Assembly: GCA_029261295.1 (NCBI GenBank)
Contig: JAJDBP010000038.1
Span: 1 to 64,000 of the forward strand
DNA length: 64,000 nucleotides
Reading direction: 5' to 3'
Source: Nitrospirales bacterium
GTDB lineage: Bacteria; Nitrospirota; Nitrospiria; Nitrospirales; UBA8639
Shown here: positions 1 through 64,000 of the stretch, piece after piece
How positions within the stretch are numbered: the stretch's first letter is position 1
Layout: every line of letters begins with the position of its first letter
The notes under the pieces: generated by a model
The model's database searches: none
What the model was told of the DNA's origin: nothing
Seen by the model: only the letters and a program-made list of their open reading frames with translations
Program-made: the position numbers and the translations under genes

Positions 1-783
1 CAATTGCCCCCCGGCCTTCAAGCTGCCATACACTTTTTCAACTAACGTCGCATTGGTCTTTCCATCTTGATAATGCAAAATATCAGACATGAGTGCGACA
101 TCATAGGAATCCTCAAAGGCATCCTCATGAAAATTTCCTGGTTGCAAATGAATCCGCGAGGTTAACCCGGCTTCTTCAATACATTGCTTAGTCACCTTCA
201 ATGTTGCCGGTAGATCAAATACCGTGGCCGTCATTTCTGGATATTCTTGGCAAAATGCAATCGCGTTCGTGCCAGCTCCACCTCCGATATCCAACATTCG
301 CTTCGCACCAGAAAGTCTCAGGCGTTGAGCCAAGGCCGGACCACTGCCTCGCCCGATTCGATCCAGTACCGTCAGCACCTGCGCCCCTAATTCCGGATCT
401 GTCTCAAAAACATGCTGTTTCACGGGAGACTCTCCCGTTTTGATCGCTTGCTCTAGCTGTCCCCAGTTATTCCATTCAGCATTATGAAGAGTCAGCAAAT
501 GCCCGACATACTCAGGGCTCGATTGTACCAGATATCGTTCGGCGACTGCTGTGTTGGCGTATTCTTTTTCTTTTTTTGAGACCACACGCATAGCCACAAG
601 AGCATTCATCACCAATTCTAACGTACGCGGGTTCAATGCACGTGCTTCCGCTATCTGTTCGATGGTCAAGGAATCTCCCTTGAGCACCGAGAACAGATCC
701 AGCTGAACGGCGGTAAGAAGAATTTTTGTTTCCCAGTAGTAGCCTATCTGGAAAATATCAGCAAGGGAAAGCTCACGTGGCAC
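1..783 (-). CDS. SAM-dependent O-methyltransferase, 3' end cut by the window edge
   Basis: The reading frame is open from a GTG at 783 to base 1 (261 codons) with no stop, so the C-terminus lies outside the window. An N-terminal winged-helix/dimerisation region (about residues 1-90) precedes a SAM-binding glycine-rich loop LDIGGGAGTN near residue 160, then an acidic FDLPAT strand and a SDILHYQ segment. This order is that of the plant-type/ASMT-like O-methyltransferase family (dimerisation domain plus Methyltransf_2). A GAGG lies about 6 bases before the GTG; an in-frame TTG six codons upstream is possible but lacks a Shine-Dalgarno, and a TGA closes the frame above it. The substrate cannot be told. 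It is separated from the next gene by that gene's terminator. Confidence 0.75.
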   Translation of the reverse strand, partial: MPRELSLADIFQIGYYWETKILLTAVQLDLFSVLKGDSLTIEQIAEARALNPRTLELVMNALVAMRVVSKKEKEYANTAVAERYLVQSSPEYVGHLLTLHNAEWNNWGQLEQAIKTGESPVKQHVFETDPELGAQVLTVLDRIGRGSGPALAQRLRLSGAKRMLDIGGGAGTNAIAFCQEYPEMTATVFDLPATLKVTKQCIEEAGLTSRIHLQPGNFHEDAFEDSYDVALMSDILHYQDGKTNATLVEKVYGSLKAGGQL

Positions 784-883
784 ACAGGGCCTCAGACTCA
801 AAATAGTGCATAATCAGTGGGATTCGTGGTCGATCTTAACGGGGGCAATTGTTCTATGGCAAGAAACTCCGTCGAAGGTACGC

Positions 884-921
884 ATAAAAAAAGAGGGCAA
901 CCAGCAAATCGCTGGTTGCCC
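884..921 (-). terminator. Rho-independent terminator of the cupredoxin gene ending at 957
   Basis: A perfect 11-bp stem (895-905 with 911-921) encloses a 5-base loop. On the minus strand it is followed by a CTC and a run of seven T. It lies 36 bases past the stop of the gene at 957-1772. Confidence 0.9.
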
Positions 922-956
922 TTGAATTCAGAGCGCTCTTTTATGAGAGTACGATC

Positions 957-1772
957 TTATTTAATCTCGAAATTGGCTTCAGCTGTCCCGCCATCAGCCA
1001 CTTCAACTTCCACGGTGATCGCCTTTTTCCCACGGGCTTGTTTGGCCACCGAAGGATGGAAAACGGCTACGGTATGCTTCCCTGCTGGCACATCCTTAAT
1101 TTCAAAGGTGCCATCAGCCCCTGATGTACCATAGTGTGGATTCGTCACAGGTAAATACCAGCCTTGCATGAACTCGTGTTGGTCACATTGTAACCGGAGA
1201 ACTGACCCTTTTTTTGCAAATTTCAATTTGACCTTCTTTGATAAAGAAGATCCTTTTTTGGCCAATCCAATATTAAACTCTGTGCTGGACTTGGCACCTA
1301 ATTGATCAAAGCTGTGTGGATTATGCAAAACCCCTTCTTTTGACTTCGGATCATCCGCATCGGCATCGTTATTTTCCACATAGAATTGGCCTTTGCTCAC
1401 AGCCACTCCCGTAAATGGTAAGAATTCGCAAAGCTCTGCCATAACCTTTTGTGCTGGTGCTTTGGCATAGCCCTTCATCCAAGCCTTATCTTTAATACTC
1501 GTTATGGCCACAACCGCATCCTTTAACCCTTTACTTCCATCGATTTGCACTTCCTTTAACAAACGAGTTTCCCCATCAGCACTTTTGCTCGTATTTTTTT
1601 TGCAAAAGTCCACGTTTGGGAATTTAGAGAATGCAAACTCCTTAGGTGGTGGCACTTTCCCAGTAAAGGTGACTTTTCCTTTAATGGTTCCACCAGCTTG
1701 GGCGACCAGCGGGGCAGCAAGCAACAATCCACCCATCAATAAAGACAAAGTTAGAGACTGACGATTCCTCAT
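957..1772 (-). CDS. Secreted cupredoxin-like protein with carboxypeptidase-regulatory-like domain
   Basis: The 271-residue product has a Sec signal peptide cut after ...VAQA (residue ~26). Residues ~27-210 hold a cupredoxin-type fold with likely type-1 copper ligands: a histidine in LHNPHSFD and the C-x2-H-x2-M cluster CDQHEFM. The last ~65 residues (GADGTFEIKDVPAGKHTVAVFHP) are a carboxypeptidase-regulatory-like beta sandwich. It should act in the periplasm as an electron carrier or copper-binding protein. The start is fixed by a strong GGAGGAAG upstream of ATG 1772. The same two-domain plan recurs at 6078-6992 and 6998-7918, so these are diverged paralogues. Own promoter (1919-1948) and own terminator indicate a monocistronic unit. 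The redox partner is unknown. Confidence 0.85.
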   Translation of the reverse strand: MRNRQSLTLSLLMGGLLLAAPLVAQAGGTIKGKVTFTGKVPPPKEFAFSKFPNVDFCKKNTSKSADGETRLLKEVQIDGSKGLKDAVVAITSIKDKAWMKGYAKAPAQKVMAELCEFLPFTGVAVSKGQFYVENNDADADDPKSKEGVLHNPHSFDQLGAKSSTEFNIGLAKKGSSLSKKVKLKFAKKGSVLRLQCDQHEFMQGWYLPVTNPHYGTSGADGTFEIKDVPAGKHTVAVFHPSVAKQARGKKAITVEVEVADGGTAEANFEIK

Positions 1773-1918
1773 GATTCTTCCTCCTAGTTAAGAAATTTCG
1801 TTTCGTTGACGAGGGTTAATGAACAATTTGGATGTGAGTGAAATTAGGCTGCTTTCTTTATCCCGGCCAGATTCAGACAAACAACCTTGGTATGATCGAA
1901 TTACAGCACCCACTTCCG

Positions 1919-1948
1919 TATATATCAGGAATAAAAAAAACGTGTCAA
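1919..1948 (-). promoter_or_regulatory. Candidate sigma-70 promoter for the cupredoxin gene
   Basis: On the minus strand a perfect TTGACA (1943-1948) is followed after 18 bases by TATATA (1919-1924). It lies about 150 bp upstream of ATG 1772. The surrounding gap 1773-2088 has short open frames on both strands but no codon structure or Shine-Dalgarno that I trust; I see no other feature in it. Confidence 0.45.
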
Positions 1949-2088
1949 GAAAACACCCATATATTGGGCCATTCGGACCATGCCTTAGGCCTTTTAGTTC
2001 CACTAAACGATGGATTAAGGAAATATGATCATTAAACGTATAAATACAAAAAAAAATAGGAATCCTGAGAATGGACATAAAGGAACCC

Positions 2089-3969
2089 TCAGAGAACAGT
2101 TTCCCTGAGTGCTTTTAATAACTCGTCTAACCGCCCCTTCAGCTCTTCAGCTTGATACACCGGGGCTAAACACATTTTGTCGGTACAGAGAAAGGCTGCA
2201 GGCTTTCCATCATAGGGAAAGACAATCTCACCCCACTTCATCGTCCCATTGTTAGGATTAAACTTTTTGACCATCTTGCCTGGGCAGTATAATTGATGAG
2301 CCTCAGCCAATAACACATTTGACTCCTCATCATCTGACATGCCAATCACCGCAATATGCACAGGTGGTCGAAACCATTCATCTACCGCCATACCGATTAA
2401 GGCAATGGGTAATGGCTGTGGGGTGTTCACGACCGACTGTAGCGTGCGCTCAGCCGTCAACCGATACTCATCCTGATTGGTGAGATGGAAAAGTTCCAAA
2501 TACAGTCTGGCAGCCTGAATATTTTCTCTTGCCGGTTTTGTGGGAATTTTCAACAAGCCCAAATTTTCAGGGGAATCTGGGCGATCAAAAAACCCACCGT
2601 CCTTATCATCCTCCAACAACAATTGGGTGCTCTGGGCTAGAGCTTCGCCATTCTGTAAAAATTGAATATCTCCCGTCACCCTAAAAGCCTCAAGCAAGGC
2701 CATGCCCAATCGAATGTGGTCTGATAAGATTCCGTGAAGTTTTCCAGAACTATTCACTTCTTCATGAGACAACCCCTTCTCAGGATCAAACCGCTCGGCC
2801 ACCATTCTGGTTAGGACCTGGATGGCTCTCTTTTTTAATATTGGCATTTCAAGTGCCTGTGCGGCATAAAGGTAGGCCCAAGTCATATCAGCATTGCTAC
2901 CTGTATAGATTCTCCCATCTACCAATGGCCTTCCTCTGGCCTTCCGATCTATCATATTCAAGGAAAAATATTTAGCTCCTGCAACAAGAGTCTGTCCGTC
3001 TTGGTCCCGCACATCAGCATCCTGGCTTTCAAAAAACTGGCCTGTTTGAGGATCAGCTAAAACCTTCTCCACAAAATCAATAATTCTCTTCGAAATATAT
3101 TTGTATTCGGCATTCCCTGTATACTGATATGCCGAAACATAGTTGTGAAGATTCTGGGCCTGAATGGTGAGCATTTTTTCAAAATGTGGCTGGCTCCAAT
3201 CCGCCTTTTCCGCATAGCGGTAAAATCCTCCCCACACAGGATCAAGCAAGGCCACTTGCCTCTCCAATGTCATCAGACCCATGTTGATCAATTCTTCATC
3301 ATTCTCAAAAAACCCATACCCGAGTGCCATTTGAATGGCTTCCGGCTCAAAAAATTTTGGATGATTACGGAATCCTCCATTCACTGAATCATACTCCCGT
3401 TTCATCATATCCACGCTATGACTAGCCATAGAAGAACGCAGTGGCGCACGAGGAGATTCATTCTTTTGTCCGTGCACTTTCACACGATCCCACAACTGAT
3501 CTGCTTGTTGCTGTAAATCTTCTTTTTCCGAGTCATAGAGCACTTTGGCTTCTTGAAGTAATTTGACCATGACCTCGGGTTCAAGAGAATTCGCTTGAAA
3601 AAGTATTTCTCCAGTGGGTAAGAGCAAGCTCGTTGTTGGCCACCCACCCGTTCGATAGCGCGCTTCTAGGTCAGGACGTTGATCAGTATCCACCCGAATC
3701 GCAATAAAATTTTCCTGTAATAATGTGAGAACCTGTTGGTCCGCATAGGTGGTCTGGTCCATAAGATGGCAAGCATGACACCACACGGCTGTCAGGTCTA
3801 AAAGAATAAGTTTGTCCTCTGCCTTGGCTCGCGCAAAGGCCGTTGAACCCCAATCAAGCCATTGAACATCCGATCCATGCCCCAGCTCAACCTGATGGGA
3901 AAATGCTGGTTGCTCCAGGCCGAGAAGGAGGGAAAATATACAAGAAAAAATAACCTGAAATTTCATCAT
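2089..3969 (-). CDS. Secreted thioredoxin-domain protein, DUF255/YyaL-like
   Basis: The 626-residue product has a signal peptide (residues ~1-24, ending PAFS) and a thioredoxin-like domain with the redox motif WCHACHLM at about residue 63. A long alpha-helical region resembling the six-hairpin (N-acylglucosamine 2-epimerase-like) toroid of the YyaL/spermatogenesis-associated 20 family follows, with SQDAD and ALEMPILKKRA segments. YyaL proteins are usually near 700 residues and cytosolic; this one is exported and somewhat shorter. A CxxC thioredoxin in the periplasm beside copper proteins suggests disulfide or copper-site maintenance, but this is inference. It is the last gene of a run of same-strand genes beginning at 7918. 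Two consecutive ATG codons start the frame and the Shine-Dalgarno is weak. Confidence 0.75.
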   Translation of the reverse strand: MMKFQVIFSCIFSLLLGLEQPAFSHQVELGHGSDVQWLDWGSTAFARAKAEDKLILLDLTAVWCHACHLMDQTTYADQQVLTLLQENFIAIRVDTDQRPDLEARYRTGGWPTTSLLLPTGEILFQANSLEPEVMVKLLQEAKVLYDSEKEDLQQQADQLWDRVKVHGQKNESPRAPLRSSMASHSVDMMKREYDSVNGGFRNHPKFFEPEAIQMALGYGFFENDEELINMGLMTLERQVALLDPVWGGFYRYAEKADWSQPHFEKMLTIQAQNLHNYVSAYQYTGNAEYKYISKRIIDFVEKVLADPQTGQFFESQDADVRDQDGQTLVAGAKYFSLNMIDRKARGRPLVDGRIYTGSNADMTWAYLYAAQALEMPILKKRAIQVLTRMVAERFDPEKGLSHEEVNSSGKLHGILSDHIRLGMALLEAFRVTGDIQFLQNGEALAQSTQLLLEDDKDGGFFDRPDSPENLGLLKIPTKPARENIQAARLYLELFHLTNQDEYRLTAERTLQSVVNTPQPLPIALIGMAVDEWFRPPVHIAVIGMSDDEESNVLLAEAHQLYCPGKMVKKFNPNNGTMKWGEIVFPYDGKPAAFLCTDKMCLAPVYQAEELKGRLDELLKALRETVL

Positions 3970-4021
3970 GATTATGGAAGCTTAAAACGAAAACGAATGG
4001 AGATAAAGTGGCAAAACCTGC

Positions 4022-5383
4022 TTAGGTGCCTATTTTCGCATCCAAAAGTCGAACAAGAGCTGCCGCGGCAGTCACGCGAACAGCTGCATCACTGTCCCGA
4101 AGCGTTCTTTTCAAGATGGGTAATAAACTACGTTCCTCGATCCTCCCTAACGAACGAACAGCGGCAATCCTTGGGCGCGGCAATGGATCATTCAAAATTA
4201 TTGTTAATATGCCAATCACTTTTTGGCCTTTGCCATTACCTAAGGCTTTTGCAGTCCCTGATCGTATAGCAGGATTGGTATCTTGGAGAAGCTGATGCAC
4301 CGCATTTTCTACAACAGAGAACGGAGCACCTACGCGTAACAACGACGCGATTGCTGCCGCTTTTACACCAGGGTTCGTGTCAACCAAAGCTCGTTTCAGC
4401 GTTGCCAATACTTCATGTTGCTCAAAATACCCTAAACTTAAGGTGGCCACACTTCGCACAGCCGGAATTCGATCAAACACAGCAGATTTGATTGTCGGAA
4501 GCGTTTCTGAATTAGTCAATTTCCCCAAAGACGTTAAAGCGGCGGCACGTATAGATGGCTGTTTATCTCTAGCAGTTTTTTCCAAAATCGGGATAGCCCG
4601 CTTGTCTCCCAGTTCTCCAAAGGCACGAATAGCGGCGCCCCTCTCATATCCCTCTCGACTCTTAGCCCCTTCCTTTATTCGAGTCCAATGCTCTTTATGT
4701 CCCAATCCATATAGCGCCCGTGCAGCCGCAATTTGGACCAAAGCCTGTTCATCTTGTAATGACTTTTCTACTAACGTGGTTACCGCAGCATCACCTGATC
4801 TTCCTAAGCCAATAAGTACGGCTGCACGAACAAGACCCGCTCCATCTTTCAAAGCATTTCGAAATTTCGTGGACCGTTGCCCAGTCTTTCGTTTCCCTAA
4901 TGTTTCCGCAACCAAGGCACGAAGCATTCCCGATCCGTCAGTCAGGCCATCTTCCAAATATGGAACTACTTCCTCCGAATCAATTTCTTTGAGAGCGGTA
5001 TACGCAGCTCCCCGAATTTGTTCCCGCATATCAGTCCGTCTAGGTAAAATACTAGCAATTGCCATTTGTCGTAATAGCCCTTCATCTTCTCGTTGAGAAG
5101 ATTTCACCATGGACTCATAGGCATCCAAAGCATCCGGGACTTCCCCTAGTCGAGCTAAAGCCAAAATGTGAAGACGGGTTACACCAGCGGAGACTGGCGT
5201 TTTTTTTAAAAATGGCTGGAGACTATCAACCGTTTCTTGAAATTTCCCTTGGTCGTATGATTGCCGGGCTTTCTCAATGACGTCGTTCGTGGATTCCTGA
5301 GAAAACCCTACTTCTACGGAGACGATCCATAGGGATATAAAACTCAATATGAGGAAGCTACATTTGGTCATTCTTTTGTACAC
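4022..5383 (-). CDS. Exported HEAT-repeat protein with N-terminal TPR-like segment
   Basis: The 453-residue product has a signal peptide (hydrophobic residues ~8-27, cut after FSQ). A TPR-like pair follows (ARQSYDQGKFQETVDSLQPFL), then about nine HEAT/PBS-lyase-type repeats with the recurring pattern A-(A/V)-R-x-(S/A)-A-x2-(A/S)-L-G. Such repeats make a solenoid scaffold for protein-protein contacts; no catalytic motif is visible. GTG at 5383 is preferred over the ATG five codons in, because AGGAG lies 8-9 bases upstream of it. The gene lies 20 bp after the LolA-like gene and 52 bp before the thioredoxin gene, so co-transcription is likely. It may assemble the neighbouring copper proteins, but nothing in the sequence shows a specific partner. 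Confidence 0.75.
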   Translation of the reverse strand: MYKRMTKCSFLILSFISLWIVSVEVGFSQESTNDVIEKARQSYDQGKFQETVDSLQPFLKKTPVSAGVTRLHILALARLGEVPDALDAYESMVKSSQREDEGLLRQMAIASILPRRTDMREQIRGAAYTALKEIDSEEVVPYLEDGLTDGSGMLRALVAETLGKRKTGQRSTKFRNALKDGAGLVRAAVLIGLGRSGDAAVTTLVEKSLQDEQALVQIAAARALYGLGHKEHWTRIKEGAKSREGYERGAAIRAFGELGDKRAIPILEKTARDKQPSIRAAALTSLGKLTNSETLPTIKSAVFDRIPAVRSVATLSLGYFEQHEVLATLKRALVDTNPGVKAAAIASLLRVGAPFSVVENAVHQLLQDTNPAIRSGTAKALGNGKGQKVIGILTIILNDPLPRPRIAAVRSLGRIEERSLLPILKRTLRDSDAAVRVTAAAALVRLLDAKIGT

Positions 5384-5403
5384 AGTTCACGACTCCTTGA
5401 CTT

Positions 5404-6081
5404 TTACCCTCTAGGGATGAACGCTTCCTGAGCCTCAATCATCCTGTATCCTAATGGAGGATCAAAATAATAGTCCGGCTGTGTCGAAAGCACCACATGT
5501 CCATATTCTACGAACCAATCTCGGTCTTGACTGAGGAGTTTCAACAAAACGTTCCGATCTTGATCAACCCACTCGAAAAATCGTTCCGCTTGGCCAAATC
5601 GATCCTGAACTTCTAATTCATAAAGGACAGCAGGACGATCCCCTACCCGTGAATCCCCAATAAATGTCCGACGGGTTTCCCCTTCCAAGGTAACGGACAA
5701 TGGTAGCAAATAGTCAGATGTTAACGGAACGCTCACCACGATTCGACGTTGAGAGATCACGTACCAAAGCTTTTGTTGATCTAATCGAACTATCGTGACA
5801 CCAGCATATCCTAATTCTGTCTTGACTCCTCCCATATGTTCGATTCGATAACGATCATTTTTCACAAATAGCTGGGCTTTGGCCTTTCGCCCATCAATGT
5901 TCCAAACTAATCTGGCGGAAAATTCTATCGCCCTCGTACCGGACAAGCCACTTAGCTGAGCCAAGGCAGATCCCTGAGAAAAACAGGATATGGCCGTGAA
6001 GATAAGTCCGACCATGCAGAGACGACATAGCCTATTTGAAGGATTAACAGGATGTAGAAGAGAGAGAATTCTGCATCTCAT
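5404..6081 (-). CDS. Periplasmic LolA/outer-membrane-lipoprotein-sorting-like protein
   Basis: The 225-residue protein has a signal peptide (residues ~20-42, AMVGLIF-type core ending ALA). The beta-strand pattern is typical of LolA/LppX-like half-barrels: FSARLVWNIDG, KAQLFVKNDRYRIE, KLWYVISQRR, YELEVQDRF and FFEWVDQDRNVLLKL. It resembles the DUF4412/LolA-like group rather than canonical LolA. Its ATG overlaps the TGA of the preceding cupredoxin gene (ATGA, 6078-6081), so translation is probably coupled. A role in binding a lipid or a hydrophobic ligand is inferred from fold resemblance only. Confidence 0.65.
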   Translation of the reverse strand: MRCRILSLLHPVNPSNRLCRLCMVGLIFTAISCFSQGSALAQLSGLSGTRAIEFSARLVWNIDGRKAKAQLFVKNDRYRIEHMGGVKTELGYAGVTIVRLDQQKLWYVISQRRIVVSVPLTSDYLLPLSVTLEGETRRTFIGDSRVGDRPAVLYELEVQDRFGQAERFFEWVDQDRNVLLKLLSQDRDWFVEYGHVVLSTQPDYYFDPPLGYRMIEAQEAFIPRG

Positions 6082-6992
6082 GGCCTTTGGAGTTCAACCA
6101 AGGGCTCGATGTGAATAGGACGTCCTAACGCAGCTGGAGTGAACCTAGCGGGCTTTTGTCGAGTATGAGCTGTCCACCGCCCCACTGGTGAGTCTAGAGA
6201 AATGTTGACTTCTGTAGATTGGGAAGGCTTTATGGTCACCATCTGAATCTTTTCGTGTTTTACACCTGGATGCCAAGCCCGCAGACGGTAGGTCCCAGCT
6301 GGAATATCCGAAATTTCATAAGTTCCGGCTTCATTTGTAAACGTGTAATAGGGGTTATCCACTGCAATGGCCCAGCTTTCCATATAGGCATGGAATCCAC
6401 ACTGCATGACAAATGTATCTCGACCCTTAGTCATTTGAAATTGGTGAACCATGGACTTCCCTGGCCTATGTTTATGCGTCGCATGGATATTCCCTCGATG
6501 ATGCTTTTGGTTATAGGGAAGGGGAGAATTAAATAAAACTCTTGTCCCATGGGTTATCGAGGTTTCATAGGCTTGAATATCGTGCATGACCGGGTCCATA
6601 TTGACAACTTCAATGCCATGTTCACTGCGAACGACGGTAGTAAATGGGAGAAATTGGCAATCTCTCGCTTCAATTTTTGGGATTGATAATGAAAAGGGCT
6701 TCCCTGCTGTCACTCCTTCCAACACCATGACCACACCTTGAAGATAGTTATCATCATTCACAGCAAAGTCTTTTAGTAGACGCCAGCCCTTTCCGTCAGA
6801 AATTCGCCCACAGTATTCAGGATCCGGGAAGGTAATAAGATTATACGCTTTCGGTGATGGAGCAAGCCCTTTTAAGCTCACGGTTCCCTGTAGGGCTCCC
6901 CCCGCTTCGACCACAGCCACGTCATAGGCCAGAACTATTGGGGGAGCAAATAGAATCCCAGAAACCATTAGAATCAAAATCCAACGGTACAT
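6078..6992 (-). CDS. Secreted cupredoxin-like protein, tandem paralogue B
   Basis: The 304-residue protein has a signal peptide (residues ~1-22). The cupredoxin-like domain carries a candidate copper site: histidine in DPVMHDIQAYET and the C-x2-H-x2-M cluster CGFHAYM. A carboxypeptidase-regulatory-like domain (EISDIPAGTYRLRAWHPG) follows, then a basic tail. It also has CGRIS and DCQFLPF cysteines shared with its neighbour. It is clearly paralogous to the gene at 6998-7918, five bases upstream, and more distantly to that at 957-1772. The four-base overlap with the LolA-like gene and the short gaps indicate one operon. Likely role: periplasmic copper binding or electron transfer. Confidence 0.85.
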   Translation of the reverse strand: MYRWILILMVSGILFAPPIVLAYDVAVVEAGGALQGTVSLKGLAPSPKAYNLITFPDPEYCGRISDGKGWRLLKDFAVNDDNYLQGVVMVLEGVTAGKPFSLSIPKIEARDCQFLPFTTVVRSEHGIEVVNMDPVMHDIQAYETSITHGTRVLFNSPLPYNQKHHRGNIHATHKHRPGKSMVHQFQMTKGRDTFVMQCGFHAYMESWAIAVDNPYYTFTNEAGTYEISDIPAGTYRLRAWHPGVKHEKIQMVTIKPSQSTEVNISLDSPVGRWTAHTRQKPARFTPAALGRPIHIEPLVELQRP

Positions 6993-6997
6993 AGAAT

Positions 6998-7918
6998 TTA
7001 TGGCACCTGATGACGAAGTGAAGGAATTATTTCTTCACCCTCATCAAGTAACTCTTTCCCGAAACGAGGGTTATCATGCATTTCATGAGCACTGCGCCGC
7101 CCTTTTGGCGATTCATACTGGAAACTCACCTTCGATGTTTTCCCGGATTCAATCTGAATTTTTTGTTCCAAGTATATTTTCATTCCAGGGTGCCAAACAA
7201 CAACTTCATACTCACCTGGTGGAATATCTGAGATTTCGAAGGCCCCATCTTCTTTTGTAATGAAATAATAAGGATTATCCAATACCAATCCCCAAGAAAA
7301 CATATACGGGTGAAATCCGCATTGCATGACGAAAATATTTCGGTTTTTCCGAAGATGAATATTCTCTACCATTGGCTTCCCAGGCATGTGGGTATGGACA
7401 TGTTCTCCAAACATCCCCATGACCTTATGAAAGGGGTTCATTGGCAATGGCCGGTTAAATAATATTCGGGCACCACGTTCGCGAGCAGTTTCATATCCTT
7501 GAATATCATGCTCAATGGGGTCCATATTAATGACCGTCAATTCATCTCGATCTTTAATGACATTCACAAAAGGTGAAAAATCACAATCAATGGCTTCAAC
7601 TTCTACCTTAGGAAGATCAAATGGTTTGCCTTTCTTCACATTTTTCAATAGGACAACCGCATCTTTTAAGGTTCCACCTGGGCCGACAAGAAAATCCTCA
7701 ACAATTCGCCACCCTGTCCCCGTTGAGATCCTTCCACAATACACCGCATCAGGTATGGTGACCAAATTCATGGCCATGGGACGGGGTTTCCCGCCTAATA
7801 GCGTCACTGTTCCTCTAATCGATCCCCCATTTTTGACAACCATTCCCTGATAGGACCAACCATTCGATACGGCAAGAACACTTATGAACAAACTCCAGAA
7901 TACAACCCGCAGAATCAT
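6998..7918 (-). CDS. Secreted cupredoxin-like protein, tandem paralogue A
   Basis: The 306-residue protein has a signal peptide (residues ~1-22, ending GWS-YQ). A cupredoxin-like domain has candidate ligands in DPIEHDIQGYET and CGFHPYM, and a carboxypeptidase-regulatory-like domain (EISDIPPGEYEVVVWHPGM) follows. A histidine-rich stretch (GEHVHTHMPGK) lies between the ligand motifs. A very strong AAGGAGG precedes ATG 7918. It is the first gene of the minus-strand run reaching 2089 and follows the multicopper oxidase terminator. A weak AGTACA/TAGTAT promoter-like pair in the short gap could drive it. Function as a copper or electron carrier is inferred from ligand spacing. Confidence 0.85.
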   Translation of the reverse strand: MILRVVFWSLFISVLAVSNGWSYQGMVVKNGGSIRGTVTLLGGKPRPMAMNLVTIPDAVYCGRISTGTGWRIVEDFLVGPGGTLKDAVVLLKNVKKGKPFDLPKVEVEAIDCDFSPFVNVIKDRDELTVINMDPIEHDIQGYETARERGARILFNRPLPMNPFHKVMGMFGEHVHTHMPGKPMVENIHLRKNRNIFVMQCGFHPYMFSWGLVLDNPYYFITKEDGAFEISDIPPGEYEVVVWHPGMKIYLEQKIQIESGKTSKVSFQYESPKGRRSAHEMHDNPRFGKELLDEGEEIIPSLRHQVP

Positions 7919-8003
7919 TTCACTTCCTCCTTAGTCGCACTGTATTTCATACTACGAACACTGAATTCTTCTGTACTCTGGTTCAATATACCATCCTCTT
8001 TTC

Positions 8004-8042
8004 CCAAAAAAAAACGGGGAAGCCGATAACTCGGCTTCCCCG
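8004..8042 (-). terminator. Rho-independent terminator of the multicopper oxidase gene
   Basis: A perfect 12-bp GC-rich stem (8015-8026 with 8031-8042) with a 4-base loop is followed on the minus strand by nine T. It lies 36 bases past the stop at 8079. Confidence 0.92.
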
Positions 8043-8078
8043 CATAAAACCTCCAGCCTTTGGCAAAATTCCTGGGCG

Positions 8079-11000
8079 TTATTTAAACGCGACAGGTGCG
8101 ATTTGCCCTTGGTCAGAATTATCGACTTTGGCTTCTTTCATTCCAGGTGCACCACCATGTAACGGCAATACCCGTTGATCATTAGTCGGTAACACTCGGA
8201 AATAGCCCCATTGCCCAGATTGGGAATAGGGAAGCCGTTGATTGCTATACACATAATCAGCCGCCATGTGATACGGCCCACCAGCAGCCGGTATGAAGGC
8301 ATCAATTCCTTCAGAACCAGCAAACTCTACGACACTGATTTCATCCGCTCCTTGCATAAATGGCTCAATTGGCCATTCATGTTTTTCGACACTGAACATG
8401 CCATTTTGTTCATTGTTCGCGCCAAATACATGAATTCGAACAGGATCACCCGCGTGCGCTAGGATAAGAGGAGTCACCGGATCTTTTGGATCATCCACCT
8501 CACACGGTTGGAACATTCGACCCAACGTACATCCTGCTTCTTCACGGTAAGGATAGGGTTCGGCTCTGTAGTTAATGCCAATCAAACCTGCGACATTTTG
8601 GACATAAGGCATAAAACTCGTCCCGATGATGTTGTCCTCCTCCTGGAAGTACAAGGCAACATCTCGGTAGTTTTGACGCATCTCATTCCCTTGGATCGTC
8701 CGATCTACGATCACATCAGCAGCCCAACTATTTTTCAAGGAAATATCGGCTCCAGTTTTCGGATCACGGTACTGAGAACCTTTTGGTCCAATGATCACAC
8801 CACCAAACAGGCCATTTCGAATATTCATAGCCGGATTACCAAAGTCCCAGACTAAGGATTGGGTCTCTCCAATATACGGATCCGCATAATAGGTATAGGT
8901 ACGGCTTTCCCCAGGCGCCACAGTTTGATCACCTGGATTGTTGCCGATATTCGCACCTTGCGAATCTTTTGGATCAAACGCCAAGCTGAAAGCTGAGAAT
9001 GACGCCCGGCTTTCTTTCATCTTATTCGTCAGGTTAACTTTAAGACAATCACCCACGTTTGCCCGAATCGTGAGGGGCATGGGATGGAAGTCTCCAGACG
9101 CCTTACTAATCTCATCTTCTAAGACATAGATTTTGGCATCGGGGTTTTGGATTTCAATTTTCCGTTCAAAGTCCACCTCAATCGCTTCTTCAATATTGGG
9201 GTTGAAGGTCATTGATGGAAAATCAATTGCTGCTACATTAAACGATTTGACTGGAGCATCTGCTGGACAAACCGGTAATGATTTCTTAATACCTGGACCA
9301 CCAACAGCTGCGTTAGGCAACAATTGCAGATCTGGCACTTTCTTATCCAACACTCTGATGAGGCCCCATGACCCTTCAGAGAATTTTGAACTTCTTCCAT
9401 TAAAGTACATGTAATCCCCCGCTTGGAGACGAGGACCACCGGCTTGGGGTACAACTAAGTCATACCGCTCAGCAATACCAATATGAATGGAATTTTTTCT
9501 ATTGGCATCACCTGCATACCGTTCCGTCAAGAAATTATGGCCGGAAACAGTAAAGACATTACTTTCGTTCATCGTTACGTCAACTAAACGAAAGACAATC
9601 GCATCTCCAAGATAGGCACGAACCGTGGTCGTACTGGGGTCACCATGTGCGGCACTACTGAAGATTTGCGATGTATCTGGATTATTTGCTAAACGCTGTG
9701 CAAAAGGTTCCGCTCTAAAATTTATGGCGCCACCTGTCGTATGGGTTCCCCCATTCAAGAACGGCATTGGCGTCATTTTAATCAGGTCGTTCGGGGGCAT
9801 AATAAAGGACACTGTTCGTCCCGCTTCCAGAGCTACATCAATCGGTTGGCCAGGAGGATTCCCAGCTGTCACCACATTGACCGTGTGTGGAACCGTATCC
9901 ATGATTTGAACCATCAATTCACGGAAGCTTCCGGCAATTCCATACCCGACAGGTTCATTCGTATGAATGTCCATCACCGGTCCAGTCCGTTGCGGTTCTC
10001 CCGTTACCGGGTTGTGATAGGTTGAACCAAATGGTTCGATTAAGAATGTACAGACCGCGCCATGAGGCCAAGTCGTTCCACCAAAAGCATGGTCATGACA
10101 AAAGACCGATCCAACATCGGCATCAGCCCAAAACCGTTGCCTGACAAACTCAACCGTCGTGATATCCCCGACAGGATGATTATGTTCTAACGGCTGTTCA
10201 AACGTGAGTGTATTTTCACCTGATGAAGCTGCCGGGGCAGAATCAGCTGCTCCCACTCCAGGAACTTTCAATTTCTGTCCAACAAAGATCAGGTTTTCAT
10301 TATTCAACCCATTCAAGTCTTGTAAAGAACCAACTGATGTCCCAAAGGAACTGGCGATCTTTCCTAAGGTATCCCCTGGGGTCACGGTATAGTCATTACT
10401 TCCTTCCAATGAGGCTGTAGAAGCACCACTACCGCCAATGGCGACAATACGCTTGATTTCCCAGCCCTTCACATTATCGGCTCCAACCAAAAGGACCGTT
10501 CCCACATGATACTGCTTGGCATTGGTCACTTCGATTGTCCGGTCTCCCTTTCGAGCGGCCTTCGTAAACTTGGCATTCATTGGAACGGGAAGGCCTTTAT
10601 CTGATTTCTTTTCAAACATCGTGAACGGACGAACTGATTGTTCGTAGGAGAAACCAGAAATCACGCCGTCCGAAGCTTGATTATCAAATTGGACAAAATG
10701 AAAGTGAGTATTAATCTTTGATGATTGAAAATTCGTAATGTCATCATCTTCCCATTCACTAGTCAAAATCCAATCCATGCAATCATAGATATTTGCACGA
10801 AAAACTAAAGGCACTTTCAAATCATTATTGGCCCGAATGGCTTCTTCTTCATCATGCACAACGTAGAGAAGGCCATTCGGATCTACTACGGCTGGTTGAT
10901 CACCTTCGGCAGCCGATAGTTCAATCGGCAATTTAATAAAATGGACATTATATTCCTGTGAACCCGCCCGATCTGGGCAAAGGCTCCAGCGGCCATTTTC

Positions 11001-13214
11001 ACCAGGCTTCGCTGGTTTGACAGAAGTTGTTCCTACATCATTCATATGAATCATTTCCAACCAAGGGGCAGGATTTCTATCAGGAGAAAACGGATTCCGT
11101 TTTCCAAAATGCGGCGTTAACCATGGCCACGCCACTTTCCCAGTCGTTGGTTCAAACCAAATTGGCCTACGTTCACCGGCTTTATAGCCTTGCCATTCGG
11201 GAGTATACTTTGGATTTTCACCCGCAGTGGCTTCTTTCTCACTTACAGCCATATTGCCATCCCAAGCCCAGTCGACCACCGTCGCATCGTAGGATTTGAG
11301 TTGTTCAACATAATCATCTTTATGACCTGGCTTACCACGAGTCGGCAATTGCATTTCCACCCAATCATAAATCGTCGCGATGGCAGGATCAGACTTCCAG
11401 TTGGATTTGCCCTTTTCAATGATTTTGAATTTTTTACCAAACCAATCTACTGTCGTACCAATTAGCTTATCTGATGTCACAGGATTTGGGATCCGTCCAA
11501 TCCGATCAGGCAACTCTCTCATTGGAGCCATGACATCGTTTTTAAAACCTTCAACCTGCATCGTGTTGTAAACACGCCAGTATCCCCACATTCCTGCGAC
11601 ATAATGATGGGCAACATGACAATGGAACAAAAAGTCCCCAGCTAAATATTGACAAAGACCTGAGCCACATTCGGTTTCTAAATCTACGGCTTCTGAGGGT
11701 CCAATGACTTCCACATCAACACGATCTGACTTTGCCCGAATCACAGGAAACTTTTGAGGCCCTTGGCCTTCATGCCACATGGGCATTTGGTCCACTGCTC
11801 TTGGACTACGCGCCCAGCGAATGGAGCCACCATGTGGATGATGGGAATGGAAAACTTCAGATCCACCATGAACCAACCTGAACTTGGCTGGATCACCTAA
11901 ATAGCTCCGTGGAATCGTCGTTGAAGCATCACCAAAGGTGTAAGAGCTATAGGCCATCGATTCATCTTCAAAGCCAAAATATTCATGCTGCACATGCATG
12001 TTATCGATGCCGAATGGCTCACTTCGATAATTCAACGCCCGTGCACCCGGTCGATACGCATCAGTTAAAGGATCCCGTTGCGGCAAGAAGTCGCCATGTT
12101 TATTCACTGGACGGAAAGCCTCATCACCAACTTCGTGATAAATCAACACAAATTCCCGAAAATCTGGGCCGGTACCATTTTTGATAATCGCTTGCCATCC
12201 ACTGGCCATCTTAGGAGCGGGTCCGGTCCCTAGGGGATCTAAAAATTCAGAGCCTTGTGGTTCAACCACAAACACCCCAAACAAGCCCATCACCGTCAAT
12301 TCCCTATCGTTACTGTAGCTATGAAATTGTCGTCCACCTTCTTGCGTGGCCGGATGGATATACCACTCCATTTCGATGACAGGAGATCCTTTAGGTGCAT
12401 CCTCATCATCCTCTTCGGCAACACCCACGGCAATGGAATCCAAATTCGTGGTCGTAGCTGGTTTCCCAGTTTTACTCATCACCATGCTTGACCCATGAAT
12501 ATGCAGGCTGACTTCTTCTCCAAATTCCAAGGCATTCCTAAGTGTAAATTTGACACAATCGCCTTGATTACCTCGGACGACCAAAGGTTGAATCCATTGA
12601 TCTTGGATGCCGTTTTTTACGCCACCTGGATCATGATGTCCTTCTGATTCCCTGGCTTCCGCATTTTTGGCTTCTTCTTCACGAACCTTTTCAAGGTTTT
12701 CTGTCAGGGTATACATATACCCAGGATAGTAATCCAACCATTGATTTAGAGTAATTTCCACGTTAATGGCTGAAATATCGTAATGACGAACTGGAGCGGT
12801 TTTGGGGCACAGACCGCCGCCCTTCATCGCCACGGGCTCCCCTTCTGATTCAGAGGCCAACAAATAGTTGCCCTTCCCAGCACCATATTGGTGCATGGTG
12901 GACATATCGTTATACATGCCTTCACTCGGGGTACCGGCGGTTTCTGTCTCAATTTGCTGCATCATTTTTTCATGTTGTTTTTCAACAAGAGCTGCACGCT
13001 CAGCGCGACCCTCAACAGCATTCTCGATAATAGTTTGCCCTTTGAGCTTTTCAGCCCAAGCTGGCGTGTCCTGATGAGTCATTCCAGTTTTGTGCATCAT
13101 GGCTTCTTGAGATTCCCCGGCCAAGAGAGTCCCAGCGGAAATCAGCGAAATCCCTCCCAGAAATAATCCAAGGGAAAGCGACGTAACGGCATTCCTAGTT
13201 TTCACATAAAACAT
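8079..13214 (-). CDS. Giant secreted multicopper oxidase with inserted LysM domain
   Basis: The 1711-residue protein has a signal peptide (residues ~1-32, ending LLAG). The first ~550 residues form a complete multicopper-oxidase unit: HIHG (238-241), FHSYS (~297), HSHHPHGG (456-463) and HCHVAHH-x4-M (531-542), matching type 1, 2 and 3 copper ligands. A second cupredoxin set follows (HFHFVQFD ~837; FCHDHAFGG ~1038 and PHG ~1050), split by a LysM domain (~941-986, [13 protein letters not shown]). Residues ~1300-1700 keep cupredoxin-like strand patterns but have lost most histidine ligands. Usual family length is 450-700, so this is two to three units joined. LysM implies peptidoglycan or glycan attachment. 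Strong GGAGG before ATG 13214. A role in metal (for example Mn or Cu) oxidation or in respiratory copper chemistry is inference. Confidence 0.88.
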
Positions 13215-13517
13215 GGACCGGCCTCCTTAAAAAAAAATAACCTGACAATGACCAATATTTTGTTCAAATCAATCGGACAAATGGACGTATCACCCCGTAA
13301 ATCGGGGAGCCGAAAAGGTATCCAAAACCGTTCGGCGTGTCAAGTCCATAAGCCATTCCTTTGATTTCAAGGAGTTTGAACAAAGCCAGGAACAGAAAGT
13401 AGAGGATCTAACCTATGGGAAGCGAATTTTCCTTATATGACGAATAGAGATTGACAGGGAAATGATGAGAATGCAAGACAGGATAGAAGACCTTCTTTTT
13501 CATCATTTTTTGCTTTT
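13215..13517 (-). other. Intergenic region upstream of the multicopper oxidase
   Basis: About 300 bp without a credible gene. It holds a small perfect hairpin (CCCCG 13293-13297 with CGGGG 13303-13307) without a T-run. A weak minus-strand promoter-like pair, TTGTCC (13275-13280) and TATTGG (13252-13257), has 17-base spacing. Nothing else is seen. Confidence 0.35.
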
Positions 13518-14363
13518 TCAAAGATGGGCGAGGACATTGGTGAAGTATCCTTGAAGGGAACTAGTCACCGGACCAGGTACCCCATTATTAATGACCTGTT
13601 CATCCACCTTCACAACAGGAAGAACCTCAATGGTGGTCCCAACGAGAAAAACCTCGTCAGCCTGATAAAGGGCCTCAGGGGAAATTCGCTCAAATTGAAC
13701 TGGCAGGCCATTTTCTTGAGCTAAACTAATAATTTGCTGTTGCGTGACCCCAGCCAGGACAAAATGATTCCGTTCCGGAGTTCGGAGTTGCCCATCTTTC
13801 ACCAAAAAAATATTGCTCGTCGCGCCTTCGATTACCAACCCATTCCTTACAAAAATTGCTTCGAACGCGCTAACTTCCTGAGCCTGCTGTTTCGCCAAGA
13901 CATTGGGAAGAAGATTTAAACTTTTAATATCACATCGATCCCAGCGAATATCAGGAAGGGTAATAACCTTCACACCATTGTGAGGAAACTCAATCGGAAG
14001 GGCCTTCATTTCTCGAAATGACAGAAAAACAGTGGGTTCCGCATTGACGGGAAACCCATGTTCACGAGGAGCGACTCCTCGAGTTAATTGAATATAGATT
14101 TTGCCTTCCGGGTACCCGCTCTGCTCAAGCCCGGTCAATAGAAGACGATGGAAGTCAGCTGATTTGATAGGAAAGGGAATCCGAACTTCTTGGGCACTAC
14201 GAAGGAGGCGGCAATAATGTTCTTCCCAAAAGGCAGGAACATGATGGTAGGTCCGAATGACTTCATAAATACCATCACCAAACAGGAACCCCCGATCATC
14301 GGGTGAGATAGCAATTTCTTCTAACGGAGTGAATCGATCGTTGAGATATCCTATATCAGGCAT
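13518..14363 (-). CDS. dat: D-amino-acid (D-alanine type) aminotransferase, class IV PLP
   Basis: The 281-residue protein has class IV aminotransferase features: DRGFLFGDGIYEV near residue 23, the PLP lysine in DIKSLNLLPNVLAKQ near residue 147, EGATSNIF near 178, and AGVTQQ plus GTTIEVLPV in the C-terminal half. The motifs and length fit bacterial D-amino-acid transaminases (about 280-290 residues) better than branched-chain IlvE. It would interconvert D-alanine and D-glutamate for peptidoglycan, in the cytoplasm. It lies six bases downstream of the inhibitor-like gene and in line with the Rieske gene, so they may be co-transcribed. IlvE-like or aminodeoxychorismate-lyase-like activity cannot be excluded. 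Confidence 0.75.
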   Translation of the reverse strand: MPDIGYLNDRFTPLEEIAISPDDRGFLFGDGIYEVIRTYHHVPAFWEEHYCRLLRSAQEVRIPFPIKSADFHRLLLTGLEQSGYPEGKIYIQLTRGVAPREHGFPVNAEPTVFLSFREMKALPIEFPHNGVKVITLPDIRWDRCDIKSLNLLPNVLAKQQAQEVSAFEAIFVRNGLVIEGATSNIFLVKDGQLRTPERNHFVLAGVTQQQIISLAQENGLPVQFERISPEALYQADEVFLVGTTIEVLPVVKVDEQVINNGVPGPVTSSLQGYFTNVLAHL

Positions 14364-14369
14364 GGGGCC

Positions 14370-14687
14370 TTACTTTGGAGAAGGGTCGCGTACAGTGACT
14401 TCGAACACACGTCTATCTTCAGCGGTGAACTTCCAAGCCATTCGCTTACTAAATTCAAGACGGTACGTTCCAAGCTCCAAAGCCTGAAATTCAAATGAGC
14501 GTCGGCCAGAATCTACAGCATTATTACTCACGGTTCGAAGGAAATCATCCCCAACTAAAGCCAAGACCTTGGGATCATAAGTCGGGACCCATTGTTCTCC
14601 ACGCGTCCGGTCCTCCCACAAATGAATAAGAAACGTTTCAGATAATGAAGCCTTAATGGGTTTGGTTGCAATTTGACTGGTATCCAT
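14370..14687 (-). CDS. Chagasin/I42-like small protein
   Basis: The 105-residue product resembles the chagasin (I42) fold: an SETFLIHLWEDRTRGEQW segment occupies the place of the N-P-T-T-G-Y-x-W loop. SFEFQALELGTYRLEFSK-RMAWK matches the final strands with the R-x-W loop. The first loop is poorly conserved, so inhibition of cysteine peptidases is doubtful. I choose ATG 14687 because AGGAAACAGG precedes it; a TTG at 14753 would add a short hydrophobic stretch ending SSC, which could be a weak lipobox, and would overlap the Rieske gene by 19 bases. Without that extension no export signal is seen. Confidence 0.55.
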   Translation of the reverse strand: MDTSQIATKPIKASLSETFLIHLWEDRTRGEQWVPTYDPKVLALVGDDFLRTVSNNAVDSGRRSFEFQALELGTYRLEFSKRMAWKFTAEDRRVFEVTVRDPSPK

Positions 14688-14734
14688 ATCCTGTTTCCTA
14701 CTCCAACCACATGATGAAATTACTAAAAGATTAT

Positions 14735-15103
14735 CTATTCTCCTGTCAGCCAATCCCGCTTTTTAAGACAGACAAAGACTTGGCCATTGGCTACATGAAC
14801 ATCATAATTCACAACACAGTATCCACCCCCATCTGGACCAAACCCGGTTCGAATATCAAACTGCTGATGATGCCAGGGGCAGGAAACCACAAACTTTTTA
14901 AGCCTTCCTTTCCCCAAAGAGGCCCCCTGATGTGGGCAAATATCATTGATCGCAAAGCACCGATCATCAATCCGAAATACCGCTAGACTCTTACCTTCTA
15001 TTTTAAAAACCTTGCCTTTTCCTTCAGGAAGATCTTCAAGATTGGCCAAAAACACAAAGCCTTCTTTCGGACTCAACGGTAGAGATTGTTTCACATCTGC
15101 CAT
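14735..15103 (-). CDS. Rieske [2Fe-2S] ferredoxin
   Basis: The 122-residue single-domain protein has both Rieske cluster motifs, C-P-H-Q-G-A (C-x-H) near residue 56 and C-P-W-H-H (C-x2-H) near 76, with the usual ~18-residue spacing. There is no signal peptide or membrane helix, so it is a soluble ferredoxin of the NirD/dioxygenase-ferredoxin type. It would pass single electrons to an oxygenase or reductase partner that is not obvious nearby. It is followed closely by the I42-like gene and the aminotransferase on the same strand. Confidence 0.88.
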   Translation of the reverse strand: MADVKQSLPLSPKEGFVFLANLEDLPEGKGKVFKIEGKSLAVFRIDDRCFAINDICPHQGASLGKGRLKKFVVSCPWHHQQFDIRTGFGPDGGGYCVVNYDVHVANGQVFVCLKKRDWLTGE

Positions 15104-15132
15104 TTTTTCGACTTTATTCTAGTCAAAAATAT

Positions 15133-15630
15133 TTATGGGATAAACAACGCAAATTTAAGTTTGTTCCCTACAGTAACTTTCTCTCTGGAAATAAATCCTG
15201 CATTAGCCTCCAGGATATATCGTGCATTCTTCGGGGGTGGACCGTACCATGTACAAGGATTGTCGGAACAAGGAGGAATATCTTTTTCCAAATGTACAAT
15301 AATTTTACTTTCATCCACCCATATGACATCGACTGGAAATTGAAATTCTTTTGTCCATACTCGATGAGGCCCGGATTCCCCAAAGATATACAACATCGCT
15401 TCATCATCAGGAAGACTCGGTCTAAACGCTAACCCGAATAACAATTTTTCTGGAGTATCCGCCACTTCGGACTTAAGGAAGGCTCCATTAGGAAACTTCA
15501 CATTGATAAGTTGGGTTTGCCCAGGCGAATTAAATAATAAGGAGCCAGAAATAAGCAACAATGCCATGATCACCAGAAAAAATATGCGTTTTTTATTGGT
15601 CCCGTCTTGTAGTTTCAAAAATGATAGCAT
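15133..15630 (-). CDS. Membrane-anchored or exported DUF192 protein
   Basis: The 165-residue protein has a basic N-terminus and one hydrophobic helix (about residues 15-34), then a DUF192 domain: EVADTPEKLLFGLAFRPSLPDDEAMLYIF and VWTKEFQFPVDVIWVDESK. C-terminal conserved residues include NARYILEANAGF. DUF192 proteins are small secreted beta proteins of unknown biochemical role. A CSDNPCTWYGPPP insertion with two cysteines is not typical. It lies 29 bp upstream of the Rieske gene on the same strand. Confidence 0.8.
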   Translation of the reverse strand: MLSFLKLQDGTNKKRIFFLVIMALLLISGSLLFNSPGQTQLINVKFPNGAFLKSEVADTPEKLLFGLAFRPSLPDDEAMLYIFGESGPHRVWTKEFQFPVDVIWVDESKIIVHLEKDIPPCSDNPCTWYGPPPKNARYILEANAGFISREKVTVGNKLKFALFIP

Positions 15631-15848
15631 CTCAATAATTCCTGATTGAGGCTCTTAAGGTCAGCGTAGTTGGTAGGATGTTCACCGATTAAGATATTAA
15701 GATAGGGCACCTTCCCAATTTACCTGAGCGATAAATCAGGGTAAACTATGATTATAGTTCTGCCTCGTTTTACCCGAAGATGAATAGCAATGGGAAATGG
15801 AAGTTAAGATAATAGCCTAACACCTACTTCTTACCATGGAGGAATCAC

Positions 15849-16184
15849 ATGCGCTACCTCCCAATGACCGCCTTTCTCTTGTCGTTGTTAGTTGCTCCCT
15901 CTGTTAGTGAATCAGCCCAGCCATCATTTTCTTCGGTTATCGATCAATTTGTTTCACAGGTCTATCCAAAAGGCAGTCGGTATTTCTGGATCATTAATGA
16001 TAGAACCTCAGAGGTTTCGAATGAAATCATTGTAGATATTAACACCGAACTTCAAGTGAATTCAGAAGAAAACCCTCAGACTCACCGCTTCTTACTTCTT
16101 CTGAGCAATGGAAAACTCATTGGTGCACAAAAAATATCATTAGGCGCAAAAGTTGATTGCCATAGTGATGAAAAAGAAATATAA
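15849..16184 (+). CDS. Small secreted protein of unknown function
   Basis: The 111-residue product has a signal peptide (residues ~1-23, ending SESA). I do not recognise the mature part, which has the look of a small beta-rich domain (SRYFWIINDRTSEVSNEIIVDINTEL). One cysteine near the C-terminus. A GGAGG lies eight bases before the ATG, and a strong terminator follows the stop by about 50 bases, so this is very likely a real monocistronic gene. The upstream gap 15631-15848 shows no clear promoter. Confidence 0.65.
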   Translation: MRYLPMTAFLLSLLVAPSVSESAQPSFSSVIDQFVSQVYPKGSRYFWIINDRTSEVSNEIIVDINTELQVNSEENPQTHRFLLLLSNGKLIGAQKISLGAKVDCHSDEKEI

Positions 16185-16232
16185 GCCATCGCCATTGGCG
16201 CCGAAGTAAAATTGATTTTATAACACAAATAT

Positions 16233-16272
16233 AAAAAAAGCCCCGCTCCTCATTAAGGAACGGGGCTTTTTT
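16233..16272. terminator. Bidirectional rho-independent terminator
   Basis: A run of A, a GCCCCG stem (16240-16245) with CGGGGC (16261-16266), an inner TCCT/AGGA extension and a run of T follow each other. It serves both the plus gene ending at 16184 and the minus gene ending at 16320. Confidence 0.92.
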
Positions 16273-16319
16273 GTATTACCTACAAAACCTTATAAGGGAG
16301 TGCTCCCCTTAATGTTTTG

Positions 16320-16814
16320 TTACTTAGTCAAGATTAAGAGCGTGCCGCCTAAATGAGCACCATGCAATTGACAGGAATACTTTAAAACACTGTTGGCAGT
16401 AACGTAGGTAAGATCGCTGATAGGAATACCAATATATTGTGTTTTCCCTGGTGCGACCGTCGTTTTAATATGCATTGACGTTGGAGCAGCATACTTTGAA
16501 TCGGCCGACAACTCAAAACCATGCTCTGCCTTTGTATTGTTGGTAATTTTGATCAGAACGGGACGGAAAGCACGACCACCTGTCCCTCCAGCTACAAGAT
16601 TTAAAACAGATGTCGGTGGATAAATGACTTTTTTCCCACCGATTTCCATGATGGTATACTCAAGATCGACATCTAACGTGTTAAAGTTGATGCCCGAAAC
16701 CCGACCTGTTTCAAGGTCGCCATAAGCCACGCCACCTGACTGCAACGCCCAGGCAGAAGAACCTGCTGCAATTAACACCGCACTTAAAAGGACGGATAGA
16801 AGCACTTTGTGCAT
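16320..16814 (-). CDS. Secreted small cupredoxin
   Basis: The 164-residue product has a signal peptide (hydrophobic core to ...SSAWA, residue ~24). The cupredoxin fold carries a histidine in KAEHGFELSAD and the cluster C-Q-L-H-G-A-H near the C-terminus (C-x2-H). A methionine axial ligand in the usual place is not evident, since H-L-G-G follows, so the copper site may be atypical. ATG 16814 is chosen because GGAGG lies six bases upstream; an upstream in-frame start would add 17 residues without a Shine-Dalgarno. It is a likely periplasmic electron carrier or copper-binding protein, in keeping with the copper proteins at 1-13 kb. Confidence 0.8.
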   Translation of the reverse strand: MHKVLLSVLLSAVLIAAGSSAWALQSGGVAYGDLETGRVSGINFNTLDVDLEYTIMEIGGKKVIYPPTSVLNLVAGGTGGRAFRPVLIKITNNTKAEHGFELSADSKYAAPTSMHIKTTVAPGKTQYIGIPISDLTYVTANSVLKYSCQLHGAHLGGTLLILTK

Positions 16815-17173
16815 CGCCCACCTCCTCATGAGAAGCTTGTTGATAATAAAGAATTTACCTAACAACGCAAGTGAATTTTCTTATTAATGCAAATATACCC
16901 ATTAGATTCGTTCAAAAGAGAAAGGTTTTATAGCATATGGCATTCTATGAAGCAAGGAGGTTTTCACCTGAATCTTGACTCTGATAATGAATTTTTTTGA
17001 ATTCCCTATAAATTCGAATGATTGCTTACGAGAAAGATTAATTACCCTAGGTTATTGTAACTAAATTAGGGTTTTATTTTTGGTGTAAAATAGCCATGAC
17101 TTTTAAGATAGAATATCCTTACATACCGCAAATGGCCCAATTCATTCTAAACCACCTATTTCTGAACGACATA
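16815..17173. other. AT-rich intergenic region
   Basis: About 360 bp between two minus-strand genes. It contains an imperfect inverted repeat (ACCCTA at ~17044 with TAGGGT at ~17067, and a nested GTTA-TTG-TAAC). It must hold the promoter of the small cupredoxin gene, but I cannot assign one with confidence. No open frame is credible. Confidence 0.3.
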
Positions 17174-17815
17174 TCAAGAAGCCTGAACAAACATGTTATG
17201 CTCTCGCTCCCAGCCAATGGAGGATTCCCGACCATGACCTGGAATGACCAGCGTTTCTTCCTTTAACGAATACAAACGTTCTCGGATAGATTGAACAATT
17301 GATTTCCCATCTCCTCCCCATAAGTCTGTCCGTCCAATGCCCCCACGAAATAGAGTATCTCCCGAAAAAACTAAGTCTTGGTCTGGAAAATAAAAACATG
17401 TAGAACCTGGCGTATGTCCAGGGGTATGAAGAACGGTAGCCGCATAAGGTCCAATGACCATAACTTCCTCGTCTTGAATCCATTGATCAGGGGCAGGAAC
17501 AGGGACATAAGGAACACCAAACATTTGGCATTGAATCTCTAGCATACTCCAAAGATCTTCATCATGAGGATGTAAGCAGAGTGGCGCTCCTGTTGCTTGC
17601 TTGATATGGCCCGAGGCTAAAAAGTGATCAAAATGCGCATGAGTATGTAAGATCGCAGACACGGTAAGATCTAGAGATTCAATTTCTTTGAGAATACGCT
17701 CTGGATTTCCTCCAGGGTCAATGACCACTGCTTGCTTCGTCTCAAGATCACCCACAATAGAACAATTACAGGAAAGCGGAGGAACAGGAAACGTTTTTCG
17801 AATCAATGACGACAT
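17174..17815 (-). CDS. MBL-fold hydrolase, glyoxalase-II-like
   Basis: The 213-residue protein has the metallo-beta-lactamase metal motif H-T-H-A-H-F-D-H near residue 57. It also has HTPGHTPGS near 130, FSGDTLF near 151 and a final IPGHG near 195, the full set for a dinuclear zinc or iron site. The length matches the short GloB-like family (YcbL type), which lacks the C-terminal glutathione-binding domain, so the true thioester substrate is open. ATG 17815 is preferred because GGAG lies six bases upstream; the longer frame adds 18 unconvincing residues. It stands alone and divergent from the lipoprotein gene. Confidence 0.85.
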   Translation of the reverse strand: MSSLIRKTFPVPPLSCNCSIVGDLETKQAVVIDPGGNPERILKEIESLDLTVSAILHTHAHFDHFLASGHIKQATGAPLCLHPHDEDLWSMLEIQCQMFGVPYVPVPAPDQWIQDEEVMVIGPYAATVLHTPGHTPGSTCFYFPDQDLVFSGDTLFRGGIGRTDLWGGDGKSIVQSIRERLYSLKEETLVIPGHGRESSIGWEREHNMFVQAS

Positions 17816-18027
17816 GAATTGCTCCTTCACTCTATACTTTGACTCATTCCCCAAAACCAAGGATACCATCCTACCAATTGAAATAACTCCCTATTAAGAA
17901 TAAACTACCTAATAAAAGGTACCGATTCTCAATTACCCACATTCATTGAATCTTCGCTTCCATCTCTGTACTGGAAAATATGCCAGGACAATCGCCACAG
18001 GCCCGAGCACCTTTTCAAATTTCAAAA

Positions 18028-18801
18028 ATGCCTTCAATTCTGATTCGAGCAGCATTAGGACTTCTGGCTATTCTTAGCCTTACAGCCTGCCCACAAGACC
18101 AAACGGCTATTCAAGGTGAAGTCCATCAACAAAAAAAACAAATAGCGAAATTGGAGTCCGTCATTCAATCTCTGCAGGAGGGCAATAAAGTTTTACAACA
18201 ACAAATCGACCGTTTGAATCAGGAGGCCAGAGATACCGCAGCCTCCTACGAAGCCAAATTGCAAGAAGCTCAAAACCTCATTACCCAACTGAACAATGGT
18301 CCTAAAAAAGATGTCGCCACCATACAGTCTTTGGAAAAGAAAAATACCAAGTTACAAAAAGATGCCAAATGGTTGCGCAGTCAACGAGACCACATGCGTA
18401 AATCCTTGATCATTCAAAAAATTGGGGGACAAACGCATGACTTACCATTTGCCTTTCCCACAGTTTCCACCATCATGGATGATGCGTTAACGAAAAATGG
18501 GTATACCGTCCTGGCCACGATGCACACCGACCAAAAAGCCATTTATATTACGGATCGAAAAACATCGCTCCCGCCATCCTTGGAACTCTCTGGATTTCGT
18601 AATCAATACCTTGTCATGATTGAGAAAGGACCGGCCGATCACACGACCATTTGGGTTCGAGCAGAATTTGAGAAACTCTCCAGAAATGGCCATATTTTTG
18701 CCGCCCCACAACCAGAGCTTGCTGATATAGAGCTACGCTTCATTCAGGAAATTCATCAAACTCTTGTCCAGGAAAGTTCTACTCACGCACAAAATTCTTA
18801 G
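18028..18801 (+). CDS. Coiled-coil lipoprotein of unknown function
   Basis: From ATG 18028 the 257-residue product begins with a typical lipoprotein signal (LLAILSLTAC, cysteine at residue 21). A long coiled coil (about residues 30-130: KKQIAKLESVIQSLQEGN, LQQQIDRLNQEA) precedes a globular C-terminal domain of about 115 residues that I do not recognise. An alternative ATG at 17980 would give a 37-residue signal; the shorter one is more usual. It is probably anchored in the inner or outer membrane facing the periplasm. It converges on gltD with no obvious terminator between. Confidence 0.65.
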   Translation: MPSILIRAALGLLAILSLTACPQDQTAIQGEVHQQKKQIAKLESVIQSLQEGNKVLQQQIDRLNQEARDTAASYEAKLQEAQNLITQLNNGPKKDVATIQSLEKKNTKLQKDAKWLRSQRDHMRKSLIIQKIGGQTHDLPFAFPTVSTIMDDALTKNGYTVLATMHTDQKAIYITDRKTSLPPSLELSGFRNQYLVMIEKGPADHTTIWVRAEFEKLSRNGHIFAAPQPELADIELRFIQEIHQTLVQESSTHAQNS

Positions 18802-18891
18802 ATTTGAAGGAGATAGAATCCAAAGATTCCATAGCTTCCCGATAAGGGAGGAGAGCTCGAAAAGGCTGGTAAATTGTTTGAAAGGAAGGAC

Positions 18892-20322
18892 TTATTGACG
18901 ACGAAGTGATTGTCCTGTCTGCAAATAATGATGAACGCCTTGTGCCGCTTTTCGCCCTTCCGCAATAGCCCAGACGATAAGAGACGCCCCACGCTTCGTA
19001 TCCCCAGAGGCAAACACCCCTTCAACATTTGTCATAAAGTGTTCGTCGACCACCACATTCCCCCGCGGATCATAGGCGAGCCCTAAAGAGTCAAGGAGTC
19101 CGTTTTTCACCGGACCCACAAAACCCATCGCCAACAAGACCAGGTCGACATCCATCTCCATCTCTGAGCCAGGAACAGGAACTATCTTTCCTTCTTTAAA
19201 TTCCACCCGATTGGTATGCAGTTTTTTGACGTGCCCGTTTTCGCCAGTGAATTTGGTGGTAGAAATACTCCACTCCCGATCACAACCTTCTTCATGAGCA
19301 TGCGATGTACGCAATTTCATCGGCCATAAAGGCCAGGGGGTTGAACCGGCTCTACTCGGTGGAGGTTCAGGCAGCAATTCAAACTGATGGGCTTCCAAGC
19401 AGCCTTGGCGGTGGGCAGTTCCCAAGCAATCCGAGCCAGTATCCCCTCCCCCAATGACCACAACACGTTTGCCTTTGGCTAAAATTTCTTCACCTTTGAT
19501 GGTATCACCCGCCACTCGTTTATTTTGTTGAGTCAGGTAATCCATCGCCAAATGAACCCCTTGAAGATCTCGGCCAGGAATGGGAAGTTCTCGTGGTTGT
19601 TCTGCACCCATTGCCAGCAAAACCGCATCATATTCACTACGCAATTTCTCTAAATTTGTATCAACTCCCACGCACACACTAGTCTCAAAGGTCACACCTT
19701 CTTTCCGCATCTGCTCCAACCGCCTATCTAAAACCCACTTTTCCATTTTAAAATCGGGAATGCCATAACGGAGAAGGCCACCGATTCGGTCAGCTTTTTC
19801 TAAGACTGTGACCTGGTGCCCTGCACGGGCTAATTGTTGCGCCGCGGCTAATCCAGCGGGCCCGGAACCGACGACAGCCACTTTCTTCCCGGTGGAGACG
19901 ACTGGTAATACCGGTTCAACCCAGCCTTCCTCAAATCCTTTGTCGATAATATTCCATTCAATGACTCGAATCGAAACGGGATCACTATTAATACCTAACA
20001 CGCAGGCCGACTCACAGGGCGCTGGACAAAGGCGGCCGGTAAATTCAGGGAAGTTATTCGTCGTATGTAAGGCCTTGAGAGCGTCTTTCCATCGCCCACG
20101 ATGGACCAAATCATTCCATTCCGGAATCAAATTGACTACCGGACAACCCGTTGAGCCTTGGCAAAACGGAACACCACAGTCCATGCAGCGAGCTCCCTGC
20201 ACCTTGAGCTTCTCATCTTCAATTGGGTTATAAAGTTCTTTGTAATCTTTTACGCGAAGCTCTACAGGCCGCCGTTGTGGACCTTCACGAGTAAACTTCA
20301 AAAACCCCCGAGGATCAGCCAC
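18892..20322 (-). CDS. gltD: Glutamate synthase (NADPH) small subunit
   Basis: The 476-residue protein has the N-terminal cysteine clusters for [4Fe-4S] centres ([17 protein letters not shown]), an FAD-binding [13 protein letters not shown] near residue 150 and an NADP-binding [12 protein letters not shown] near 285. It also has the final [17 protein letters not shown] motif. The subunit oxidises NAD(P)H and passes electrons to GltB, which makes two glutamates from glutamine and 2-oxoglutarate. It overlaps the 3' end of gltB by eight bases, so translation is coupled. Length is normal. Confidence 0.97.
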
Positions 20323-23300
20323 GGCTCACCACCTTACGTTCACGTTGCGCATGTTCCTTGGCTAAAGCCGCCTTTCGCTCTTGAAGTACGCGTTTATAGT
20401 CTCGAGGCATCACTTTCACAAATTTTGGCACCATGGCCTCCCACGCATCCAATACTCGTTTGGCATTGACACTCTTGGTATAGCGTAAATGTGCTTCAAT
20501 CATCGTGCGAAGAGTACGAACATCGTCAGGTTCTTCAACATTCTCCCGTTCCACCATACCCATATTGCATCGCTCCAAACCGAATTTTCCATCTTCGTCT
20601 AATACGTAAGCCTCACCACCGGACATTCCCGCAGCAAAATTACGCCCGGTTTTCCCTAAGACCACCACCACTCCGCCCGTCATGTATTCACACCCATGGT
20701 CACCGGTACCATCAATAACCACTCGAGCCCCACTGTTACGAACAGCGAAGCGTTCACCAGCCGTCCCGTAAAAATATCCCTCACCAGACGTGGCACCATA
20801 GAGTGACGTATTCCCAATCAAAATCGTTTCCTCAGGAGAATAGGTGACATTCGGTGGAGGCACGACAATGATTGTTCCACCGGATAACCCTTTGCCCAAA
20901 TAGTCATTCGATTCACCTTCAAGCGTCAGGGTAATTCCCTTGGACAAAAATGCTCCAAACGATTGTCCTGCCGACCCCGTGAATTTAATGCGAATCGTAT
21001 CTTGTGGAAGTCCTTCCGTCCCATATCGACGAGCGATGTGGCTCGACAAAACTGTACCGGTCGTTCTATTTAGGTTACGAATAGGCAGGTCTAATGAGAC
21101 AGGCTCCTGCCGTTCAATCGCAGGCTGACATAATTCGACGAGTTGATTATCCAATATCTCTGCTAGTCCATGATCTTGTTCTTGGATGCAAGAAGTGGCC
21201 ACATCCGAACCTACCTCAGGCTTTGTCAGCAATAGCGATAAATCCAGCCCTTTGGCCTTCCAGTGGTCCACGGCTTTTTGAACTTTGAGTTTATCGACTC
21301 GACCGATCATTTCTTTCATCGTGCGGAACCCCAATTGCGCCATGAGCTCACGAATCTCTTCCGCAACAAAAAGGAAAAAGTTCACAACGTGATCAGGGTT
21401 GCCGGCAAACCGTTTGCGCAGTTCAGGATCTTGGGTCGCGACTCCGACAGGACAGGTGTTCAAATGACACTTACGCATCATTATGCACCCTTCAACAATC
21501 AAAGGAGCCGTCGAGAAACCAAACTCCTCGGCACCTAACAGGGTCGCGATGACTACATCCCGCCCGGTTTTCAATTGCCCATCAGTTTCGACTCGGATCC
21601 GCCCACGCAAATCATTTACGACTAACGTCTGATGGGTTTCCGCTAACCCTAACTCCCAAGGAATACCAGCATACTTAATGGAAGAAAGCGGAGACGCCCC
21701 GGTCCCTCCAGAATCGCCACTAATCAACACTTTATCGGCATGGGCTTTTGAGACTCCTGCTGCCACCGTACCGACTCCCACTTCGGAAACCAATTTGACC
21801 GAAACAGCAGCTTCCGGATTGGAATTCTTGAGGTCAAAAATCAGCTGGGCTAAATCTTCGATTGAGTAAATATCATGATGTGGAGGCGGTGAAATGAGTT
21901 GCACACCTGGAGTGGAATACCGAAGCTTGGCAATCCCCTCATCAACCTTGTGCCCTGGCAATTGTCCGCCTTCCCCAGGCTTTGCCCCCTGAGCCATCTT
22001 AATTTGTAATTCCTTAGCATTCACCAAGTAATGCGCTGTGACCCCAAAACGCCCGGATGCCACCTGTTTAATATACGAATTTTTCGAATCGCCATTCGGT
22101 AAGGGAATAAATCGTTCCGGATCCTCTCCACCTTCACCGGTATTACTCTTCGCTCCCAGGCGGTTCATCGCAATAGCCAGCGTTTCATGGGCCTCTTGAC
22201 TGATGGCCCCGAATGACATGGCTCCAGTTGTGAACCGCTTGACGATTTCGCTGACCGGTTCGACTTCCTCTAGAGGAATGGGCTGGGGAAGAAATTTAAA
22301 ATCGAACAACCCTCGAATGGTCGAACGCTGCTTATGTTCTTCATTCACCAAGGCGGCATATTCTGCGTAGGTCTTGGAATTATTCGTATGGCTCGCATGC
22401 TGCAATTTAAAGATAGTGTCAGGATTCCAATTATGGTGTTCCCCCTGAATGCGATAATGAATTTCGCCACCAAAATCTAATTGGCGAATGGGTACGGGTT
22501 GATAGGCCAAAGCATGGCGGCGTAAGGTTTCTTCGCCTAACTCTTGGATGCCAATCCCCTGAATTCGTGAAGCGGTCCCGGTAAAATAGCGGTCAATCAA
22601 ATCAGACCGGAGACCGATGGCCTCGAAAATTTGTCCGCCACAATAGGATTGCAGTGTCGATATACCCATCTTGGAAAAGATCTTCAGCAACCCCTTATTC
22701 ACCGCTTTAATAAATCGCGATTCAGCTGTGGCCGCATCAACAGTCTCAGGAAAAAACCCTTCCCGTTCCATATCCACAAGCGATTCCACCACCAAGTACG
22801 GGTTAATAGCCCCTGCGCCATACCCAATCAAGCACGCGAAATGATGAACATCCCTTGGCTCACCTGTTTCTAGAATCAAACCAACTTCGGTTCGCGTTTC
22901 CTCACGAACCAAATGATGATGTACGGCAGATATGCCCAACAAACTCGGAATTGGCGCCCATTCTGCATTGACTCCGCGATCACTTAAAATCAAAAACTTT
23001 TCTCCGTCCTTAATTGCCTTAGACGCCTCGATGCAAAGTTGCTCAATCGCGGATGCTAAACCATCAGGCCCCTCTGAAACTTTAAAGAGTAGTGACAACG
23101 TTTTACTTCTAAAATGAGGATCTCCAATCATCCGGATCTTTTGCAGATCCTGATTACTCAAGATCGGTTGCTGGAGTTTGATCCGTCGGCAGGCTTCAGG
23201 TATTTCAGCAATCAAGTTGGGCTTCGGGCCAATATTGGTCACCAAAGACATGACCAAGTGCTCACGAATCGGATCAATTGGTGGATTCGTGACCTGAGCA

Positions 23301-24871
23301 AATAATTGTTTGAAATATTTAAATAATAATTGCGGACGCTGCGACAGCACAGCCAACGGTGTATCCGTTCCCATGGAAGAGGTCGGTTCCTCCCCATTCA
23401 TTCCCATTGGGAACAACACCATTTTCAGTTCTTCTACGGTATAACCAAAGGCCTGTTGACGCTGTCGAAGTGTGGGATGATCAGGTTGAGGAACATTCAT
23501 GGGCTCCGGCAGCTCATCCAAGGACACGCGATGCTGCGTGAGCCATTGTCTGTAAGGTTTCCGCTTGGTGATATCGGTTTTGATTTCTTCGTCGTCAATG
23601 ATCCGCCCTTCGACCGTATCCACCACAAACATCTTTCCTGGTTGCAGGCGTCCTTTCATCCGAATATTTTGAGGGTCAGTCGGTAACACGCCTGCTTCGG
23701 AGGCCAACACGACCACATCATCTTTTGTAATTTGGTAACGACAAGGCCGCAACCCATTACGATCCAGGGTGGCGCCAACCAATTTTCCGTCGGTAAAACA
23801 CACGCCTGCCGGACCGTCCCAAGGCTCCATCACGGCAGCATGATATTCATAAAATCCACGACGATCAAAATCCATTTGCGGGTTCCCTTGCCAGGGCTCA
23901 GGAATCAACATCATCATGGCGTGGGGAAGTGGTCGACCAGCCATCACCAAAAATTCAATCGCATTATCTAAACAAGCTGAATCACTTTGGGTCGCATCAT
24001 CAACGATCGGAAACAATTTTTTCAGATCATCGCCAAAAAGATCGGAGGCCAAACGTCCCTGCCTTGCCCGCATCCAATTGACGTTCCCTTTTAACGTATT
24101 AATTTCTCCATTATGTATGGAATATCGATAAGGATGGGCGAGAGACCACGTGGGAAACGTGTTCGTACTAAATCGTGCATGCACAAGGGCTAATGCAGAC
24201 ACAAACGTTGGGTCAGCAAGATCAGGGTAAAATAAGGCCACTTGATCAGGAAGCAGCAGGCCTTTATACACAATGGTGTTGCAGGACAAGCTTGAGATAT
24301 ACACCCATTCCTTCCCATTCAAGGCCGATTCCCGAACAGCTCGAGTCATTAATTTTCGAATGACATAGAGCTTCCGTTCAAACTGGGAGGGGTTAAGAGA
24401 GGCTCGTGCAATAAAGAATTGTCGAATAGTTGGCATCGTCTTTCGGGCTTCGACACCAATATGATCTTCCTTAGCGGGCACATCTCGCCAACCCAAAAAC
24501 TCTTGGCCTTCGTCTCGAACAATGGATTCAAACAACGCCTCACACTGCTCCCTTGCCTGTCGATCCTGAGGCAAGAACACCATGCCTACACCGTATCCTC
24601 CAGCCAAAGGCAAACGAATCCCAAGTTCCCCAGCTACACGATGAAAAAACTCATGGGGGATCTGACACAAAATACCAGCCCCATCACCGGTACAAGGATC
24701 ACAACCTGCGGCCCCTCGGTGTTCAAGATTCTTTAACACCAACAGTCCCTTTTCGATCATGTCATGAGACTTGTGACCCTTAATGTGAGCCACAAAACCA
24801 ATTCCGCAGGCATCATGCTCATGCTGAGGGTGATAAAGACCTTGGGCGTGAGGCATTCCAGGAATATTCAT
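20315..24871 (-). CDS. gltB: Glutamate synthase large subunit
   Basis: From ATG 24871 the protein is 1518 residues. The N-terminal nucleophile follows a 21-residue propeptide ([10 protein letters not shown], cysteine 22), giving a class II glutamine amidotransferase domain. The central and FMN synthase domains follow, with the 3Fe-4S cysteine cluster in [11 protein letters not shown]. The C-terminal GXGXG beta-helix contains the repeated G-x2-G-x-G pattern. The open frame extends upstream to 25069, but those 66 codons cover a hairpin leader and lie ahead of the conserved N-terminus. The product acts with GltD in nitrogen assimilation. The leader carries an attenuator-like structure (24953-24995). 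Confidence 0.96.
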
Positions 24872-24952
24872 GGTAGAAAAATTATCCCCACTTTCATTCA
24901 GACTTTCCAATATTTCAGCTAAGGCCGTCCTAAGCTTCACGACCTCTAACAT

Positions 24953-24995
24953 AAAAGAAGAGAGACCCGTCTCCCCTCTTAGCATTCGGGGAGTC
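24953..24995 (-). promoter_or_regulatory. Attenuator-like competing hairpins in the gltB leader
   Basis: On the minus strand an 11-bp stem with two G-U pairs (24970-24980 with 24955-24965, loop CGGG) is followed by a short T-rich stretch, like an intrinsic terminator, 80 bases before ATG 24871. The 5' arm can instead pair with GACTCCCC just upstream (24988-24995 with 24969-24976), which would break the terminator. This is the arrangement of transcription attenuation. The T-run is only four long, so termination efficiency is uncertain. Confidence 0.45.
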
Positions 24996-25067
24996 TCAGA
25001 AAAGGTTGGACTGGTCCCGGAGATTTTCGACAAAAAATGAAATAACGAGTCGGAATTGTCTCCGCCC

Positions 25068-25097
25068 ACAGTAATCCAAAGTAAAAAATTCTGTCAA
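25068..25097 (-). promoter_or_regulatory. Candidate sigma-70 promoter of gltBD
   Basis: A perfect TTGACA (25092-25097, minus strand) with TACTGT (25068-25073) at 18-base spacing. It would give a leader of about 190 bases carrying the hairpins at 24953-24995. Confidence 0.45.
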
Positions 25098-25186
25098 GAC
25101 AACTGATTGATTTTCCAGCATTTGCAACGACCGTGGACTGGCTTTCTTCCCTTGGTTTATTGGAAAAGTGCCCTGCCTCACCAACC

Positions 25187-25215
25187 TTGACAATCCACAG
25201 GCGACCCCATAGTAT
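25187..25215 (+). promoter_or_regulatory. Candidate sigma-70 promoter giving a leaderless mRNA
   Basis: A perfect TTGACA (25187-25192) and TAGTAT (25210-25215) lie 17 bases apart. The expected transcription start, seven bases after the -10 box, is the A of ATG 25223. Confidence 0.5.
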
Positions 25216-25222
25216 CGCCGCC

Positions 25223-26227
25223 ATGGGGAACGATCCTGCCGTAAAAGCCGTGGCCTCCATGGAAGATGTGTGGGAGGCCTTCCGGCCAGAGTTATTGGAG
25301 GTGGAGGCACAGATCCAAAAACATCTGGATTCTCATGCTGCGCTCATCAATACCGTGGCCGATCATATTCTCTCGAGTGGCGGAAAACGCATTCGGCCAC
25401 TTCTCCTCATCTTATCAGCCAGACTCTTTGGGTATCCCGAAAAATCGGACCTGCTTCTAGGTAGTCTGGTTGAGTTTATCCATACCGCCACCCTACTCCA
25501 CGATGACGTGTTAGATGAAGCCGATATCCGAAGAGGAGAAAAAACGGCGAGGCGACTCTGGGGGAATCACGCGAGCATTCTGGTTGGAGACTACCTCTAT
25601 TCCCAAGCAATGGCGCTTATTGCCTCGTTTCACAACCATGATATTAATGAAATTATGGCCGACGCCTGTCGAAAGATGGCTGAAGGCGAAGTATTACAAC
25701 TTTGTGCCAATAGCCAACCTGATCTTACGGAAGCCGAATATTTTAAAATCGTTGAATATAAAACGGCCATCCTGGTCGCTGCCTCTTGTAAGGTGGGAGC
25801 CATCATTGGGGGGGCTTCTTTAGAAGAACAAATGGCCCTCTATCGATTCGGCTTTAACCTCGGCATGGCCTTTCAACTAGCTGATGACCGATTAGATTAT
25901 TCAGCCGATCACGCCAAGTTGGGGAAATCATTGGGTCAGGATATTCGTCAGGGGATGATCACCCTTCCGCTCATTCATCTTCTCCAAACCTGTTCCCCTT
26001 CAGAACAAGACTGGCTCAGAGAAAAGATTCTGTCGCATTCAGTGGATGACCAAGAGCTCGATCGAATTCTTGGAATGATGAGAAAACAAGGCTCTTTGGC
26101 CTATTCCACCATGCGGGCCCGAGAATACGTTGAAGCGTCAGCATTAGACTTGGTTTCCTTCCCTGAGAGCCCCGCCAAGCGATCTCTCGCCATTGTGTCC
26201 GCCTACATGGTCAACCGCGACCAATAG
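25223..26227 (+). CDS. ispB: Polyprenyl (octaprenyl-type) diphosphate synthase
   Basis: The 334-residue trans-prenyltransferase has both aspartate-rich motifs, LLHDDVLDEADIRRG (first, near residue 95) and LADDRLDY (second, near 222). The GGKRIRP substrate loop is near residue 55 and KTA near 183. It condenses isopentenyl diphosphate units into the long side chain of quinones. Chain length cannot be read from the sequence, so the IspB label is by overall similarity and size. The start ATG 25223 has no Shine-Dalgarno; an in-frame ATG at 25259 (MEDVWEAF) also lacks one. It is divergent from gltB. Confidence 0.9.
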   Translation: MGNDPAVKAVASMEDVWEAFRPELLEVEAQIQKHLDSHAALINTVADHILSSGGKRIRPLLLILSARLFGYPEKSDLLLGSLVEFIHTATLLHDDVLDEADIRRGEKTARRLWGNHASILVGDYLYSQAMALIASFHNHDINEIMADACRKMAEGEVLQLCANSQPDLTEAEYFKIVEYKTAILVAASCKVGAIIGGASLEEQMALYRFGFNLGMAFQLADDRLDYSADHAKLGKSLGQDIRQGMITLPLIHLLQTCSPSEQDWLREKILSHSVDDQELDRILGMMRKQGSLAYSTMRAREYVEASALDLVSFPESPAKRSLAIVSAYMVNRDQ

Positions 26228-26396
26228 ATTCCCTAAAGTAATATCCGCACTAAAGACCGCCGTTGAATTGGTCAGTACCCCCCATTTTTGGGGAATCCAT
26301 CTTAAGTTTTGTGAATACTCAACACCACGTTAAATGAGTAGAGAACCTTCTTCCTCATTCATCTAAAAAAACAATGTCCTAGTATTTTTCTGTGTT

Positions 26397-26552
26397 GCCA
26401 GGTTTCGCCCCGGCAGGCGAGGCCCTTTTGTTTCAGCAAAAGGCCCCAAAACCATTGACGCCCAATCCGGCCTCTTTTGTATGAGATGGACGCCAAGTCT
26501 TAGGAGTACGGACCAACTCGCTACGCTCAAACAAGGTCCGCCAGATACATGA
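26397..26552 (+). repeat. Dispersed structured repeat, copy A
   Basis: The gap 26228-26766 carries a GC-rich element. It has a CGCCCCGGCAGGCG core, a hairpin (CCTTTTG-TTTCAG-CAAAAGG) followed by CCAAAACCATT, and, 60 bases on, AACTCGCTACGCTCAAACA. The same blocks occur in the same order, inverted, at 29217-29386. At 26280-26300 a small CCCC-ATTTTT-GGGG hairpin follows the polyprenyl synthase gene. The rest of the gap (26553-26766) shows nothing I can name. Confidence 0.7.
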
Positions 26553-26766
26553 GAGCGTCCCTCCCAAGAGCCGGATAGCAGGAGTCGGAAATGAGAAGCA
26601 AGAAGAATTTGATGAACCGGAGGGTTAGGCGTCTAAGTTAAGCCGAAGGAGCCGAGCAAATGAAGAATTCTGTTTCTGCTGAAAAGTTGCTTGAAAGGAT
26701 TCCAATTGCCTTTTCATGTCATAGAGTAGGGTATTGTCTGAATAACACCAAACCAGGATTCATGAC

Positions 26767-27348
26767 CTAGCCCTGCTTGGATTGAGCTTTCAGATCGGTC
26801 CATGAGGTGAGGTTCGTGCTTGCCAAGCTATTATTTGGATTGAGCGTGAGCGCCTTTTGACAGCATTCAATCGCCTCATCGTATTTCCCAAGAAAGCCGA
26901 GAGAGGCCCCCTTGCAAGTCCATGCAATATCATCGTCAGGGTTGATTTTGAGAGTGTCATCACACACGCGACCGACTTCCTCATGCTTTTGAAGATTTCC
27001 CAATGCAACAGCCTTATTATTTAATGCATAGGTGCTGGTTGGCTCTATCACGAGAGCCTGATCGAATGCCCCAATAGCATCTTCAAATCGCTTGAGCCCA
27101 TTCAAAGCTAAACCAATATTGACCTGCGCATTGGAATCGGTCGGCTTCAACGTCGTGGCCGTGGAGAAATCAATGAGCGCCTCTTCAAGCCTGCCTAGCC
27201 TGAAAAATGCCAGGCCTCGTTTGAACACTGCGACAAAGTGTTGCGGTTCTAATGTTAACGCTTTCGTGTAACATTCAACGGCTTCATCATAGTTGTTAAG
27301 CGAGGCAAGAGAATTTCCTTGCGCACAAATTGTATCCGCAGTTTCCAT
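26767..27348 (-). CDS. TPR-repeat protein
   Basis: The 193-residue protein is made almost wholly of five tetratricopeptide repeats (for example ASLNNYDEAVECYTKALTLEP, LFRLGRLEEALIDF-type, LGKYDEAIECCQKALTLNP) of 34 residues each. There is no signal peptide or catalytic domain, so it should be a cytoplasmic protein-interaction module. A GAGGAA lies before ATG 27348. It lies in the accessory patch with the DUF4062 gene and the broken membrane-protein gene, all on the same strand. Confidence 0.8.
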   Translation of the reverse strand: METADTICAQGNSLASLNNYDEAVECYTKALTLEPQHFVAVFKRGLAFFRLGRLEEALIDFSTATTLKPTDSNAQVNIGLALNGLKRFEDAIGAFDQALVIEPTSTYALNNKAVALGNLQKHEEVGRVCDDTLKINPDDDIAWTCKGASLGFLGKYDEAIECCQKALTLNPNNSLASTNLTSWTDLKAQSKQG

Positions 27349-27495
27349 AGGTTCCTCTTATGCTAATTGAATGATTATTTAATTTCTCAGGTAGCAGAAC
27401 ACGATAGTCAGTTACATTTTTCATCTCACCTTAGAGACTAGGCCCAGGCATCACAATTACTTGAGAAAGTTTTCCCCGCAAGACTTAAAGCTTAG

Positions 27496-27774
27496 TTATA
27501 GCCACGGTACCCAACTGGAAGACGGCCTTCCCGTCAATGCAACTCGCCCCCAAAAGAGCACAAAAAACAGTATGAATAACAGCAGCCAAACCCACTCAAA
27601 ACTAATGCCATTGTCAAATACCATGAAGCTCAGCGGGATAAGGGTGAGTATTGAGAGTACGAAGAGAATCCACCCTAATCTTCGAAAAGTAGGCCGGCCA
27701 GCATCACCTGACTAGAGTGGAGTATTCAGCCCAGACCGAAGTCCGCGAAGAAAGTCTTCTAACTGTGAGTTCAT
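27496..27774 (-). pseudogene. Small two-helix membrane protein interrupted by an in-frame TAG
   Basis: ATG 27774 with AGGA six to seven bases upstream opens a frame of 20 codons (begins MNSQLEDFLRGLRSGL), then a TAG at 27712-27714. The same frame continues for 71 codons to a TAA at 27496. The part after the TAG is clearly membrane-protein-like: RRLGWILFVLSILTLIPLSF, a short loop, then WVWLLLFILFFVLFWGRVAL. The only ATG after the TAG lies inside the first helix. This looks like one 92-codon gene broken by a single nonsense mutation (TGG, CAG or similar to TAG), or a sequencing error, or amber readthrough. The plus-strand frame at 27461-27715 across it is not protein-like. Confidence 0.55.
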
Positions 27775-27838
27775 TCGTAATCCTAAGAAAAAAAATCGCT
27801 CAATTCTGAGTTAGTTTTCCCAATCTATTTCCATCCAC

Positions 27839-27868
27839 GTAACCGAATTGTGTATTCGGTTACATTTT
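27839..27868. repeat. Hairpin and direct repeat, left copy, beside the DUF4062 gene
   Basis: GTAACCGAAT (27839-27848) and ATTCGGTTAC (27854-27863) form a perfect 10-bp stem with a 5-base loop. Bases 27846-27868 recur with 21 of 23 identical at 28988-29010. The core GTTACATTTT also occurs at 27411-27420 and 29122-29131. Confidence 0.7.
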
Positions 27869-27919
27869 GGCTCGGTCTGAAAGGAGTAATTAGTCTGTCA
27901 CCTAACGCTTATAAGTGGG

Positions 27920-28906
27920 TTATTTCTTCGATGGAATGACTCTAAGCTGCACCATTAGCCTTTCTCCTTTTGGTGTGAGAGTCCAAAAAAGAGCCATACT
28001 TCCACTAGTCGTTTTAGAATACCTGGTCCTTATTAGGCCATGTGATTTCAATTGAATCGAGATAGTTTGAAGGTCCTGATCCTCTAAAGTAATATGGACC
28101 CCATTCAACTCCTCTTTCGCTTGAATGGCGCTCAACAAAACACTTTTTACCTGTTTTTCGTTAGGATGTTGTATTAAGTATGGTGCAACAATTGAAAATA
28201 TCTCACTCCAAGTCAGTGTACTTACCCATGCCCTCTTATGGGAATGAACGTATTGGGAACCATTAATTGTAAATGTCTCGTCTAGTCCAGCAAGTCCTTC
28301 AATCTTATAAGAGGGCGATTGTTGTAATTTACTTAAATCTATTTTAAGGCCACTATTTTCTTTTCTGAGTTCATTCAGTTCTGCTAAAAGATCTTCATTT
28401 GACACTTCTGATGCTCTAACCCAACCTGTCGCAGGAAACGTTTTTATTGTCTTAGATAGACTAAGAGCCACTAGGCCTGGAAGATCTCCTGCCTTATTCC
28501 AGTACTTGACTAGTCGATTCCCTGAAACTTTTTCCCTAAACGCTTTCAACTTTGCCCTAATTTCAGGGCTAATATCGGATTTACCTACTGGGATGTCGTC
28601 TGGATTTTCGTGAATCAAGGCAACAACTTTTAATCCTTTTTCCACAGCGTAATCGTATTCCTTTTCTGTATAGCTTATACCTTCTTCAATAGTAGAGCCG
28701 TAACGGCCACCAATAATTAAAAGATAGTAGTCGCAATCATCAATTATACGTTTGATAAACTCCCATTGCTCTTCGTCGGTTGCAGGGAATAATTCCATAC
28801 CAGCTGGAATACAATCCATTTCCATGAGTGCCTGAGTAACATGCTGCCGCTCTTCCTTTAGGTCAGCATAAGTAGAACTCACAAAAACCTGATACCTTTT
28901 ATCCAC
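27920..28906 (-). CDS. DUF4062 (TIR-like) protein with C-terminal winged-helix-like region
   Basis: The 328-residue protein opens with a DUF4062 domain (about residues 5-105): [37 protein letters not shown] and [15 protein letters not shown]4062 is a TIR/flavodoxin-like fold found in STAND-like and signalling proteins, often near defence genes. A short coiled coil (~175-195) leads to a C-terminal part with a winged-helix look ([14 protein letters not shown]...LTPKGERLM). The start is GTG 28906 with a strong GGGGG upstream. The gene and its upstream region sit between near-identical direct repeats, suggesting it was acquired as a unit. A defence or NAD-related role is inference; no partner effector is visible. 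Confidence 0.75.
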
Positions 28907-28987
28907 TTGACCCCCTTAGGTTCTTCTGGCTGACACCTAAACTAGAAACAGACTGCCAAAATACGATTATTAGGAATCATGATACAC

Positions 28988-29010
28988 AATTGCGTATTCG
29001 GTTAAATTTT
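28988..29010. repeat. Direct repeat, right copy, beside the DUF4062 gene
   Basis: 21 of 23 bases match 27846-27868 in the same orientation; the left arm of the hairpin is missing here. The two copies are 1142 bp apart and enclose the whole DUF4062 gene. Confidence 0.65.
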
Positions 29011-29216
29011 TCAAATTACCCAGGCTGTGTTTTATGGTTAAATTCTTTGTATATCAAAACCTTATAAAGCTCTATGTTTATTGAGGATGGCCAAAAATGG
29101 ACCAGTTACCCTAAGCGAAGTGTTACATTTTCCGTATTTTTTTTCATCTCATTTGGCCATCCGTTTTAATCAGTTCTTTCATAAGACTCCCCTGGCATTG
29201 TTGTGTGGCCGAGCAG

Positions 29217-29386
29217 TGCAACCGATACCGGGAAAAAGGCGCGCACTGTTTGAGCGCAGCGAGTTTGCGCGCCGCCGGAATCGGCGAACCGCGCAGGGGA
29301 TCCGAAGGACCGCACCAAGGCCAATATGGTTTTGGTTACTTTTGCCGAAACAAAAGTGACTCGGCTGCCGGGCCGAGACCCGGCAT
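29217..29386 (-). repeat. Dispersed structured repeat, copy B (inverted)
   Basis: Read on the minus strand, it starts directly at the stop codon of the gene ending at 29387. It has the order GGCCCGGCAGCCGAG, a CACTTTTG-TTTCGG-CAAAAGT hairpin, ACCAAAACCAT, then AACTCGCTGCGCTCAAACA. This matches copy A block for block but is GC-richer. Short open frames here are by-products of the repeat. Confidence 0.7.
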
Positions 29387-30340
29387 CTATCGAAAGGCAC
29401 CTTGACGATACAACCGCCAAAACGTCGTGATCCCAGCCCAAATCGGATGTTTCCGTTGCGCCGGAGTTAATTCAACTTTCACCCCGGAATGCCGCTCAAT
29501 TTTCCAAATGAGATAATCGGCTCCACCTTGGAACGTATAGGCCGCCTTCATAAGCCGCAAAATCGACAAGACCTTCCCTTGCACTTTCCGAACAATCCAG
29601 GCTATTCGATTTTTTGTCTTGTTCCATCCGGAAGGTTCTCTCTCATAGAGAGAATAATCGTTCTGCTTAATGACCTTTACCTTTGGGAAATCCGCCGAAA
29701 ACGCTGCATCGGCGACTTGTTCATAATAGGATTGATTACTTTCCCATAATGTTGCAATTCGCCCTTTCGATTCAGCACGTAATTCCGCGCCATAGCTGAG
29801 TGCCAAACCCGTCGCCCATATCTCTTTTGCTGAAAATTTGGCTGGCATTTGCGGAACGACGTTTCCCAAAAAGGTAACCACTGCGTTCCCCAATCCTGAG
29901 ATAATTCGTTGGCTCATTGCTTGGCTCGGGAATGCCATGACAGCTGTGGGCTGGGCAAAGCGCCCCCAAAAGTAGGAATGAAACCATTGAGGAGTCACAC
30001 TTCGCTCAAAATCTTCTAGCGACAAAACCGCATATTTCATACGAACCTTGTGGTCTCCAACAGCAACCTCTCCGTAGAACACATTAGGAGGGAGCCACCC
30101 ATTAAGACGGGCCAGCCAAGTTGACGGATACACGGCCGCATATTGATCCACAATGACATAACAGTCCACCAGACCATTGAGATCCGTGCCCTCTCGCAAA
30201 CACGAACCATAAAGTAAAATTCCTTGAACGGCCTGACCGTATTTATTGGCGAGAAAATTCCCGGCGGCCTGAATAGGGGGAGGAATAGGTTGCGCACTCG
30301 ACTGACTGACGATCGCTAAGACTTCTTCAGAAAGAGCCAT
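29387..30340 (-). CDS. Tam41-like nucleotidyltransferase (CDP-lipid synthase candidate)
   Basis: The 317-residue protein resembles mitochondrial Tam41-type CDP-diacylglycerol synthases: a nucleotidyltransferase GILLYGSCLREG near residue 40 followed by LVDCYVIVD. It also has W..LN......VFYGEV, KYAVLSLEDFERSV and SYFWGRFAQP in the family's order. Bacterial members are often labelled phosphatidate cytidylyltransferase but are unrelated to CdsA. Here it follows a DAG/ceramide-kinase-like gene by two bases, so the pair could phosphorylate a lipid and activate it with CTP. The natural substrate may be phosphatidate or ceramide 1-phosphate. No membrane helix is obvious. The end abuts repeat copy B exactly. 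Confidence 0.65.
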   Translation of the reverse strand: MALSEEVLAIVSQSSAQPIPPPIQAAGNFLANKYGQAVQGILLYGSCLREGTDLNGLVDCYVIVDQYAAVYPSTWLARLNGWLPPNVFYGEVAVGDHKVRMKYAVLSLEDFERSVTPQWFHSYFWGRFAQPTAVMAFPSQAMSQRIISGLGNAVVTFLGNVVPQMPAKFSAKEIWATGLALSYGAELRAESKGRIATLWESNQSYYEQVADAAFSADFPKVKVIKQNDYSLYEREPSGWNKTKNRIAWIVRKVQGKVLSILRLMKAAYTFQGGADYLIWKIERHSGVKVELTPAQRKHPIWAGITTFWRLYRQGAFR

Positions 30341-30342
30341 GA

Positions 30343-31308
30343 CTATTCAGCCTTTAGCCGCACAAAGGAAAGCTCCCCAGGAGAATCGAGGATCAAAGGT
30401 TCATCCGGCTTGGAAGATGTATACACTTCGCCATCTAAAACGAAGCCACTGTCAAAACCCAAGCGTATTTCAGCGTGGTTTTCACTCACATACCCATGAG
30501 CCTCCGTTGCAAGAGAATGCCCAGTGCCACGAAGTATGGCTGGCAAGACCCGCCATAAATATCGATACGGAACGCGAAGGCTGGTAAATCGCAAGGGGCC
30601 AGATTGATTGCCCCAAAATGGCTTCATGCCAAGAAACAAACGATTCAGGGTGGTGACTATGAGCACTAAATACTCATCCTGTGTAGAATTCGCATCTCCC
30701 GTCTTAATAGAAGCTTTAATAGGGTTTAATCCTTTTCGCGACCCTGTTGCCAGCGCCAATAGGAATTTCAACAAAATCAGGCCAGCACCCCACTCCCCTA
30801 ACCGTCCAATTGATTGTTTGGTTTGAAGGCCCATTTGTGTCCCATGGTAAATGGCCCCAGCTCCGAAAAACATCCCGCATAAAGGTTCCCGCTCCTCGGG
30901 AAAACGAATACGAAGAATTGGTCGAGAGACGATAGCAAGTTTCGAAGGAGACGATTCGGCCTCCTCAAGAAATTGTCCAAGGACCTTTGCCTCAAAATTC
31001 CCTAACCCCACATCCCCAGCCATTAAATTCGCTGTCCCTGCAGGTAATAGTGCCAAACTCGGCATTGAGGAAAATGGGTAATGATGAAACAAGGCGCCCA
31101 TGACGGCCTGTATCGTCCCATCGCCTCCATTCACCGCCACACAATCCACTTGAACTTGGGAAAACTTCTTTAAGGCCTCCAGAATGTCTGCAGGCGTTTG
31201 AACCTCAGCACTCGGCACATGGGGATACTGAGAAAGTATGTTTTGGAAAAGATTCGGGTTCCGCCGATTACGACCACTCAGGGGATTATGAAGAATTCCT
31301 ACACGCAT
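30343..31308 (-). CDS. Diacylglycerol/ceramide kinase family protein
   Basis: The 321-residue DAGK-catalytic-domain protein has VNGGDGT near residue 60, PAGTANLMAGD near 90, and a C-terminal beta sandwich with FVLDGEVY. The N-terminal HNPLSGRNRRN matches the family start. Members phosphorylate diacylglycerol, sphingosine or ceramide with ATP; Caulobacter ceramide kinase (CpgB) belongs to this family and is encoded in its sphingolipid locus. Given the ceramide genes here, ceramide is the likely substrate, though this is inference from context. It lies two bases upstream of the Tam41-like gene and is clearly co-translated with it. Confidence 0.75.
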   Translation of the reverse strand: MRVGILHNPLSGRNRRNPNLFQNILSQYPHVPSAEVQTPADILEALKKFSQVQVDCVAVNGGDGTIQAVMGALFHHYPFSSMPSLALLPAGTANLMAGDVGLGNFEAKVLGQFLEEAESSPSKLAIVSRPILRIRFPEEREPLCGMFFGAGAIYHGTQMGLQTKQSIGRLGEWGAGLILLKFLLALATGSRKGLNPIKASIKTGDANSTQDEYLVLIVTTLNRLFLGMKPFWGNQSGPLRFTSLRVPYRYLWRVLPAILRGTGHSLATEAHGYVSENHAEIRLGFDSGFVLDGEVYTSSKPDEPLILDSPGELSFVRLKAE

Positions 31309-31385
31309 GAATGGTCTGGTTCATGAAAACTCAAAAGAGTGCTTTCCCCAATAACTCTCTTCTCTTGATCATTCTAAATATCTTC

Positions 31386-31805
31386 CTAAAAATGCACGAA
31401 AAAGTAATCACTCTTCTTACCTTCATCGATCATATCTACTCTAATGTTCAACAATGTATCTAAAGCGAGATCAAACTGATTTTTGTCCCAATTGAATGTG
31501 GGTTCAATTTTTTCGAATAACTCCTCAGGAGAAAGAATTATTTTATCAATGCTTATAAGACGGTTATCTCGAATAAAACCAACCAAGGCAAGAGTATCTT
31601 CAATATTTGAAAATTTTTGAACTGTCCATTCAATCTCTTGGATTTCCTCCTCTGCCTCATAGTATTCCTCCCCATCATCCGGCCACCCAATTACCGCCCT
31701 TATGGTCGTCTCAGATTCAGCTAAAATGGTAAACCTATTTATTTCAAACAAGATAATAAACTGAAACAGTTGGATCACTGGTGTTGTAAAGAAATTTTGT
31801 CCCAT
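31386..31805 (-). CDS. Hypothetical acidic protein
   Basis: The 139-residue product starts at ATG 31805, which has a GGAAGGAAG just upstream; a TTG five codons earlier is less likely. It is acidic and moderately hydrophobic, with a cluster of E/Y residues (DDGEEYYEAEEEIQEIEW) and no motif, signal or helix that I recognise. It lies between the CDP-alcohol phosphatidyltransferase and the kinase genes on the same strand with gaps of 62 and 77 bp, so it may be co-transcribed with the lipid genes or be a later insertion. Confidence 0.5.
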   Translation of the reverse strand: MGQNFFTTPVIQLFQFIILFEINRFTILAESETTIRAVIGWPDDGEEYYEAEEEIQEIEWTVQKFSNIEDTLALVGFIRDNRLISIDKIILSPEELFEKIEPTFNWDKNQFDLALDTLLNIRVDMIDEGKKSDYFFVHF

Positions 31806-31867
31806 TCTTCCTTCCTTCAAAACTCACTCTTACGTCAAAAAATGATAGAAATTAAGGCGGGAATGAC

Positions 31868-33076
31868 TTATTTAATGGTAGCCGGGGGGTTAGTGAACAC
31901 TTGTACGGCTAAGGAGTCTCGGCCATTCACCGGATCAATTTCGGCCAACCATGAGGTGAGCGATCCTTTTCTGATCTTTTCTACCGCAGCCATCGCTAAT
32001 CTTCCTAAGAGGATCACTGTTGAAAGTATCGTCCAGATGGCTACGGCTTCCAACCCTAGATCTGGTCGCCCCATCAATATACTGGCCGTGAGAAAAATGA
32101 TACACGGATTTCTCCGTGCGGTGATAAGGCGAAAGTAGGAATCAAAAGGCTTCCAACAAAAAATCACGAATCCCGCCAACCACCATTGGAAAATACCCTC
32201 GACAATTCGGCCTAAGATATACCCGATGACAATGACCCAGCAGGTCGTGGTTAAGGTCAAATCTAACAAGACCGGCGAAAAGGAGACGAGGCCCACGCCC
32301 CATGCCAAATACCAGAGTGGAGGATGGATCAAATCGATTCCATGATCAAAAATATTTCCCAACTTCGTTGAAGTGACCGTGACTCTCGCTAATTTTCCAT
32401 CGACTGTATCCAAAAATGTCATCACCCACCCACAGGCAAGACCAAGAGCAAAGTAGCCATAGCTGAATAACATCCCTGCGAGAATCACTAAGGCTAAACT
32501 TAAAGAAGTCACCTGATTGGGTGAAATCCCAGCCATCGCGCACAATCGGGTGGCCCATTGAGCCGGAACTGGCCACCAGAACTTTGTCACGAAATCCGTC
32601 ACACTTTTATAGGATCCAGAAAATAAATGTTGCTCCAAACGCGGTCGGTTGTCCTCACGAATAGGAAAGACATAAGGCAAGTCAGTTTTTCGCAATTCAT
32701 TAGAAAAGGACCCCGAAATATCGTTCATACTGACTCTTCTGACGCTTGGGATGTCGGCAAACTGCTCTGTCTGCATAGTCTCCGAAACAGAACTCGCCTC
32801 TAATGCCGTCACATGCGCCACAACAGGCACAGCACGTCCGCCCATCTCCATTCCCAACATGACATTCTTTTCATTCGACAAACTACGAAACACTCGTTCG
32901 TCATAAATACAGTCTCCGCGAATGATGAGAACGGAACTCTCGGTAGGAATACCCTCTAGTTCGGACACAAACTGATAGTTGCCTATTCGATCCAACATTC
33001 GTCCTAATCGCTCTCGAGAAGTCAAATTCCACAAACGAATATCCGACTCATGACAGATAGACCAATACATACTCAT
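31868..33076 (-). CDS. CDP-alcohol phosphatidyltransferase with N-terminal degenerate nucleotidyltransferase domain
   Basis: The 402-residue protein has, from about residue 165 on, a polytopic CDP-alcohol phosphatidyltransferase domain with the full D-x2-D-G-x2-A-R-x8-G-x3-D-x3-D motif (DTVDGKLAR...FDHGID). Residues ~1-160 resemble the second half of a sugar/inositol-type nucleotidyltransferase (VLIIRGDCIYDERVF, then a central sheet) but the N-terminal G-x-G-x-R loop is missing, so that half is probably inactive. The plan recalls bifunctional IPCT/DIPPS enzymes of thermophiles. It should join an alcohol phosphate or CDP-alcohol to a lipid in the inner membrane. It follows lptG by 53 bp. Confidence 0.8.
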   Translation of the reverse strand: MSMYWSICHESDIRLWNLTSRERLGRMLDRIGNYQFVSELEGIPTESSVLIIRGDCIYDERVFRSLSNEKNVMLGMEMGGRAVPVVAHVTALEASSVSETMQTEQFADIPSVRRVSMNDISGSFSNELRKTDLPYVFPIREDNRPRLEQHLFSGSYKSVTDFVTKFWWPVPAQWATRLCAMAGISPNQVTSLSLALVILAGMLFSYGYFALGLACGWVMTFLDTVDGKLARVTVTSTKLGNIFDHGIDLIHPPLWYLAWGVGLVSFSPVLLDLTLTTTCWVIVIGYILGRIVEGIFQWWLAGFVIFCWKPFDSYFRLITARRNPCIIFLTASILMGRPDLGLEAVAIWTILSTVILLGRLAMAAVEKIRKGSLTSWLAEIDPVNGRDSLAVQVFTNPPATIK

Positions 33077-33129
33077 ACAGCAAATAGGCGCCCATCAAAA
33101 TCATGAATGAACATCATCTCTTTTACCCT

Positions 33130-34206
33130 CTACGAAAAGTACATCCACCAAATGATGGCCGTCACCAACACGATTCCGGAGAAGGGAATCATGGTGGTCA
33201 TAAAAGCCGTGGCGCCTAATAAAATTCCTAAATTCTGCAATATTTCTGTGGTGAGATAATACCCAATCCCAACCAAGCCCCCTAAGGCGATCCTCTTTCC
33301 AGCCGACGCACTTCGTAAGGGCCCGAATGCAAAAGGCAAGGCGAGGAGGATCATCAATCCTGTTTTCAATGGCATAAACACCTTATCCCAGAAGGCTAAT
33401 TCATATCTTAGGACATTTTGATTCTTCTGCTGGAGGATTTTAATATAACGAAAAAGGTCAGAAGGGGCGAGAGAAGAAGCCGGCAATGTTAATAACCGCA
33501 TTTCTTCTCGTTTAAAGGGGGAATCCCATACGATACGCTCGACTGCTTCATTTGAAACACGAGGTCCATTGATCACTTTCTTTTGAATATTTTTCAGAAT
33601 CCATTTTTGAGGATTCTCCACGTCAGCTTCTTCGACATACATATACGTGATCATCTCGCCCTTCTGATTGAATTCGAATATATCGATACCTTGGGGAATT
33701 TCTCCATATTTCAATGTCTTGATACGTATATACCGATTCTTCTCTCGAAACCACAGCCCCTGTTTGCCTTGATAGACTTGTGAATCAGATAGCGCCAAGG
33801 AACGTGAAATATGGGCGTACTGATCTAACGTTGGCGTGACATATTCTTCAAAACACGCCACCAGCACCATAAAGACGATTCCCACTTGCATGACCGCCCA
33901 TGCGATCTGGTAATGAGAAATTCCTCCGGCCTGCATGGCCAAAAGTTCTCTGCCATTTGCTAGGCCACCCAAGGCCATAATACTTCCTAACAACGCAATG
34001 AACGGCGCTAGCACCACAAATCGATCTGGCAGGGTCAGGAGCACGAATTCCCCTGCGGCCCAAAAGGTATAACGACCATTCCCAACTTCATCCACTTCTT
34101 CTACAAAGACAAATAAGCTAAACACGGCCAAAAGGATGGCCAAGACGGGCAAATAACCCTTAAGCAAACTTCCCCAAAGATATCGATAAATAATAGGGAT
34201 GCCCAT
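33130..34206 (-). CDS. lptG: LptG-type YjgP/YjgQ permease
   Basis: The 358-residue protein has N-terminal helices, a periplasmic jellyroll-like middle (about residues 125-260) and C-terminal helices, the LptF/LptG plan. ELLAMQAGGISHYQIAW is the cytoplasmic coupling-helix region typical of the family. In LPS export LptF and LptG form the ABC transporter core with LptB2. It lies ten bases after lptF and ahead of the lipid head-group genes, so it may serve a different glycolipid or sphingolipid. Whether this is the cell's only lptFG pair cannot be told from the window. Confidence 0.85.
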   Translation of the reverse strand: MGIPIIYRYLWGSLLKGYLPVLAILLAVFSLFVFVEEVDEVGNGRYTFWAAGEFVLLTLPDRFVVLAPFIALLGSIMALGGLANGRELLAMQAGGISHYQIAWAVMQVGIVFMVLVACFEEYVTPTLDQYAHISRSLALSDSQVYQGKQGLWFREKNRYIRIKTLKYGEIPQGIDIFEFNQKGEMITYMYVEEADVENPQKWILKNIQKKVINGPRVSNEAVERIVWDSPFKREEMRLLTLPASSLAPSDLFRYIKILQQKNQNVLRYELAFWDKVFMPLKTGLMILLALPFAFGPLRSASAGKRIALGGLVGIGYYLTTEILQNLGILLGATAFMTTMIPFSGIVLVTAIIWWMYFS

Positions 34207-34216
34207 ACGTGAGAGC

Positions 34217-35275
34217 TCAGAATTGGCTTCTAGAAAATTTAGGGATCAAGACAAACACACTCACCAGCACTCCTAATCCAATGACCACCCACCAAAGACC
34301 TGGGTAAATGGGAAGCGCGCCTTTTTCCACTAGGTTTTTCACCATTAACCCCAAAAAATAATACACGGCAAAAAGGACCGTTGCGGTTAATATTTTGGCA
34401 TATTTTCCTCCCCGGGGGGACGAGCGACCCAACGGGATGCCTAACAAGCCTAAGAGAATGGTTGAGAATGGCGTTGTCAACCGCCATTGAAGTTCGGCAA
34501 TATATTGTTTCGTGTCAAATGCAGCTAACTCGCGGGTAGGAATGGCTTTTCGTCTGGCATCCTGAATAGCTTCTTCAGGGAAAATAAATAATTTGGCGAA
34601 ATGTGACTTATGGGTGATGGTTCCATTTCGAGTCAATTTATATTCGTAGCCATCGAAGAGCACCGGAATAGCCATCCCGCTTTTAGGATGGAATTGCTCC
34701 CCGGCTTTTTTGGCTGAAATGATCCGCAGCTTATCTCCATGTTCACTTTGAACGAATACCCGATTCAGTTGGCGATTCTGCTGGTCCACCTCCTCAGCAA
34801 AAAGCACAAGTGACCCATCCCGTCGCTCATAGAAATGGCCTGGTTCTAAATGACTGATGCCCAAGCCAGCCTCGGCTTGCGCTTTCACTCGATAACTCTC
34901 TTCATAGGCTAAGGGGCGAAGATACAATGAAAAAAGAGCCACGAGAACGGCTACACATGATGAAAGCAGAAAAATCGCTCCCATTACCCGATAAGGACTC
35001 ATACCGGAAGCCAACATCGCTTTCATCTCCGAGTCCGCATACAACCGTCCCAAGCCAAGAATCACTCCAAAGTACAAAGAAACAGGGAGTAACACCTCCA
35101 ATGCAATGCCAACCTTTAACACAATTAATTTCAACAGCATGGTGGTAGAAAGAAGCGCATCTACGGCTTGGGCTAAAAAGATGATCCAGCTATACCCAGC
35201 AAAGAGGACAACAAAAAGCACACATACCAGAATAGAAGGCTTGAGCACTTCTTGAATGAGATATCGATCTAACAT
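34217..35275 (-). CDS. lptF: LptF-type YjgP/YjgQ permease
   Basis: The 352-residue protein opens with MLDRYLIQEVLKP, the usual LptF amphipathic start. It has GLGRLYADSEMKAMLASGMS (coupling helix, near residue 75), a periplasmic beta domain (~125-260), and RLTTPFSTILLGLLGIPLG in the C-terminal helices. It is the first gene of the operon lptF-lptG-CDP-alcohol transferase and is divergent from the nucleotidyltransferase gene at 35327 with only 51 bp between. Confidence 0.88.
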   Translation of the reverse strand: MLDRYLIQEVLKPSILVCVLFVVLFAGYSWIIFLAQAVDALLSTTMLLKLIVLKVGIALEVLLPVSLYFGVILGLGRLYADSEMKAMLASGMSPYRVMGAIFLLSSCVAVLVALFSLYLRPLAYEESYRVKAQAEAGLGISHLEPGHFYERRDGSLVLFAEEVDQQNRQLNRVFVQSEHGDKLRIISAKKAGEQFHPKSGMAIPVLFDGYEYKLTRNGTITHKSHFAKLFIFPEEAIQDARRKAIPTRELAAFDTKQYIAELQWRLTTPFSTILLGLLGIPLGRSSPRGGKYAKILTATVLFAVYYFLGLMVKNLVEKGALPIYPGLWWVVIGLGVLVSVFVLIPKFSRSQF

Positions 35276-35290
35276 CCTTCTCCAAACACC

Positions 35291-35320
35291 TTTACATTTG
35301 CTAGACCCGATGGTACTAAT
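35291..35320 (+). promoter_or_regulatory. Candidate promoter giving a leaderless mRNA
   Basis: TTTACA (35291-35296) and ACTAAT (35315-35320) with 18-base spacing stand six bases ahead of ATG 35327. No Shine-Dalgarno is present. Confidence 0.35.
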
Positions 35321-35326
35321 CTTTTC

Positions 35327-36055
35327 ATGAAAGCCATCATCCTCAGCGCTGGACAGGGCAAGCGATTACTTCCGCTCACGCAAGACCGGCCTAAATGTAC
35401 GATTCCTATTCATGGTCGACCGATCCTTGAATGGCAAATCACGGAATTGATTAAGTTTGGCATAAGCCCCATTCATGTGGTTGTCGGATTTGGCGTTGAA
35501 ACCGTAGAAGAGGTTATTGCTCATCACAGCAGCCACCAGGCCGTTCATACTTTGTATAATCCATTTTATGCTCTGGCAGATAATCTTATGAGTTGTTGGA
35601 CTGCCAGAAGCGAAATGACGGAAGACTTTATCTTGCTGAATGGTGATACCGTGTTTGAAACAGCCGTTCTTGAACGGTTGTTTCAGGCTCCGCCAGCACC
35701 AATCACATTAGTCACCGATCAAAAGCCACAATATGATGCTGATGATATGAAAGTAATTGTCCAGGGCACGCAACTCACCAGAATTGGAAAAACTTTACCC
35801 CTAGAATCGGTGAATGGTGAATCCATTGGCATGATACGATTTCAAAACGAAGGACCCCAATTATTTTGTTCGACCATAGAACGCCGTATTCGACAACCTG
35901 AATCGCTCAAGCAATGGTACCTCTCCCTTATCGACGAACTCGCTCCACAGGGACACGTTTCCACTATTTCGATTCAAGGTTTGACATGGGCTGAAATCGA
36001 TAATCCTGATGACTTACAACATGCCGAAACCTTACTCAAACCCTTTGTGCCATAA
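35327..36055 (+). CDS. Cytidylyltransferase-like NTP transferase (LicC/IPCT group)
   Basis: The 242-residue Rossmann-type nucleotidyltransferase has ILSAGQGKRLLPLTQDRPKC at the start, NPFYALADNLMSCW near residue 83 and FILLNGDTVFE near 103. It ends with TWAEIDNPDDL, which supplies the second metal-binding acid. The N-x-x-Y...N-L-x-S block is typical of choline-phosphate (LicC) and inositol-1-phosphate cytidylyltransferases. It may make a CDP-alcohol for the CDP-alcohol phosphatidyltransferase encoded 2 kb away. It is the only plus-strand gene among minus-strand lipid genes. The exact alcohol is unknown. Confidence 0.7.
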   Translation: MKAIILSAGQGKRLLPLTQDRPKCTIPIHGRPILEWQITELIKFGISPIHVVVGFGVETVEEVIAHHSSHQAVHTLYNPFYALADNLMSCWTARSEMTEDFILLNGDTVFETAVLERLFQAPPAPITLVTDQKPQYDADDMKVIVQGTQLTRIGKTLPLESVNGESIGMIRFQNEGPQLFCSTIERRIRQPESLKQWYLSLIDELAPQGHVSTISIQGLTWAEIDNPDDLQHAETLLKPFVP

Positions 36056-36130
36056 CCTTCCTTGCCAACCCCGTTTTTCCCGCACGACCTTTTCAACACT
36101 AATTTCTAAAATTTTTCCTTATTTTTAGCC

Positions 36131-36964
36131 TTATCCCCGTTGGCCAACAATCTGTTCCACGAGTGCTAAATCTTCCAGAGTGTCCACATCAATGGCAGCC
36201 TCTGGGAAGGGTAGAATAATTTCTTTGATAGAGATATCCATGCGCTGACTGAGTTCGCGAAGGGCATGTGAAAGGGTTAACCTGCCTAGCAAGTAACGAA
36301 TCAGCATGAACCACCCCAGCCGACGAATCAACCGAAAAGGCCTTTTCCGTTCACGTTCAACCTCCGTCCAAAACTCCACCAATTTTTCAGCTTTTGGCGT
36401 GCAAAGTAAGAACAAATTACACCCACAAAATCCCCCTCCTTGAAATCGGATCACGGTACGCTTTGATTGAGGATAAGCCTGAGCCACAACGGAATAGGGG
36501 ACCAAAGCGACTGCCACATCAACTTGGGCTCGATTGGCTTCTCGAAGAAAACCATCTACCATTTCCACCGACAACAACGCATGATCAGCCGTGGTGACCA
36601 AAAGAGGAAGGTCTTGAGGTGACTGTTCGAGAAAACATTTTACACTCAAGCTGGGGCCTTGTTGTGGAGGGACCCAGCGGACTTTTTTTTCTTCCACAAG
36701 ATCATTCAAAAAATCTTGCTCTTGTAGTATTCCCCAAGGAGGGCCACACAAGACCCGTTGCTCAACAAACTTCGACGCTTCAAGGGTATCTAACACTCTC
36801 GTAACCATGGGCATACCACCTACGCTTGCCAATATTTTTATTGGCACTCCCGCACCTTCGGCCACAGCATCCCTCCCCGCTCGTGCGCCAGCTAAGACTA
36901 ATGCGGTGACGAGAGGTTGAGACGTCTCCATCAGTTTTAGTTTTTTCTCTTTTTCTGAGATCAT
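36131..36964 (-). CDS. MobA-like NTP transferase in the sphingolipid locus
   Basis: The 277-residue protein has a MobA-like nucleotide-binding start, LVLAGARAGRDAVAEGAGVP, differing from the MobA L-A-G-G-x-S-x-R-M-G loop. PIKILASVGGMPMV follows, then a metal-binding LLVTTADHALL near residue 130 and a final AAIDVDTLEDL. There is no sign of molybdenum-cofactor genes nearby. Its start overlaps the stop of the bCerS-like gene (ATGA, 36961-36964), so the two are translationally coupled and likely work in one pathway, perhaps on a lipid head group. The reaction is not known to me. Confidence 0.65.
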   Translation of the reverse strand: MISEKEKKLKLMETSQPLVTALVLAGARAGRDAVAEGAGVPIKILASVGGMPMVTRVLDTLEASKFVEQRVLCGPPWGILQEQDFLNDLVEEKKVRWVPPQQGPSLSVKCFLEQSPQDLPLLVTTADHALLSVEMVDGFLREANRAQVDVAVALVPYSVVAQAYPQSKRTVIRFQGGGFCGCNLFLLCTPKAEKLVEFWTEVERERKRPFRLIRRLGWFMLIRYLLGRLTLSHALRELSQRMDISIKEIILPFPEAAIDVDTLEDLALVEQIVGQRG

Positions 36965-38100
36965 TGAAAGGATTTCTCATAGAGACGATATTTTTTATAA
37001 GATTTGGCTCCTAGAGATTCAAGAATATGCCGCATCCGTTTATTATTCTCCAGAATCCAAGAAAGTTCGACCTGTTGAATATGTTTTCGCAAACCTGCCT
37101 TCCTGACGGCTTCAATCATTCCATAGGCCATGAGTGCTCCCATTGGACTGGATTGAAACTGTCGTCGAACTCCCATGAGAGCCACACGCCCAGTTGTTGG
37201 ATAGCGAACCTTTAACCGCCACAGAATTTTGAGCCACCCCAAGGGCCATAATCGTCCTTGAAGATCATGAATGACTTCATGCACATTAGGAAAAGCCACG
37301 AGCATCGCACTTGGGATCCCGTTGACTTCTGCAATTTGCACAAAATCGTCCTCCACCAATAACTTCAATTGCTGACCTAAATCCGCAAATTCAGCTTCCG
37401 TGAAGGGTAAAAATCCCCAATTCTCGGCCCAAGCCTCTTCATAAATTTCTTTGATGATGGCTAATTCTTCCTGCAAATGCTTTCGTCGTAACGGTCGAAT
37501 CTTCACGGATTCCTTGGCCTTTTTCAAAAACCTCGCGACACCTGAAGGAAGTGAAAAATCAATCCCAAGACGATATGCCAGCATATCCTGGACCTTTTGA
37601 TACCCATAGGCTTCAACATGCTTTTTATAGTAGGGGCGAGCATGCCCCATCATCACCATAGGAGGATCATCATATCCCTGAACTAATAACCCACATTCCT
37701 GGTTAATGGATAAATTGAATGGCCCTTGAACAACCTTCATCCCTTCAGATCGAAGCCAGGTTTCGGCGGTTTCAAAAAGAGCGTGAAATATTTCTTCAGA
37801 ATCTTCAGCTTCCAATGATCCAAAAAAACCGGTCGGAGAATCGTAGCGTGCTAGATGCAGCTCATCAATTTGAGCACTAATCCGCCCAACAGGTATTGTC
37901 CCGCGATAGGCCATCCAACATTTCCAGCGTGCATGTTCAAAATAGGGGTTTTTAAGGGAGAAGGAATGGAGCCGTTCAACGAGAAGAGGCGGAACCCAAG
38001 CGGGATCCAATCTATAAATGTTTATTGGTACACGGACAAATTGTTTGAGCCCTGCCTGATCCTTAACCGGTTCAATTCGGATCAAAACGTCTTGTCCCAC
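36961..38100 (-). CDS. bcerS: Bacterial ceramide synthase-like N-acyltransferase (GNAT fold)
   Basis: The 379-residue protein has two GNAT-like halves. Recognisable parts are VPINIYRLDPAWVPPL at the start, GPFNLSINQECGLLVQGYDDPP near residue 135 and an acyltransferase-like C-terminal half ending VELSWILENNKRMRHILESLGA. This architecture belongs to the family that includes bCerS of Caulobacter, which N-acylates a sphingoid base; such proteins are often annotated only as GNAT or hypothetical. The presence of spt, cerR, the carrier protein and the acyl ligase 2-6 kb away supports the assignment. It starts at GTG 38100 with a poor Shine-Dalgarno. It is soluble or peripheral by sequence. Confidence 0.7.
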   Translation of the reverse strand: MGQDVLIRIEPVKDQAGLKQFVRVPINIYRLDPAWVPPLLVERLHSFSLKNPYFEHARWKCWMAYRGTIPVGRISAQIDELHLARYDSPTGFFGSLEAEDSEEIFHALFETAETWLRSEGMKVVQGPFNLSINQECGLLVQGYDDPPMVMMGHARPYYKKHVEAYGYQKVQDMLAYRLGIDFSLPSGVARFLKKAKESVKIRPLRRKHLQEELAIIKEIYEEAWAENWGFLPFTEAEFADLGQQLKLLVEDDFVQIAEVNGIPSAMLVAFPNVHEVIHDLQGRLWPLGWLKILWRLKVRYPTTGRVALMGVRRQFQSSPMGALMAYGMIEAVRKAGLRKHIQQVELSWILENNKRMRHILESLGAKSYKKYRLYEKSFQ

Positions 38101-38186
38101 CGGAACGCTGAATCAAACACAAGAAAATTCACATGTAGAGAGTTGGCAGTGCAAAGAAGACGATGACAAACGACCCTCATCTGCCC

Positions 38187-38921
38187 TTACTCTTTTTGTT
38201 CAGAAAGTTGGGCAACCCAAGGGTAATGCAATCGTTCTGCATCCTGATATCCCAAGTTGGATACCGTTTGGCTAACAGGAATTTCCTCCGCGCTCGAATA
38301 CACACTGCCAAAGAGATGATCACAGAGAAGACTCGTGATGCCATAATTTCCTTGTTCATTATGAAAATGATGTAACAAATGATGGCGTTTAATTCGACGC
38401 AAAAATTTGTTTTTGGGGTTCACACGAAGATGTTGCATGCAATGGCACAGCTCATACACCATGAAACATGCTAAGCCTGTCGCAAAAGAGAGTGGAACTC
38501 CTATCCAGCCCGCGATACCTATTCCTATAGGGAATGTCGCAACGACAATGGTAGGTAGGGTCGTTGAGACGGCTCCAAACAACACTCGCAAGTCATTGGG
38601 ATCTTGGTGATGATCATAGTGAATACGCTTCCACAACGCCGCAGTCCAAGGTGACCGATATAAGTATTGCCCATGTAAAATAAATCGGTGAACCACGTAT
38701 TCCACGAACGGGTAAGCCAGCAATGTGACAATGATACTTCCCAGTATTTGAAAGGGAGAAACCAGTGAAAAAGGATATACATATATGGCAACAATGAGGC
38801 TACTGAATAATAAGATGGCATAAACCTGGATACTTGGATATGAGACGTACGCCCACATCAGATCATTAAAAGTCATCCGATCTAAATGATATTTTTCTTG
38901 ATACCACTGACGAGTGAACAC
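38187..38921 (-). CDS. Fatty-acid/ceramide hydroxylase (FA2H/Scs7-like di-iron membrane enzyme)
   Basis: The 244-residue membrane protein has three to four hydrophobic helices and the histidine boxes of the fatty acid hydroxylase superfamily: EYVVHRFILHG near residue 90, HYDHHQDPNDLR near 117, ELCHCMQH near 169 and HHLLHHFHNEQGNYGIT near 195, followed by DHLFGS. The order and spacing are closest to the FA2H/Scs7 group, which 2-hydroxylates the N-acyl chain of ceramides. Its place 86 bp upstream of the bCerS-like gene on the same strand supports ceramide as substrate; sterol or carotenoid hydroxylation is the alternative. GTG 38921 is the start. Confidence 0.78.
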   Translation of the reverse strand: MFTRQWYQEKYHLDRMTFNDLMWAYVSYPSIQVYAILLFSSLIVAIYVYPFSLVSPFQILGSIIVTLLAYPFVEYVVHRFILHGQYLYRSPWTAALWKRIHYDHHQDPNDLRVLFGAVSTTLPTIVVATFPIGIGIAGWIGVPLSFATGLACFMVYELCHCMQHLRVNPKNKFLRRIKRHHLLHHFHNEQGNYGITSLLCDHLFGSVYSSAEEIPVSQTVSNLGYQDAERLHYPWVAQLSEQKE

Positions 38922-39004
38922 CCTATCACCACCCTCTTGTTCAATTGATTATGGAACTAAATCCTAACAGTCCTGCTATTTTTTCACGGACAATGACAAG
39001 ATTG

Positions 39005-39033
39005 ATTATAGAAACCTCCGGAAGAAGCCACAA
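39005..39033 (-). promoter_or_regulatory. Candidate sigma-70 promoter of the hydroxylase-bCerS operon
   Basis: A perfect TATAAT (39005-39010, minus) with TTGTGG (39028-39033) 17 bases upstream lies about 84 bp before GTG 38921. The rest of the 349-bp gap 38922-39270 holds a TATAAA-like box close to the HIT gene at about 39259 and nothing else I can name. Confidence 0.5.
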
Positions 39034-39270
39034 GAAAAACAACTTCGATCCCAACATTGGAAATCGGTCTTATGACCTGGTGAACCCAATCCCATGAGGA
39101 ACATATTTCAATACAGCAACCTTACCAAATGATCATGTTGGCACAAGATTCTGAGACAGAGACACGGGTATAATCTGAGTTGATGGTAAAATGGTTATAA
39201 CCTGAACGAATTAGCACGTCAGTGTTTCCTCATAGACACAAGAATCACTATTTCGGTATAAAATTATTCC

Positions 39271-39705
39271 ATGAACACGACCATGAAAAAATTTGGGTAT
39301 CCTGATTCTTGTGTAAAAGAATTCCAACATTGGGCAATTCTCTTACGGCCTCAACAAGTGACCCTGGGTTCACTAATTTTGATTTGTCGAGAGGATGCGA
39401 CCGCCTTTTCAAAAATCAGTCCTGAAGCATTTACGGAACTACCAGATATCATACGCGAGATGGAGGCGAATGTGACCAACGCCTTTGCCTATACAAAGAT
39501 TAATTATCTCATGTTAATGATGGTTGACCCTGAAGTACATTTTCATGTCATTCCTCGATATGATAGCCCTCGCACCGTTTTTCAACAGCAATTTCTTGAC
39601 CATGGGTGGCCAGGTCCCCCAGATCTCAAAAACTCGAATTCAATATCTCCAGATGTCCAACAAGAAATCTTGGCTCACCTACAGGAAATTTGGTCGTCCA
39701 AATAA
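39271..39705 (+). CDS. HIT-family hydrolase-like protein
   Basis: The 144-residue protein has a HIT domain: HWAILLRPQQVTLGSLILICRED near the N-terminus and DPEVHFHVIPRY near residue 88. The classic H-x-H-x-H triad reads E-V-H-F-H here, so the first histidine is replaced by glutamate while the middle, normally nucleophilic, histidine remains. Relatives hydrolyse dinucleotides or act as nucleotidyl transferases. It lies between the two divergent halves of the sphingolipid locus, pointing toward the acyl ligase gene, but separated from it by 210 bp containing a sigma-54 promoter. Link to lipid synthesis is by position only. Confidence 0.78.
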   Translation: MNTTMKKFGYPDSCVKEFQHWAILLRPQQVTLGSLILICREDATAFSKISPEAFTELPDIIREMEANVTNAFAYTKINYLMLMMVDPEVHFHVIPRYDSPRTVFQQQFLDHGWPGPPDLKNSNSISPDVQQEILAHLQEIWSSK

Positions 39706-39855
39706 AATTGATCAATAAAATATGTATGGTTTTTCAAGACTTTATGTTGCCAAATAGACTCAATTTGTGTTCTTTTTGAGACATATTATGAGGTCAAATT
39801 TACAAACTTTTTAGCCCTACGCTCACATTTATTGAGATTATTTAACAATTTACGC

Positions 39856-39871
39856 TGGCATGCTATTTGCT
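39856..39871 (+). promoter_or_regulatory. Sigma-54 (-24/-12) promoter of the ceramide operon
   Basis: TGGCATGCTATTTGCT fits the TGGCAC-N5-TTGCW consensus, with GG (39857-39858) and GC (39869-39870) at exactly 10-base separation. The expected start near 39882 leaves a leader of about 34 bases to ATG 39916. A DNA-bound activator would be required; no enhancer site is assigned. Confidence 0.7.
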
Positions 39872-39915
39872 AATATTACCTTGAACTTTACTGCCCTTAT
39901 TTTGTGATTAATTAA

Positions 39916-41706
39916 ATGGCCCTCATAGAAACACCAAATTTAGATATGCTTGCAACACCAACTAACCCTAACGCGCCTCTCCGTCCAGGGAATTTTTCAA
40001 CCCTGTCAGAAGCATTGGATTATGCGGCTTCTGGGGAAACCGGGACCAATTTTTATTCTGGTCGGGGGAATCTCACTCACGTCCTTCCTTATTCAGGGTT
40101 AAAGGAGCAATCCGTCAACCTGGCAAAAAGGCTTCATGGTTTAGGTTTGGCCAGAGGATCTCGTGTCGCCTTAGTTGCCGATACCACCCCAGATTTCTTA
40201 CGATTTTTCTTTGCTTGTCAATATGCAGGGCTTATTCCTGTCCCCTTACCTATATCAATTCATTTAGGTGGCCACCAGGTTTATGTCAACCAGCTCACCC
40301 GATTGCTTGAAAATTGCCAGGCTTCGGTCGCAATGGCCCCCGAGGGATTTGTCCCCTTTCTGGAGGAAGCAAGCACAGAATTAAACCTCCGCCTTATTGG
40401 AGGCCCTGAGACTTTTGCATCCCTAGCAGAGAGTGAATCTCCCCTTCTGCCACTTGAATCCCACGAACTAGCTTATATCCAATACACGTCTGGAAGTACT
40501 CGTTGGCCTAGGGGTGTCGAGGTGACCCAAGCTGCGGTCATGTCCAATTTGTCTGGAATTATCCAACATGGCCTGCAAGTCCAACCTGGAGACCGTTGCG
40601 TTTCCTGGCTTCCCTTTTATCACGACATGGGCTTAGTTGGGTTTGTTCTTGGTCCTATGGCCTCGCAACTCTCTGTTGATTATCTCAGTACAAGAGATTT
40701 TGCTATGCGTCCTCGGCAATGGCTAAAACTGATGACCAAAAGCCAAGCCACGATTTCATTTAGCCCCTCATTTGGTTATGAGCTGTGCGTCAGACGTTTG
40801 CGGGAAGACTCTTCAAATGAATCATACGATCTATCTAACTGGAGAATCGCAGGTGTAGGAGCTGAGACTATTCGGGCAGATAGCCTTGGGCGATTTGCCA
40901 AAGCTCTTGAGCCTTCAGGATTTGGGCCTCAAGCCTTTCTTGCGTGCTACGGGATGGCGGAATGCTCTCTGGCGATTAGCTTTGCTCCTCTTGAAGTTGG
41001 CATTGAAGTTGACCGGGTTAACGCTGATGATCTCTCAAATAATAGGCAAGCCAATCCAATTGATGCCCACGCTCCCGAAGACGAGGTAGACCGCGTGAGC
41101 AAATTTGTAAATTGTGGAGTTCCGCTTCCTGGGTTTGAAGTGGAAATACGGAATGACAAGGGCTCTGCCCTAGGTGATCGGAAAAGTGGAACGATCTTTG
41201 TGCGTGGTACCAGTACCATGGCAGGCTATTTTAACGATCCTGTCCTCACTCAAGATGTACTTTCTGATGATGGATGGCTTAATACCGGAGATATTGGGTA
41301 TTGGGTGGATGGCAGTCTTATAATTATTGGCCGTTCAAAAGATATGATTATCATCAATGGCCGAAATATCTGGCCGCAAGACCTGGAATATTTAGCAGAA
41401 CAACAACCAGAAGTTCGGCCTGGTGACTCGTCTGCATTTTCTGTAACCGGACCGGCTGGAGATGAAGTTGCGGTTATGGTCGTCCAATGTCGCGAAACTA
41501 GCCCTCAAAAACGGGACGATCTCATTCATCGCTTAGGGTCAAGAATTCAAAAAGAACTTACTATCCCTTGTTATATAGAGCTTATTCCACCCCGAACTCT
41601 CCCCCGAACTTCCTCGGGTAAATTATCACGCTCACGTGCCAAATCTGACTTTCTCAAGCGCGTGAAGTGGGAATCCTTGGTGCCGGCCCTTTCTCTTTCT
41701 GCATAA
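39916..41706 (+). CDS. Fatty acyl-AMP ligase (acyl-ACP synthetase of the ceramide operon)
   Basis: The 596-residue adenylate-forming enzyme has an A3 loop YTSGSTRWPRGVEVTQ near residue 190, in which the usual glycine-x-P-K is W-P-R. SWLPFYHDMGLVG is near 233, YGMAECSL near 345, and LNTGDIGYWVDG with ARG-containing GRSKDMIIINGRNIWP lies near 455. The A10 lysine is in RTSSGKLSR. The GRNIWP and overall length match fatty acyl-AMP ligases rather than CoA ligases. It most likely loads a fatty acid onto the acyl carrier protein encoded at 42749 for use by serine palmitoyltransferase. It is the first gene after the sigma-54 promoter; no Shine-Dalgarno is evident. Confidence 0.82.
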   Translation: MALIETPNLDMLATPTNPNAPLRPGNFSTLSEALDYAASGETGTNFYSGRGNLTHVLPYSGLKEQSVNLAKRLHGLGLARGSRVALVADTTPDFLRFFFACQYAGLIPVPLPISIHLGGHQVYVNQLTRLLENCQASVAMAPEGFVPFLEEASTELNLRLIGGPETFASLAESESPLLPLESHELAYIQYTSGSTRWPRGVEVTQAAVMSNLSGIIQHGLQVQPGDRCVSWLPFYHDMGLVGFVLGPMASQLSVDYLSTRDFAMRPRQWLKLMTKSQATISFSPSFGYELCVRRLREDSSNESYDLSNWRIAGVGAETIRADSLGRFAKALEPSGFGPQAFLACYGMAECSLAISFAPLEVGIEVDRVNADDLSNNRQANPIDAHAPEDEVDRVSKFVNCGVPLPGFEVEIRNDKGSALGDRKSGTIFVRGTSTMAGYFNDPVLTQDVLSDDGWLNTGDIGYWVDGSLIIIGRSKDMIIINGRNIWPQDLEYLAEQQPEVRPGDSSAFSVTGPAGDEVAVMVVQCRETSPQKRDDLIHRLGSRIQKELTIPCYIELIPPRTLPRTSSGKLSRSRAKSDFLKRVKWESLVPALSLSA

Positions 41707-41754
41707 TCCGTAACTGAAAATTTTTGGAGACGGTTTCACACCCTCCCCATTCTC

Positions 41755-42699
41755 ATGCCAACTTCGGTTGCCCTTACTGGAGCTTCAGGTTTTATCGGCC
41801 ACGCAATTGCTCTTCGTCTGTGCCAAGCAGGATTGAAGGTGAGGGGATTGGTTCGGTCCTCGAGAATAATTCCAAGTCTTGATCATTCCAATTTTACTCT
41901 CATTCCTGGAGACCTCCATAACATTGAAAGTCTGAAAAAATTGGTCCAGGGGTGTACTAGTGTTGTTCATTGCGCTGGCACAGTTCGCGGATCAAAGAGA
42001 ATAGATTTTATTCCATCAAATATCCAGGGAGTGGCTAATATTCTTAGGGTCTGTGGTTCTCAACCCTCTCCTCCTCGAATCATTCACTTTTCCTCTCTTG
42101 CCGCAAGGGAACCCTCCCTTTCCCCCTATGCCTGGAGTAAACGGGAAGGAGAACTCCTTATCCAACAAGAGGGGGAATCCTTACATTGGATCATCGTACG
42201 CCCCCCTGCCGTGTATGGGCCAAAGGATAAGGCCTTACGCCCCCTATTCCAATTAGGAAAAAAAGGAATCGCCTTACACCTTGGATCTAAAAATGGTAAA
42301 TTTTCCCTTATCCATGTAGAAGATTTGACTGAGGTCATTCTACGCGCACTTGAGCGAAACACTATTCGCTCAGCTATTTTTGAAGTTGATGACGGTTTTC
42401 CGAATGGATATTCCTGGAAATCTGTTTTTCAGGTGATTAACCCAGAGATAAAAATACACGTGAGAGTTCCACGAAGATTTCTATGGCTAATTGGAAAAAG
42501 TAATGAAATATTATCTCGTGTTTTTGGCTATATGCCTCTATTTACAACAGGAAAGGTTGCAGAATTAGGTCATGTGAATTGGGTTTCCGACTCAGAGGAT
42601 GCCCGCCAGCAACTTGGCTGGAGTCCACAGATTCCCTTAGAGGAAGGCTTGCGCCATCTCTTTACATCGGATAGTCTCATGCTAAGGACGAAGGATTAG
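41755..42699 (+). CDS. cerR: NAD(P)-dependent epimerase/dehydratase-family reductase, CerR-like
   Basis: The 314-residue extended-SDR protein has a nucleotide-binding TGASGFIGHAIALRL at residue 7, VVHCAGTVRG near 70 and the catalytic Y-A-W-S-K near 130, followed by IIVRPPAVYGPKDKALRP. In Caulobacter, CerR of this family reduces the 3-keto group of the ceramide intermediate, and its gene lies beside spt. The same neighbourhood here supports that role. Sugar-nucleotide epimerase is the alternative but less likely by context. It lies 48 bp after the ligase gene. Confidence 0.78.
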   Translation: MPTSVALTGASGFIGHAIALRLCQAGLKVRGLVRSSRIIPSLDHSNFTLIPGDLHNIESLKKLVQGCTSVVHCAGTVRGSKRIDFIPSNIQGVANILRVCGSQPSPPRIIHFSSLAAREPSLSPYAWSKREGELLIQQEGESLHWIIVRPPAVYGPKDKALRPLFQLGKKGIALHLGSKNGKFSLIHVEDLTEVILRALERNTIRSAIFEVDDGFPNGYSWKSVFQVINPEIKIHVRVPRRFLWLIGKSNEILSRVFGYMPLFTTGKVAELGHVNWVSDSEDARQQLGWSPQIPLEEGLRHLFTSDSLMLRTKD

Positions 42700-42748
42700 G
42701 TTTGCCCTGAGTCGAATTCAACCAAAAGCCTTTTAAACCCTGACAATT

Positions 42749-42994
42749 ATGACGACCTATCCTGACATTTTGCCGCAATTGCTTGAAACCCTGAAGCCCT
42801 ATGCTAAAAAGATTGGAACGCTAAAGGAAACCACCGATCTAGTATCAGAATTGGGGCTAGACTCTCTCCAAGTTATGCAGGTGTTGCTCAAAATTGAAGA
42901 CCAGTTTGATATCTCCATTCCATTAAATAACTTGCCCAATATCCGCACCGTTAAAGATCTTGGAATGGAAATTGAGATGTTGTTGAAAGCATAA
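42749..42994 (+). CDS. Acyl carrier protein of the ceramide operon
   Basis: The 81-residue protein has the phosphopantetheine site L-G-L-D-S-L-Q-V near residue 38 and the four-helix carrier pattern (FDISIPLNNLPNIRTVKDLG). It lies two bases before spt and 49 bp after cerR. A dedicated carrier beside spt is characteristic of bacterial ceramide loci, where it delivers the acyl group to serine palmitoyltransferase. It is clearly not the fatty-acid-synthesis AcpP, whose neighbourhood is different. Confidence 0.9.
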   Translation: MTTYPDILPQLLETLKPYAKKIGTLKETTDLVSELGLDSLQVMQVLLKIEDQFDISIPLNNLPNIRTVKDLGMEIEMLLKA

Positions 42995-42996
42995 AT

Positions 42997-44205
42997 ATGT
43001 CATTATTTAGTAAATTTCTGTCTATACAACAAGCCCGTGAGGAGATTTTACAAAGTGGCATCAATCCGTTTCATCTCACCATCGAAAAAATCAATTCTCC
43101 CACCGAAGGGGTGATTAATGGACGCCAAACTATTCTCGTTGGCACCAATAATTACTTAGGCCTGACGTTTCATCCAGACTGCATTCAAGCGGGACAAGAA
43201 GCTATAGCACAAGAAGGAACGGGTACTACCGGGTCTAGAATGGCCAATGGTTCATTTTCGAGTCACAACGATCTTGAACGAGCCATCGCAGATTTTTACG
43301 GAATGCCACATGCCATCGTCTTTTCCACTGGGTATCAAGCTAATTTGGGGGTTCTTTCTGCATTGGCTGGGCCTGGGGATACCATATTGATGGATGGAGA
43401 TTCGCATGCCAGCATCTATGATGGTTGCCGACTAGGAGGGGCGGAAGTTCTTCGATTTAAACATAATGATGTTCCTGATTTAGAGAAAAAGTTGCGTCGC
43501 TTGGGTAATCGAAGTCAACGAACTCTCGTTATCGTTGAAGGCATTTACAGTATGTTGGGCGATCGGGCCCCTCTTAAAGAAATTGTAGAGATCAAACTCA
43601 AATATGGAGCAACCCTAGTCGTTGATGAAGCCCACTCACTAGGAGTTCTAGGAAAACGAGGGCGAGGCTTAGCTGAAGAGGTGGGGGTCGAAGAAGGAGT
43701 CGATTGTATTGTGGGCACCTTTAGTAAAAGCCTAGGTTCTACCGGAGGATTCGGCGTCAGCATACATCCTGAATTTGAATTTATTCGCTATACCAGTCGC
43801 CCTTATATTTTTACTGCATCTCCTTGTCCATCCGTCGTCGCATCAACAAAAGTTTCCCTAAGAATTATTCGCGAAACTCCGCAACTCAGGAAACAATTAT
43901 GGGAGAATGCCCAAACCTTATATGATGGATTACAGAAAATTGGGTATACCCTTGGAGCAGAGGTGGGCCCCGTTATCGCAGCCATGATCCCATCAAAAGA
44001 ACAGGCCCTAGGGATGTGGCAAGGGCTCTTAGAACAAGGCATTTATGTGAATCTGATGATCCCCCCCGCGACACCAAATGGCGAAAGCCTCTTACGATGT
44101 AGTGTGAGCGCTGCCCATACCCCCAAACAACTTGAAACCATTATTCAATGCTTTGCGAACGTGCATTCCTCGCTAAAGGAACAGACTCCATCTCTCCAAA
44201 CGTAG
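42997..44205 (+). CDS. spt: Serine palmitoyltransferase
   Basis: The 402-residue alpha-oxoamine synthase has NNYLGLTFHP near residue 50, TGTTGSRMANGSFSSHNDLE near 77, VFSTGYQANLG near 110, DGDSHASIYDG near 130, VVDEAHSLGVLG near 208 and the PLP lysine in GTFSKSLGSTGG near 247. Members comprise SPT, KBL, ALAS and BioF; the preceding dedicated carrier protein, reductase and ligase point to SPT, which condenses serine with an acyl thioester to 3-ketosphinganine in the cytoplasm. Length is right for the soluble homodimeric bacterial enzyme. Confidence 0.88.
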   Translation: MSLFSKFLSIQQAREEILQSGINPFHLTIEKINSPTEGVINGRQTILVGTNNYLGLTFHPDCIQAGQEAIAQEGTGTTGSRMANGSFSSHNDLERAIADFYGMPHAIVFSTGYQANLGVLSALAGPGDTILMDGDSHASIYDGCRLGGAEVLRFKHNDVPDLEKKLRRLGNRSQRTLVIVEGIYSMLGDRAPLKEIVEIKLKYGATLVVDEAHSLGVLGKRGRGLAEEVGVEEGVDCIVGTFSKSLGSTGGFGVSIHPEFEFIRYTSRPYIFTASPCPSVVASTKVSLRIIRETPQLRKQLWENAQTLYDGLQKIGYTLGAEVGPVIAAMIPSKEQALGMWQGLLEQGIYVNLMIPPATPNGESLLRCSVSAAHTPKQLETIIQCFANVHSSLKEQTPSLQT

Positions 44206-44291
44206 AAGATGCCAGAACTTTTACGGCATGGTACAGTATGTAGTTTAATAATTTAACATCTGAGCGTCTTCTTTAAGGAAGACGGCTGTAT

Positions 44292-46730
44292 ATGAAGACC
44301 TCACATTCTCGCCCGCCAGGATATCGACTCCATCCGGAAAAGATTGTTTTACGGCCTAAACATTCTACCTCTGAATGCCAGAACACCCCGGTCCGAATAT
44401 TTGTGGGGACAGAAACCGCTCAAGCGGAAGCAGAGCGAGTTTTTGTCTGGTCCATTGAATTGGTTCGAGATCCCTCTCGAACCTATGAAATCTTTCTCAT
44501 GAAAGAACTCAGTGGGTTTGACCGACGCCGATGGCTAACAGGATTTACCAATTATCGATTCGCCATTCCTGAATTTGCTGGTTATACGGGACGAGCCATT
44601 TACAATGACGTAGATCAAATATACCTTGCTGATCCAGCTGAATTATTTGATGCACCCATGGATGAACATGGGTTTCTCAGTATTGCTGAAAACGATTCCT
44701 CCGTTATGGTTATGGACTGTGAAAAAATGGGGCCAGTTTGGACCATCGACCGAGCCCGACATGAGCGGAAATCTACATTACTGAAAGACGCTCTAGATAG
44801 TAAGGACAACCTTTGGGGGAAGCTCAATCCTGTCTGGAATGCTCGAGACGAAGAATATATTGCAGAGAAATCAAAAGTACTGCATTACACAGCCCTCCAC
44901 ACTCAACCTTGGCATCCATTTCCTGTTGATTATGTGTACCAAGAAAGTCCAGTGGGATATGTGTGGGATGCCATTGAACAATCAGCTAATAAAGCCGCGT
45001 TTCAATTGTTTAGTAGAACCCAACCCAGTTCACAGTTTTTACAATTGACACAGATGGTTTCAGAGAAAAAAGTAGACTGGAAGTTTCCAACCCATAATTC
45101 CTCGGAAACTCCCAACACGGTAGATCTTCATTCCCTCATAGCTTCAATGCACAATCCCACCCTACTTCATTACGGATTGGGATCTTCGTCATATCTTTCT
45201 CCTAGGACCGACTCGTTTTTCCCATCTAACCCTTCAGTAGACATGACGACTTATAATTGTGTGGCAATAAATGCTTTGCCACCCCCAAACCCATTCGATA
45301 TCGTTCAAGGATCTGAAGAGCTGACTCTCCTTCCAAACGAAGACGTCCCCTGGGTATTGGAGGAAATTTTCTCCCTAGCATCACGTCTTGTCTTTATCAC
45401 CGTTCACGATCAACGTTTACTACACACAATTCCGCCATATTTTCGTGGTCATTCAAGGGACTTCAAGTGGTGGGCAAGGCAGCTTCAAACAATTAGTTCC
45501 CGTCATCCATCTATTCACTGGACCCTTCGTTTTCATACCACCAACACTCAGGGAAAACCCTCTACTCTCGTTCGTACTGGAGGACAATGGCTTACCGGGT
45601 TTCCTCGAGTTTGGATTCTTTCTGATGGAAAAATGGGACACTCCACCCAATCAGAAGGCCTTGCCAATTCTCTGGGTTGGCCTTATGAAATAAAGCAGCT
45701 ACAATTTCATTCATGGAACAACACACAGAAGCTCATTTGGAGTTTACTCCCTCCAAATTGTCTCGGGCTTAATAAACTTAAGTCATCTGCACTTGAACCA
45801 CCATGGCCTGATATTGTGATTTCCACAGGTTGGCGTCCCGCACCTATAGCAAGATGGATAAGAGAACAAAGTGACGGGAACACACGCATCATTCAAGTTG
45901 GGCGAAAAGGTGGCGCATCGGCTGATCTATTTGATGTAGTGGTTACCCCTTCCTACTACGGATTTGCTCCTCACCCTCACCGTATCGAGACCCTCGTTCC
46001 CCTAAATGAACTCAATCAGGAAAACCTGGATAAGGTCTCTCAGCGATGGCCGGACCTGTTTAAAGGAGCCCCACATCCTCGAATCGTATTGGTGGTCGGT
46101 GGCTCAACTGCCCGTTTCGCCTTCACCTCAGATTTCGCAAACTCTATAGGGAATCTAATTAAAGACTTAGCGAATACTTGTGGGGGGAAAATATTTGCTG
46201 TCACGTCTCCAAGAACAAGTCATACTGTGAGCCAGGCTTTGCAGTCGGCCTTAGCACCAGAACACCATGTTCATCAATGGCAACCCAACCAGTCTGACAA
46301 TCCCTACCTCGCCTATTTGGCAGGAGCAGATGTCATCATTGTCACCGGCGAAAGCGAATCAATGCTGGCCGAAGCTGCCTCATTGGGGAAACCCGTTTAC
46401 ATCATTCCACTGCCTGAACATCCACCAACCTGGAAGGTTCGCTTCAGTGAAGCCATCGTTCAACGGGCTCAATCCCAACCTCTCAATAAACGAGGAACCG
46501 CTCGCCCCCAACAAGGTATAGAACGGTTTTGCGCTCAACTGATTCGATCAGGCCTCGTTCAACCTCGACGAAATCTCTCATTACTCCACGATTCACTCAT
46601 TAATCATGGCATCGCCCGCCCATTTGGTGAAGCCATAGAAAATGGGAAACGCCCTCAATTACGTGAAACCGAAAGAGTTGCGAAAGAAATCAAGACTCTC
46701 CTCGGAATCTTCGACCATGAGCCTGTTTAA
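44292..46730 (+). CDS. Multidomain glycosyltransferase: GT8-like plus ELM1-family domain
   Basis: The 812-residue protein has three parts. Residues ~35-230 resemble a GT8-type glycosyltransferase (EIFLMKELSG...FTNYRFAIPEFAGYTGRAIYNDVDQIYL, D-V-D metal site). Residues ~280-430 look like a degenerate methyltransferase-like region (EDVPWVLEEIFSLASRLVFI, WW...L..HPSIHWTL). Residues ~437-800 form an ELM1 (mitochondrial fission ELM1-like) GT-B domain: VWILSDGKMGHSTQSEGLA, IVISTGWRPAPIARW, LVVGGSTARF and TGESESMLAEAASLGKPVY. It lies 86 bp behind spt, so it may glycosylate the ceramide or make the adjoining surface glycan. No membrane helix. Confidence 0.72.
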   Translation: MKTSHSRPPGYRLHPEKIVLRPKHSTSECQNTPVRIFVGTETAQAEAERVFVWSIELVRDPSRTYEIFLMKELSGFDRRRWLTGFTNYRFAIPEFAGYTGRAIYNDVDQIYLADPAELFDAPMDEHGFLSIAENDSSVMVMDCEKMGPVWTIDRARHERKSTLLKDALDSKDNLWGKLNPVWNARDEEYIAEKSKVLHYTALHTQPWHPFPVDYVYQESPVGYVWDAIEQSANKAAFQLFSRTQPSSQFLQLTQMVSEKKVDWKFPTHNSSETPNTVDLHSLIASMHNPTLLHYGLGSSSYLSPRTDSFFPSNPSVDMTTYNCVAINALPPPNPFDIVQGSEELTLLPNEDVPWVLEEIFSLASRLVFITVHDQRLLHTIPPYFRGHSRDFKWWARQLQTISSRHPSIHWTLRFHTTNTQGKPSTLVRTGGQWLTGFPRVWILSDGKMGHSTQSEGLANSLGWPYEIKQLQFHSWNNTQKLIWSLLPPNCLGLNKLKSSALEPPWPDIVISTGWRPAPIARWIREQSDGNTRIIQVGRKGGASADLFDVVVTPSYYGFAPHPHRIETLVPLNELNQENLDKVSQRWPDLFKGAPHPRIVLVVGGSTARFAFTSDFANSIGNLIKDLANTCGGKIFAVTSPRTSHTVSQALQSALAPEHHVHQWQPNQSDNPYLAYLAGADVIIVTGESESMLAEAASLGKPVYIIPLPEHPPTWKVRFSEAIVQRAQSQPLNKRGTARPQQGIERFCAQLIRSGLVQPRRNLSLLHDSLINHGIARPFGEAIENGKRPQLRETERVAKEIKTLLGIFDHEPV

Positions 46731-46789
46731 CCACTTGTTATTTCAAGGCCAAGAAAGCCTACTTGCCTCAAATCAGTAGGCCTCCACAC

Positions 46790-48187
46790 ATGCCAGCACC
46801 TCGCCGTCGACTCATTCTTCCCGTTGAAGTTTATAATAGGGAATTTGATGCTAAGATCTTACTCGCTTGTTTTGCTGCAGAGCGAGGTTTTTCTGTCATT
46901 GTGGGGTCCAAACGTGAAATCCATCTCAAGATGGACACCCTGCCCCAATCCCTTTATCTGGCGATCAATTTATCGGATCGAAATATTGTCGTCGACACCC
47001 TGCTAAACAAACTTGGGCACACCATTGTAGGCGGAGATGAAGAAAGCATCGTCTATTCATCACCAGAAGTGTATATCAAAGAGAAACTTGGCCCAGAAGT
47101 GTTCAAGAAACCAAAGATCTTCCTAGCCTGGGGGCCTGAAATTCACCACATCTGGGAGACACATTCAAACTATCAAGGGACCCCCATCCATATTACGGGG
47201 AATCCCAGAATTGATTTACTTCGACCAGAGTTTCGTGATTTCTGGAAAGTTCAGACTCAAGATCTTCAAGAGCGTTATGGGCGATTCATCCTCATTAATT
47301 CCAATTTCGATCGAATCAACAACCATCGTCCTGGCAAAGGAGAAGACCAGCAAATACTCAGAGCCGCAAAAGCTGATCCATCAGCCGTCAGCGAAGATGA
47401 TCTTGCTCTGGCCACCTATCATCGGGATTTATTCCAAAACTTTCAAACAATGGCTTCAACCATAGCCCATGCATTTCCGGACCATACGATTGTAATTCGA
47501 CCGCATCCTTCAGAAAGTAAAGAAGCATGGGTAAAAGCGACCGTGGACTACTCAAATGTCCGAGTGGTATTTGAAGGCAATATTGTACCTTGGCTCCTTT
47601 CAGCTCAAGTCGTGATTCATAATAGCTGCACAACGGGGCTTGAAAGTTATATTCTTGGGACGCCTGTCATTGCGTACCGTCCTCTTACTTCAAATCGATT
47701 CGACCGAGCACTTCCCAATAGTCTCAGTCAACAGGCCTTTGCCCTTGAGGAATTGCAAACACTCGTCGGCATATCTGTGAAAGGAGATTATCAACCTACT
47801 CCGAGTATTTCAGAAACACAGAAAACCCTTATCGAACAATATATCGCCTGTTTGGATGGGCCTTTTGCGTCAGAAAAGATCGTTGAAGTTCTGGAACAGT
47901 TTGACAATACCCTCAATGGCCAACCCGCAACAACGACTTCAGCCTATCTCTCTGGAAAGACAGAGGCCGTATGGCGTCGAATCAAACGGCAATATAATGC
48001 TTCATTCCATATGGGCAACCGCAACCGAAAAGAGCGCCATCAATACCTTCGTCACATATTCCCGGATATCGAATTGACAGATGTCGAAAATCGAGTCGAA
48101 AATTTTCGAAATATCCTCAATCGCTTTCAGAACCTGAAAACGCGTCGCCTCACCAGAGGTATCTTTGAAGTCACCGCCAGCAGGTAG
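46790..48187 (+). CDS. Surface carbohydrate biosynthesis protein (GT-B-like)
   Basis: From ATG 46790 the protein is 465 residues. It begins RRLILPVEVYNREFDAKILL, typical of the surface carbohydrate biosynthesis family, then has a GT-B-like pair of Rossmann domains. Key spots are WGPEIHHIW, ITGNPRIDLL near residue 140, IVIRPHPSES near 235 and VIHNSCTTGLESYILGTPVIAYRP near 280, similar to CDP-glycerol glycerophosphotransferase and UDP-GlcNAc epimerase folds. It likely transfers or processes a surface sugar. An upstream in-frame TTG is less likely. The convergent minus genes follow. Confidence 0.7.
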   Translation: MPAPRRRLILPVEVYNREFDAKILLACFAAERGFSVIVGSKREIHLKMDTLPQSLYLAINLSDRNIVVDTLLNKLGHTIVGGDEESIVYSSPEVYIKEKLGPEVFKKPKIFLAWGPEIHHIWETHSNYQGTPIHITGNPRIDLLRPEFRDFWKVQTQDLQERYGRFILINSNFDRINNHRPGKGEDQQILRAAKADPSAVSEDDLALATYHRDLFQNFQTMASTIAHAFPDHTIVIRPHPSESKEAWVKATVDYSNVRVVFEGNIVPWLLSAQVVIHNSCTTGLESYILGTPVIAYRPLTSNRFDRALPNSLSQQAFALEELQTLVGISVKGDYQPTPSISETQKTLIEQYIACLDGPFASEKIVEVLEQFDNTLNGQPATTTSAYLSGKTEAVWRRIKRQYNASFHMGNRNRKERHQYLRHIFPDIELTDVENRVENFRNILNRFQNLKTRRLTRGIFEVTASR

Positions 48188-48264
48188 GGCCGCATTCTTC
48201 ATCATAGGCTAATTTCTGTAAGATTCGATCTTGCCTAGGTAATTTCAACTAATCAGGGAAGTCT

Positions 48265-49089
48265 TTACCAAGCGGTCCAGCCACCATCGACCACGACCGT
48301 ACTTCCGGTCATATAACTGGAAGCATTAGAAGCCAAGAATACAAAAGGACCGCGGATTTCCTTTAACTCACACATACGTCCTAACGGAGACAGCTTGGCG
48401 AAGTTATCTTGGAAGGCTTTAGAATGCTGGTTAAAAACCCCATGTGGCACAACGGTATTACATCGAATGCCATCTCGAGCATAAAACGTGGCGACATATC
48501 GAGAAAAATTAGGAACCATTGATTTTGTCCCAACATAATCAATGGGTTTAAAGACCGGAGAGGCATCAGAATCAATCTGATACAAGGATTGATTGGGAGC
48601 CACCAACGAATAGGTCGACGCGACATTAATAATATTGCCTGAACCTGCGGGGAGCATTAGTCGTATCGCATGCTGGGTGACACGAATTAACCCAGTGGCA
48701 TTCACCGCAACAGAACGTTCCCAAAGCTCAAGAGGATAATGCTCAAATCGAGAGAGATTAATTTCCTTCTGCCCCTTATCGAATTTCGCATCAATGGCGG
48801 CCAGATTAACCAAGACATCAAGCTTATGATGTTTTGCTTGAATACGTTGAAAAAGATTCGTCACTGACGCATCAGAAGTGACATCCGCTGCCATGGCACA
48901 AAGATCTTTTCCGGGATACCGAATATTTAATGTTTCAATGAAACCATCTAAGGCATCTGCTTGGTTGTCCATGGCAATCACTGTGGCACCATACGCCGCA
49001 TAGGCATCACACACCTCCTGTCCAATTAAGCCTACCGCTCCGGTGACCAGAATAACTTTTCCCTTCAAGGAAAATTCAGGTTCGTTCAT
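48265..49089 (-). CDS. SDR oxidoreductase of the nonulosonate-like operon
   Basis: The 274-residue classical SDR has TGAVGLIGQEVCDAYA near residue 14, NLAAID near 98, a serine in NVASTYS near 153 and the catalytic Y-V-G-T-K near 182, with a C-terminal GSTVVVDGGWTAW. ATG 49089 overlaps the stop of the Gfo/Idh gene (ATGA), so the longer frame is rejected. SDR proteins of this kind (PtmA-like) accompany nonulosonic acid genes in flagellin- or capsule-modifying clusters. The substrate is unknown. Confidence 0.8.
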   Translation of the reverse strand: MNEPEFSLKGKVILVTGAVGLIGQEVCDAYAAYGATVIAMDNQADALDGFIETLNIRYPGKDLCAMAADVTSDASVTNLFQRIQAKHHKLDVLVNLAAIDAKFDKGQKEINLSRFEHYPLELWERSVAVNATGLIRVTQHAIRLMLPAGSGNIINVASTYSLVAPNQSLYQIDSDASPVFKPIDYVGTKSMVPNFSRYVATFYARDGIRCNTVVPHGVFNQHSKAFQDNFAKLSPLGRMCELKEIRGPFVFLASNASSYMTGSTVVVDGGWTAW

Positions 49090-50108
49090 GACACACCTTT
49101 CGCCAACGCCTGTTGTGCAATCCGAACACTTTCTGCTCCAGTCGCAATATCTGGCATCGGTTGTTCCCCGTTTTCCAGACACGAGAAAAAATAACGTAAT
49201 TCATCGAGAAACAGATCATTTCGATCAAATGTCTCAGGTAAGACTTTCACCTCTGCCGGGCTGAGTGGATCGGAAGTCGAATCATGAATCTGTCCGATCG
49301 TTGATTCCCACCGGGTCAACCTTCCCGCAAGAATATCGATGTGAACCGTTCCATGGCTACAGACTACTTCCCACATTCGACTCGGTGGACGCTGACAAAA
49401 ATCAAGATGAACATTAGCCGTAACCTCTTGTTTAAAACTTAAAAGAATATCAATGCTCTGTTCAACATCAAGATCTAACGGAGAAGTCGTATTGGGCAAT
49501 CCCACGATTTTTTCTGGTGCTCCAAACCACCAGACTAAGGTATCAAGATCATGACTGAGGGTGAGGGCAGGCCCACCACCCATTACCGATTGAGCAGCAT
49601 AGCTCTCGCGGTAATCTTCCCACGGATGCCAATCCGGAAGATGTTCACCCCACGTCGTCCGAAGAAAAAGCGGACGGCCTACTACCCCAGTAGGGCCCTC
49701 ATCTAACCATGCTTTAACCTGTTGAAACAAAGGATGAAACCTTAACATATATCCGACCATAGCCCTGCATCGATGTGCATCCAGTGTCCGACATAATTCC
49801 TCAAGACCATCTAAATTATGACTAATGGGTTTTTCAATGAAAAGATGACTATTCGCTCGCGCGGCCTCCAGAGCAATGGGAACATGTAAGGCTGTCGGAT
49901 TGGTGATAAACGTGACCGTAGGAGAAAAATCAGTCAACGCCTTGTTAAAATCAGTATAGATAGGGATGGAGACATTCACATCTCGAAAAGGTAAATTTCT
50001 AGTTCGGTAAACGGCAATATTGTCATATCCAAGCGTAACCAGATTTCGAATATGTCGTTCACCGACAGAACCAACACCACAAACTAAAATACGATGAGAA
50101 GGACTCAT
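49086..50108 (-). CDS. Gfo/Idh/MocA-family oxidoreductase
   Basis: The 340-residue protein has an N-terminal Rossmann fold (ILVCGVGSVGERHIRNL) and the family's E-K-P signature in LFIEKPISHNLD near residue 95. A GGGPALTLSHDLDTLVWW segment near 170 is the C-terminal sheet with the conserved histidine. It would use NAD(H) or NADP(H) on a sugar-like substrate. ATG 50108 (MSPSHRIL) is preferred to a TTG six codons upstream. Close spacing to the NeuA-like gene (86 bp) and the overlap with the SDR gene show one operon. Confidence 0.82.
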   Translation of the reverse strand: MSPSHRILVCGVGSVGERHIRNLVTLGYDNIAVYRTRNLPFRDVNVSIPIYTDFNKALTDFSPTVTFITNPTALHVPIALEAARANSHLFIEKPISHNLDGLEELCRTLDAHRCRAMVGYMLRFHPLFQQVKAWLDEGPTGVVGRPLFLRTTWGEHLPDWHPWEDYRESYAAQSVMGGGPALTLSHDLDTLVWWFGAPEKIVGLPNTTSPLDLDVEQSIDILLSFKQEVTANVHLDFCQRPPSRMWEVVCSHGTVHIDILAGRLTRWESTIGQIHDSTSDPLSPAEVKVLPETFDRNDLFLDELRYFFSCLENGEQPMPDIATGAESVRIAQQALAKGVS

Positions 50109-50194
50109 CAGCTTATCAAACCTCAAAAAACTGTAAAAAAGACAACGTTAGGGCGAAACTGAATGCTAGGAAAAAGAAATGAAACATCAAAAGG

Positions 50195-50965
50195 TCAATT
50201 GGACATCTCATGCGGTTTGGGGCGAATACAGTCAAGCTGTTGCATAAGGGTTTCCGCCACCTGAAAGCCAAGTTCGCCGTCAATATCCACCGCATAGTTT
50301 TGATCGGTAATCAATGGCAGCACATTCTTTCCAGTCATGGACCCTCCGAGAATTGTGGAGACACGAATGACATCAAGTCCACCTGTTTGCCACCAAATGA
50401 CCGGCAATTTCTGTCGTGGATGATTAAACGGTTCAGAGATCCCAGGCAATTGAAGCAGTGGCTCCATGAATGCTTCTCCTTCTTGATTCTGCCCCCCAGA
50501 GCGCCACATTTTATAGGGCGTACATGGAGAAGGACAGACCGCACGAACACTGGTTGCCTCTGGATAAGCGAGAAGTAACTCGATCGCTTTATCAACTTGT
50601 CCAGAAAATCTGATCGGAGACGTCGGACGCAGATGAACCACAATTTCTGGCTTCCAATGTTGATGTTCATCAAACCATTGAAGAGCATGAAGAAACAAGG
50701 GAAGATCGGGAGAGATATCTTGAGCTAAAGAAGGGGGGCGAAGAAACGGAACCTCAGCCCCACAAGCCAGGGCATGTTGTTGAATTTCAAGATCATCAGT
50801 CGAACAAATCGTCCGCGAGACGCGTAGGGCCTGCTTGCCGGCAGCAATCGAATAAGCCAACAGAGGATGGCCCTGTAAAGAACGAATATTTTTTCGAGGT
50901 AAACCTTTTGACCCTCCACGGGCAGGAACTACCGCCAACACGTCCACCACAATCTTTTCCCTCAC
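50195..50965 (-). CDS. Acylneuraminate-type cytidylyltransferase
   Basis: The 256-residue protein has the CMP-sialate/legionaminate synthetase start VVPARGGSKGLPRKNIR near residue 11, LRPTSPIRFSG near 105 and a C-terminal DIDGELGFQVAE near 235 with the metal-binding aspartates. It activates a nonulosonic acid with CTP. A GTG start with AAGG upstream is likely. It follows the NeuB-like gene by 13 bases. Confidence 0.85.
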   Translation of the reverse strand: MREKIVVDVLAVVPARGGSKGLPRKNIRSLQGHPLLAYSIAAGKQALRVSRTICSTDDLEIQQHALACGAEVPFLRPPSLAQDISPDLPLFLHALQWFDEHQHWKPEIVVHLRPTSPIRFSGQVDKAIELLLAYPEATSVRAVCPSPCTPYKMWRSGGQNQEGEAFMEPLLQLPGISEPFNHPRQKLPVIWWQTGGLDVIRVSTILGGSMTGKNVLPLITDQNYAVDIDGELGFQVAETLMQQLDCIRPKPHEMSN

Positions 50966-50978
50966 GTCAATCGAAACC

Positions 50979-51896
50979 TTACCGAGGACGGAATTTCAGT
51001 TTTTCCCTTTGGGGTAATTCGATGGGAAGCAGCTCAGCAGACCGAAAAGTCCAAGCTTGACCAAGATGCTTAATGTCACGAGTCAATCTTGAAAAACCGC
51101 TTGGTTCAAGAGAAGCAGAATGGTCAGACCCCTTCCAAGCTCGATCAAGCGTAAAATGCCGTTCAATAAAGGAGGCTCCCAATACCGTGGCGATCGAATC
51201 AATGGCGATCCCATTATGGTGCCCAGAAAATCCAATGGCACCAACTCGTCCCGTATTCTTATATTTTTGAATGAGACGCACAATTTCCAACAAACACACG
51301 TCATCAAAAGGGACAGGGTATCCTGATGTACAAGAATAGAGTACGACACGGTGCGGACACGATTGAAACACCTCAACCGCTGTTTCAATTTCTTCTTCAG
51401 TCGACATTCCTACAGAGATGTGGACTTCTCCCTCAAATTCATCCCGTAACACCTTTAACATGTCTACATGATTATTGCAGGCCGATGGGACCTTCAGTAA
51501 ACCCGGCTTAAGACTCGTCAACTCACGAGCACTGGTCAAATCCCAGACTGAGGTAGAATATTCCACGCCGTGCTCTTCTGCGTAACTTTTCAATTTGGCA
51601 TGAGTCTCAAGATCAAATTCTAAAAACTCCCGATGCTCTCCATACGTCTTCCCATAACTATTAATATTCTCATAAGGAGCATTGTATTGTTCTGGAGTCA
51701 ACAACTCGCGAGAATGCCTTTTCTGAAACTTTACGACATCCGCGCCACAGGTCTTAGCCACGACCATCATTTGCTTAGCCGTCTCAACATCCCCCCTATG
51801 GTTACATCCAATTTCTGCAATGAATTTAGGAATAGGGAGAGAACCTGGTAACGCAAAGGAACTCAACGAGGAGGAGACATGAGTTGGAGATTCCAT
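50979..51896 (-). CDS. neuB: NeuB-family nonulosonate synthase lacking the SAF domain
   Basis: The 305-residue protein has an N-terminal TIM-barrel synthase domain: FIAEIGCNHRGDVETAKQM near residue 24, DVVKFQK near 55, YSTSVWDLTSA near 113, LKVPSACNNH near 135, HISVGMSTEEEI near 160, and GFSGHHNGIAI plus ERHFTLDRAWKGSDHSASL near 225-260. It condenses phosphoenolpyruvate with a hexosamine-like aldose. Canonical NeuB is near 345 residues and ends with an antifreeze-like (SAF) domain; here the protein stops after the barrel, so the product may differ from sialic or legionaminic acid. AGGAT precedes ATG 51896. First gene of the four-gene operon ending at 48265. Confidence 0.82.
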   Translation of the reverse strand: MESPTHVSSSLSSFALPGSLPIPKFIAEIGCNHRGDVETAKQMMVVAKTCGADVVKFQKRHSRELLTPEQYNAPYENINSYGKTYGEHREFLEFDLETHAKLKSYAEEHGVEYSTSVWDLTSARELTSLKPGLLKVPSACNNHVDMLKVLRDEFEGEVHISVGMSTEEEIETAVEVFQSCPHRVVLYSCTSGYPVPFDDVCLLEIVRLIQKYKNTGRVGAIGFSGHHNGIAIDSIATVLGASFIERHFTLDRAWKGSDHSASLEPSGFSRLTRDIKHLGQAWTFRSAELLPIELPQREKLKFRPR

Positions 51897-52073
51897 TCAT
51901 TTATCCTTTTTTGAATGTGAAACATACACCAAAAATGTTTTTCAAAATTCCTATAGAGATTGTATGATTTCATGAATAGGTCTGTCGATTATCTTATAGA
52001 GATATTTACAGTTCATAGAGCCCATCAATTAGCCTCCATACATCACCACAAGAACCGGAAATAGAAGTGTATT

Positions 52074-53039
52074 CTAAAATATTCCCAACGCAAGCTTCTG
52101 AACCGCGTCCGGAGTAAAATTTGGAATCGCTGAAGGTGCCTTAAAGGGAATATAGCCTCGATAGGAAGAATGGAACTTAAGGAATTGCACAATTAAGATG
52201 AGGCGGTCTTTTTTATTAAATCGACTACCATAATGAAGACAGCGTGATGTGTCCAAGAACGCGCCAGAACCTCGTGGCCCTACAAGTTTGAGATCATGAC
52301 TTTGTCCGCCCGCCTGATATATTCGTTCATCAGAAACACGACCGAGAATCCGCCCGACAGACTTCTGAACTTGAGCTGAAATATGTGCAGGAAGAAATGT
52401 CAATGGGCCTTGATCTTCAGATGTATCAAAAATATTAATAAACATCTTTAACTGCGTAAGATCCTCGTAATCAAAGTGAAAGAGCTGACTTGATCGTGCC
52501 GTTTCATTTTCAGGAGACCAGACCAACATGGCCCCACTCAACCGAGGAACCGCACCAAGATAAACCGTGGCGGCATCAAGAATAGGACGAGCGACTAAGC
52601 GTCGAAGGAGTTCAGGATGCTGAAAAAACTCCACTCCTTCAAGAAGGACATTGAAATACTTCTTTTTAGGGTTATTCTGCAAAGATTCTGGCGGAAGCGT
52701 CTTCCGTAATTCTTGATAGAGTGAGGTACAATATTGAACAATATCCCCAGTTTCTGGGATCTCATCTCTGGAAAAAAATTGATACCCATCTCTCCTAGAA
52801 ACATGGATTTTGTGATCTCCATTCGTCATTATCTCTTTGGCCAAACGTTTTCGTATAAAATATTGAGTTGGACTTCGTAAGATCCTCGTAACACTTAGAA
52901 GGGGTTGGGTCATTCCTTGTGGAATCTTCAACCGTTTATGCAAAAACTTATGAAGTCGATGGGTCGCACTTATCGGCTCCCGACCCTGCTCAGAAACAGC
53001 CTCAGATATCAGCGGCGCTTTTGAGTTAATTTTTTCCAT
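52074..53039 (-). CDS. Phytanoyl-CoA dioxygenase-like protein
   Basis: The 321-residue protein has the double-stranded beta-helix metal site of PhyH-like Fe(II)/2-oxoglutarate oxygenases: LFHFDYED (H-x-D) near residue 195, FIN-IF with GPLTFLPAHISAQV near 215, and CLHYGSRF (distal histidine and arginine) near 267. It should hydroxylate a small molecule or sugar moiety in the cytoplasm; the substrate is unknown. Flanking genes encode surface-glycan enzymes. It stands alone, with 177 bp to the nonulosonate operon and 146 bp to the GT61 gene. Confidence 0.7.
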   Translation of the reverse strand: MEKINSKAPLISEAVSEQGREPISATHRLHKFLHKRLKIPQGMTQPLLSVTRILRSPTQYFIRKRLAKEIMTNGDHKIHVSRRDGYQFFSRDEIPETGDIVQYCTSLYQELRKTLPPESLQNNPKKKYFNVLLEGVEFFQHPELLRRLVARPILDAATVYLGAVPRLSGAMLVWSPENETARSSQLFHFDYEDLTQLKMFINIFDTSEDQGPLTFLPAHISAQVQKSVGRILGRVSDERIYQAGGQSHDLKLVGPRGSGAFLDTSRCLHYGSRFNKKDRLILIVQFLKFHSSYRGYIPFKAPSAIPNFTPDAVQKLALGIF

Positions 53040-53185
53040 TATTTGAGTACTGGACCATCAACCTGAAACCCCTGGTCACTCAGCGTAACAATCATCTTTC
53101 CTGAAGAACCGATTGTTGTCAATTCTCACGTATATCGCGACAGGCATTCAGGTCTAACCAAAAAACCTCGGGCCACAAAATGCTT

Positions 53186-54451
53186 TCATTTGACACCAAG
53201 AGCCGGGCGCTGAACATACTCCGGACTCAAGGGCTGGGAAGTCAGCAGAGATGGATGCAGTCCCCGTACTCTGCCAACCCTATTAATTCCAGCCAGCTGG
53301 AGTGAATCGATAAGATCTTTGGGGTGAATCTTAAAATCATAAGGAATATTACCTGAATGACTCGCCCCTTCAATGAGTGTTGAGTCCCCCTCTCTAGAAC
53401 TGAGAAAGAAATAATCGAGTTTGGCAGCTGTACTTAGCCGAAAACCATGATCAAGAACCTGAGTCGGAAGCAATTCGATCACGGGTGTGCCTTTTGCACA
53501 AAAAACCAAATTCGCAAGTCCACTTCCATGAGGAAGCACTACGGCCTCAGCTTCCTTAAACAATGTAACCTGTTCTTGAAAAGAGAGTATTTCCAACTTC
53601 ACCAATGTGAACCCATATTCCTCAAGAATAGGAAGAATTTCGTGTTCATTCACGATTCGACGAAACAACGCGTCGGCACGAGAAACATAGAGCCGTTTCG
53701 GAAGGGTTTTGTCTGCCTTATCCACCTTCGGCAGAAAACTATTTCGCACAAAATTAATCACCCATTCAGGAAATTCACGACCATCCATCACCTCATGACA
53801 AGGGACGATCATTGTTGACGCTGAGAGTAACGGAACATCGCTACAATTGATAATATTCGATTGAGGGACTAACTTGAGTAAATCAAGAGTCTCTCTCTGG
53901 AATCGGTAATGGCACTGCAAGTAAAATTTATCAGGTTTTACACCTAAATCCGTTAGCATTTTCAGACGAGGCAACAAATCAAAGAGCCAGTGAAAATACG
54001 CATCATGATTGGAGGCGGAAATCGCGGCAACTATCCCCTCTATTTTTTTGATAGGAGGAATAACGTGGTAAGGATGACTCATCAGTCCACGTTGGATTTT
54101 TCGGCTAAAGCGATGAGAAGCTCCATCAATTAAATATCCCGATTCGTCAAAAACGTATCCAGAGCAACTCACCAGACCGTCCTTGATTTCCAAGAGATGC
54201 CCCATGACCATAGGGCTTGCTGGAGTAGCATGCCAGCTAGCATTTCCTCGAATGGAGCGAGGACCTTCCTTTGGAAAAACCGCTTGGGCCTTATAGGGAA
54301 CAGGAGAAAATTCTTTGAATGACTTTTTTTTGACTGGCAGGATTCCTGTCCATCGAAAAATCAGTATCGGCTTGAGAAAAAAGGCTGCAAGAATGGCAAC
54401 GCGTTTTGCGACCTTAATGATCAGCTTCTGAAGATGATGGATGTTCATCAA
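53186..54451 (-). CDS. GT61-family glycosyltransferase
   Basis: The 421-residue protein has the GT61 (DUF563) core: NHDAYFHWLFDLLPRLKML near residue 165, then LYVSRADALFRRIVNEHEI near 280 and VLPHGSGLANLVFCAKGTPVIEL near 330. The N-terminus has basic residues followed by a hydrophobic stretch (AILAAFFLKPILIFRW), perhaps a membrane anchor. Such enzymes add a sugar such as xylose or GlcNAc to glycans. Position among surface-polysaccharide genes fits that role. Confidence 0.8.
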   Translation of the reverse strand: MMNIHHLQKLIIKVAKRVAILAAFFLKPILIFRWTGILPVKKKSFKEFSPVPYKAQAVFPKEGPRSIRGNASWHATPASPMVMGHLLEIKDGLVSCSGYVFDESGYLIDGASHRFSRKIQRGLMSHPYHVIPPIKKIEGIVAAISASNHDAYFHWLFDLLPRLKMLTDLGVKPDKFYLQCHYRFQRETLDLLKLVPQSNIINCSDVPLLSASTMIVPCHEVMDGREFPEWVINFVRNSFLPKVDKADKTLPKRLYVSRADALFRRIVNEHEILPILEEYGFTLVKLEILSFQEQVTLFKEAEAVVLPHGSGLANLVFCAKGTPVIELLPTQVLDHGFRLSTAAKLDYFFLSSREGDSTLIEGASHSGNIPYDFKIHPKDLIDSLQLAGINRVGRVRGLHPSLLTSQPLSPEYVQRPALGVK

Positions 54452-54788
54452 ATAAAATCCAGGAGGACATTCTTACGATACATTGAACATTTTTTATGGC
54501 ACAGGCGATCGGGGTAATCTCATGAAAAATCCCCTGATCCTATTAGACATTGAAATGAAGCTTGGAAACAAAGTTCTGAATTCTGGTATATTCCACTCTC
54601 ATTACCTTTTTCAATCGCTTTTATATTCCAATACTTTTCATCTCAGCAAATATTTCTTTTCCACGCCGACTAACAACCAACGCTCTCTGATCCTCTCAAT
54701 AAGTTGGAAGAACAAGAAATACATTTTCACTCACAGAGACAAATTCTTGTTTTGAACTGACCTCAAAAGTGGAAAGCCAATACCTGGC
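54452..54788. other. AT-rich gap before the FkbM gene
   Basis: About 340 bp, noticeably richer in A and T than the surroundings. It has a 90-codon plus-strand frame (54483-54755) that lacks a good Shine-Dalgarno and a protein-like composition, so I do not call it. No clear promoter or terminator is seen. Confidence 0.3.
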
Positions 54789-55577
54789 ATGAAAAACCCG
54801 TTAAAAAAATACCGTAAACCTTACAAGAGATATACCACACGTCTACTTTCCAACAAGCAGTCTCGGTTTCTCCGTCCCCTCTATCTCCTATATGAGCTTT
54901 TTTTAAAAAGACATGGAGAGCTGTACTATTCTGGTTTTGGGGAAGATATCGTACTCAAGAATATATTTCATCGAAAAAATGAAGGCATTTATGTTGATGT
55001 TGGATGTTGGCACCCCAAATGGGGATCTAACACGTTTCTACTCCATAAAAAGGGCTGGAAAGGCGTAAACATCGACATGGATGATTTCAAGATAGACATG
55101 TTTAATATTGCAAGAAAAAATGCGACAAATTTATGCACCGCCGTCTCTGATTCGGAGAAGGACTTGCAGTATTATTGTTCAAAAGATGATAGCTCTCTGA
55201 ATACCCTAGATCAGGACTTTGCTGAAGCAATGTTAAAGAATAAACAAAAGCTCAAATATGATGTAAAGCACATTCGTAGCAGACCTCTAGATGCGATTCT
55301 TGCCAATACGCCCTATGCCGAACAAGAAATTGATTTGCTCACCATTGACGTGGAAGGGCATGAATTACCTGTTCTGCAATCGCTTAATTTTGAAAAATAC
55401 AAACCAAAGGTTCTTGTGGTGGAATTACATGAAGAAAAAATTGAATCTATTCTTAGAAATGAAATTTATCAATATATTCAATCGCAAAAATATTCCCTCT
55501 TTTCTTGGGTGCTCCCGTCTTTGATATTTGTCAGAGAAGGGTATCTCACAGACAGTGCCGTTGTACCTTTTCCTTAG
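54789..55577 (+). CDS. FkbM-family methyltransferase
   Basis: The 262-residue protein has the FkbM pattern: YVDVGCWHPKWGSNTFLL (SAM loop) near residue 67, GVNIDMDD near 93, DLLTIDVEGHELPVLQSL near 183 and VLVVELHEEKI near 210. It should methylate a hydroxyl of a sugar or lipid. The gene is AT-rich compared with its neighbours (many AAA and AAT codons), suggesting recent transfer, as often seen in O-antigen or exopolysaccharide loci. A cluster of basic residues opens the protein. Confidence 0.82.
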   Translation: MKNPLKKYRKPYKRYTTRLLSNKQSRFLRPLYLLYELFLKRHGELYYSGFGEDIVLKNIFHRKNEGIYVDVGCWHPKWGSNTFLLHKKGWKGVNIDMDDFKIDMFNIARKNATNLCTAVSDSEKDLQYYCSKDDSSLNTLDQDFAEAMLKNKQKLKYDVKHIRSRPLDAILANTPYAEQEIDLLTIDVEGHELPVLQSLNFEKYKPKVLVVELHEEKIESILRNEIYQYIQSQKYSLFSWVLPSLIFVREGYLTDSAVVPFP

Positions 55578-55764
55578 TGCAATTCTTCAAGAGGGCTAAA
55601 AAGACAGTCTTTTGACCTCCAAAACAAGTCTCATTTTACGAACCCCTCAAATACGGAAACACCAACCTAGTTGGCAATTCCTCTTCAACTCGTCAGTTTA
55701 GTTGCAGCCCGCCATAATCTCCTGAAACGAATGCCATCGCCGTACTTCATAACGAAAGACATCC

Positions 55765-57195
55765 ATGCCGTTTAACTCCCTTATTTTTGCCGTATTCCTC
55801 CTCAGTGTCTTTTTGTTCTATTGGAGCTTACCCAGCAAGCCCCTAGGAATACGCAATGCCTTTCTCCTAATCGCTAGTTACATCTTTTATGGGTGGTGGG
55901 ATTGGCATTTCCTAGGTCTCATCTTGCTTAATTCTACTGTAGATTATGTTCTTGGGTTGTCATTACATCAGACACAATCGAATCGAGGGCGGAAAATCTT
56001 ACTAGGAATAAGCCTCACAACCAACTTAGGAATACTCGGATTTTTCAAATATTATGATTTCTTCATCGATTCGGCCATGGAAGTTCTTCAGGCAATCGGG
56101 TTACAGGCAAATTTTCATACCCTGGCAATTATTTTACCCGTGGGAATTTCGTTTTATACGTTTCAGACGCTCAGTTATACCATTGATATCTATCGCAGGA
56201 AAATCGCTCCAACACATAATGTCATCGCATATTTTGCCTTTGTCAGCTTTTTCCCACAACTCGTTGCTGGCCCTATCGAACGCGCTAGTCACCTTCTCCC
56301 TCAATTTCTACAAAGAAAAAATTTTGATCTAGAACAAGCAAAAGATGGATTACGGCAAATTCTATGGGGGCTCTTCAAAAAAACGGTGATTGCAGACAAT
56401 TTAGCCCCGTATGTCGATAAAATATTTTCGAACTATGAAACCTATCCTGGACCAATGTTGCTCTTGGGCACACTCTATTTTGCTGTCCAAATTTACTGTG
56501 ACTTCAGCGGATATTCGGATATGGCGATAGGCACAGCCCGCCTTTTTGGATTTGACCTCAAACGTAATTTTGCTTACCCCTATTTTTCAAGAGATATTGG
56601 AGAATTTTGGAAACGGTGGCATATTTCCCTCTCCACCTGGTTCCGCGATTATGTGTATATTCCTCTGGGTGGGAATCGAACAAGAACAACTATCCAGCAC
56701 TTCACAAATATCATTCTCACCTTTACGATTTCTGGGTTTTGGCACGGTGCGAACTGGACCTTTGTTATATGGGGCTTCTTGAATGGCTTGTACTACCTCC
56801 CGCCCGCCATACGAGGCCCCCATACTCATCAGACAGAAGTTGTGGCAATGGGACGTTTTTTTCCAACTCCACTAGAATTTTTTCAAATCTGTAGAACGTT
56901 TATCCTCATAGCATTCGCATGGATTTTTTTTCGTGCCACATCCTTTTCCCATGCCATAGGCTTCATTTCTCACATCGGAACGAGTAGCTGGCTTGCCCCA
57001 TTACGACACACAAAAGGCCTATGGTATGTCCTTCTTATTATTGTGATTGATTGGGTGCAGCGAGAAAAACAACATCCCCTAGAAATTTCGAATTTACCGC
57101 GATACACACGCTGGGTGATTTACTATATTATTTCAATTCTGGTTCTCTTTTTAGGCAAAACTGGCCATGTCCCATTTATCTATTTCCAATTCTAA
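55765..57195 (+). CDS. MBOAT O-acyltransferase, AlgI-like
   Basis: The 476-residue polytopic protein has the MBOAT/AlgI signatures: PVGISFYTFQTLSYTIDIYR near residue 125, FVSFFPQLVAGPIERA near 160, YCDFSGYSDMAIG near 240 and the catalytic histidine region GFWHGANWTFVIWG near 325. It takes an acyl group through the membrane for O-acylation of a periplasmic glycan. The stop overlaps the start of the SGNH-like gene by 29 bases. Confidence 0.88.
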   Translation: MPFNSLIFAVFLLSVFLFYWSLPSKPLGIRNAFLLIASYIFYGWWDWHFLGLILLNSTVDYVLGLSLHQTQSNRGRKILLGISLTTNLGILGFFKYYDFFIDSAMEVLQAIGLQANFHTLAIILPVGISFYTFQTLSYTIDIYRRKIAPTHNVIAYFAFVSFFPQLVAGPIERASHLLPQFLQRKNFDLEQAKDGLRQILWGLFKKTVIADNLAPYVDKIFSNYETYPGPMLLLGTLYFAVQIYCDFSGYSDMAIGTARLFGFDLKRNFAYPYFSRDIGEFWKRWHISLSTWFRDYVYIPLGGNRTRTTIQHFTNIILTFTISGFWHGANWTFVIWGFLNGLYYLPPAIRGPHTHQTEVVAMGRFFPTPLEFFQICRTFILIAFAWIFFRATSFSHAIGFISHIGTSSWLAPLRHTKGLWYVLLIIVIDWVQREKQHPLEISNLPRYTRWVIYYIISILVLFLGKTGHVPFIYFQF

Positions 57196-58393
57196 ATTCA
57201 AAAAACATGCTTGGGGAGAAATTTGGCTCTTCCTGAGACACATTCTGACGTTTCTTTTTCCATTTCTGATTATCGGCCTGATCCTGGAGTTCGGCTTATG
57301 GAAAACAGGCGATGTATGGTCTCCACAATACGCCCTTCGCCAGCAACAAGAATCGGCCAATGAATCCATATACGGCCCTCGGTTTTTTTCTGACCAGTTT
57401 AATATTTATAAATTGTCTGGCATTCGATATCGACATCCCACCATCTTAGTCATTGGAAGTTCTCGAGTCATGCAAATACGGGACATCATGTTGCATCCAC
57501 TGGAAACAGCGTTTTACAACGGAGGAGGCTTACTCAGAAATGCCTTTGACCTTGAAGCTTTTGCAGACATACTCGTGCGTGAAGAACTACCTTTGCCTAA
57601 AGTCCTAATTATTGGCATTGATCCTTGGTGGCTTCGGACAAACTATGGGAAAACTACTTGGCTTCATGACTCGGATGAACGCTTTAGCTTTGCGGGACAC
57701 ATTGAAGCATTCCGCCAAATCGTTAAAACGGGTGCTCTCCAAAAAGTGCTCTCAGCAACTTCGTCATTAAAAAGTCCAGTCTTCGGTCATGATACCATTG
57801 GAACATTCGCTCGGATCGATGGAACCGGATTCAGGAAGGACGGAAGTAGCCTCTACCCTCCAAAAGTGTTTTTAGAATTTATTAAAACACCTGTCTACAT
57901 GGACAGAGAATCTCCTTCGATTATTGATCGCATACAAATGGCAAGGAGAGAATTCTCGCTTCCAGCCGTTATTGATGAAAAGCGAGTTAACCTTATCGTT
58001 AAAGCCTTGTCCCTCATCCAAAAAAAAGGCGTGGAGGTGCATGCCTTCATGCCTCCATTTTCAACAGAAGCATTTGAAGCACTCGAAAAGAGTACCCCTT
58101 TGAAGCAGTGGTGGAATTACTACAAAAATGAATTCCCTAAGATACTAGAAAAAAACAATATTTTGACCACCGCTCCAGTCTCTCATCCTGTTCAATTCGA
58201 TTTAAATGACACGTACATGTTTGACGGATGGCATCCCAGCGAAGTGTATATAGGTCATCTTGTGAAAAGAATGATTGAACAAGCTCCAGATTCAAGTTAC
58301 TTAAAAAACGTAAAAACTGAGAACCTCACGGCACTGATCGAGAAAGCTTCGATTCCACTCGCCTTTCATCTCCCTAGGACCTCCTCCCCTTGA
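57167..58393 (+). CDS. SGNH/AlgJ-like exported or membrane-anchored acyltransferase partner
   Basis: The 408-residue protein has an N-terminal signal-anchor helix (HILTFLFPFLIIGLILEFGL, residues ~25-44), then a DltD/AlgJ-like SGNH-type domain: VIGSSRVMQIRD near residue 103 (G-x-S-x) and FDGWHPSEVY near 350 (D-x2-H pair). Such proteins work with the MBOAT transmembrane acyltransferase encoded just upstream, receiving acyl groups and passing them to a glycan in the periplasm. The 29-base overlap with that gene suggests translational coupling; no Shine-Dalgarno is evident at ATG 57167. Confidence 0.78.
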   Translation: MSHLSISNSKFKKHAWGEIWLFLRHILTFLFPFLIIGLILEFGLWKTGDVWSPQYALRQQQESANESIYGPRFFSDQFNIYKLSGIRYRHPTILVIGSSRVMQIRDIMLHPLETAFYNGGGLLRNAFDLEAFADILVREELPLPKVLIIGIDPWWLRTNYGKTTWLHDSDERFSFAGHIEAFRQIVKTGALQKVLSATSSLKSPVFGHDTIGTFARIDGTGFRKDGSSLYPPKVFLEFIKTPVYMDRESPSIIDRIQMARREFSLPAVIDEKRVNLIVKALSLIQKKGVEVHAFMPPFSTEAFEALEKSTPLKQWWNYYKNEFPKILEKNNILTTAPVSHPVQFDLNDTYMFDGWHPSEVYIGHLVKRMIEQAPDSSYLKNVKTENLTALIEKASIPLAFHLPRTSSP

Positions 58394-58538
58394 ATCATTT
58401 TTAAAAGTACCATACTAAATAAGAGAATACTCAAAGGAACTTCATAGGCCAAAGCTTACCAAATGGTAAGGGAACGCCTGAAGTGTTTTTTGTACAATAA
58501 GGCCACTGTTCATATTCTTCATTGGCTAGGGTTCATCC

Positions 58539-59375
58539 ATGCCCTCGTACTTGAATTTTCTCAATATCTTCAGGGATCAGAATATTCCACCAACCCTTCC
58601 AAGAAAATTTCGCCAACTCCAAAAACCACTAGGGTTGATCCTCCAAATGGCTCTTGTTAAAAAGTTTGGCTCATTTGGGATGAAGCAACATTTTGATCTC
58701 ATTACCAGGCCCCAATATGCCTATGGCATGTTGCGAGCAGCCGTGTTGGCCAAACAACTAGGAAAACAATCCACCACAGTGTGCGAATTTGGAGTGTGGA
58801 ATGGGGACGGCTTGGCTAAAATGGTGAAGATTGCTCAAAGGATTACCAAAGAATATGGAATCCATTTTAATATAGTGGGGTTTGAATCTGGTGAAGGCCT
58901 TAGTCCCTCCCTTACGCATAAAGATCACCCAGAGATTTGGGCACCTGGGACATTCGCATCAACCAATATTCATGACCTCGAACAACGATTTCAAGGTAAA
59001 GCAAAATTCAAAATTGGGAAAATTGAAGACACAGTCGATGGATTCCTGAGCGATGCGATTCTCCATAAATCCCCTATTGGATTTATCGCCATTGATGTTG
59101 ATCGATACCAGGCGACAGTATCAACCCTCCGAGCATTGAAAGGTTCAGCCGAAAAATATCTTCCCACGGTCAGTGTCTATTTGGATGATATTGCTCAATA
59201 TGAATCAAACAAATGGTGTGGGGAACTTGCTGCGGTCCATGAGTTCAATGCAATCCATGATATGCGGAAGATTGATGAAGACCGTACGCTATATGACCGT
59301 CCCATCACTAACGCCAAATGGCATAAAAAAATGTTTGCGATGCATTGCTTTGATCATCCTTCGAGACAAGAATAG
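58539..59375 (+). CDS. Class I SAM-dependent methyltransferase-like protein
   Basis: The 278-residue protein has a SAM-binding VCEFGVWNGDGLAKMVKIA near residue 83, an acidic strand IVGFESGEGL near 112 and FIAIDVDRYQATVSTLRAL near 183 with an LDDIA metal-like site near 215. These are features of the macrocin/TylF-type methyltransferase group. Substrate is probably a sugar hydroxyl. The start ATG has TAGGG seven bases upstream. The 145-bp gap before it holds nothing I recognise. Confidence 0.65.
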   Translation: MPSYLNFLNIFRDQNIPPTLPRKFRQLQKPLGLILQMALVKKFGSFGMKQHFDLITRPQYAYGMLRAAVLAKQLGKQSTTVCEFGVWNGDGLAKMVKIAQRITKEYGIHFNIVGFESGEGLSPSLTHKDHPEIWAPGTFASTNIHDLEQRFQGKAKFKIGKIEDTVDGFLSDAILHKSPIGFIAIDVDRYQATVSTLRALKGSAEKYLPTVSVYLDDIAQYESNKWCGELAAVHEFNAIHDMRKIDEDRTLYDRPITNAKWHKKMFAMHCFDHPSRQE

Positions 59376-59427
59376 AGGTAAGACCCAGAGGCAATTTCAA
59401 AGATTTTTTTCACTTACCACTGCGCAT

Positions 59428-60576
59428 CTACCCTTTCTTCCTAAGTATGTTCTGGAGATGATCCGCTACCAATTGTGCGAGGGCATCAGAACCTTTTGGC
59501 ACCACATGCACATGATCATCAAACGCCCAATCTTTTCCAGAGAGATGGGACGATGCATCAATTACAATAGCTTCTTTTGCAGCTGAAACCTTCCGAACAA
59601 TTTCATCCAACTGATCAAAGGTCTCGACCAACGCTTTATGACTTAACCCAACATGGTGATAGTCAATCCGTTTTCGTTGTTCTGGTGTAAGCACCTTGGT
59701 TCCCTTGGGGAGGCGCGCTTGAGTCATAAGAATGGGTTCAGCTCCAATATTACGAGCCAAATCAACAAACATTTCCATCGCAAGCTGATATTGTCGAAAG
59801 CCGTTAGGGTTGAGAATGGCGATAGAATTTTGTGTATCGCCTGCCTTCCGCAACCCTTCTTTCCCAAATTTTAATTTAGTCTTGTAATAGATTCTTCTTA
59901 ACACGGTGTAGAGTTGCGACCACTCACAAAGCCACCGATCAATGAAGCTGTTATTGTGGATGCGCGGATCAAAGCCCTGGAGCGAAGGACGCAGCGTCCG
60001 CAGAACGGGCTTGGACGAGCTGAAGTATTTGATGTCATTCCACCCATTATAAATAAGAGCAAAATCTGGCTGGAACGCATAGCCCTCTGTGAATAATCTT
60101 CCAACTGACTCCAAAGAGGTATGCCCGATGACACCGGCATTGATCACTTCAATGTTCGAAAATCCCCTTTCCTTCAATTTACCTTCTACGCGATGTGGCC
60201 AATCTTCTCCCTTAGTACTTTTCGTATCAAAAGCCGCTGACCCTCCATAAATTATGACCCGAATAATTCCATCAGGTTTGTCCACGTCAAAACTTGCCCC
60301 ACGATATCCATGTTCATTAATTTCCCATATCAATTTTTTCTTCTTGCCAAATGGATTATTCACGATCCGCGCTTCTTGCTTAAAGGCATGTCGGGCAAAG
60401 ATGACAGGTTCATATTGTACTGATCTATTCCTCAATACTTCAGGAGTGATTTCTCCATTTTTCACGAAAAGACGAACCCCTGCTTCTCCTAGGAGAATAA
60501 GGACTCCAATGGACAGAAAAATTACAAAAGCCGTGAATACTCTTTTTCTTGGTAATGAAATCATGATTCCCTTCAT
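59428..60576 (-). CDS. SGNH/GDSL-type hydrolase, membrane-anchored
   Basis: The 382-residue protein has an N-terminal helix (VFTAFVIFLSIGVLILLGEA) and SGNH blocks: IIYGGSAAFD (block I serine) near residue 108, VINAGVIGHTS near 145 (block II), YNGWNDI near 178 (block III) and DDHVHVVPKG near 352 (block V histidine). It acts on the outer side of the inner membrane, as an esterase or acetyltransferase on a glycan. AAAGGGGC precedes ATG 60576. It points opposite to the methyltransferase gene, with 52 bp between stops. Confidence 0.8.
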   Translation of the reverse strand: MKGIMISLPRKRVFTAFVIFLSIGVLILLGEAGVRLFVKNGEITPEVLRNRSVQYEPVIFARHAFKQEARIVNNPFGKKKKLIWEINEHGYRGASFDVDKPDGIIRVIIYGGSAAFDTKSTKGEDWPHRVEGKLKERGFSNIEVINAGVIGHTSLESVGRLFTEGYAFQPDFALIYNGWNDIKYFSSSKPVLRTLRPSLQGFDPRIHNNSFIDRWLCEWSQLYTVLRRIYYKTKLKFGKEGLRKAGDTQNSIAILNPNGFRQYQLAMEMFVDLARNIGAEPILMTQARLPKGTKVLTPEQRKRIDYHHVGLSHKALVETFDQLDEIVRKVSAAKEAIVIDASSHLSGKDWAFDDHVHVVPKGSDALAQLVADHLQNILRKKG

Positions 60577-60627
60577 GCCCCTTTACATTGTCTAGGATTT
60601 CCGTGAGGGTATAAACACAGACTGTCC

Positions 60628-61494
60628 CTACTTCCGAGGAATCCCGTACCTTTCCTTGAAATCCTGACGAAGACTGGAAAAACGTTGGTCACTGTCGAAA
60701 ATATTTTCAACCCGGAGGAATACCCATTTAACTAAATCTTTACGCATAGCCTTATTCAATCGATGCATACCTGCTGCACCAAAATACCCAGATAGGAATG
60801 CGAGAAGCTCACTCCGTTCCCCTCGCCCAAGAGTAAACGCTCCCTTAACCCAAATCTCTGCCAACATCTTTCCTCGGAGCTTTGACGAAATATTTCCCTG
60901 ACGAATCCGACCACGTTCACGATCAATGACGACCACACTTTTCTGAAAAGACGTATAGTTCTGGGAAATGCAGATTAAATCACGCGGATGTACTTTCGAC
61001 TCGATCCCCTTCTTGTGCAAGATCCCCATTAATTCACCATGTATCCACATGAGACGTCGACGAGTTCGTATTGAGGCATCTCGATACACCTCCACAAATT
61101 CTTTTCCAACAACTTCCTCTACCAATATAAAACTTCCTACAGACCAACCAAAAACCCTGTAGTCTCCCCAAGCCACGGGATTCATCACGGGAATTCCATG
61201 AGCACGAAATAACTCAAGGAGTAAGCGTTCACGAGTCGTATCCGAAATAGGAGATTGGAGTCGACACCATGCATTGAGCACCGCTCTAAAAGGTTGCATT
61301 CCAGTTTGTTTGAGAAAATACTTCTTTTTCTGCCCCGCTACGTCAAGATAAAGCGTACGGACATGTCGCTTGGAAGGACGAGACACCAGCGTTCCAGACG
61401 AATAATTGATGAAATCCTGAAATTCAGAAATGCCGATAGTTGAGAGGGAAAATCTTTCCCTGTAATTGATGTGTAAGTTCTTATGAAAAAACAT
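60628..61494 (-). CDS. WaaP/Kdo-type lipopolysaccharide kinase-like protein
   Basis: From ATG 61494 the protein is 288 residues. It has a kinase-like fold of the InaA/WaaP group: KKYFLKQTGMQPFR (ATP lysine) near residue 65, SFILVEEVVGKEF near 117, HKKGIESKVHPRDLICIS near 158 with the catalytic H-x-R-D, and VVVIDRERGRI near 185 (metal aspartate). Family members phosphorylate heptose or Kdo of the inner core of lipopolysaccharide. A longer start at 61557 would add 21 hydrophobic residues without a Shine-Dalgarno. Placement with surface-glycan genes fits. Confidence 0.78.
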   Translation of the reverse strand: MFFHKNLHINYRERFSLSTIGISEFQDFINYSSGTLVSRPSKRHVRTLYLDVAGQKKKYFLKQTGMQPFRAVLNAWCRLQSPISDTTRERLLLELFRAHGIPVMNPVAWGDYRVFGWSVGSFILVEEVVGKEFVEVYRDASIRTRRRLMWIHGELMGILHKKGIESKVHPRDLICISQNYTSFQKSVVVIDRERGRIRQGNISSKLRGKMLAEIWVKGAFTLGRGERSELLAFLSGYFGAAGMHRLNKAMRKDLVKWVFLRVENIFDSDQRFSSLRQDFKERYGIPRK

Positions 61495-61887
61495 GTGCCC
61501 TTCTGAAAAGAAGAAGCCGATGGGTTTAGGATAGATAAAACAAAATAGCAATCTCAATCATGTGATTTTCGGGGACTCACTCTTTAGTCATGAGCCATGA
61601 AGTAGTCATACGCCCTAGACACTTCATTGTCGGAAATCAAGGAAAACATTACCCTAAGCTGCCATAAACAATCTAATGATTACAAAGTGATAACCGTGCT
61701 TTTAACACCACTACTGATTTGGTAAACTATTTTTAGAACATTGCTATCAACCTTTGACAATTCCCTAAATATCTGCAACCTTCTAAACACTTACCTCGTT
61801 GTATCTATTCAGCCCCATTGTGGGAAAAAGCTGGCCCTCTTCTTCATTGAATATACCTTATTCTCCCAAAATTGGCTCCTAATATAC
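61495..61887. other. Divergent intergenic region
   Basis: About 390 bp between the kinase-like gene and gpmA. The open frame continuing upstream of gpmA to 61741 is not conserved-looking. I see no reliable promoter, terminator or RNA gene here. Confidence 0.3.
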
Positions 61888-62643
61888 ATGGCAACACTCA
61901 CAATCCTCCGCCACGGAAAGAGTCTATGGAATAAGGAGAAACGCTTTACTGGCTGGACAGATGTTGCCTTAAGCAGCTCTGGCATTACCGAAGCCAAGCA
62001 TGCAGGCCGACTGCTTAGAGCTCGTGGGGTCACGTTTGATTTTTGCTTTACCTCTTACCTGAATCGTGCCATTGAAACACTTGAAATTGTCCTTGATACT
62101 ATGCAGTTATCACATATTCCTATTCGCAAAGATTGGCGTTTGAATGAACGACATTACGGCGAGCTTCAAGGCTTAAAATGGTGGGAAGCCACAAAAAAAT
62201 ATGGAACCAAACAAGTCCTTTCATGGCAAAGAGATTTTGACACTCCTCCCCCACCTCTTGCCCTAGCTGATCCTCGCTTTCCCGGTAATGACCCTCTCTA
62301 TACTCACCTAGAGTCTACAGCACTTCCTCAAAGTGAAAGCCTCAAAGACACGCTTGCACGCCTTCTACCCTTCTGGCACGATGTCGCCATACCCGAACTT
62401 CAGCATGGAAAGAACGTCCTTATTGTGGCACATCATAATAGCCTACGAGGGTTAATGAAGCACCTGGATAATATCAGTGACGCTGACATTGCGAATATTC
62501 GAATCCGCACGGCAGACCCAATATTGTATCAGCTAAACGAAACTATGGTTCCTATGAGTCGAGAAAGTCTTAGGCCACGCTCTACATTCAGCCGATTGTC
62601 TCAGAAAATATTAGGCCGTTGGCTTCAACGGATCTCAGGCTAG
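61888..62643 (+). CDS. gpmA: 2,3-bisphosphoglycerate-dependent phosphoglycerate mutase-like protein
   Basis: The 251-residue histidine-phosphatase-fold protein has LRHGKSLWNKEKRFTGWTDV at residue 6 (GpmA usually has R-H-G-E), RAIETLEIVL near 65, LNERHYGELQGL near 88 with the conserved glutamate, PPPLALAD near 121 and IVAHHNSLRGLMKHLDNIS near 185. These are the full GpmA signatures. ATG 61888 gives normal length (about 250). Besides glycolysis, a GpmA-type enzyme in a surface-glycan locus could act as a sugar phosphatase or mutase; E-to-K and A-H-H-N changes make that worth noting. Confidence 0.82.
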   Translation: MATLTILRHGKSLWNKEKRFTGWTDVALSSSGITEAKHAGRLLRARGVTFDFCFTSYLNRAIETLEIVLDTMQLSHIPIRKDWRLNERHYGELQGLKWWEATKKYGTKQVLSWQRDFDTPPPPLALADPRFPGNDPLYTHLESTALPQSESLKDTLARLLPFWHDVAIPELQHGKNVLIVAHHNSLRGLMKHLDNISDADIANIRIRTADPILYQLNETMVPMSRESLRPRSTFSRLSQKILGRWLQRISG

Positions 62644-62652
62644 GAAGTAGGA

Positions 62653-63366
62653 ATGTCATATCTGAATTTCCAGCGTCTTTCAACCCTTGATCCACAGCAA
62701 TTTCGATCCGAAAAGCCTTATCCCTGGCTCAATCCTGAGGGCTTGTTAACTACTGAAGGGCATGAACAACTGATTGCCACCCTTCCAGATGTCTCCTTAT
62801 TTCAAAGACGTTTTGGAGTCACACGAGCGCATGGCCAACAAAGTCATGACCGTTTCACTTTGGAATACCAGGATGATCTACCTCTGTCACCAGCCTGGAA
62901 AACCTTCATTGCTGAACTACAAGGGAAGGAATACAAGACTTTTCTCCAACGGTTATTCAACGCCAATTCTTTGGAATTAACACTTCATTGGCATTACACA
63001 CCCAACGGCTGTTCCGTTTCACCTCATTGCGACGCCAAGCATAAACTTGGGTCCCATATTTTCTATCTCAATACCGAGGAAGACTGGGAAGAAAATTGGG
63101 GGGGAGAAACCGTCATTCTTGATGATGAAGGTCAGTTTGAACGTAAATCAGCGCCAGCATTTGAAGATTTCAAAAATGCCACTGTCTCCAAGGCCAGGGG
63201 AAACTACAGTTTATTATTTTGCCGAAAAGGCAATTCCTGGCATGGAGTGAGAGAAATTCAATGTCCCAAAGACCACATGCGAAAAGTATTTATCGTCGTC
63301 ATCAATCGATTCACCTTACTTGATCGTGCACGGCGGATTTTTCGCAAATCCGCCAAAGAATATTAG
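62653..63366 (+). CDS. 2OG-Fe(II) oxygenase-like protein
   Basis: The 237-residue protein has a prolyl-hydroxylase-like core: HWHYTPNGCSVSPHCDAKHK (H-x-D) near residue 113, WGGETVILDDEG near 150, NYSLLFCRKGNSWHGV with the distal histidine near 190 and an arginine-containing HMRKVFIVVI. It should use Fe(II) and 2-oxoglutarate on a protein or sugar substrate. It starts nine bases after gpmA and is likely co-transcribed with it. Confidence 0.75.
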   Translation: MSYLNFQRLSTLDPQQFRSEKPYPWLNPEGLLTTEGHEQLIATLPDVSLFQRRFGVTRAHGQQSHDRFTLEYQDDLPLSPAWKTFIAELQGKEYKTFLQRLFNANSLELTLHWHYTPNGCSVSPHCDAKHKLGSHIFYLNTEEDWEENWGGETVILDDEGQFERKSAPAFEDFKNATVSKARGNYSLLFCRKGNSWHGVREIQCPKDHMRKVFIVVINRFTLLDRARRIFRKSAKEY

Positions 63367-63429
63367 CTATGATGTCACTTCCCCCCTTGCTATGCAGCCG
63401 GATTTCGACCATTCCACATCTCTGAGCTA

Positions 63430-64000
63430 ATGAACAGCAACGAAAAACGGGCTCGCCTGGGCCTCATTGTCGCTTCGATCTTCTTGGCAGCAATCGGAGG
63501 AGAAATCGCTTTACGTGTTCTTTCCCATACAGACAGTGATGGCAATGTGTACGTTGCTGATCGAAGAATTCGACCATTTCAATTCCCCATTACAAGTCTG
63601 AAAGAAAAACTTGAGCATTACAAAACACAAAAAACGAGTTATACCCATTATGACCCAAATCTTGGTTGGGCCGTGCGACCAAACAGCCAATCTGCTAATG
63701 GGTTGTACTATTCCAACAGTGCCGGAGTACGAACCTCCTCCTCTCGTCAAGAAACCACCCCAAACCCAATGCCCGGCATCTTACGCATTGCAATTTTTGG
63801 AGACTCTTTTACGCATGGAGACGATGTTTCATATGAAGAGAGTTGGGGAACTGTCATTGAAAAAACCATGAATGTCAACGGTCGCCATGTAGAGGTGATC
63901 AATCTCGGAGGACAGGGATATGCAATCGATCAAGCCTTCCTTCGCTGGAGAAAGCATGGGAAGCCGCTTCAACCACACATCGTGATTTTTGGTTTTCAAA
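63430..64000 (+). CDS. SGNH-type hydrolase/acyltransferase-like protein, 3' end cut by the window edge
   Basis: ATG 63430 opens a frame that stays open to the window end (190 codons). It has an N-terminal hydrophobic anchor (LGLIVASIFLAAIGGEIALR, residues ~10-29), then YDPNLGWAVRPN and the SGNH block I IFGDSFTHGDDV near residue 131, followed by VINLGGQGYAIDQ (block II). Only the N-terminal part is visible. It is likely another surface-glycan O-acyl enzyme. Confidence 0.75.
   Translation, partial: MNSNEKRARLGLIVASIFLAAIGGEIALRVLSHTDSDGNVYVADRRIRPFQFPITSLKEKLEHYKTQKTSYTHYDPNLGWAVRPNSQSANGLYYSNSAGVRTSSSRQETTPNPMPGILRIAIFGDSFTHGDDVSYEESWGTVIEKTMNVNGRHVEVINLGGQGYAIDQAFLRWRKHGKPLQPHIVIFGFQ

Follow-up and report, generated by a model that had tools for sequence, protein, structure and literature searches.

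The window, that is the whole 64,000-nucleotide stretch of DNA analysed, contains an intact open reading frame (ORF) for a protein of 1711 amino acids (aa), here termed P0001, on its minus strand. The gene is surrounded by conserved neighbours as follows (type of evidence in brackets):

957-1772, minus strand: third blue-copper-like protein of the cluster (neighbourhood, motif)
2089-3969, minus strand: conserved neighbour, Thioredox_DsbH (DUF255) protein with CxxC (Pfam, neighbourhood)
4022-5383, minus strand: conserved neighbour, HEAT-repeat protein (Pfam, neighbourhood)
5404-6081, minus strand: conserved neighbour, secreted, no Pfam family (Pfam, neighbourhood)
6078-6992, minus strand: partner 2, a paralogue with 43% identity to partner 1 (Pfam, neighbourhood, motif)
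6998-7918, minus strand: partner 1, secreted, with C-x2-H-x2-M (blue-copper-like) and a CarboxypepD_reg domain (Pfam, neighbourhood, motif)
8079-13214, minus strand: six-domain multicopper oxidase with internal LysM domain, P0001 (Pfam, MnxG match, profile alignment)
16320-16865, minus strand: small cupredoxin-like protein (C-x2-H-x2-H), conserved upstream in LysM-bearing loci (neighbourhood, motif)

The identification of P0001 as a multicopper oxidase in the preliminary description was confirmed by Pfam (PF07732, 29 bits with a cut-off of 21), with the oxidase domains scoring weaker than the LysM match. Among solved structures the whole protein matched MnxG (PDB 9bxa, E = 8e-72), and profile and phmmer matches were collinear with MnxG domains 1-6, which bears out a kinship with Mn-oxidising enzymes. 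The size of P0001, previously regarded as two to three times the normal, is ordinary for its class: most intact relatives have about 1600-1750 aa, and bacterial six-domain oxidases span 1217 to 2681 aa according to PMC3600357. Close relatives occur in Nitrospirales metagenome genomes; OFTM42 and OFTM334, for example, share 96% identity. In addition, the same genome encodes a paralogue without LysM (C9:55688-60562), which is 77-78% identical and lacks query residues 929-1000. Along P0001 the following parts were distinguished:

13116-13214, minus strand: residues 1-33, a hydrophobic N-terminal segment that is probably a Sec signal peptide (translation by eye)
12210-12812, minus strand: cupredoxin domain 1, residues about 135-335, with a degenerate, non-conserved HxH 238/240 (conservation, profile alignment)
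11505-12197, minus strand: cupredoxin domain 2, residues about 340-570, with the predicted type 1 copper and one half of the ligands of the trinuclear site (MnxG alignment, conservation)
9939-10994, minus strand: cupredoxin domain 3, residues about 741-1092, LysM insert included (MnxG alignment)
10260-10391, minus strand: LysM domain, residues 942-985, with Gly/Ser/Ala linkers on both sides, at a beta-hairpin turn (Pfam, model, dN/dS)
9285-9938, minus strand: cupredoxin-like domain 4, no copper motif (profile alignment, motif listing)
8640-9284, minus strand: cupredoxin-like domain 5, without copper motif; residues 1382-1478 match Cu-oxidase_3 (Pfam, motif listing)
8145-8639, minus strand: cupredoxin-like domain 6, without copper motif (MnxG match, motif listing; boundary set by eye on the internal repeat)

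The translated N-terminus showed no lipobox cysteine. By eye, three internal repeats were recognised (A 135-570, B 741-1310 and C 1311-1690), each made of an odd-numbered domain starting with a CPxxA-like stretch and an even-numbered domain with an xYRxEPF-like or xFRxEPF-like stretch. Neither HxH nor HCH was listed past residue 1042, so that the C-terminal cupredoxins are indeed free of these ligand motifs, as had been noted before. The predicted copper ligands lie in four motifs of domains 2 and 3:

11832-11849, minus strand: HxxHxH, H456/H459/H461 (T1, T2 and T3 by laccase analogy), invariant in 70/70 rows
11589-11624, minus strand: HCHxxxHxxxxM, H531-C532-H533, H537 and M542, invariant in 70/70 rows, aligned to two-domain laccases and MnxG
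10698-10706, minus strand: HxH, H837/H839, putative other half of the trinuclear site, invariant in 70/70 rows, aligned to MnxG HIH
10062-10097, minus strand: HxH...HG, H1040/H1042/H1051, putative other half of the trinuclear site, invariant in 70/70 rows, aligned to MnxG HDH

All 12 ligand residues (8 in domain 2 and 4 in domain 3) were identical throughout the alignment, whether or not the sequence carried a LysM. The 70 rows comprised 27 LysM-bearing ones, among which the window gene is counted twice (again as L001), and 43 LysM-less ones. Profile comparison placed the HIH of MnxG opposite H837/H839, its HDH opposite H1040/H1042 and its HCH opposite H531-H533 (the HCH region being 531-542). 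The ligand roles (T1/T2/T3) are those which we presume from the laccase motif pattern. The N-terminal HxH 238/240 behaved differently. Position 240 was N in 22 of the 27 LysM-bearing rows; the 43 others had H (22 rows), N (11) or Q (10). The partner motif reads H-S-Y instead of HxH.

Because of this conservation pattern and the motif alignment with MnxG, the two copper sets claimed earlier, a complete type 1/2/3 one close to the N-terminus and another, partial one split by LysM, are read here as complementary halves of one site. The two-set reading could appeal to the HxH 238/240 standing before the domain 2 motifs in P0001. It is nonetheless highly improbable, since this HxH is neither conserved nor matched by a partner HxH while the domain 3 motifs never vary, and two independent copper sites were rejected on these grounds. 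P0001 thus very probably has a six-domain, one-site anatomy, in which a single predicted four-copper ligand set is split over domains 2 and 3. We infer the geometry of this site, its copper content and the catalysis by P0001.

Structure prediction was informative for a small part of the protein. AlphaFold models of residues 131-1310 (32 sequences) and 331-1092 (52 sequences) reached a mean pLDDT of 48.8 and 49.3, respectively, and domain 2 failed in both, probably because the input alignments were shallow (mean column identity 74% and 73%). Therefore no copper geometry was taken from these models, and only the LysM fold and its flanking strands were used. The best fold match found by Foldseek was again 9bxa (E = 4e-23, 1146 columns), which for so poor a model is secondary to the sequence match. 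The entry 9bxa is titled 'Mnx H340A', and by our own count on the alignment its residue 340 lies opposite H537, the predicted type 1 histidine.

The presence of a LysM domain was firmly supported, with 60.9 bits for Pfam PF01476 against a curated cut-off of 20.9, and it was the top scorer of eight LysM stretches in the whole genome. A chance match was ruled out by this score together with a distribution confined to a single family. The domain had been placed between cupredoxin units but interrupts domain 3, whose two HxH motifs lie on either side of it. In the model it adopts the beta-alpha-alpha-beta fold (pLDDT 73-80) and is flanked by strands 919-926 and 1002-1005, where LysM-less relatives have a short hairpin turn. 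The core keeps the canonical residues. Compared with the two closest relatives, its dN/dS was 0.05-0.08 (dN 0.046 and 0.057; dS 0.96 and 0.73), while the linkers, wherever a ratio could be computed, showed values of roughly 0.5 and above, with a dN of 0.45 and 0.80 for the N-terminal linker. The core median of 0.14 (90 of 325 pairs estimable) was higher than the 0.04 of the remaining protein, in wider comparisons where synonymous sites are near saturation. The LysM is under purifying selection.

Of 235 genomes of the order, 30 gave a match that extends across the LysM. All 30 belong to one family (f1, 48 genomes), and none of the other 187 genomes had such a match. A phylum-wide sample agreed, with the LysM form in 14/16 genomes of this family and 0/229 others (E <= 1e-15). 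Within the family it occurred in 25 of the 28 genomes of other genera and in 5 of the 20 genomes of the genus of the window, counts from which copies may be missing where assemblies are fragmented (in G006, for instance, there is just a 96% fragment that stops short of the LysM). P0001 found just one match, LysM-bearing, in each of the single-contig genomes G029 and G035. The LysM form seems dispensable in the window's genus, since 15 of the 20 genomes, several of them with fragmented assemblies, did not yield it. Two loci (L056 and L069) had the same neighbourhood as far as the contigs reach and an oxidase without LysM. In a midpoint-rooted FastTree phylogeny all 26 LysM tips fell into one clade of 37 (support 0.95), which included 11 LysM-less tips. 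We read this history as a single gain followed by two or more losses, with several gains or gene conversion as the alternative; loss fits with the two extra residues that L056 and L069 hold at the turn.

The LysM might also have lost its affinity for peptidoglycan and persist as a neutral passenger of a tolerant loop. That it is missing at the syntenic locus of L056 and L069, and in the paralogue of the same genome, would be in line with such a role. We consider it quite unlikely, given that the canonical core has a low dN/dS while the linkers drift, that no LysM of the genome scores better, and that the domain is present in nearly all family members beyond the window's genus, including the two single-contig genomes where it sits on the sole match. 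Wall-tethering of the oxidase by the LysM, the anchor function already suggested in the preliminary description, is retained as a likely, predicted property. LysM domains can bind other GlcNAc polymers as well. In diderms peptidoglycan lies in the periplasm, and the tether is therefore placed there and not at the outer surface, the location given earlier, which was rejected as a default. The published oxidase family is likewise called periplasmic in PMC3578206.

The neighbourhood is conserved in the order gltB-gltD ... oxidase - partner - partner - unknown - HEAT - thioredoxin-like. Among the 52 oxidase genes for which 1300 nt or more of downstream sequence was present, 50 had a gene of the type seen at 6998, 6078 or 957 directly downstream; the misses were L068 and one of the two L063 oxidase genes. 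The C-x2-H-x2-M motif was kept in 79/82 relatives of the two main partner types and in 18/20 of the 957 type, with a spacing that resembles that of amicyanin. The label 'blue copper' stands for this motif only, as the partner-family profile searched against the PDB found CarboxypepD-like domains and no cupredoxin structure. Judging from gene order, the adjoining blue-copper-like gene most likely encodes an electron or copper partner of the oxidase.

According to PMC3578206, an MnxG-like periplasmic multicopper oxidase of Nitrospina and Nitrospira is encoded with electron carriers in the gene cluster of nitrite oxidoreductase (NXR) in N. gracilis and N. defluvii. Paralogues of P0001 adjoin NxrA/NxrB-like genes in L105 and L106, in accord with that published position, and an NxrA-like ORF of about 1160 aa lies beside an NxrB-like ORF in L106 and L107. 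From position and MnxG similarity we infer that the P0001 relatives belong to the same family as the oxidase of PMC3578206, likewise MnxG-like and from nitrite oxidisers. The window copy differs from it in having the LysM insert and in sitting in a separate cluster. Inspection of the window's ORF list by eye revealed none that looked NXR-like. The same genome holds an NxrB-like ORF at the edge of contig C2 (G000:C2), which scores below the TIGR03478 cut-off.

Taken together, the best overall explanation, to which we give a probability of roughly 0.6, is a periplasmic six-domain oxidase of a nitrite-oxidising Nitrospirales bacterium, tethered to the wall by LysM. Electrons from the substrate would enter at the single type 1 copper in domain 2. 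Bridged by C532, H531 and H533, they would reach a trinuclear cluster where domains 2 and 3 meet, and there reduce O2 to water. Domains 1, 4, 5 and 6 would serve as copper-free scaffold. The LysM, spliced on flexible linkers into a surface hairpin of domain 3, would bind peptidoglycan and hold the oxidase at the periplasmic wall. As to the substrate, we tentatively suggest, at somewhat less than even odds, that a metal ion in a low oxidation state, such as Mn(II), Fe(II) or Cu(I), is oxidised in a protective role.

The main rival to metal-ion oxidation is an electron valve, in which the oxidase drains electrons of NXR or cytochromes to O2 via the blue-copper-like partners and no metal is oxidised. 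The electron sink named in the preliminary description likewise stays a candidate role. The partner gene directly downstream in nearly all loci, the paralogues between or beside nxr-like copies (L105, L106) and the electron carriers in the NXR cluster described in PMC3578206 are in favour of this idea. It appears unlikely to us, as nitrite oxidisers gain little energy and a periplasmic drain would squander it, and as the copper site of the partner is a motif within a family whose profile finds CarboxypepD-like structures and no cupredoxin.

MnxG operates with small partner subunits. That Mn(II) itself is oxidised, with Mn(III) guarding against reactive oxygen and the LysM keeping its production at the wall, is similarly improbable. 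The nearest solved relative is MnxG, and production of Mn(III) against reactive oxygen has been proposed for the Nitrospina/Nitrospira family in PMC3578206, where the proposal is speculative; the partner subunits of MnxG and a missed equivalog cut-off tell against it. P0001 reached 115.2 bits in NCBIfam NF041487 (MnxG equivalog) with a cut-off of 3100, so that Mn oxidation cannot be transferred by name and the name MnxG was rejected. This Mn(II) reading is a manganese-specific form of the best explanation given above.

In its layout P0001 resembles MnxG of Bacillus sp. PL-12, sharing the order of the six cupredoxin domains, the T1 motif in domain 2 and the trinuclear motifs in domains 2 and 3; MnxG differs in its 1227 residues and in having no LysM match. 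The same arrangement, with the trinuclear site between domains 2 and 3, is described for bacterial six-domain multicopper blue proteins in the part of PMC3600357 at hand, which mentions no LysM for them. Thus the family, the six-domain architecture and the location of the copper site have all been published, and the LysM insert appears to be new: we found no report of a LysM multicopper oxidase in the open-access PMC literature, and LysM is absent from the main text of PMC10367259. LysM-based surface display in Bacillus thuringiensis anchors a passenger protein (PMC2754439, where laccase is mentioned 17 times), but this system is man-made and Gram-positive and, from the part available, apparently has no insertion within a catalytic domain. 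A LysM within the catalytic domain, between the copper-site halves, seems an unusual way of anchoring an enzyme.

Nitrospira are major nitrite oxidisers. In the open-access literature we found neither a functional study of their large oxidase nor a proven role for such large periplasmic copper oxidases. Family f1 is probably UBA8639, lineage IV, whose members are marine or saline and partly sponge-associated according to PMC12342949. For marine lineage IV Nitrospira one may speculate, at low probability, that the NXR-cluster oxidase was turned into a wall-fixed periplasmic O2-reducing station, to which blue-copper shuttles bring nitrite electrons, and which would be a second, non-membrane respiratory outlet kept even in reduced sponge symbionts. 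LysM-bearing and LysM-less copies in one cell, together with LysM-less copies at the same locus in relatives, offer a natural comparison of enzyme location.

In the LysM-type clade of the multicopper oxidase, the HDH motif of domain 3 was bracketed by two cysteines (FCHDH...AVC, window 10062-10097). Most of the other paralogues shown carried W and G at these positions, and the pair may form an extra disulfide adjoining the predicted trinuclear site. A small cupredoxin-like protein with a C-x2-H-x2-H motif, carrying His in place of the Met ligand, was encoded at 16320-16865, and the position of its gene upstream of the LysM-bearing oxidase was conserved. Two loci in relatives (L105 and L106) carried an oxidase paralogue without LysM together with its blue-copper-like partner gene, located between or beside nxr-like copies.

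This Nitrospirales genome further encoded a probable bacterial sphingolipid (ceramide) gene cluster (29387-44205), with a serine palmitoyltransferase scoring 626 bits, above the NCBIfam cut-off of 500. Also within 29387-44205 were:

fatty acyl-AMP ligase gene
NAD-dependent epimerase gene
fatty-acid hydroxylase gene
DAG-kinase-like gene
CDP-alcohol phosphatidyltransferase gene

For a 379-aa protein of this cluster, which resembles bacterial ceramide synthase, a Pfam search returned no match. A serine palmitoyltransferase gene adjoins a gene for an 812-aa fusion protein containing a Mito_fiss_Elm1 domain (44292-46730).

Follow-up and report, generated by a model that had tools for sequence, protein, structure and literature searches.

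A probable ceramide diphosphoglycerate-type cluster in Nitrospirales

Judged by its gene content and homologies, the 64,000-nucleotide stretch of Nitrospirales DNA analysed here (the window) carries the Nitrospirales version of the Caulobacter ceramide diphosphoglycerate (CPG2) cluster, an acidic sphingolipid gene set. We regard as probable the proposal as a whole, namely a Caulobacter-type ceramide (di)phosphoglycerate cluster made up of a core and an extension module. The evidence from this study consists of homology, gene order, conserved residues, fold, and the co-inheritance of CpgA with CpgD and not with CpgC, while the activities of CpgB and CpgD and the lipid phenotypes of mutants come from work on Caulobacter; the CDP-ceramide step and the donor used by CpgA are the parts that we infer.

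The comparison locus in Caulobacter was located through the published cpgD primers. As in the CPG/CPG2 cluster of Caulobacter crescentus (CC_1152-CC_1165), counterparts of SPT, ACP, CerR, FAAL, CerS, LptF2/G2, the HIT protein, CC_1153, and CpgA-D lie within 15 kb, and the main enzymes align with their Caulobacter counterparts with pairwise E-values of 2e-26 to 8e-168. All five ceramide genes are present, i.e., those for a serine palmitoyltransferase (spt, 42,997-44,205, plus strand; NF047599 626 bits, cut-off 500; 57%, 8e-168), an acyl carrier protein (acpR, 42,749-42,994, plus strand; PP-binding 2.5e-10; 38% over 47 aa), a ceramide reductase CerR homologue (cerR, 41,755-42,699, plus strand; 31% to Caulobacter, 4e-33), a fatty acyl-AMP ligase (aasR, 39,916-41,706, plus strand; NF006624 785 bits, cut-off 600; 43% to Caulobacter), and a homologue of the bacterial ceramide synthase CerS, CC_1154 (cerS, 36,961-38,100, minus strand; 42% to Caulobacter, 2e-104). 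With the serine palmitoyltransferase above its NCBIfam cut-off and the other four genes beside it, the sphingolipid setting assumed in the original prediction is borne out. Homologues of CpgA-D and CC_1153 are likewise all found in the window (E-values of 1e-91 to 2e-26), the last being a CofC-like NTP transferase (36,131-36,964, minus strand; PF12804 9e-13; 37%, 6e-39). A HIT protein occupies the CC_1157 position (39,271-39,705, plus strand; PF01230 barely above cut-off; 44%, 3e-44), and two permeases of the LptG2 type (33,130-34,206, minus strand; PF03739 215 bits) and the LptF2 type (34,217-35,275, minus strand; PF03739 208 bits) are encoded side by side. A second LptF/G pair, on contig C22, scores higher than the pair in the window.

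Unlike the Caulobacter cluster, the window belongs to Nitrospirota rather than Pseudomonadota, has another gene order, and contains an internal fatty-acid hydroxylase gene (38,187-38,921, minus strand; PF04116 4e-21) as well as an extra ORF of 144 aa. Homologues of the hydroxylase occur in 15 related loci, and the enzyme probably hydroxylates ceramide. A CC_1158-type phosphoesterase was not found among the ORFs at 22-40 kb of the window; CC_1158 is not essential in Caulobacter, and other predicted CPG2 producers also lack it.

A ceramide kinase homologue paired with a Tam41-like protein

The genes for a lipid kinase, a Tam41-like protein, and a CDP-alcohol transferase, on which the original prediction was built, are real: all three ORFs lie on the minus strand and were recovered by Pfam matches. 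The Tam41-like gene (29,387-30,340) starts 2 bp downstream of the kinase gene (30,343-31,308), as had been claimed. Their arrangement in series also holds, with the correction that the transferase (31,868-33,076) is upstream of the kinase. Its inclusion in a single operon is not evident in this genome, as 559 bp with the 144-aa ORF (31,386-31,820, minus strand) separate it from the kinase, compared with about 110 bp in close relatives. That ORF matches no Pfam family, none of the first 84 related loci contains a homologue of it, and it is probably not part of the pathway. The kinase and the Tam41-like gene, on the other hand, are paired in Nitrospirota, Desulfobacterota, and Pseudomonadota. 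Of the 74 related loci that have room for it on the contig, 69 carry a same-strand kinase immediately ahead of the Tam41-like gene, a conservation across three phyla that exceeds chance.

The kinase has the GGDGT motif (DAGK_cat 2.4e-16) and is homologous to CpgB (30% identity, 2e-26), the published ceramide kinase of Caulobacter, which agrees with the role first proposed for it. Against the YegS-family profile it scores 33 bits, far under the cut-off of 118.65.

The Tam41-like protein is a homologue of CpgC and a candidate ceramide-1-phosphate cytidylyltransferase; it shares 33% identity (2e-44) with the protein that Caulobacter encodes at the position of cpgC. Its match to PF09139 is marginal (24.2 bits, gathering cut-off 24), and the Caulobacter homologue falls short of that cut-off. 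As a genome-wide probe the family was unfit, missing both the window gene and that of Caulobacter, and our own alignments were used instead. The Tam41-like assignment made in the original prediction is nevertheless real. The AlphaFold model (pLDDT 82.8) has the two-domain Tam41 architecture, a nucleotidyltransferase domain followed by a winged-helix domain, and in VIA-align it gives Z scores of 18.3 to 7ecd, 17.4 to 6ig4, and 16.5 to 6ig2 over 221-232 residues, whereas the next fold matched, an unrelated one, reaches 6.7. Helices are predicted for the C terminus (residues 241-312), with pLDDT at about 52-62 from residue 271 on. In the alignment, G45-S46 and D59 are invariant and Y61 stands at the second strand position, so that, of the three acids that characterize the nucleotidyltransferase fold, only D59 in the strand motif is present; a single acid in this motif has also been reported for Tam41 (PMC11646218). 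The protein further resembles the Tam41/TAMM41 CDP-diacylglycerol synthases (6ig2, 6ig4, 7ecd) in its K-Y and R-F-x-x-P motifs. It differs from them in sequence (14-16% identity only), in its sphingolipid context next to a ceramide kinase homologue, and in the presence of CdsA in the same genome. The search for CdsA that the original prediction had called for found it, and CdsA, PgsA, and PssA are all encoded elsewhere in the genome, which rules out the Tam41-like protein as the general CDP-DAG synthase.

CpgA and CpgD as a separate pair

The CDP-alcohol transferase is a homologue of CpgA (41%, 1e-91) in which a cytidylyltransferase-like N-terminal domain precedes a CDP-alcohol phosphotransferase domain (PF01066 5.4e-8) with an intact D-x2-DG-x2-AR-x8-G-x3-D-x3-D motif at residues 223-248. 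Both domains of its model are matched by AF2299 (Z 22.5) and IPCT-DIPPS (Z 20.7), which have the same domain fusion (4o6n, 4mnd). In contrast to these proteins, with which it shares 12-18% identity, its N-terminal domain looks degenerate, and the cytidylyltransferase is a separate protein, the CTP:phosphoglycerate cytidylyltransferase homologue CpgD (35,327-36,055, plus strand; 52% to Caulobacter CpgD, 1e-79). Caulobacter CpgD has been shown to make CDP-glycerate. The window protein keeps all nine catalytic or glycerate-contacting residues (R16, K26, D112, Asn90, Asn110, Met147, Lys161, Ser170, and Trp201), whereas five of these positions are occupied by S, D, C, G, and E in the nearest CpgD paralogue that this genome encodes.

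Among 48 genomes with the Tam41-like gene, CpgA and CpgD are both present in 27 and both missing from 21, and neither occurs alone. On the Tam41-like tree the pair underwent at least six supported switches between presence and absence, all of them joint. Linkage alone does not explain this pairing, because CpgD is far from CpgA or on another contig in several genomes (G026, G119, G336, G430, and G442). The transferase was accordingly rejected as an obligatory partner of the Tam41-like protein. Since CpgA always occurs with CpgD and the window CpgD retains all nine residues, CDP-glycerate is most likely the donor of the CpgA homologue, which would add a second phosphoglycerate. A similar pairing of a soluble CDP-head-group maker with a lipid-acting CDP-alcohol transferase has been proposed for the alternative inositol-lipid cluster of Bacteroides (NTP transferase, CDP-alcohol transferase, and HAD protein; PMC9246714). 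There, however, the head group is inositol and not glycerate, and the parts of that article available to us do not mention a Tam41-like protein.

Proposed pathway and alternatives

In the core module, SPT, ACP, FAAL, CerR, and CerS would make ceramide and the CpgB-type kinase would phosphorylate it, after which the CpgC homologue most likely moves CMP from CTP to ceramide 1-phosphate, giving CDP-ceramide, and (phospho)glycerate would displace the CMP to form ceramide phosphoglycerate (CPG). In the extension module, the product of the divergent cpgD gene would supply CDP-glycerate, and CpgA would transfer phosphoglycerate from it to the first head group. Export of the lipid is probably the task of LptF2/LptG2. 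The published Caulobacter mutants divide in the same way: those in cpgB or cpgC lose CPG, and those in cpgA or cpgD lose only CPG2.

Activation of ceramide 1-phosphate with CTP by the Tam41-like protein is a predicted step to which we give an even chance. It is the most economical guess because of the sphingolipid context, the CpgB homologue, the Tam41 fold, and the presence of CdsA, PgsA, and PssA elsewhere. The idea is not new, as formation of an NDP-activated ceramide by the Tam41-like CpgC (CC_1161) of Caulobacter was proposed in 2024 (PMC11324152); in our literature search the term "CDP-ceramide" was not found, while "NDP-activated ceramide" does occur.

The fate of such an intermediate bears on the best of the alternatives. 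In five CpgA-lacking genomes, a single PgsA-type enzyme and a single PssA-type enzyme were the only CDP-alcohol transferases found, so that no dedicated CDP-ceramide consumer of that family exists there. Nor was a candidate transferase found as a conserved extra gene beside the kinase and the Tam41-like gene in CpgA-lacking loci, where most of the gene clusters are shadow ORFs in genomes of high GC content and the others comprise DUF2141, an ABC transporter, and an acyltransferase. In several genomes, any CDP-ceramide would have to be used by PgsA or PssA or else by a different kind of protein. It is thus conceivable, if rather unlikely, that free CDP-ceramide does not arise, and that the Tam41-like protein itself joins ceramide 1-phosphate and glycerate, with nucleotidylation and the subsequent condensation taking place at the same active site, or that it cooperates with the CofC-like NTP transferase to activate a different partner; the CofC-like gene is retained in 13 related loci without CpgA. 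However, the protein has the fold of a simple CTP:phosphatidate cytidylyltransferase, CDP-ceramide could be a substrate for the housekeeping PgsA or PssA, and the CC_1153 mutant of Caulobacter still produces CPG.

We consider it improbable that the three genes form a linear chain, in which ceramide 1-phosphate from the kinase is turned into CDP-ceramide by the Tam41-like protein, and the adjacent transferase then replaces the CMP of this product with a head group. Although the genes adjoin, the transferase superfamily includes users of CDP-lipids (PgsA, PIP synthase), and transferase copies flank the kinase and the Tam41-like gene on each side in loci L031-L033, the last step, which the original prediction contained, finds no support in the Caulobacter genetics, which place CpgA at the conversion of CPG to CPG2 with CPG being made without it, or in the 21 genomes that keep the Tam41-like gene without the transferase, itself always accompanied by CpgD. 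Furthermore, CDP-choline/ethanolamine transferases (CEPT1/CHPT1) are the solved proteins nearest to the transferase in sequence, and IPCT-DIPPS, a user of a soluble CDP-alcohol, is among its closest matches in two-domain architecture.

Equally doubtful is a dedicated CDP-DAG synthase beside CdsA, with the kinase supplying phosphatidate: a Tam41 from Firmicutes, which has the same fold, makes CDP-DAG (PMC11646218), and Caulobacter CpgB phosphorylates diacylglycerol in vitro, so phosphatidate could also be a substrate, but CdsA is already present, linkage of the Tam41-like gene to sphingolipid genes recurs in different phyla, and in Caulobacter phosphatidate (PA) levels are unchanged on cpgB deletion while CPG requires cpgC.

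Returning to the CDP-ceramide reading, we tentatively suggest, at somewhat less than even odds, that the CpgC family including the window protein represents the first CDP-ceramide synthase, a Tam41 fold re-purposed from phosphatidate to ceramide 1-phosphate, and that where PgsA and PssA are the only such transferases, these housekeeping phospholipid enzymes draw CDP-ceramide into sphingolipid head groups.

Significance

Head-group attachment is the least-understood part of bacterial sphingolipid synthesis, and the CpgC step was left open by papers of 2025-2026. The separation of a constant kinase and Tam41-like core from an optional CpgD and CpgA extension makes the question directly testable and gives a sharper test of that step. 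The cluster is of a known kind, now extended to Nitrospirota and Desulfobacterota; our search found no literature on sphingolipids in Nitrospira. In Caulobacter, these lipids enable cells to live without LPS and determine how sensitive the cells are to polymyxin. In environmental groups, the cluster may therefore be a marker of outer membranes that bear an unusual layer of charge.

Results and discussion

The three predicted ORFs are present, all on the reverse strand of the window: a CDP-alcohol transferase (31868-33076; CpgA homologue), a lipid kinase (30343-31308; CpgB homologue) and a Tam41-like gene (29387-30340; CpgC homologue) that begins 2 bp past the kinase. Pfam assigns them CDP-OH_P_transf, DAGK_cat and, barely above the cut-off, Tam41_Mmp37. 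The transferase is transcribed first and lies 559 bp from the kinase, compared with about 110 bp in close relatives. The gap holds an acidic 144-aa ORF (31386-31820, reverse strand) that has no Pfam match and no homologue among the related loci, and that looks like a recent insertion. The kinase directly precedes the Tam41-like gene on the same strand in 69 of the 74 related loci with room upstream.

The published ccna_01210 primers (PMC12275187), used as a search pattern, picked three genomes, one with five of eight primers correctly arranged. Its locus has 14 genes in the published order CC_1152-CC_1165 (PMC11324152), and on these two grounds we call it Caulobacter. In blastp against it, the window matched CpgA (41%, 1e-91), CpgD (52%, 1e-79), CpgC (33%, 2e-44), CpgB (30%, 2e-26), CC_1153 (37%), CerS (42%), HIT (44%), SPT (57%) and LptF/G (21-26%); the sole gene missing at the locus is the phosphoesterase CC_1158. 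Judged by sequence, the window is thus a member of this type of cluster, which is known in kind, although this member is new and crosses phyla. The location of the HIT protein gene (39271-39705, forward strand) next to the cluster is conserved across Nitrospirales, Caulobacter, Roseomonas and Diaphorobacter; the protein may have a role, although CC_1157 had been called unrelated.

The genes around the kinase/Tam41-like pair encode a predicted complete ceramide pathway: a serine palmitoyltransferase scoring above its NCBIfam cut-off, a fatty acyl-AMP ligase, a CerR-like reductase, a phosphopantetheine-binding ACP and a CerS homologue. The surroundings further encode a fatty-acid hydroxylase as well as an LptF/LptG pair. 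This pair is an extra one, as in Caulobacter, because the 4.06-Mb genome, which among named relatives is closest to Nitrospirales MAGs, encodes a second pair and LpxC elsewhere. Also encoded elsewhere are PgsA (one clear, one borderline), PssA, an IPCT-DIPPS-like protein and CdsA, whose absence would have pointed to the Tam41-like gene as the general CDP-DAG synthase.

The model of the Tam41-like protein (pLDDT 82.8) matches both Tam41 domains (7ecd, Z 18.3; 6ig4, 17.4; 6ig2, 16.5; next fold, 6.7), and a profile of its relatives matches 6ig2 at 1.6e-6. Residues invariant over 65 relatives include Y44-G45-S46, D59, K102, W125, R127 and Q130, and the strand motif has a single acid, a trait described for Tam41 (PMC11646218). 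Predicted fold and active-site layout make a good case for Tam41 family membership. The first two predicted steps, from ceramide through ceramide 1-phosphate to CDP-ceramide, are plausible but already in print, since Olea-Ozuna et al. suggested NDP-activated ceramide formation for CC_1161 (CpgC) from its CDP-DAG-synthase InterPro domain (PMC11324152).

The third step, head-group exchange on CDP-ceramide by the neighbouring transferase, is probably wrong. Among 48 genomes with the Tam41-like gene, 27 have full-length CpgA and exactly those 27 a high-scoring CpgD, whereas 21 have neither; presence thresholds were set between two score groups (best match >300 versus <55 bits for CpgA, >190 versus <145 for CpgD). 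The Tam41-like tree shows at least six switches of the label on supported branches, each involving both genes (sign test p 0.03, six independent pairs only). As CpgD is distant or on another contig in several genomes, this co-inheritance is not merely linkage, and the transferase therefore belongs with CpgD (35327-36055, forward strand in the window) and not with the Tam41-like protein. In agreement with this pairing, the transferase joins an N-terminal cytidylyltransferase-like domain to the transferase domain, an architecture shared with AF2299 (Z 22.5) and IPCT-DIPPS (Z 20.7), and its closest solved sequences are CEPT1/CHPT1. In Caulobacter, CPG (ceramide phosphoglycerate) requires cpgB and cpgC, whereas cpgA and cpgD are required for CPG2 (ceramide-diphosphoglycerate) only (PMC11324152). 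A CofC-like NTP transferase gene (36131-36964, reverse strand) occurs in 13 related loci without CpgA nearby, a poor fit to the proposed limitation of CC_1153 to the CPG to CPG2 step. In the Nitrospirales NPIRA01 and NPIRA04, two CpgA-like copies flank the kinase/Tam41-like pair (loci L031, at 7722-8948 and 11161-12399, L032 and L033), possibly for a longer or second head group.

The product of CpgD is CDP-glycerate (PMC12275187), and residues of CpgD have been described in a preprint (PMC13228409). Window CpgD keeps R16, K26, N90, N110, D112, M147, K161, S170 and W201, so phosphoglycerate would be the expected head group; its closest paralogue encoded by this genome differs at five of the nine, with S, D, C, G and E there. 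On contig 35 of this same genome (L194, G000:C35:86000-91000), an IPCT-DIPPS-like CDP-alcohol transferase adjoins a CpgD paralogue whose specificity residues differ, a putative second soluble CDP-alcohol system.

Phosphosphingolipid genes also occur on plasmids (L097, L098, L099, L100) of Pseudomonas sp. JS425, Roseomonas, Diaphorobacter and Qipengyuania, where the Tam41-like gene carries the annotation 'hypothetical protein'. The Diaphorobacter plasmid is a conjugative IncP plasmid with two CDP-alcohol transferases; that of Qipengyuania carries kinase and Tam41-like genes only. A gene for a DUF2141-like protein frequently lies close to the kinase/Tam41-like pair in Pseudomonadota (L135, 7761-8345, and about 25 other loci).

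Of eight CpgA-lacking genomes searched, five encode just two CDP-alcohol transferases, one of PgsA type and one of PssA type, the assignment being checked by NCBIfam in three of the five. Should CpgC make CDP-ceramide, one of these two transferases, a differently folded protein or CpgC itself must then consume it, which is the most useful constraint for experiment.
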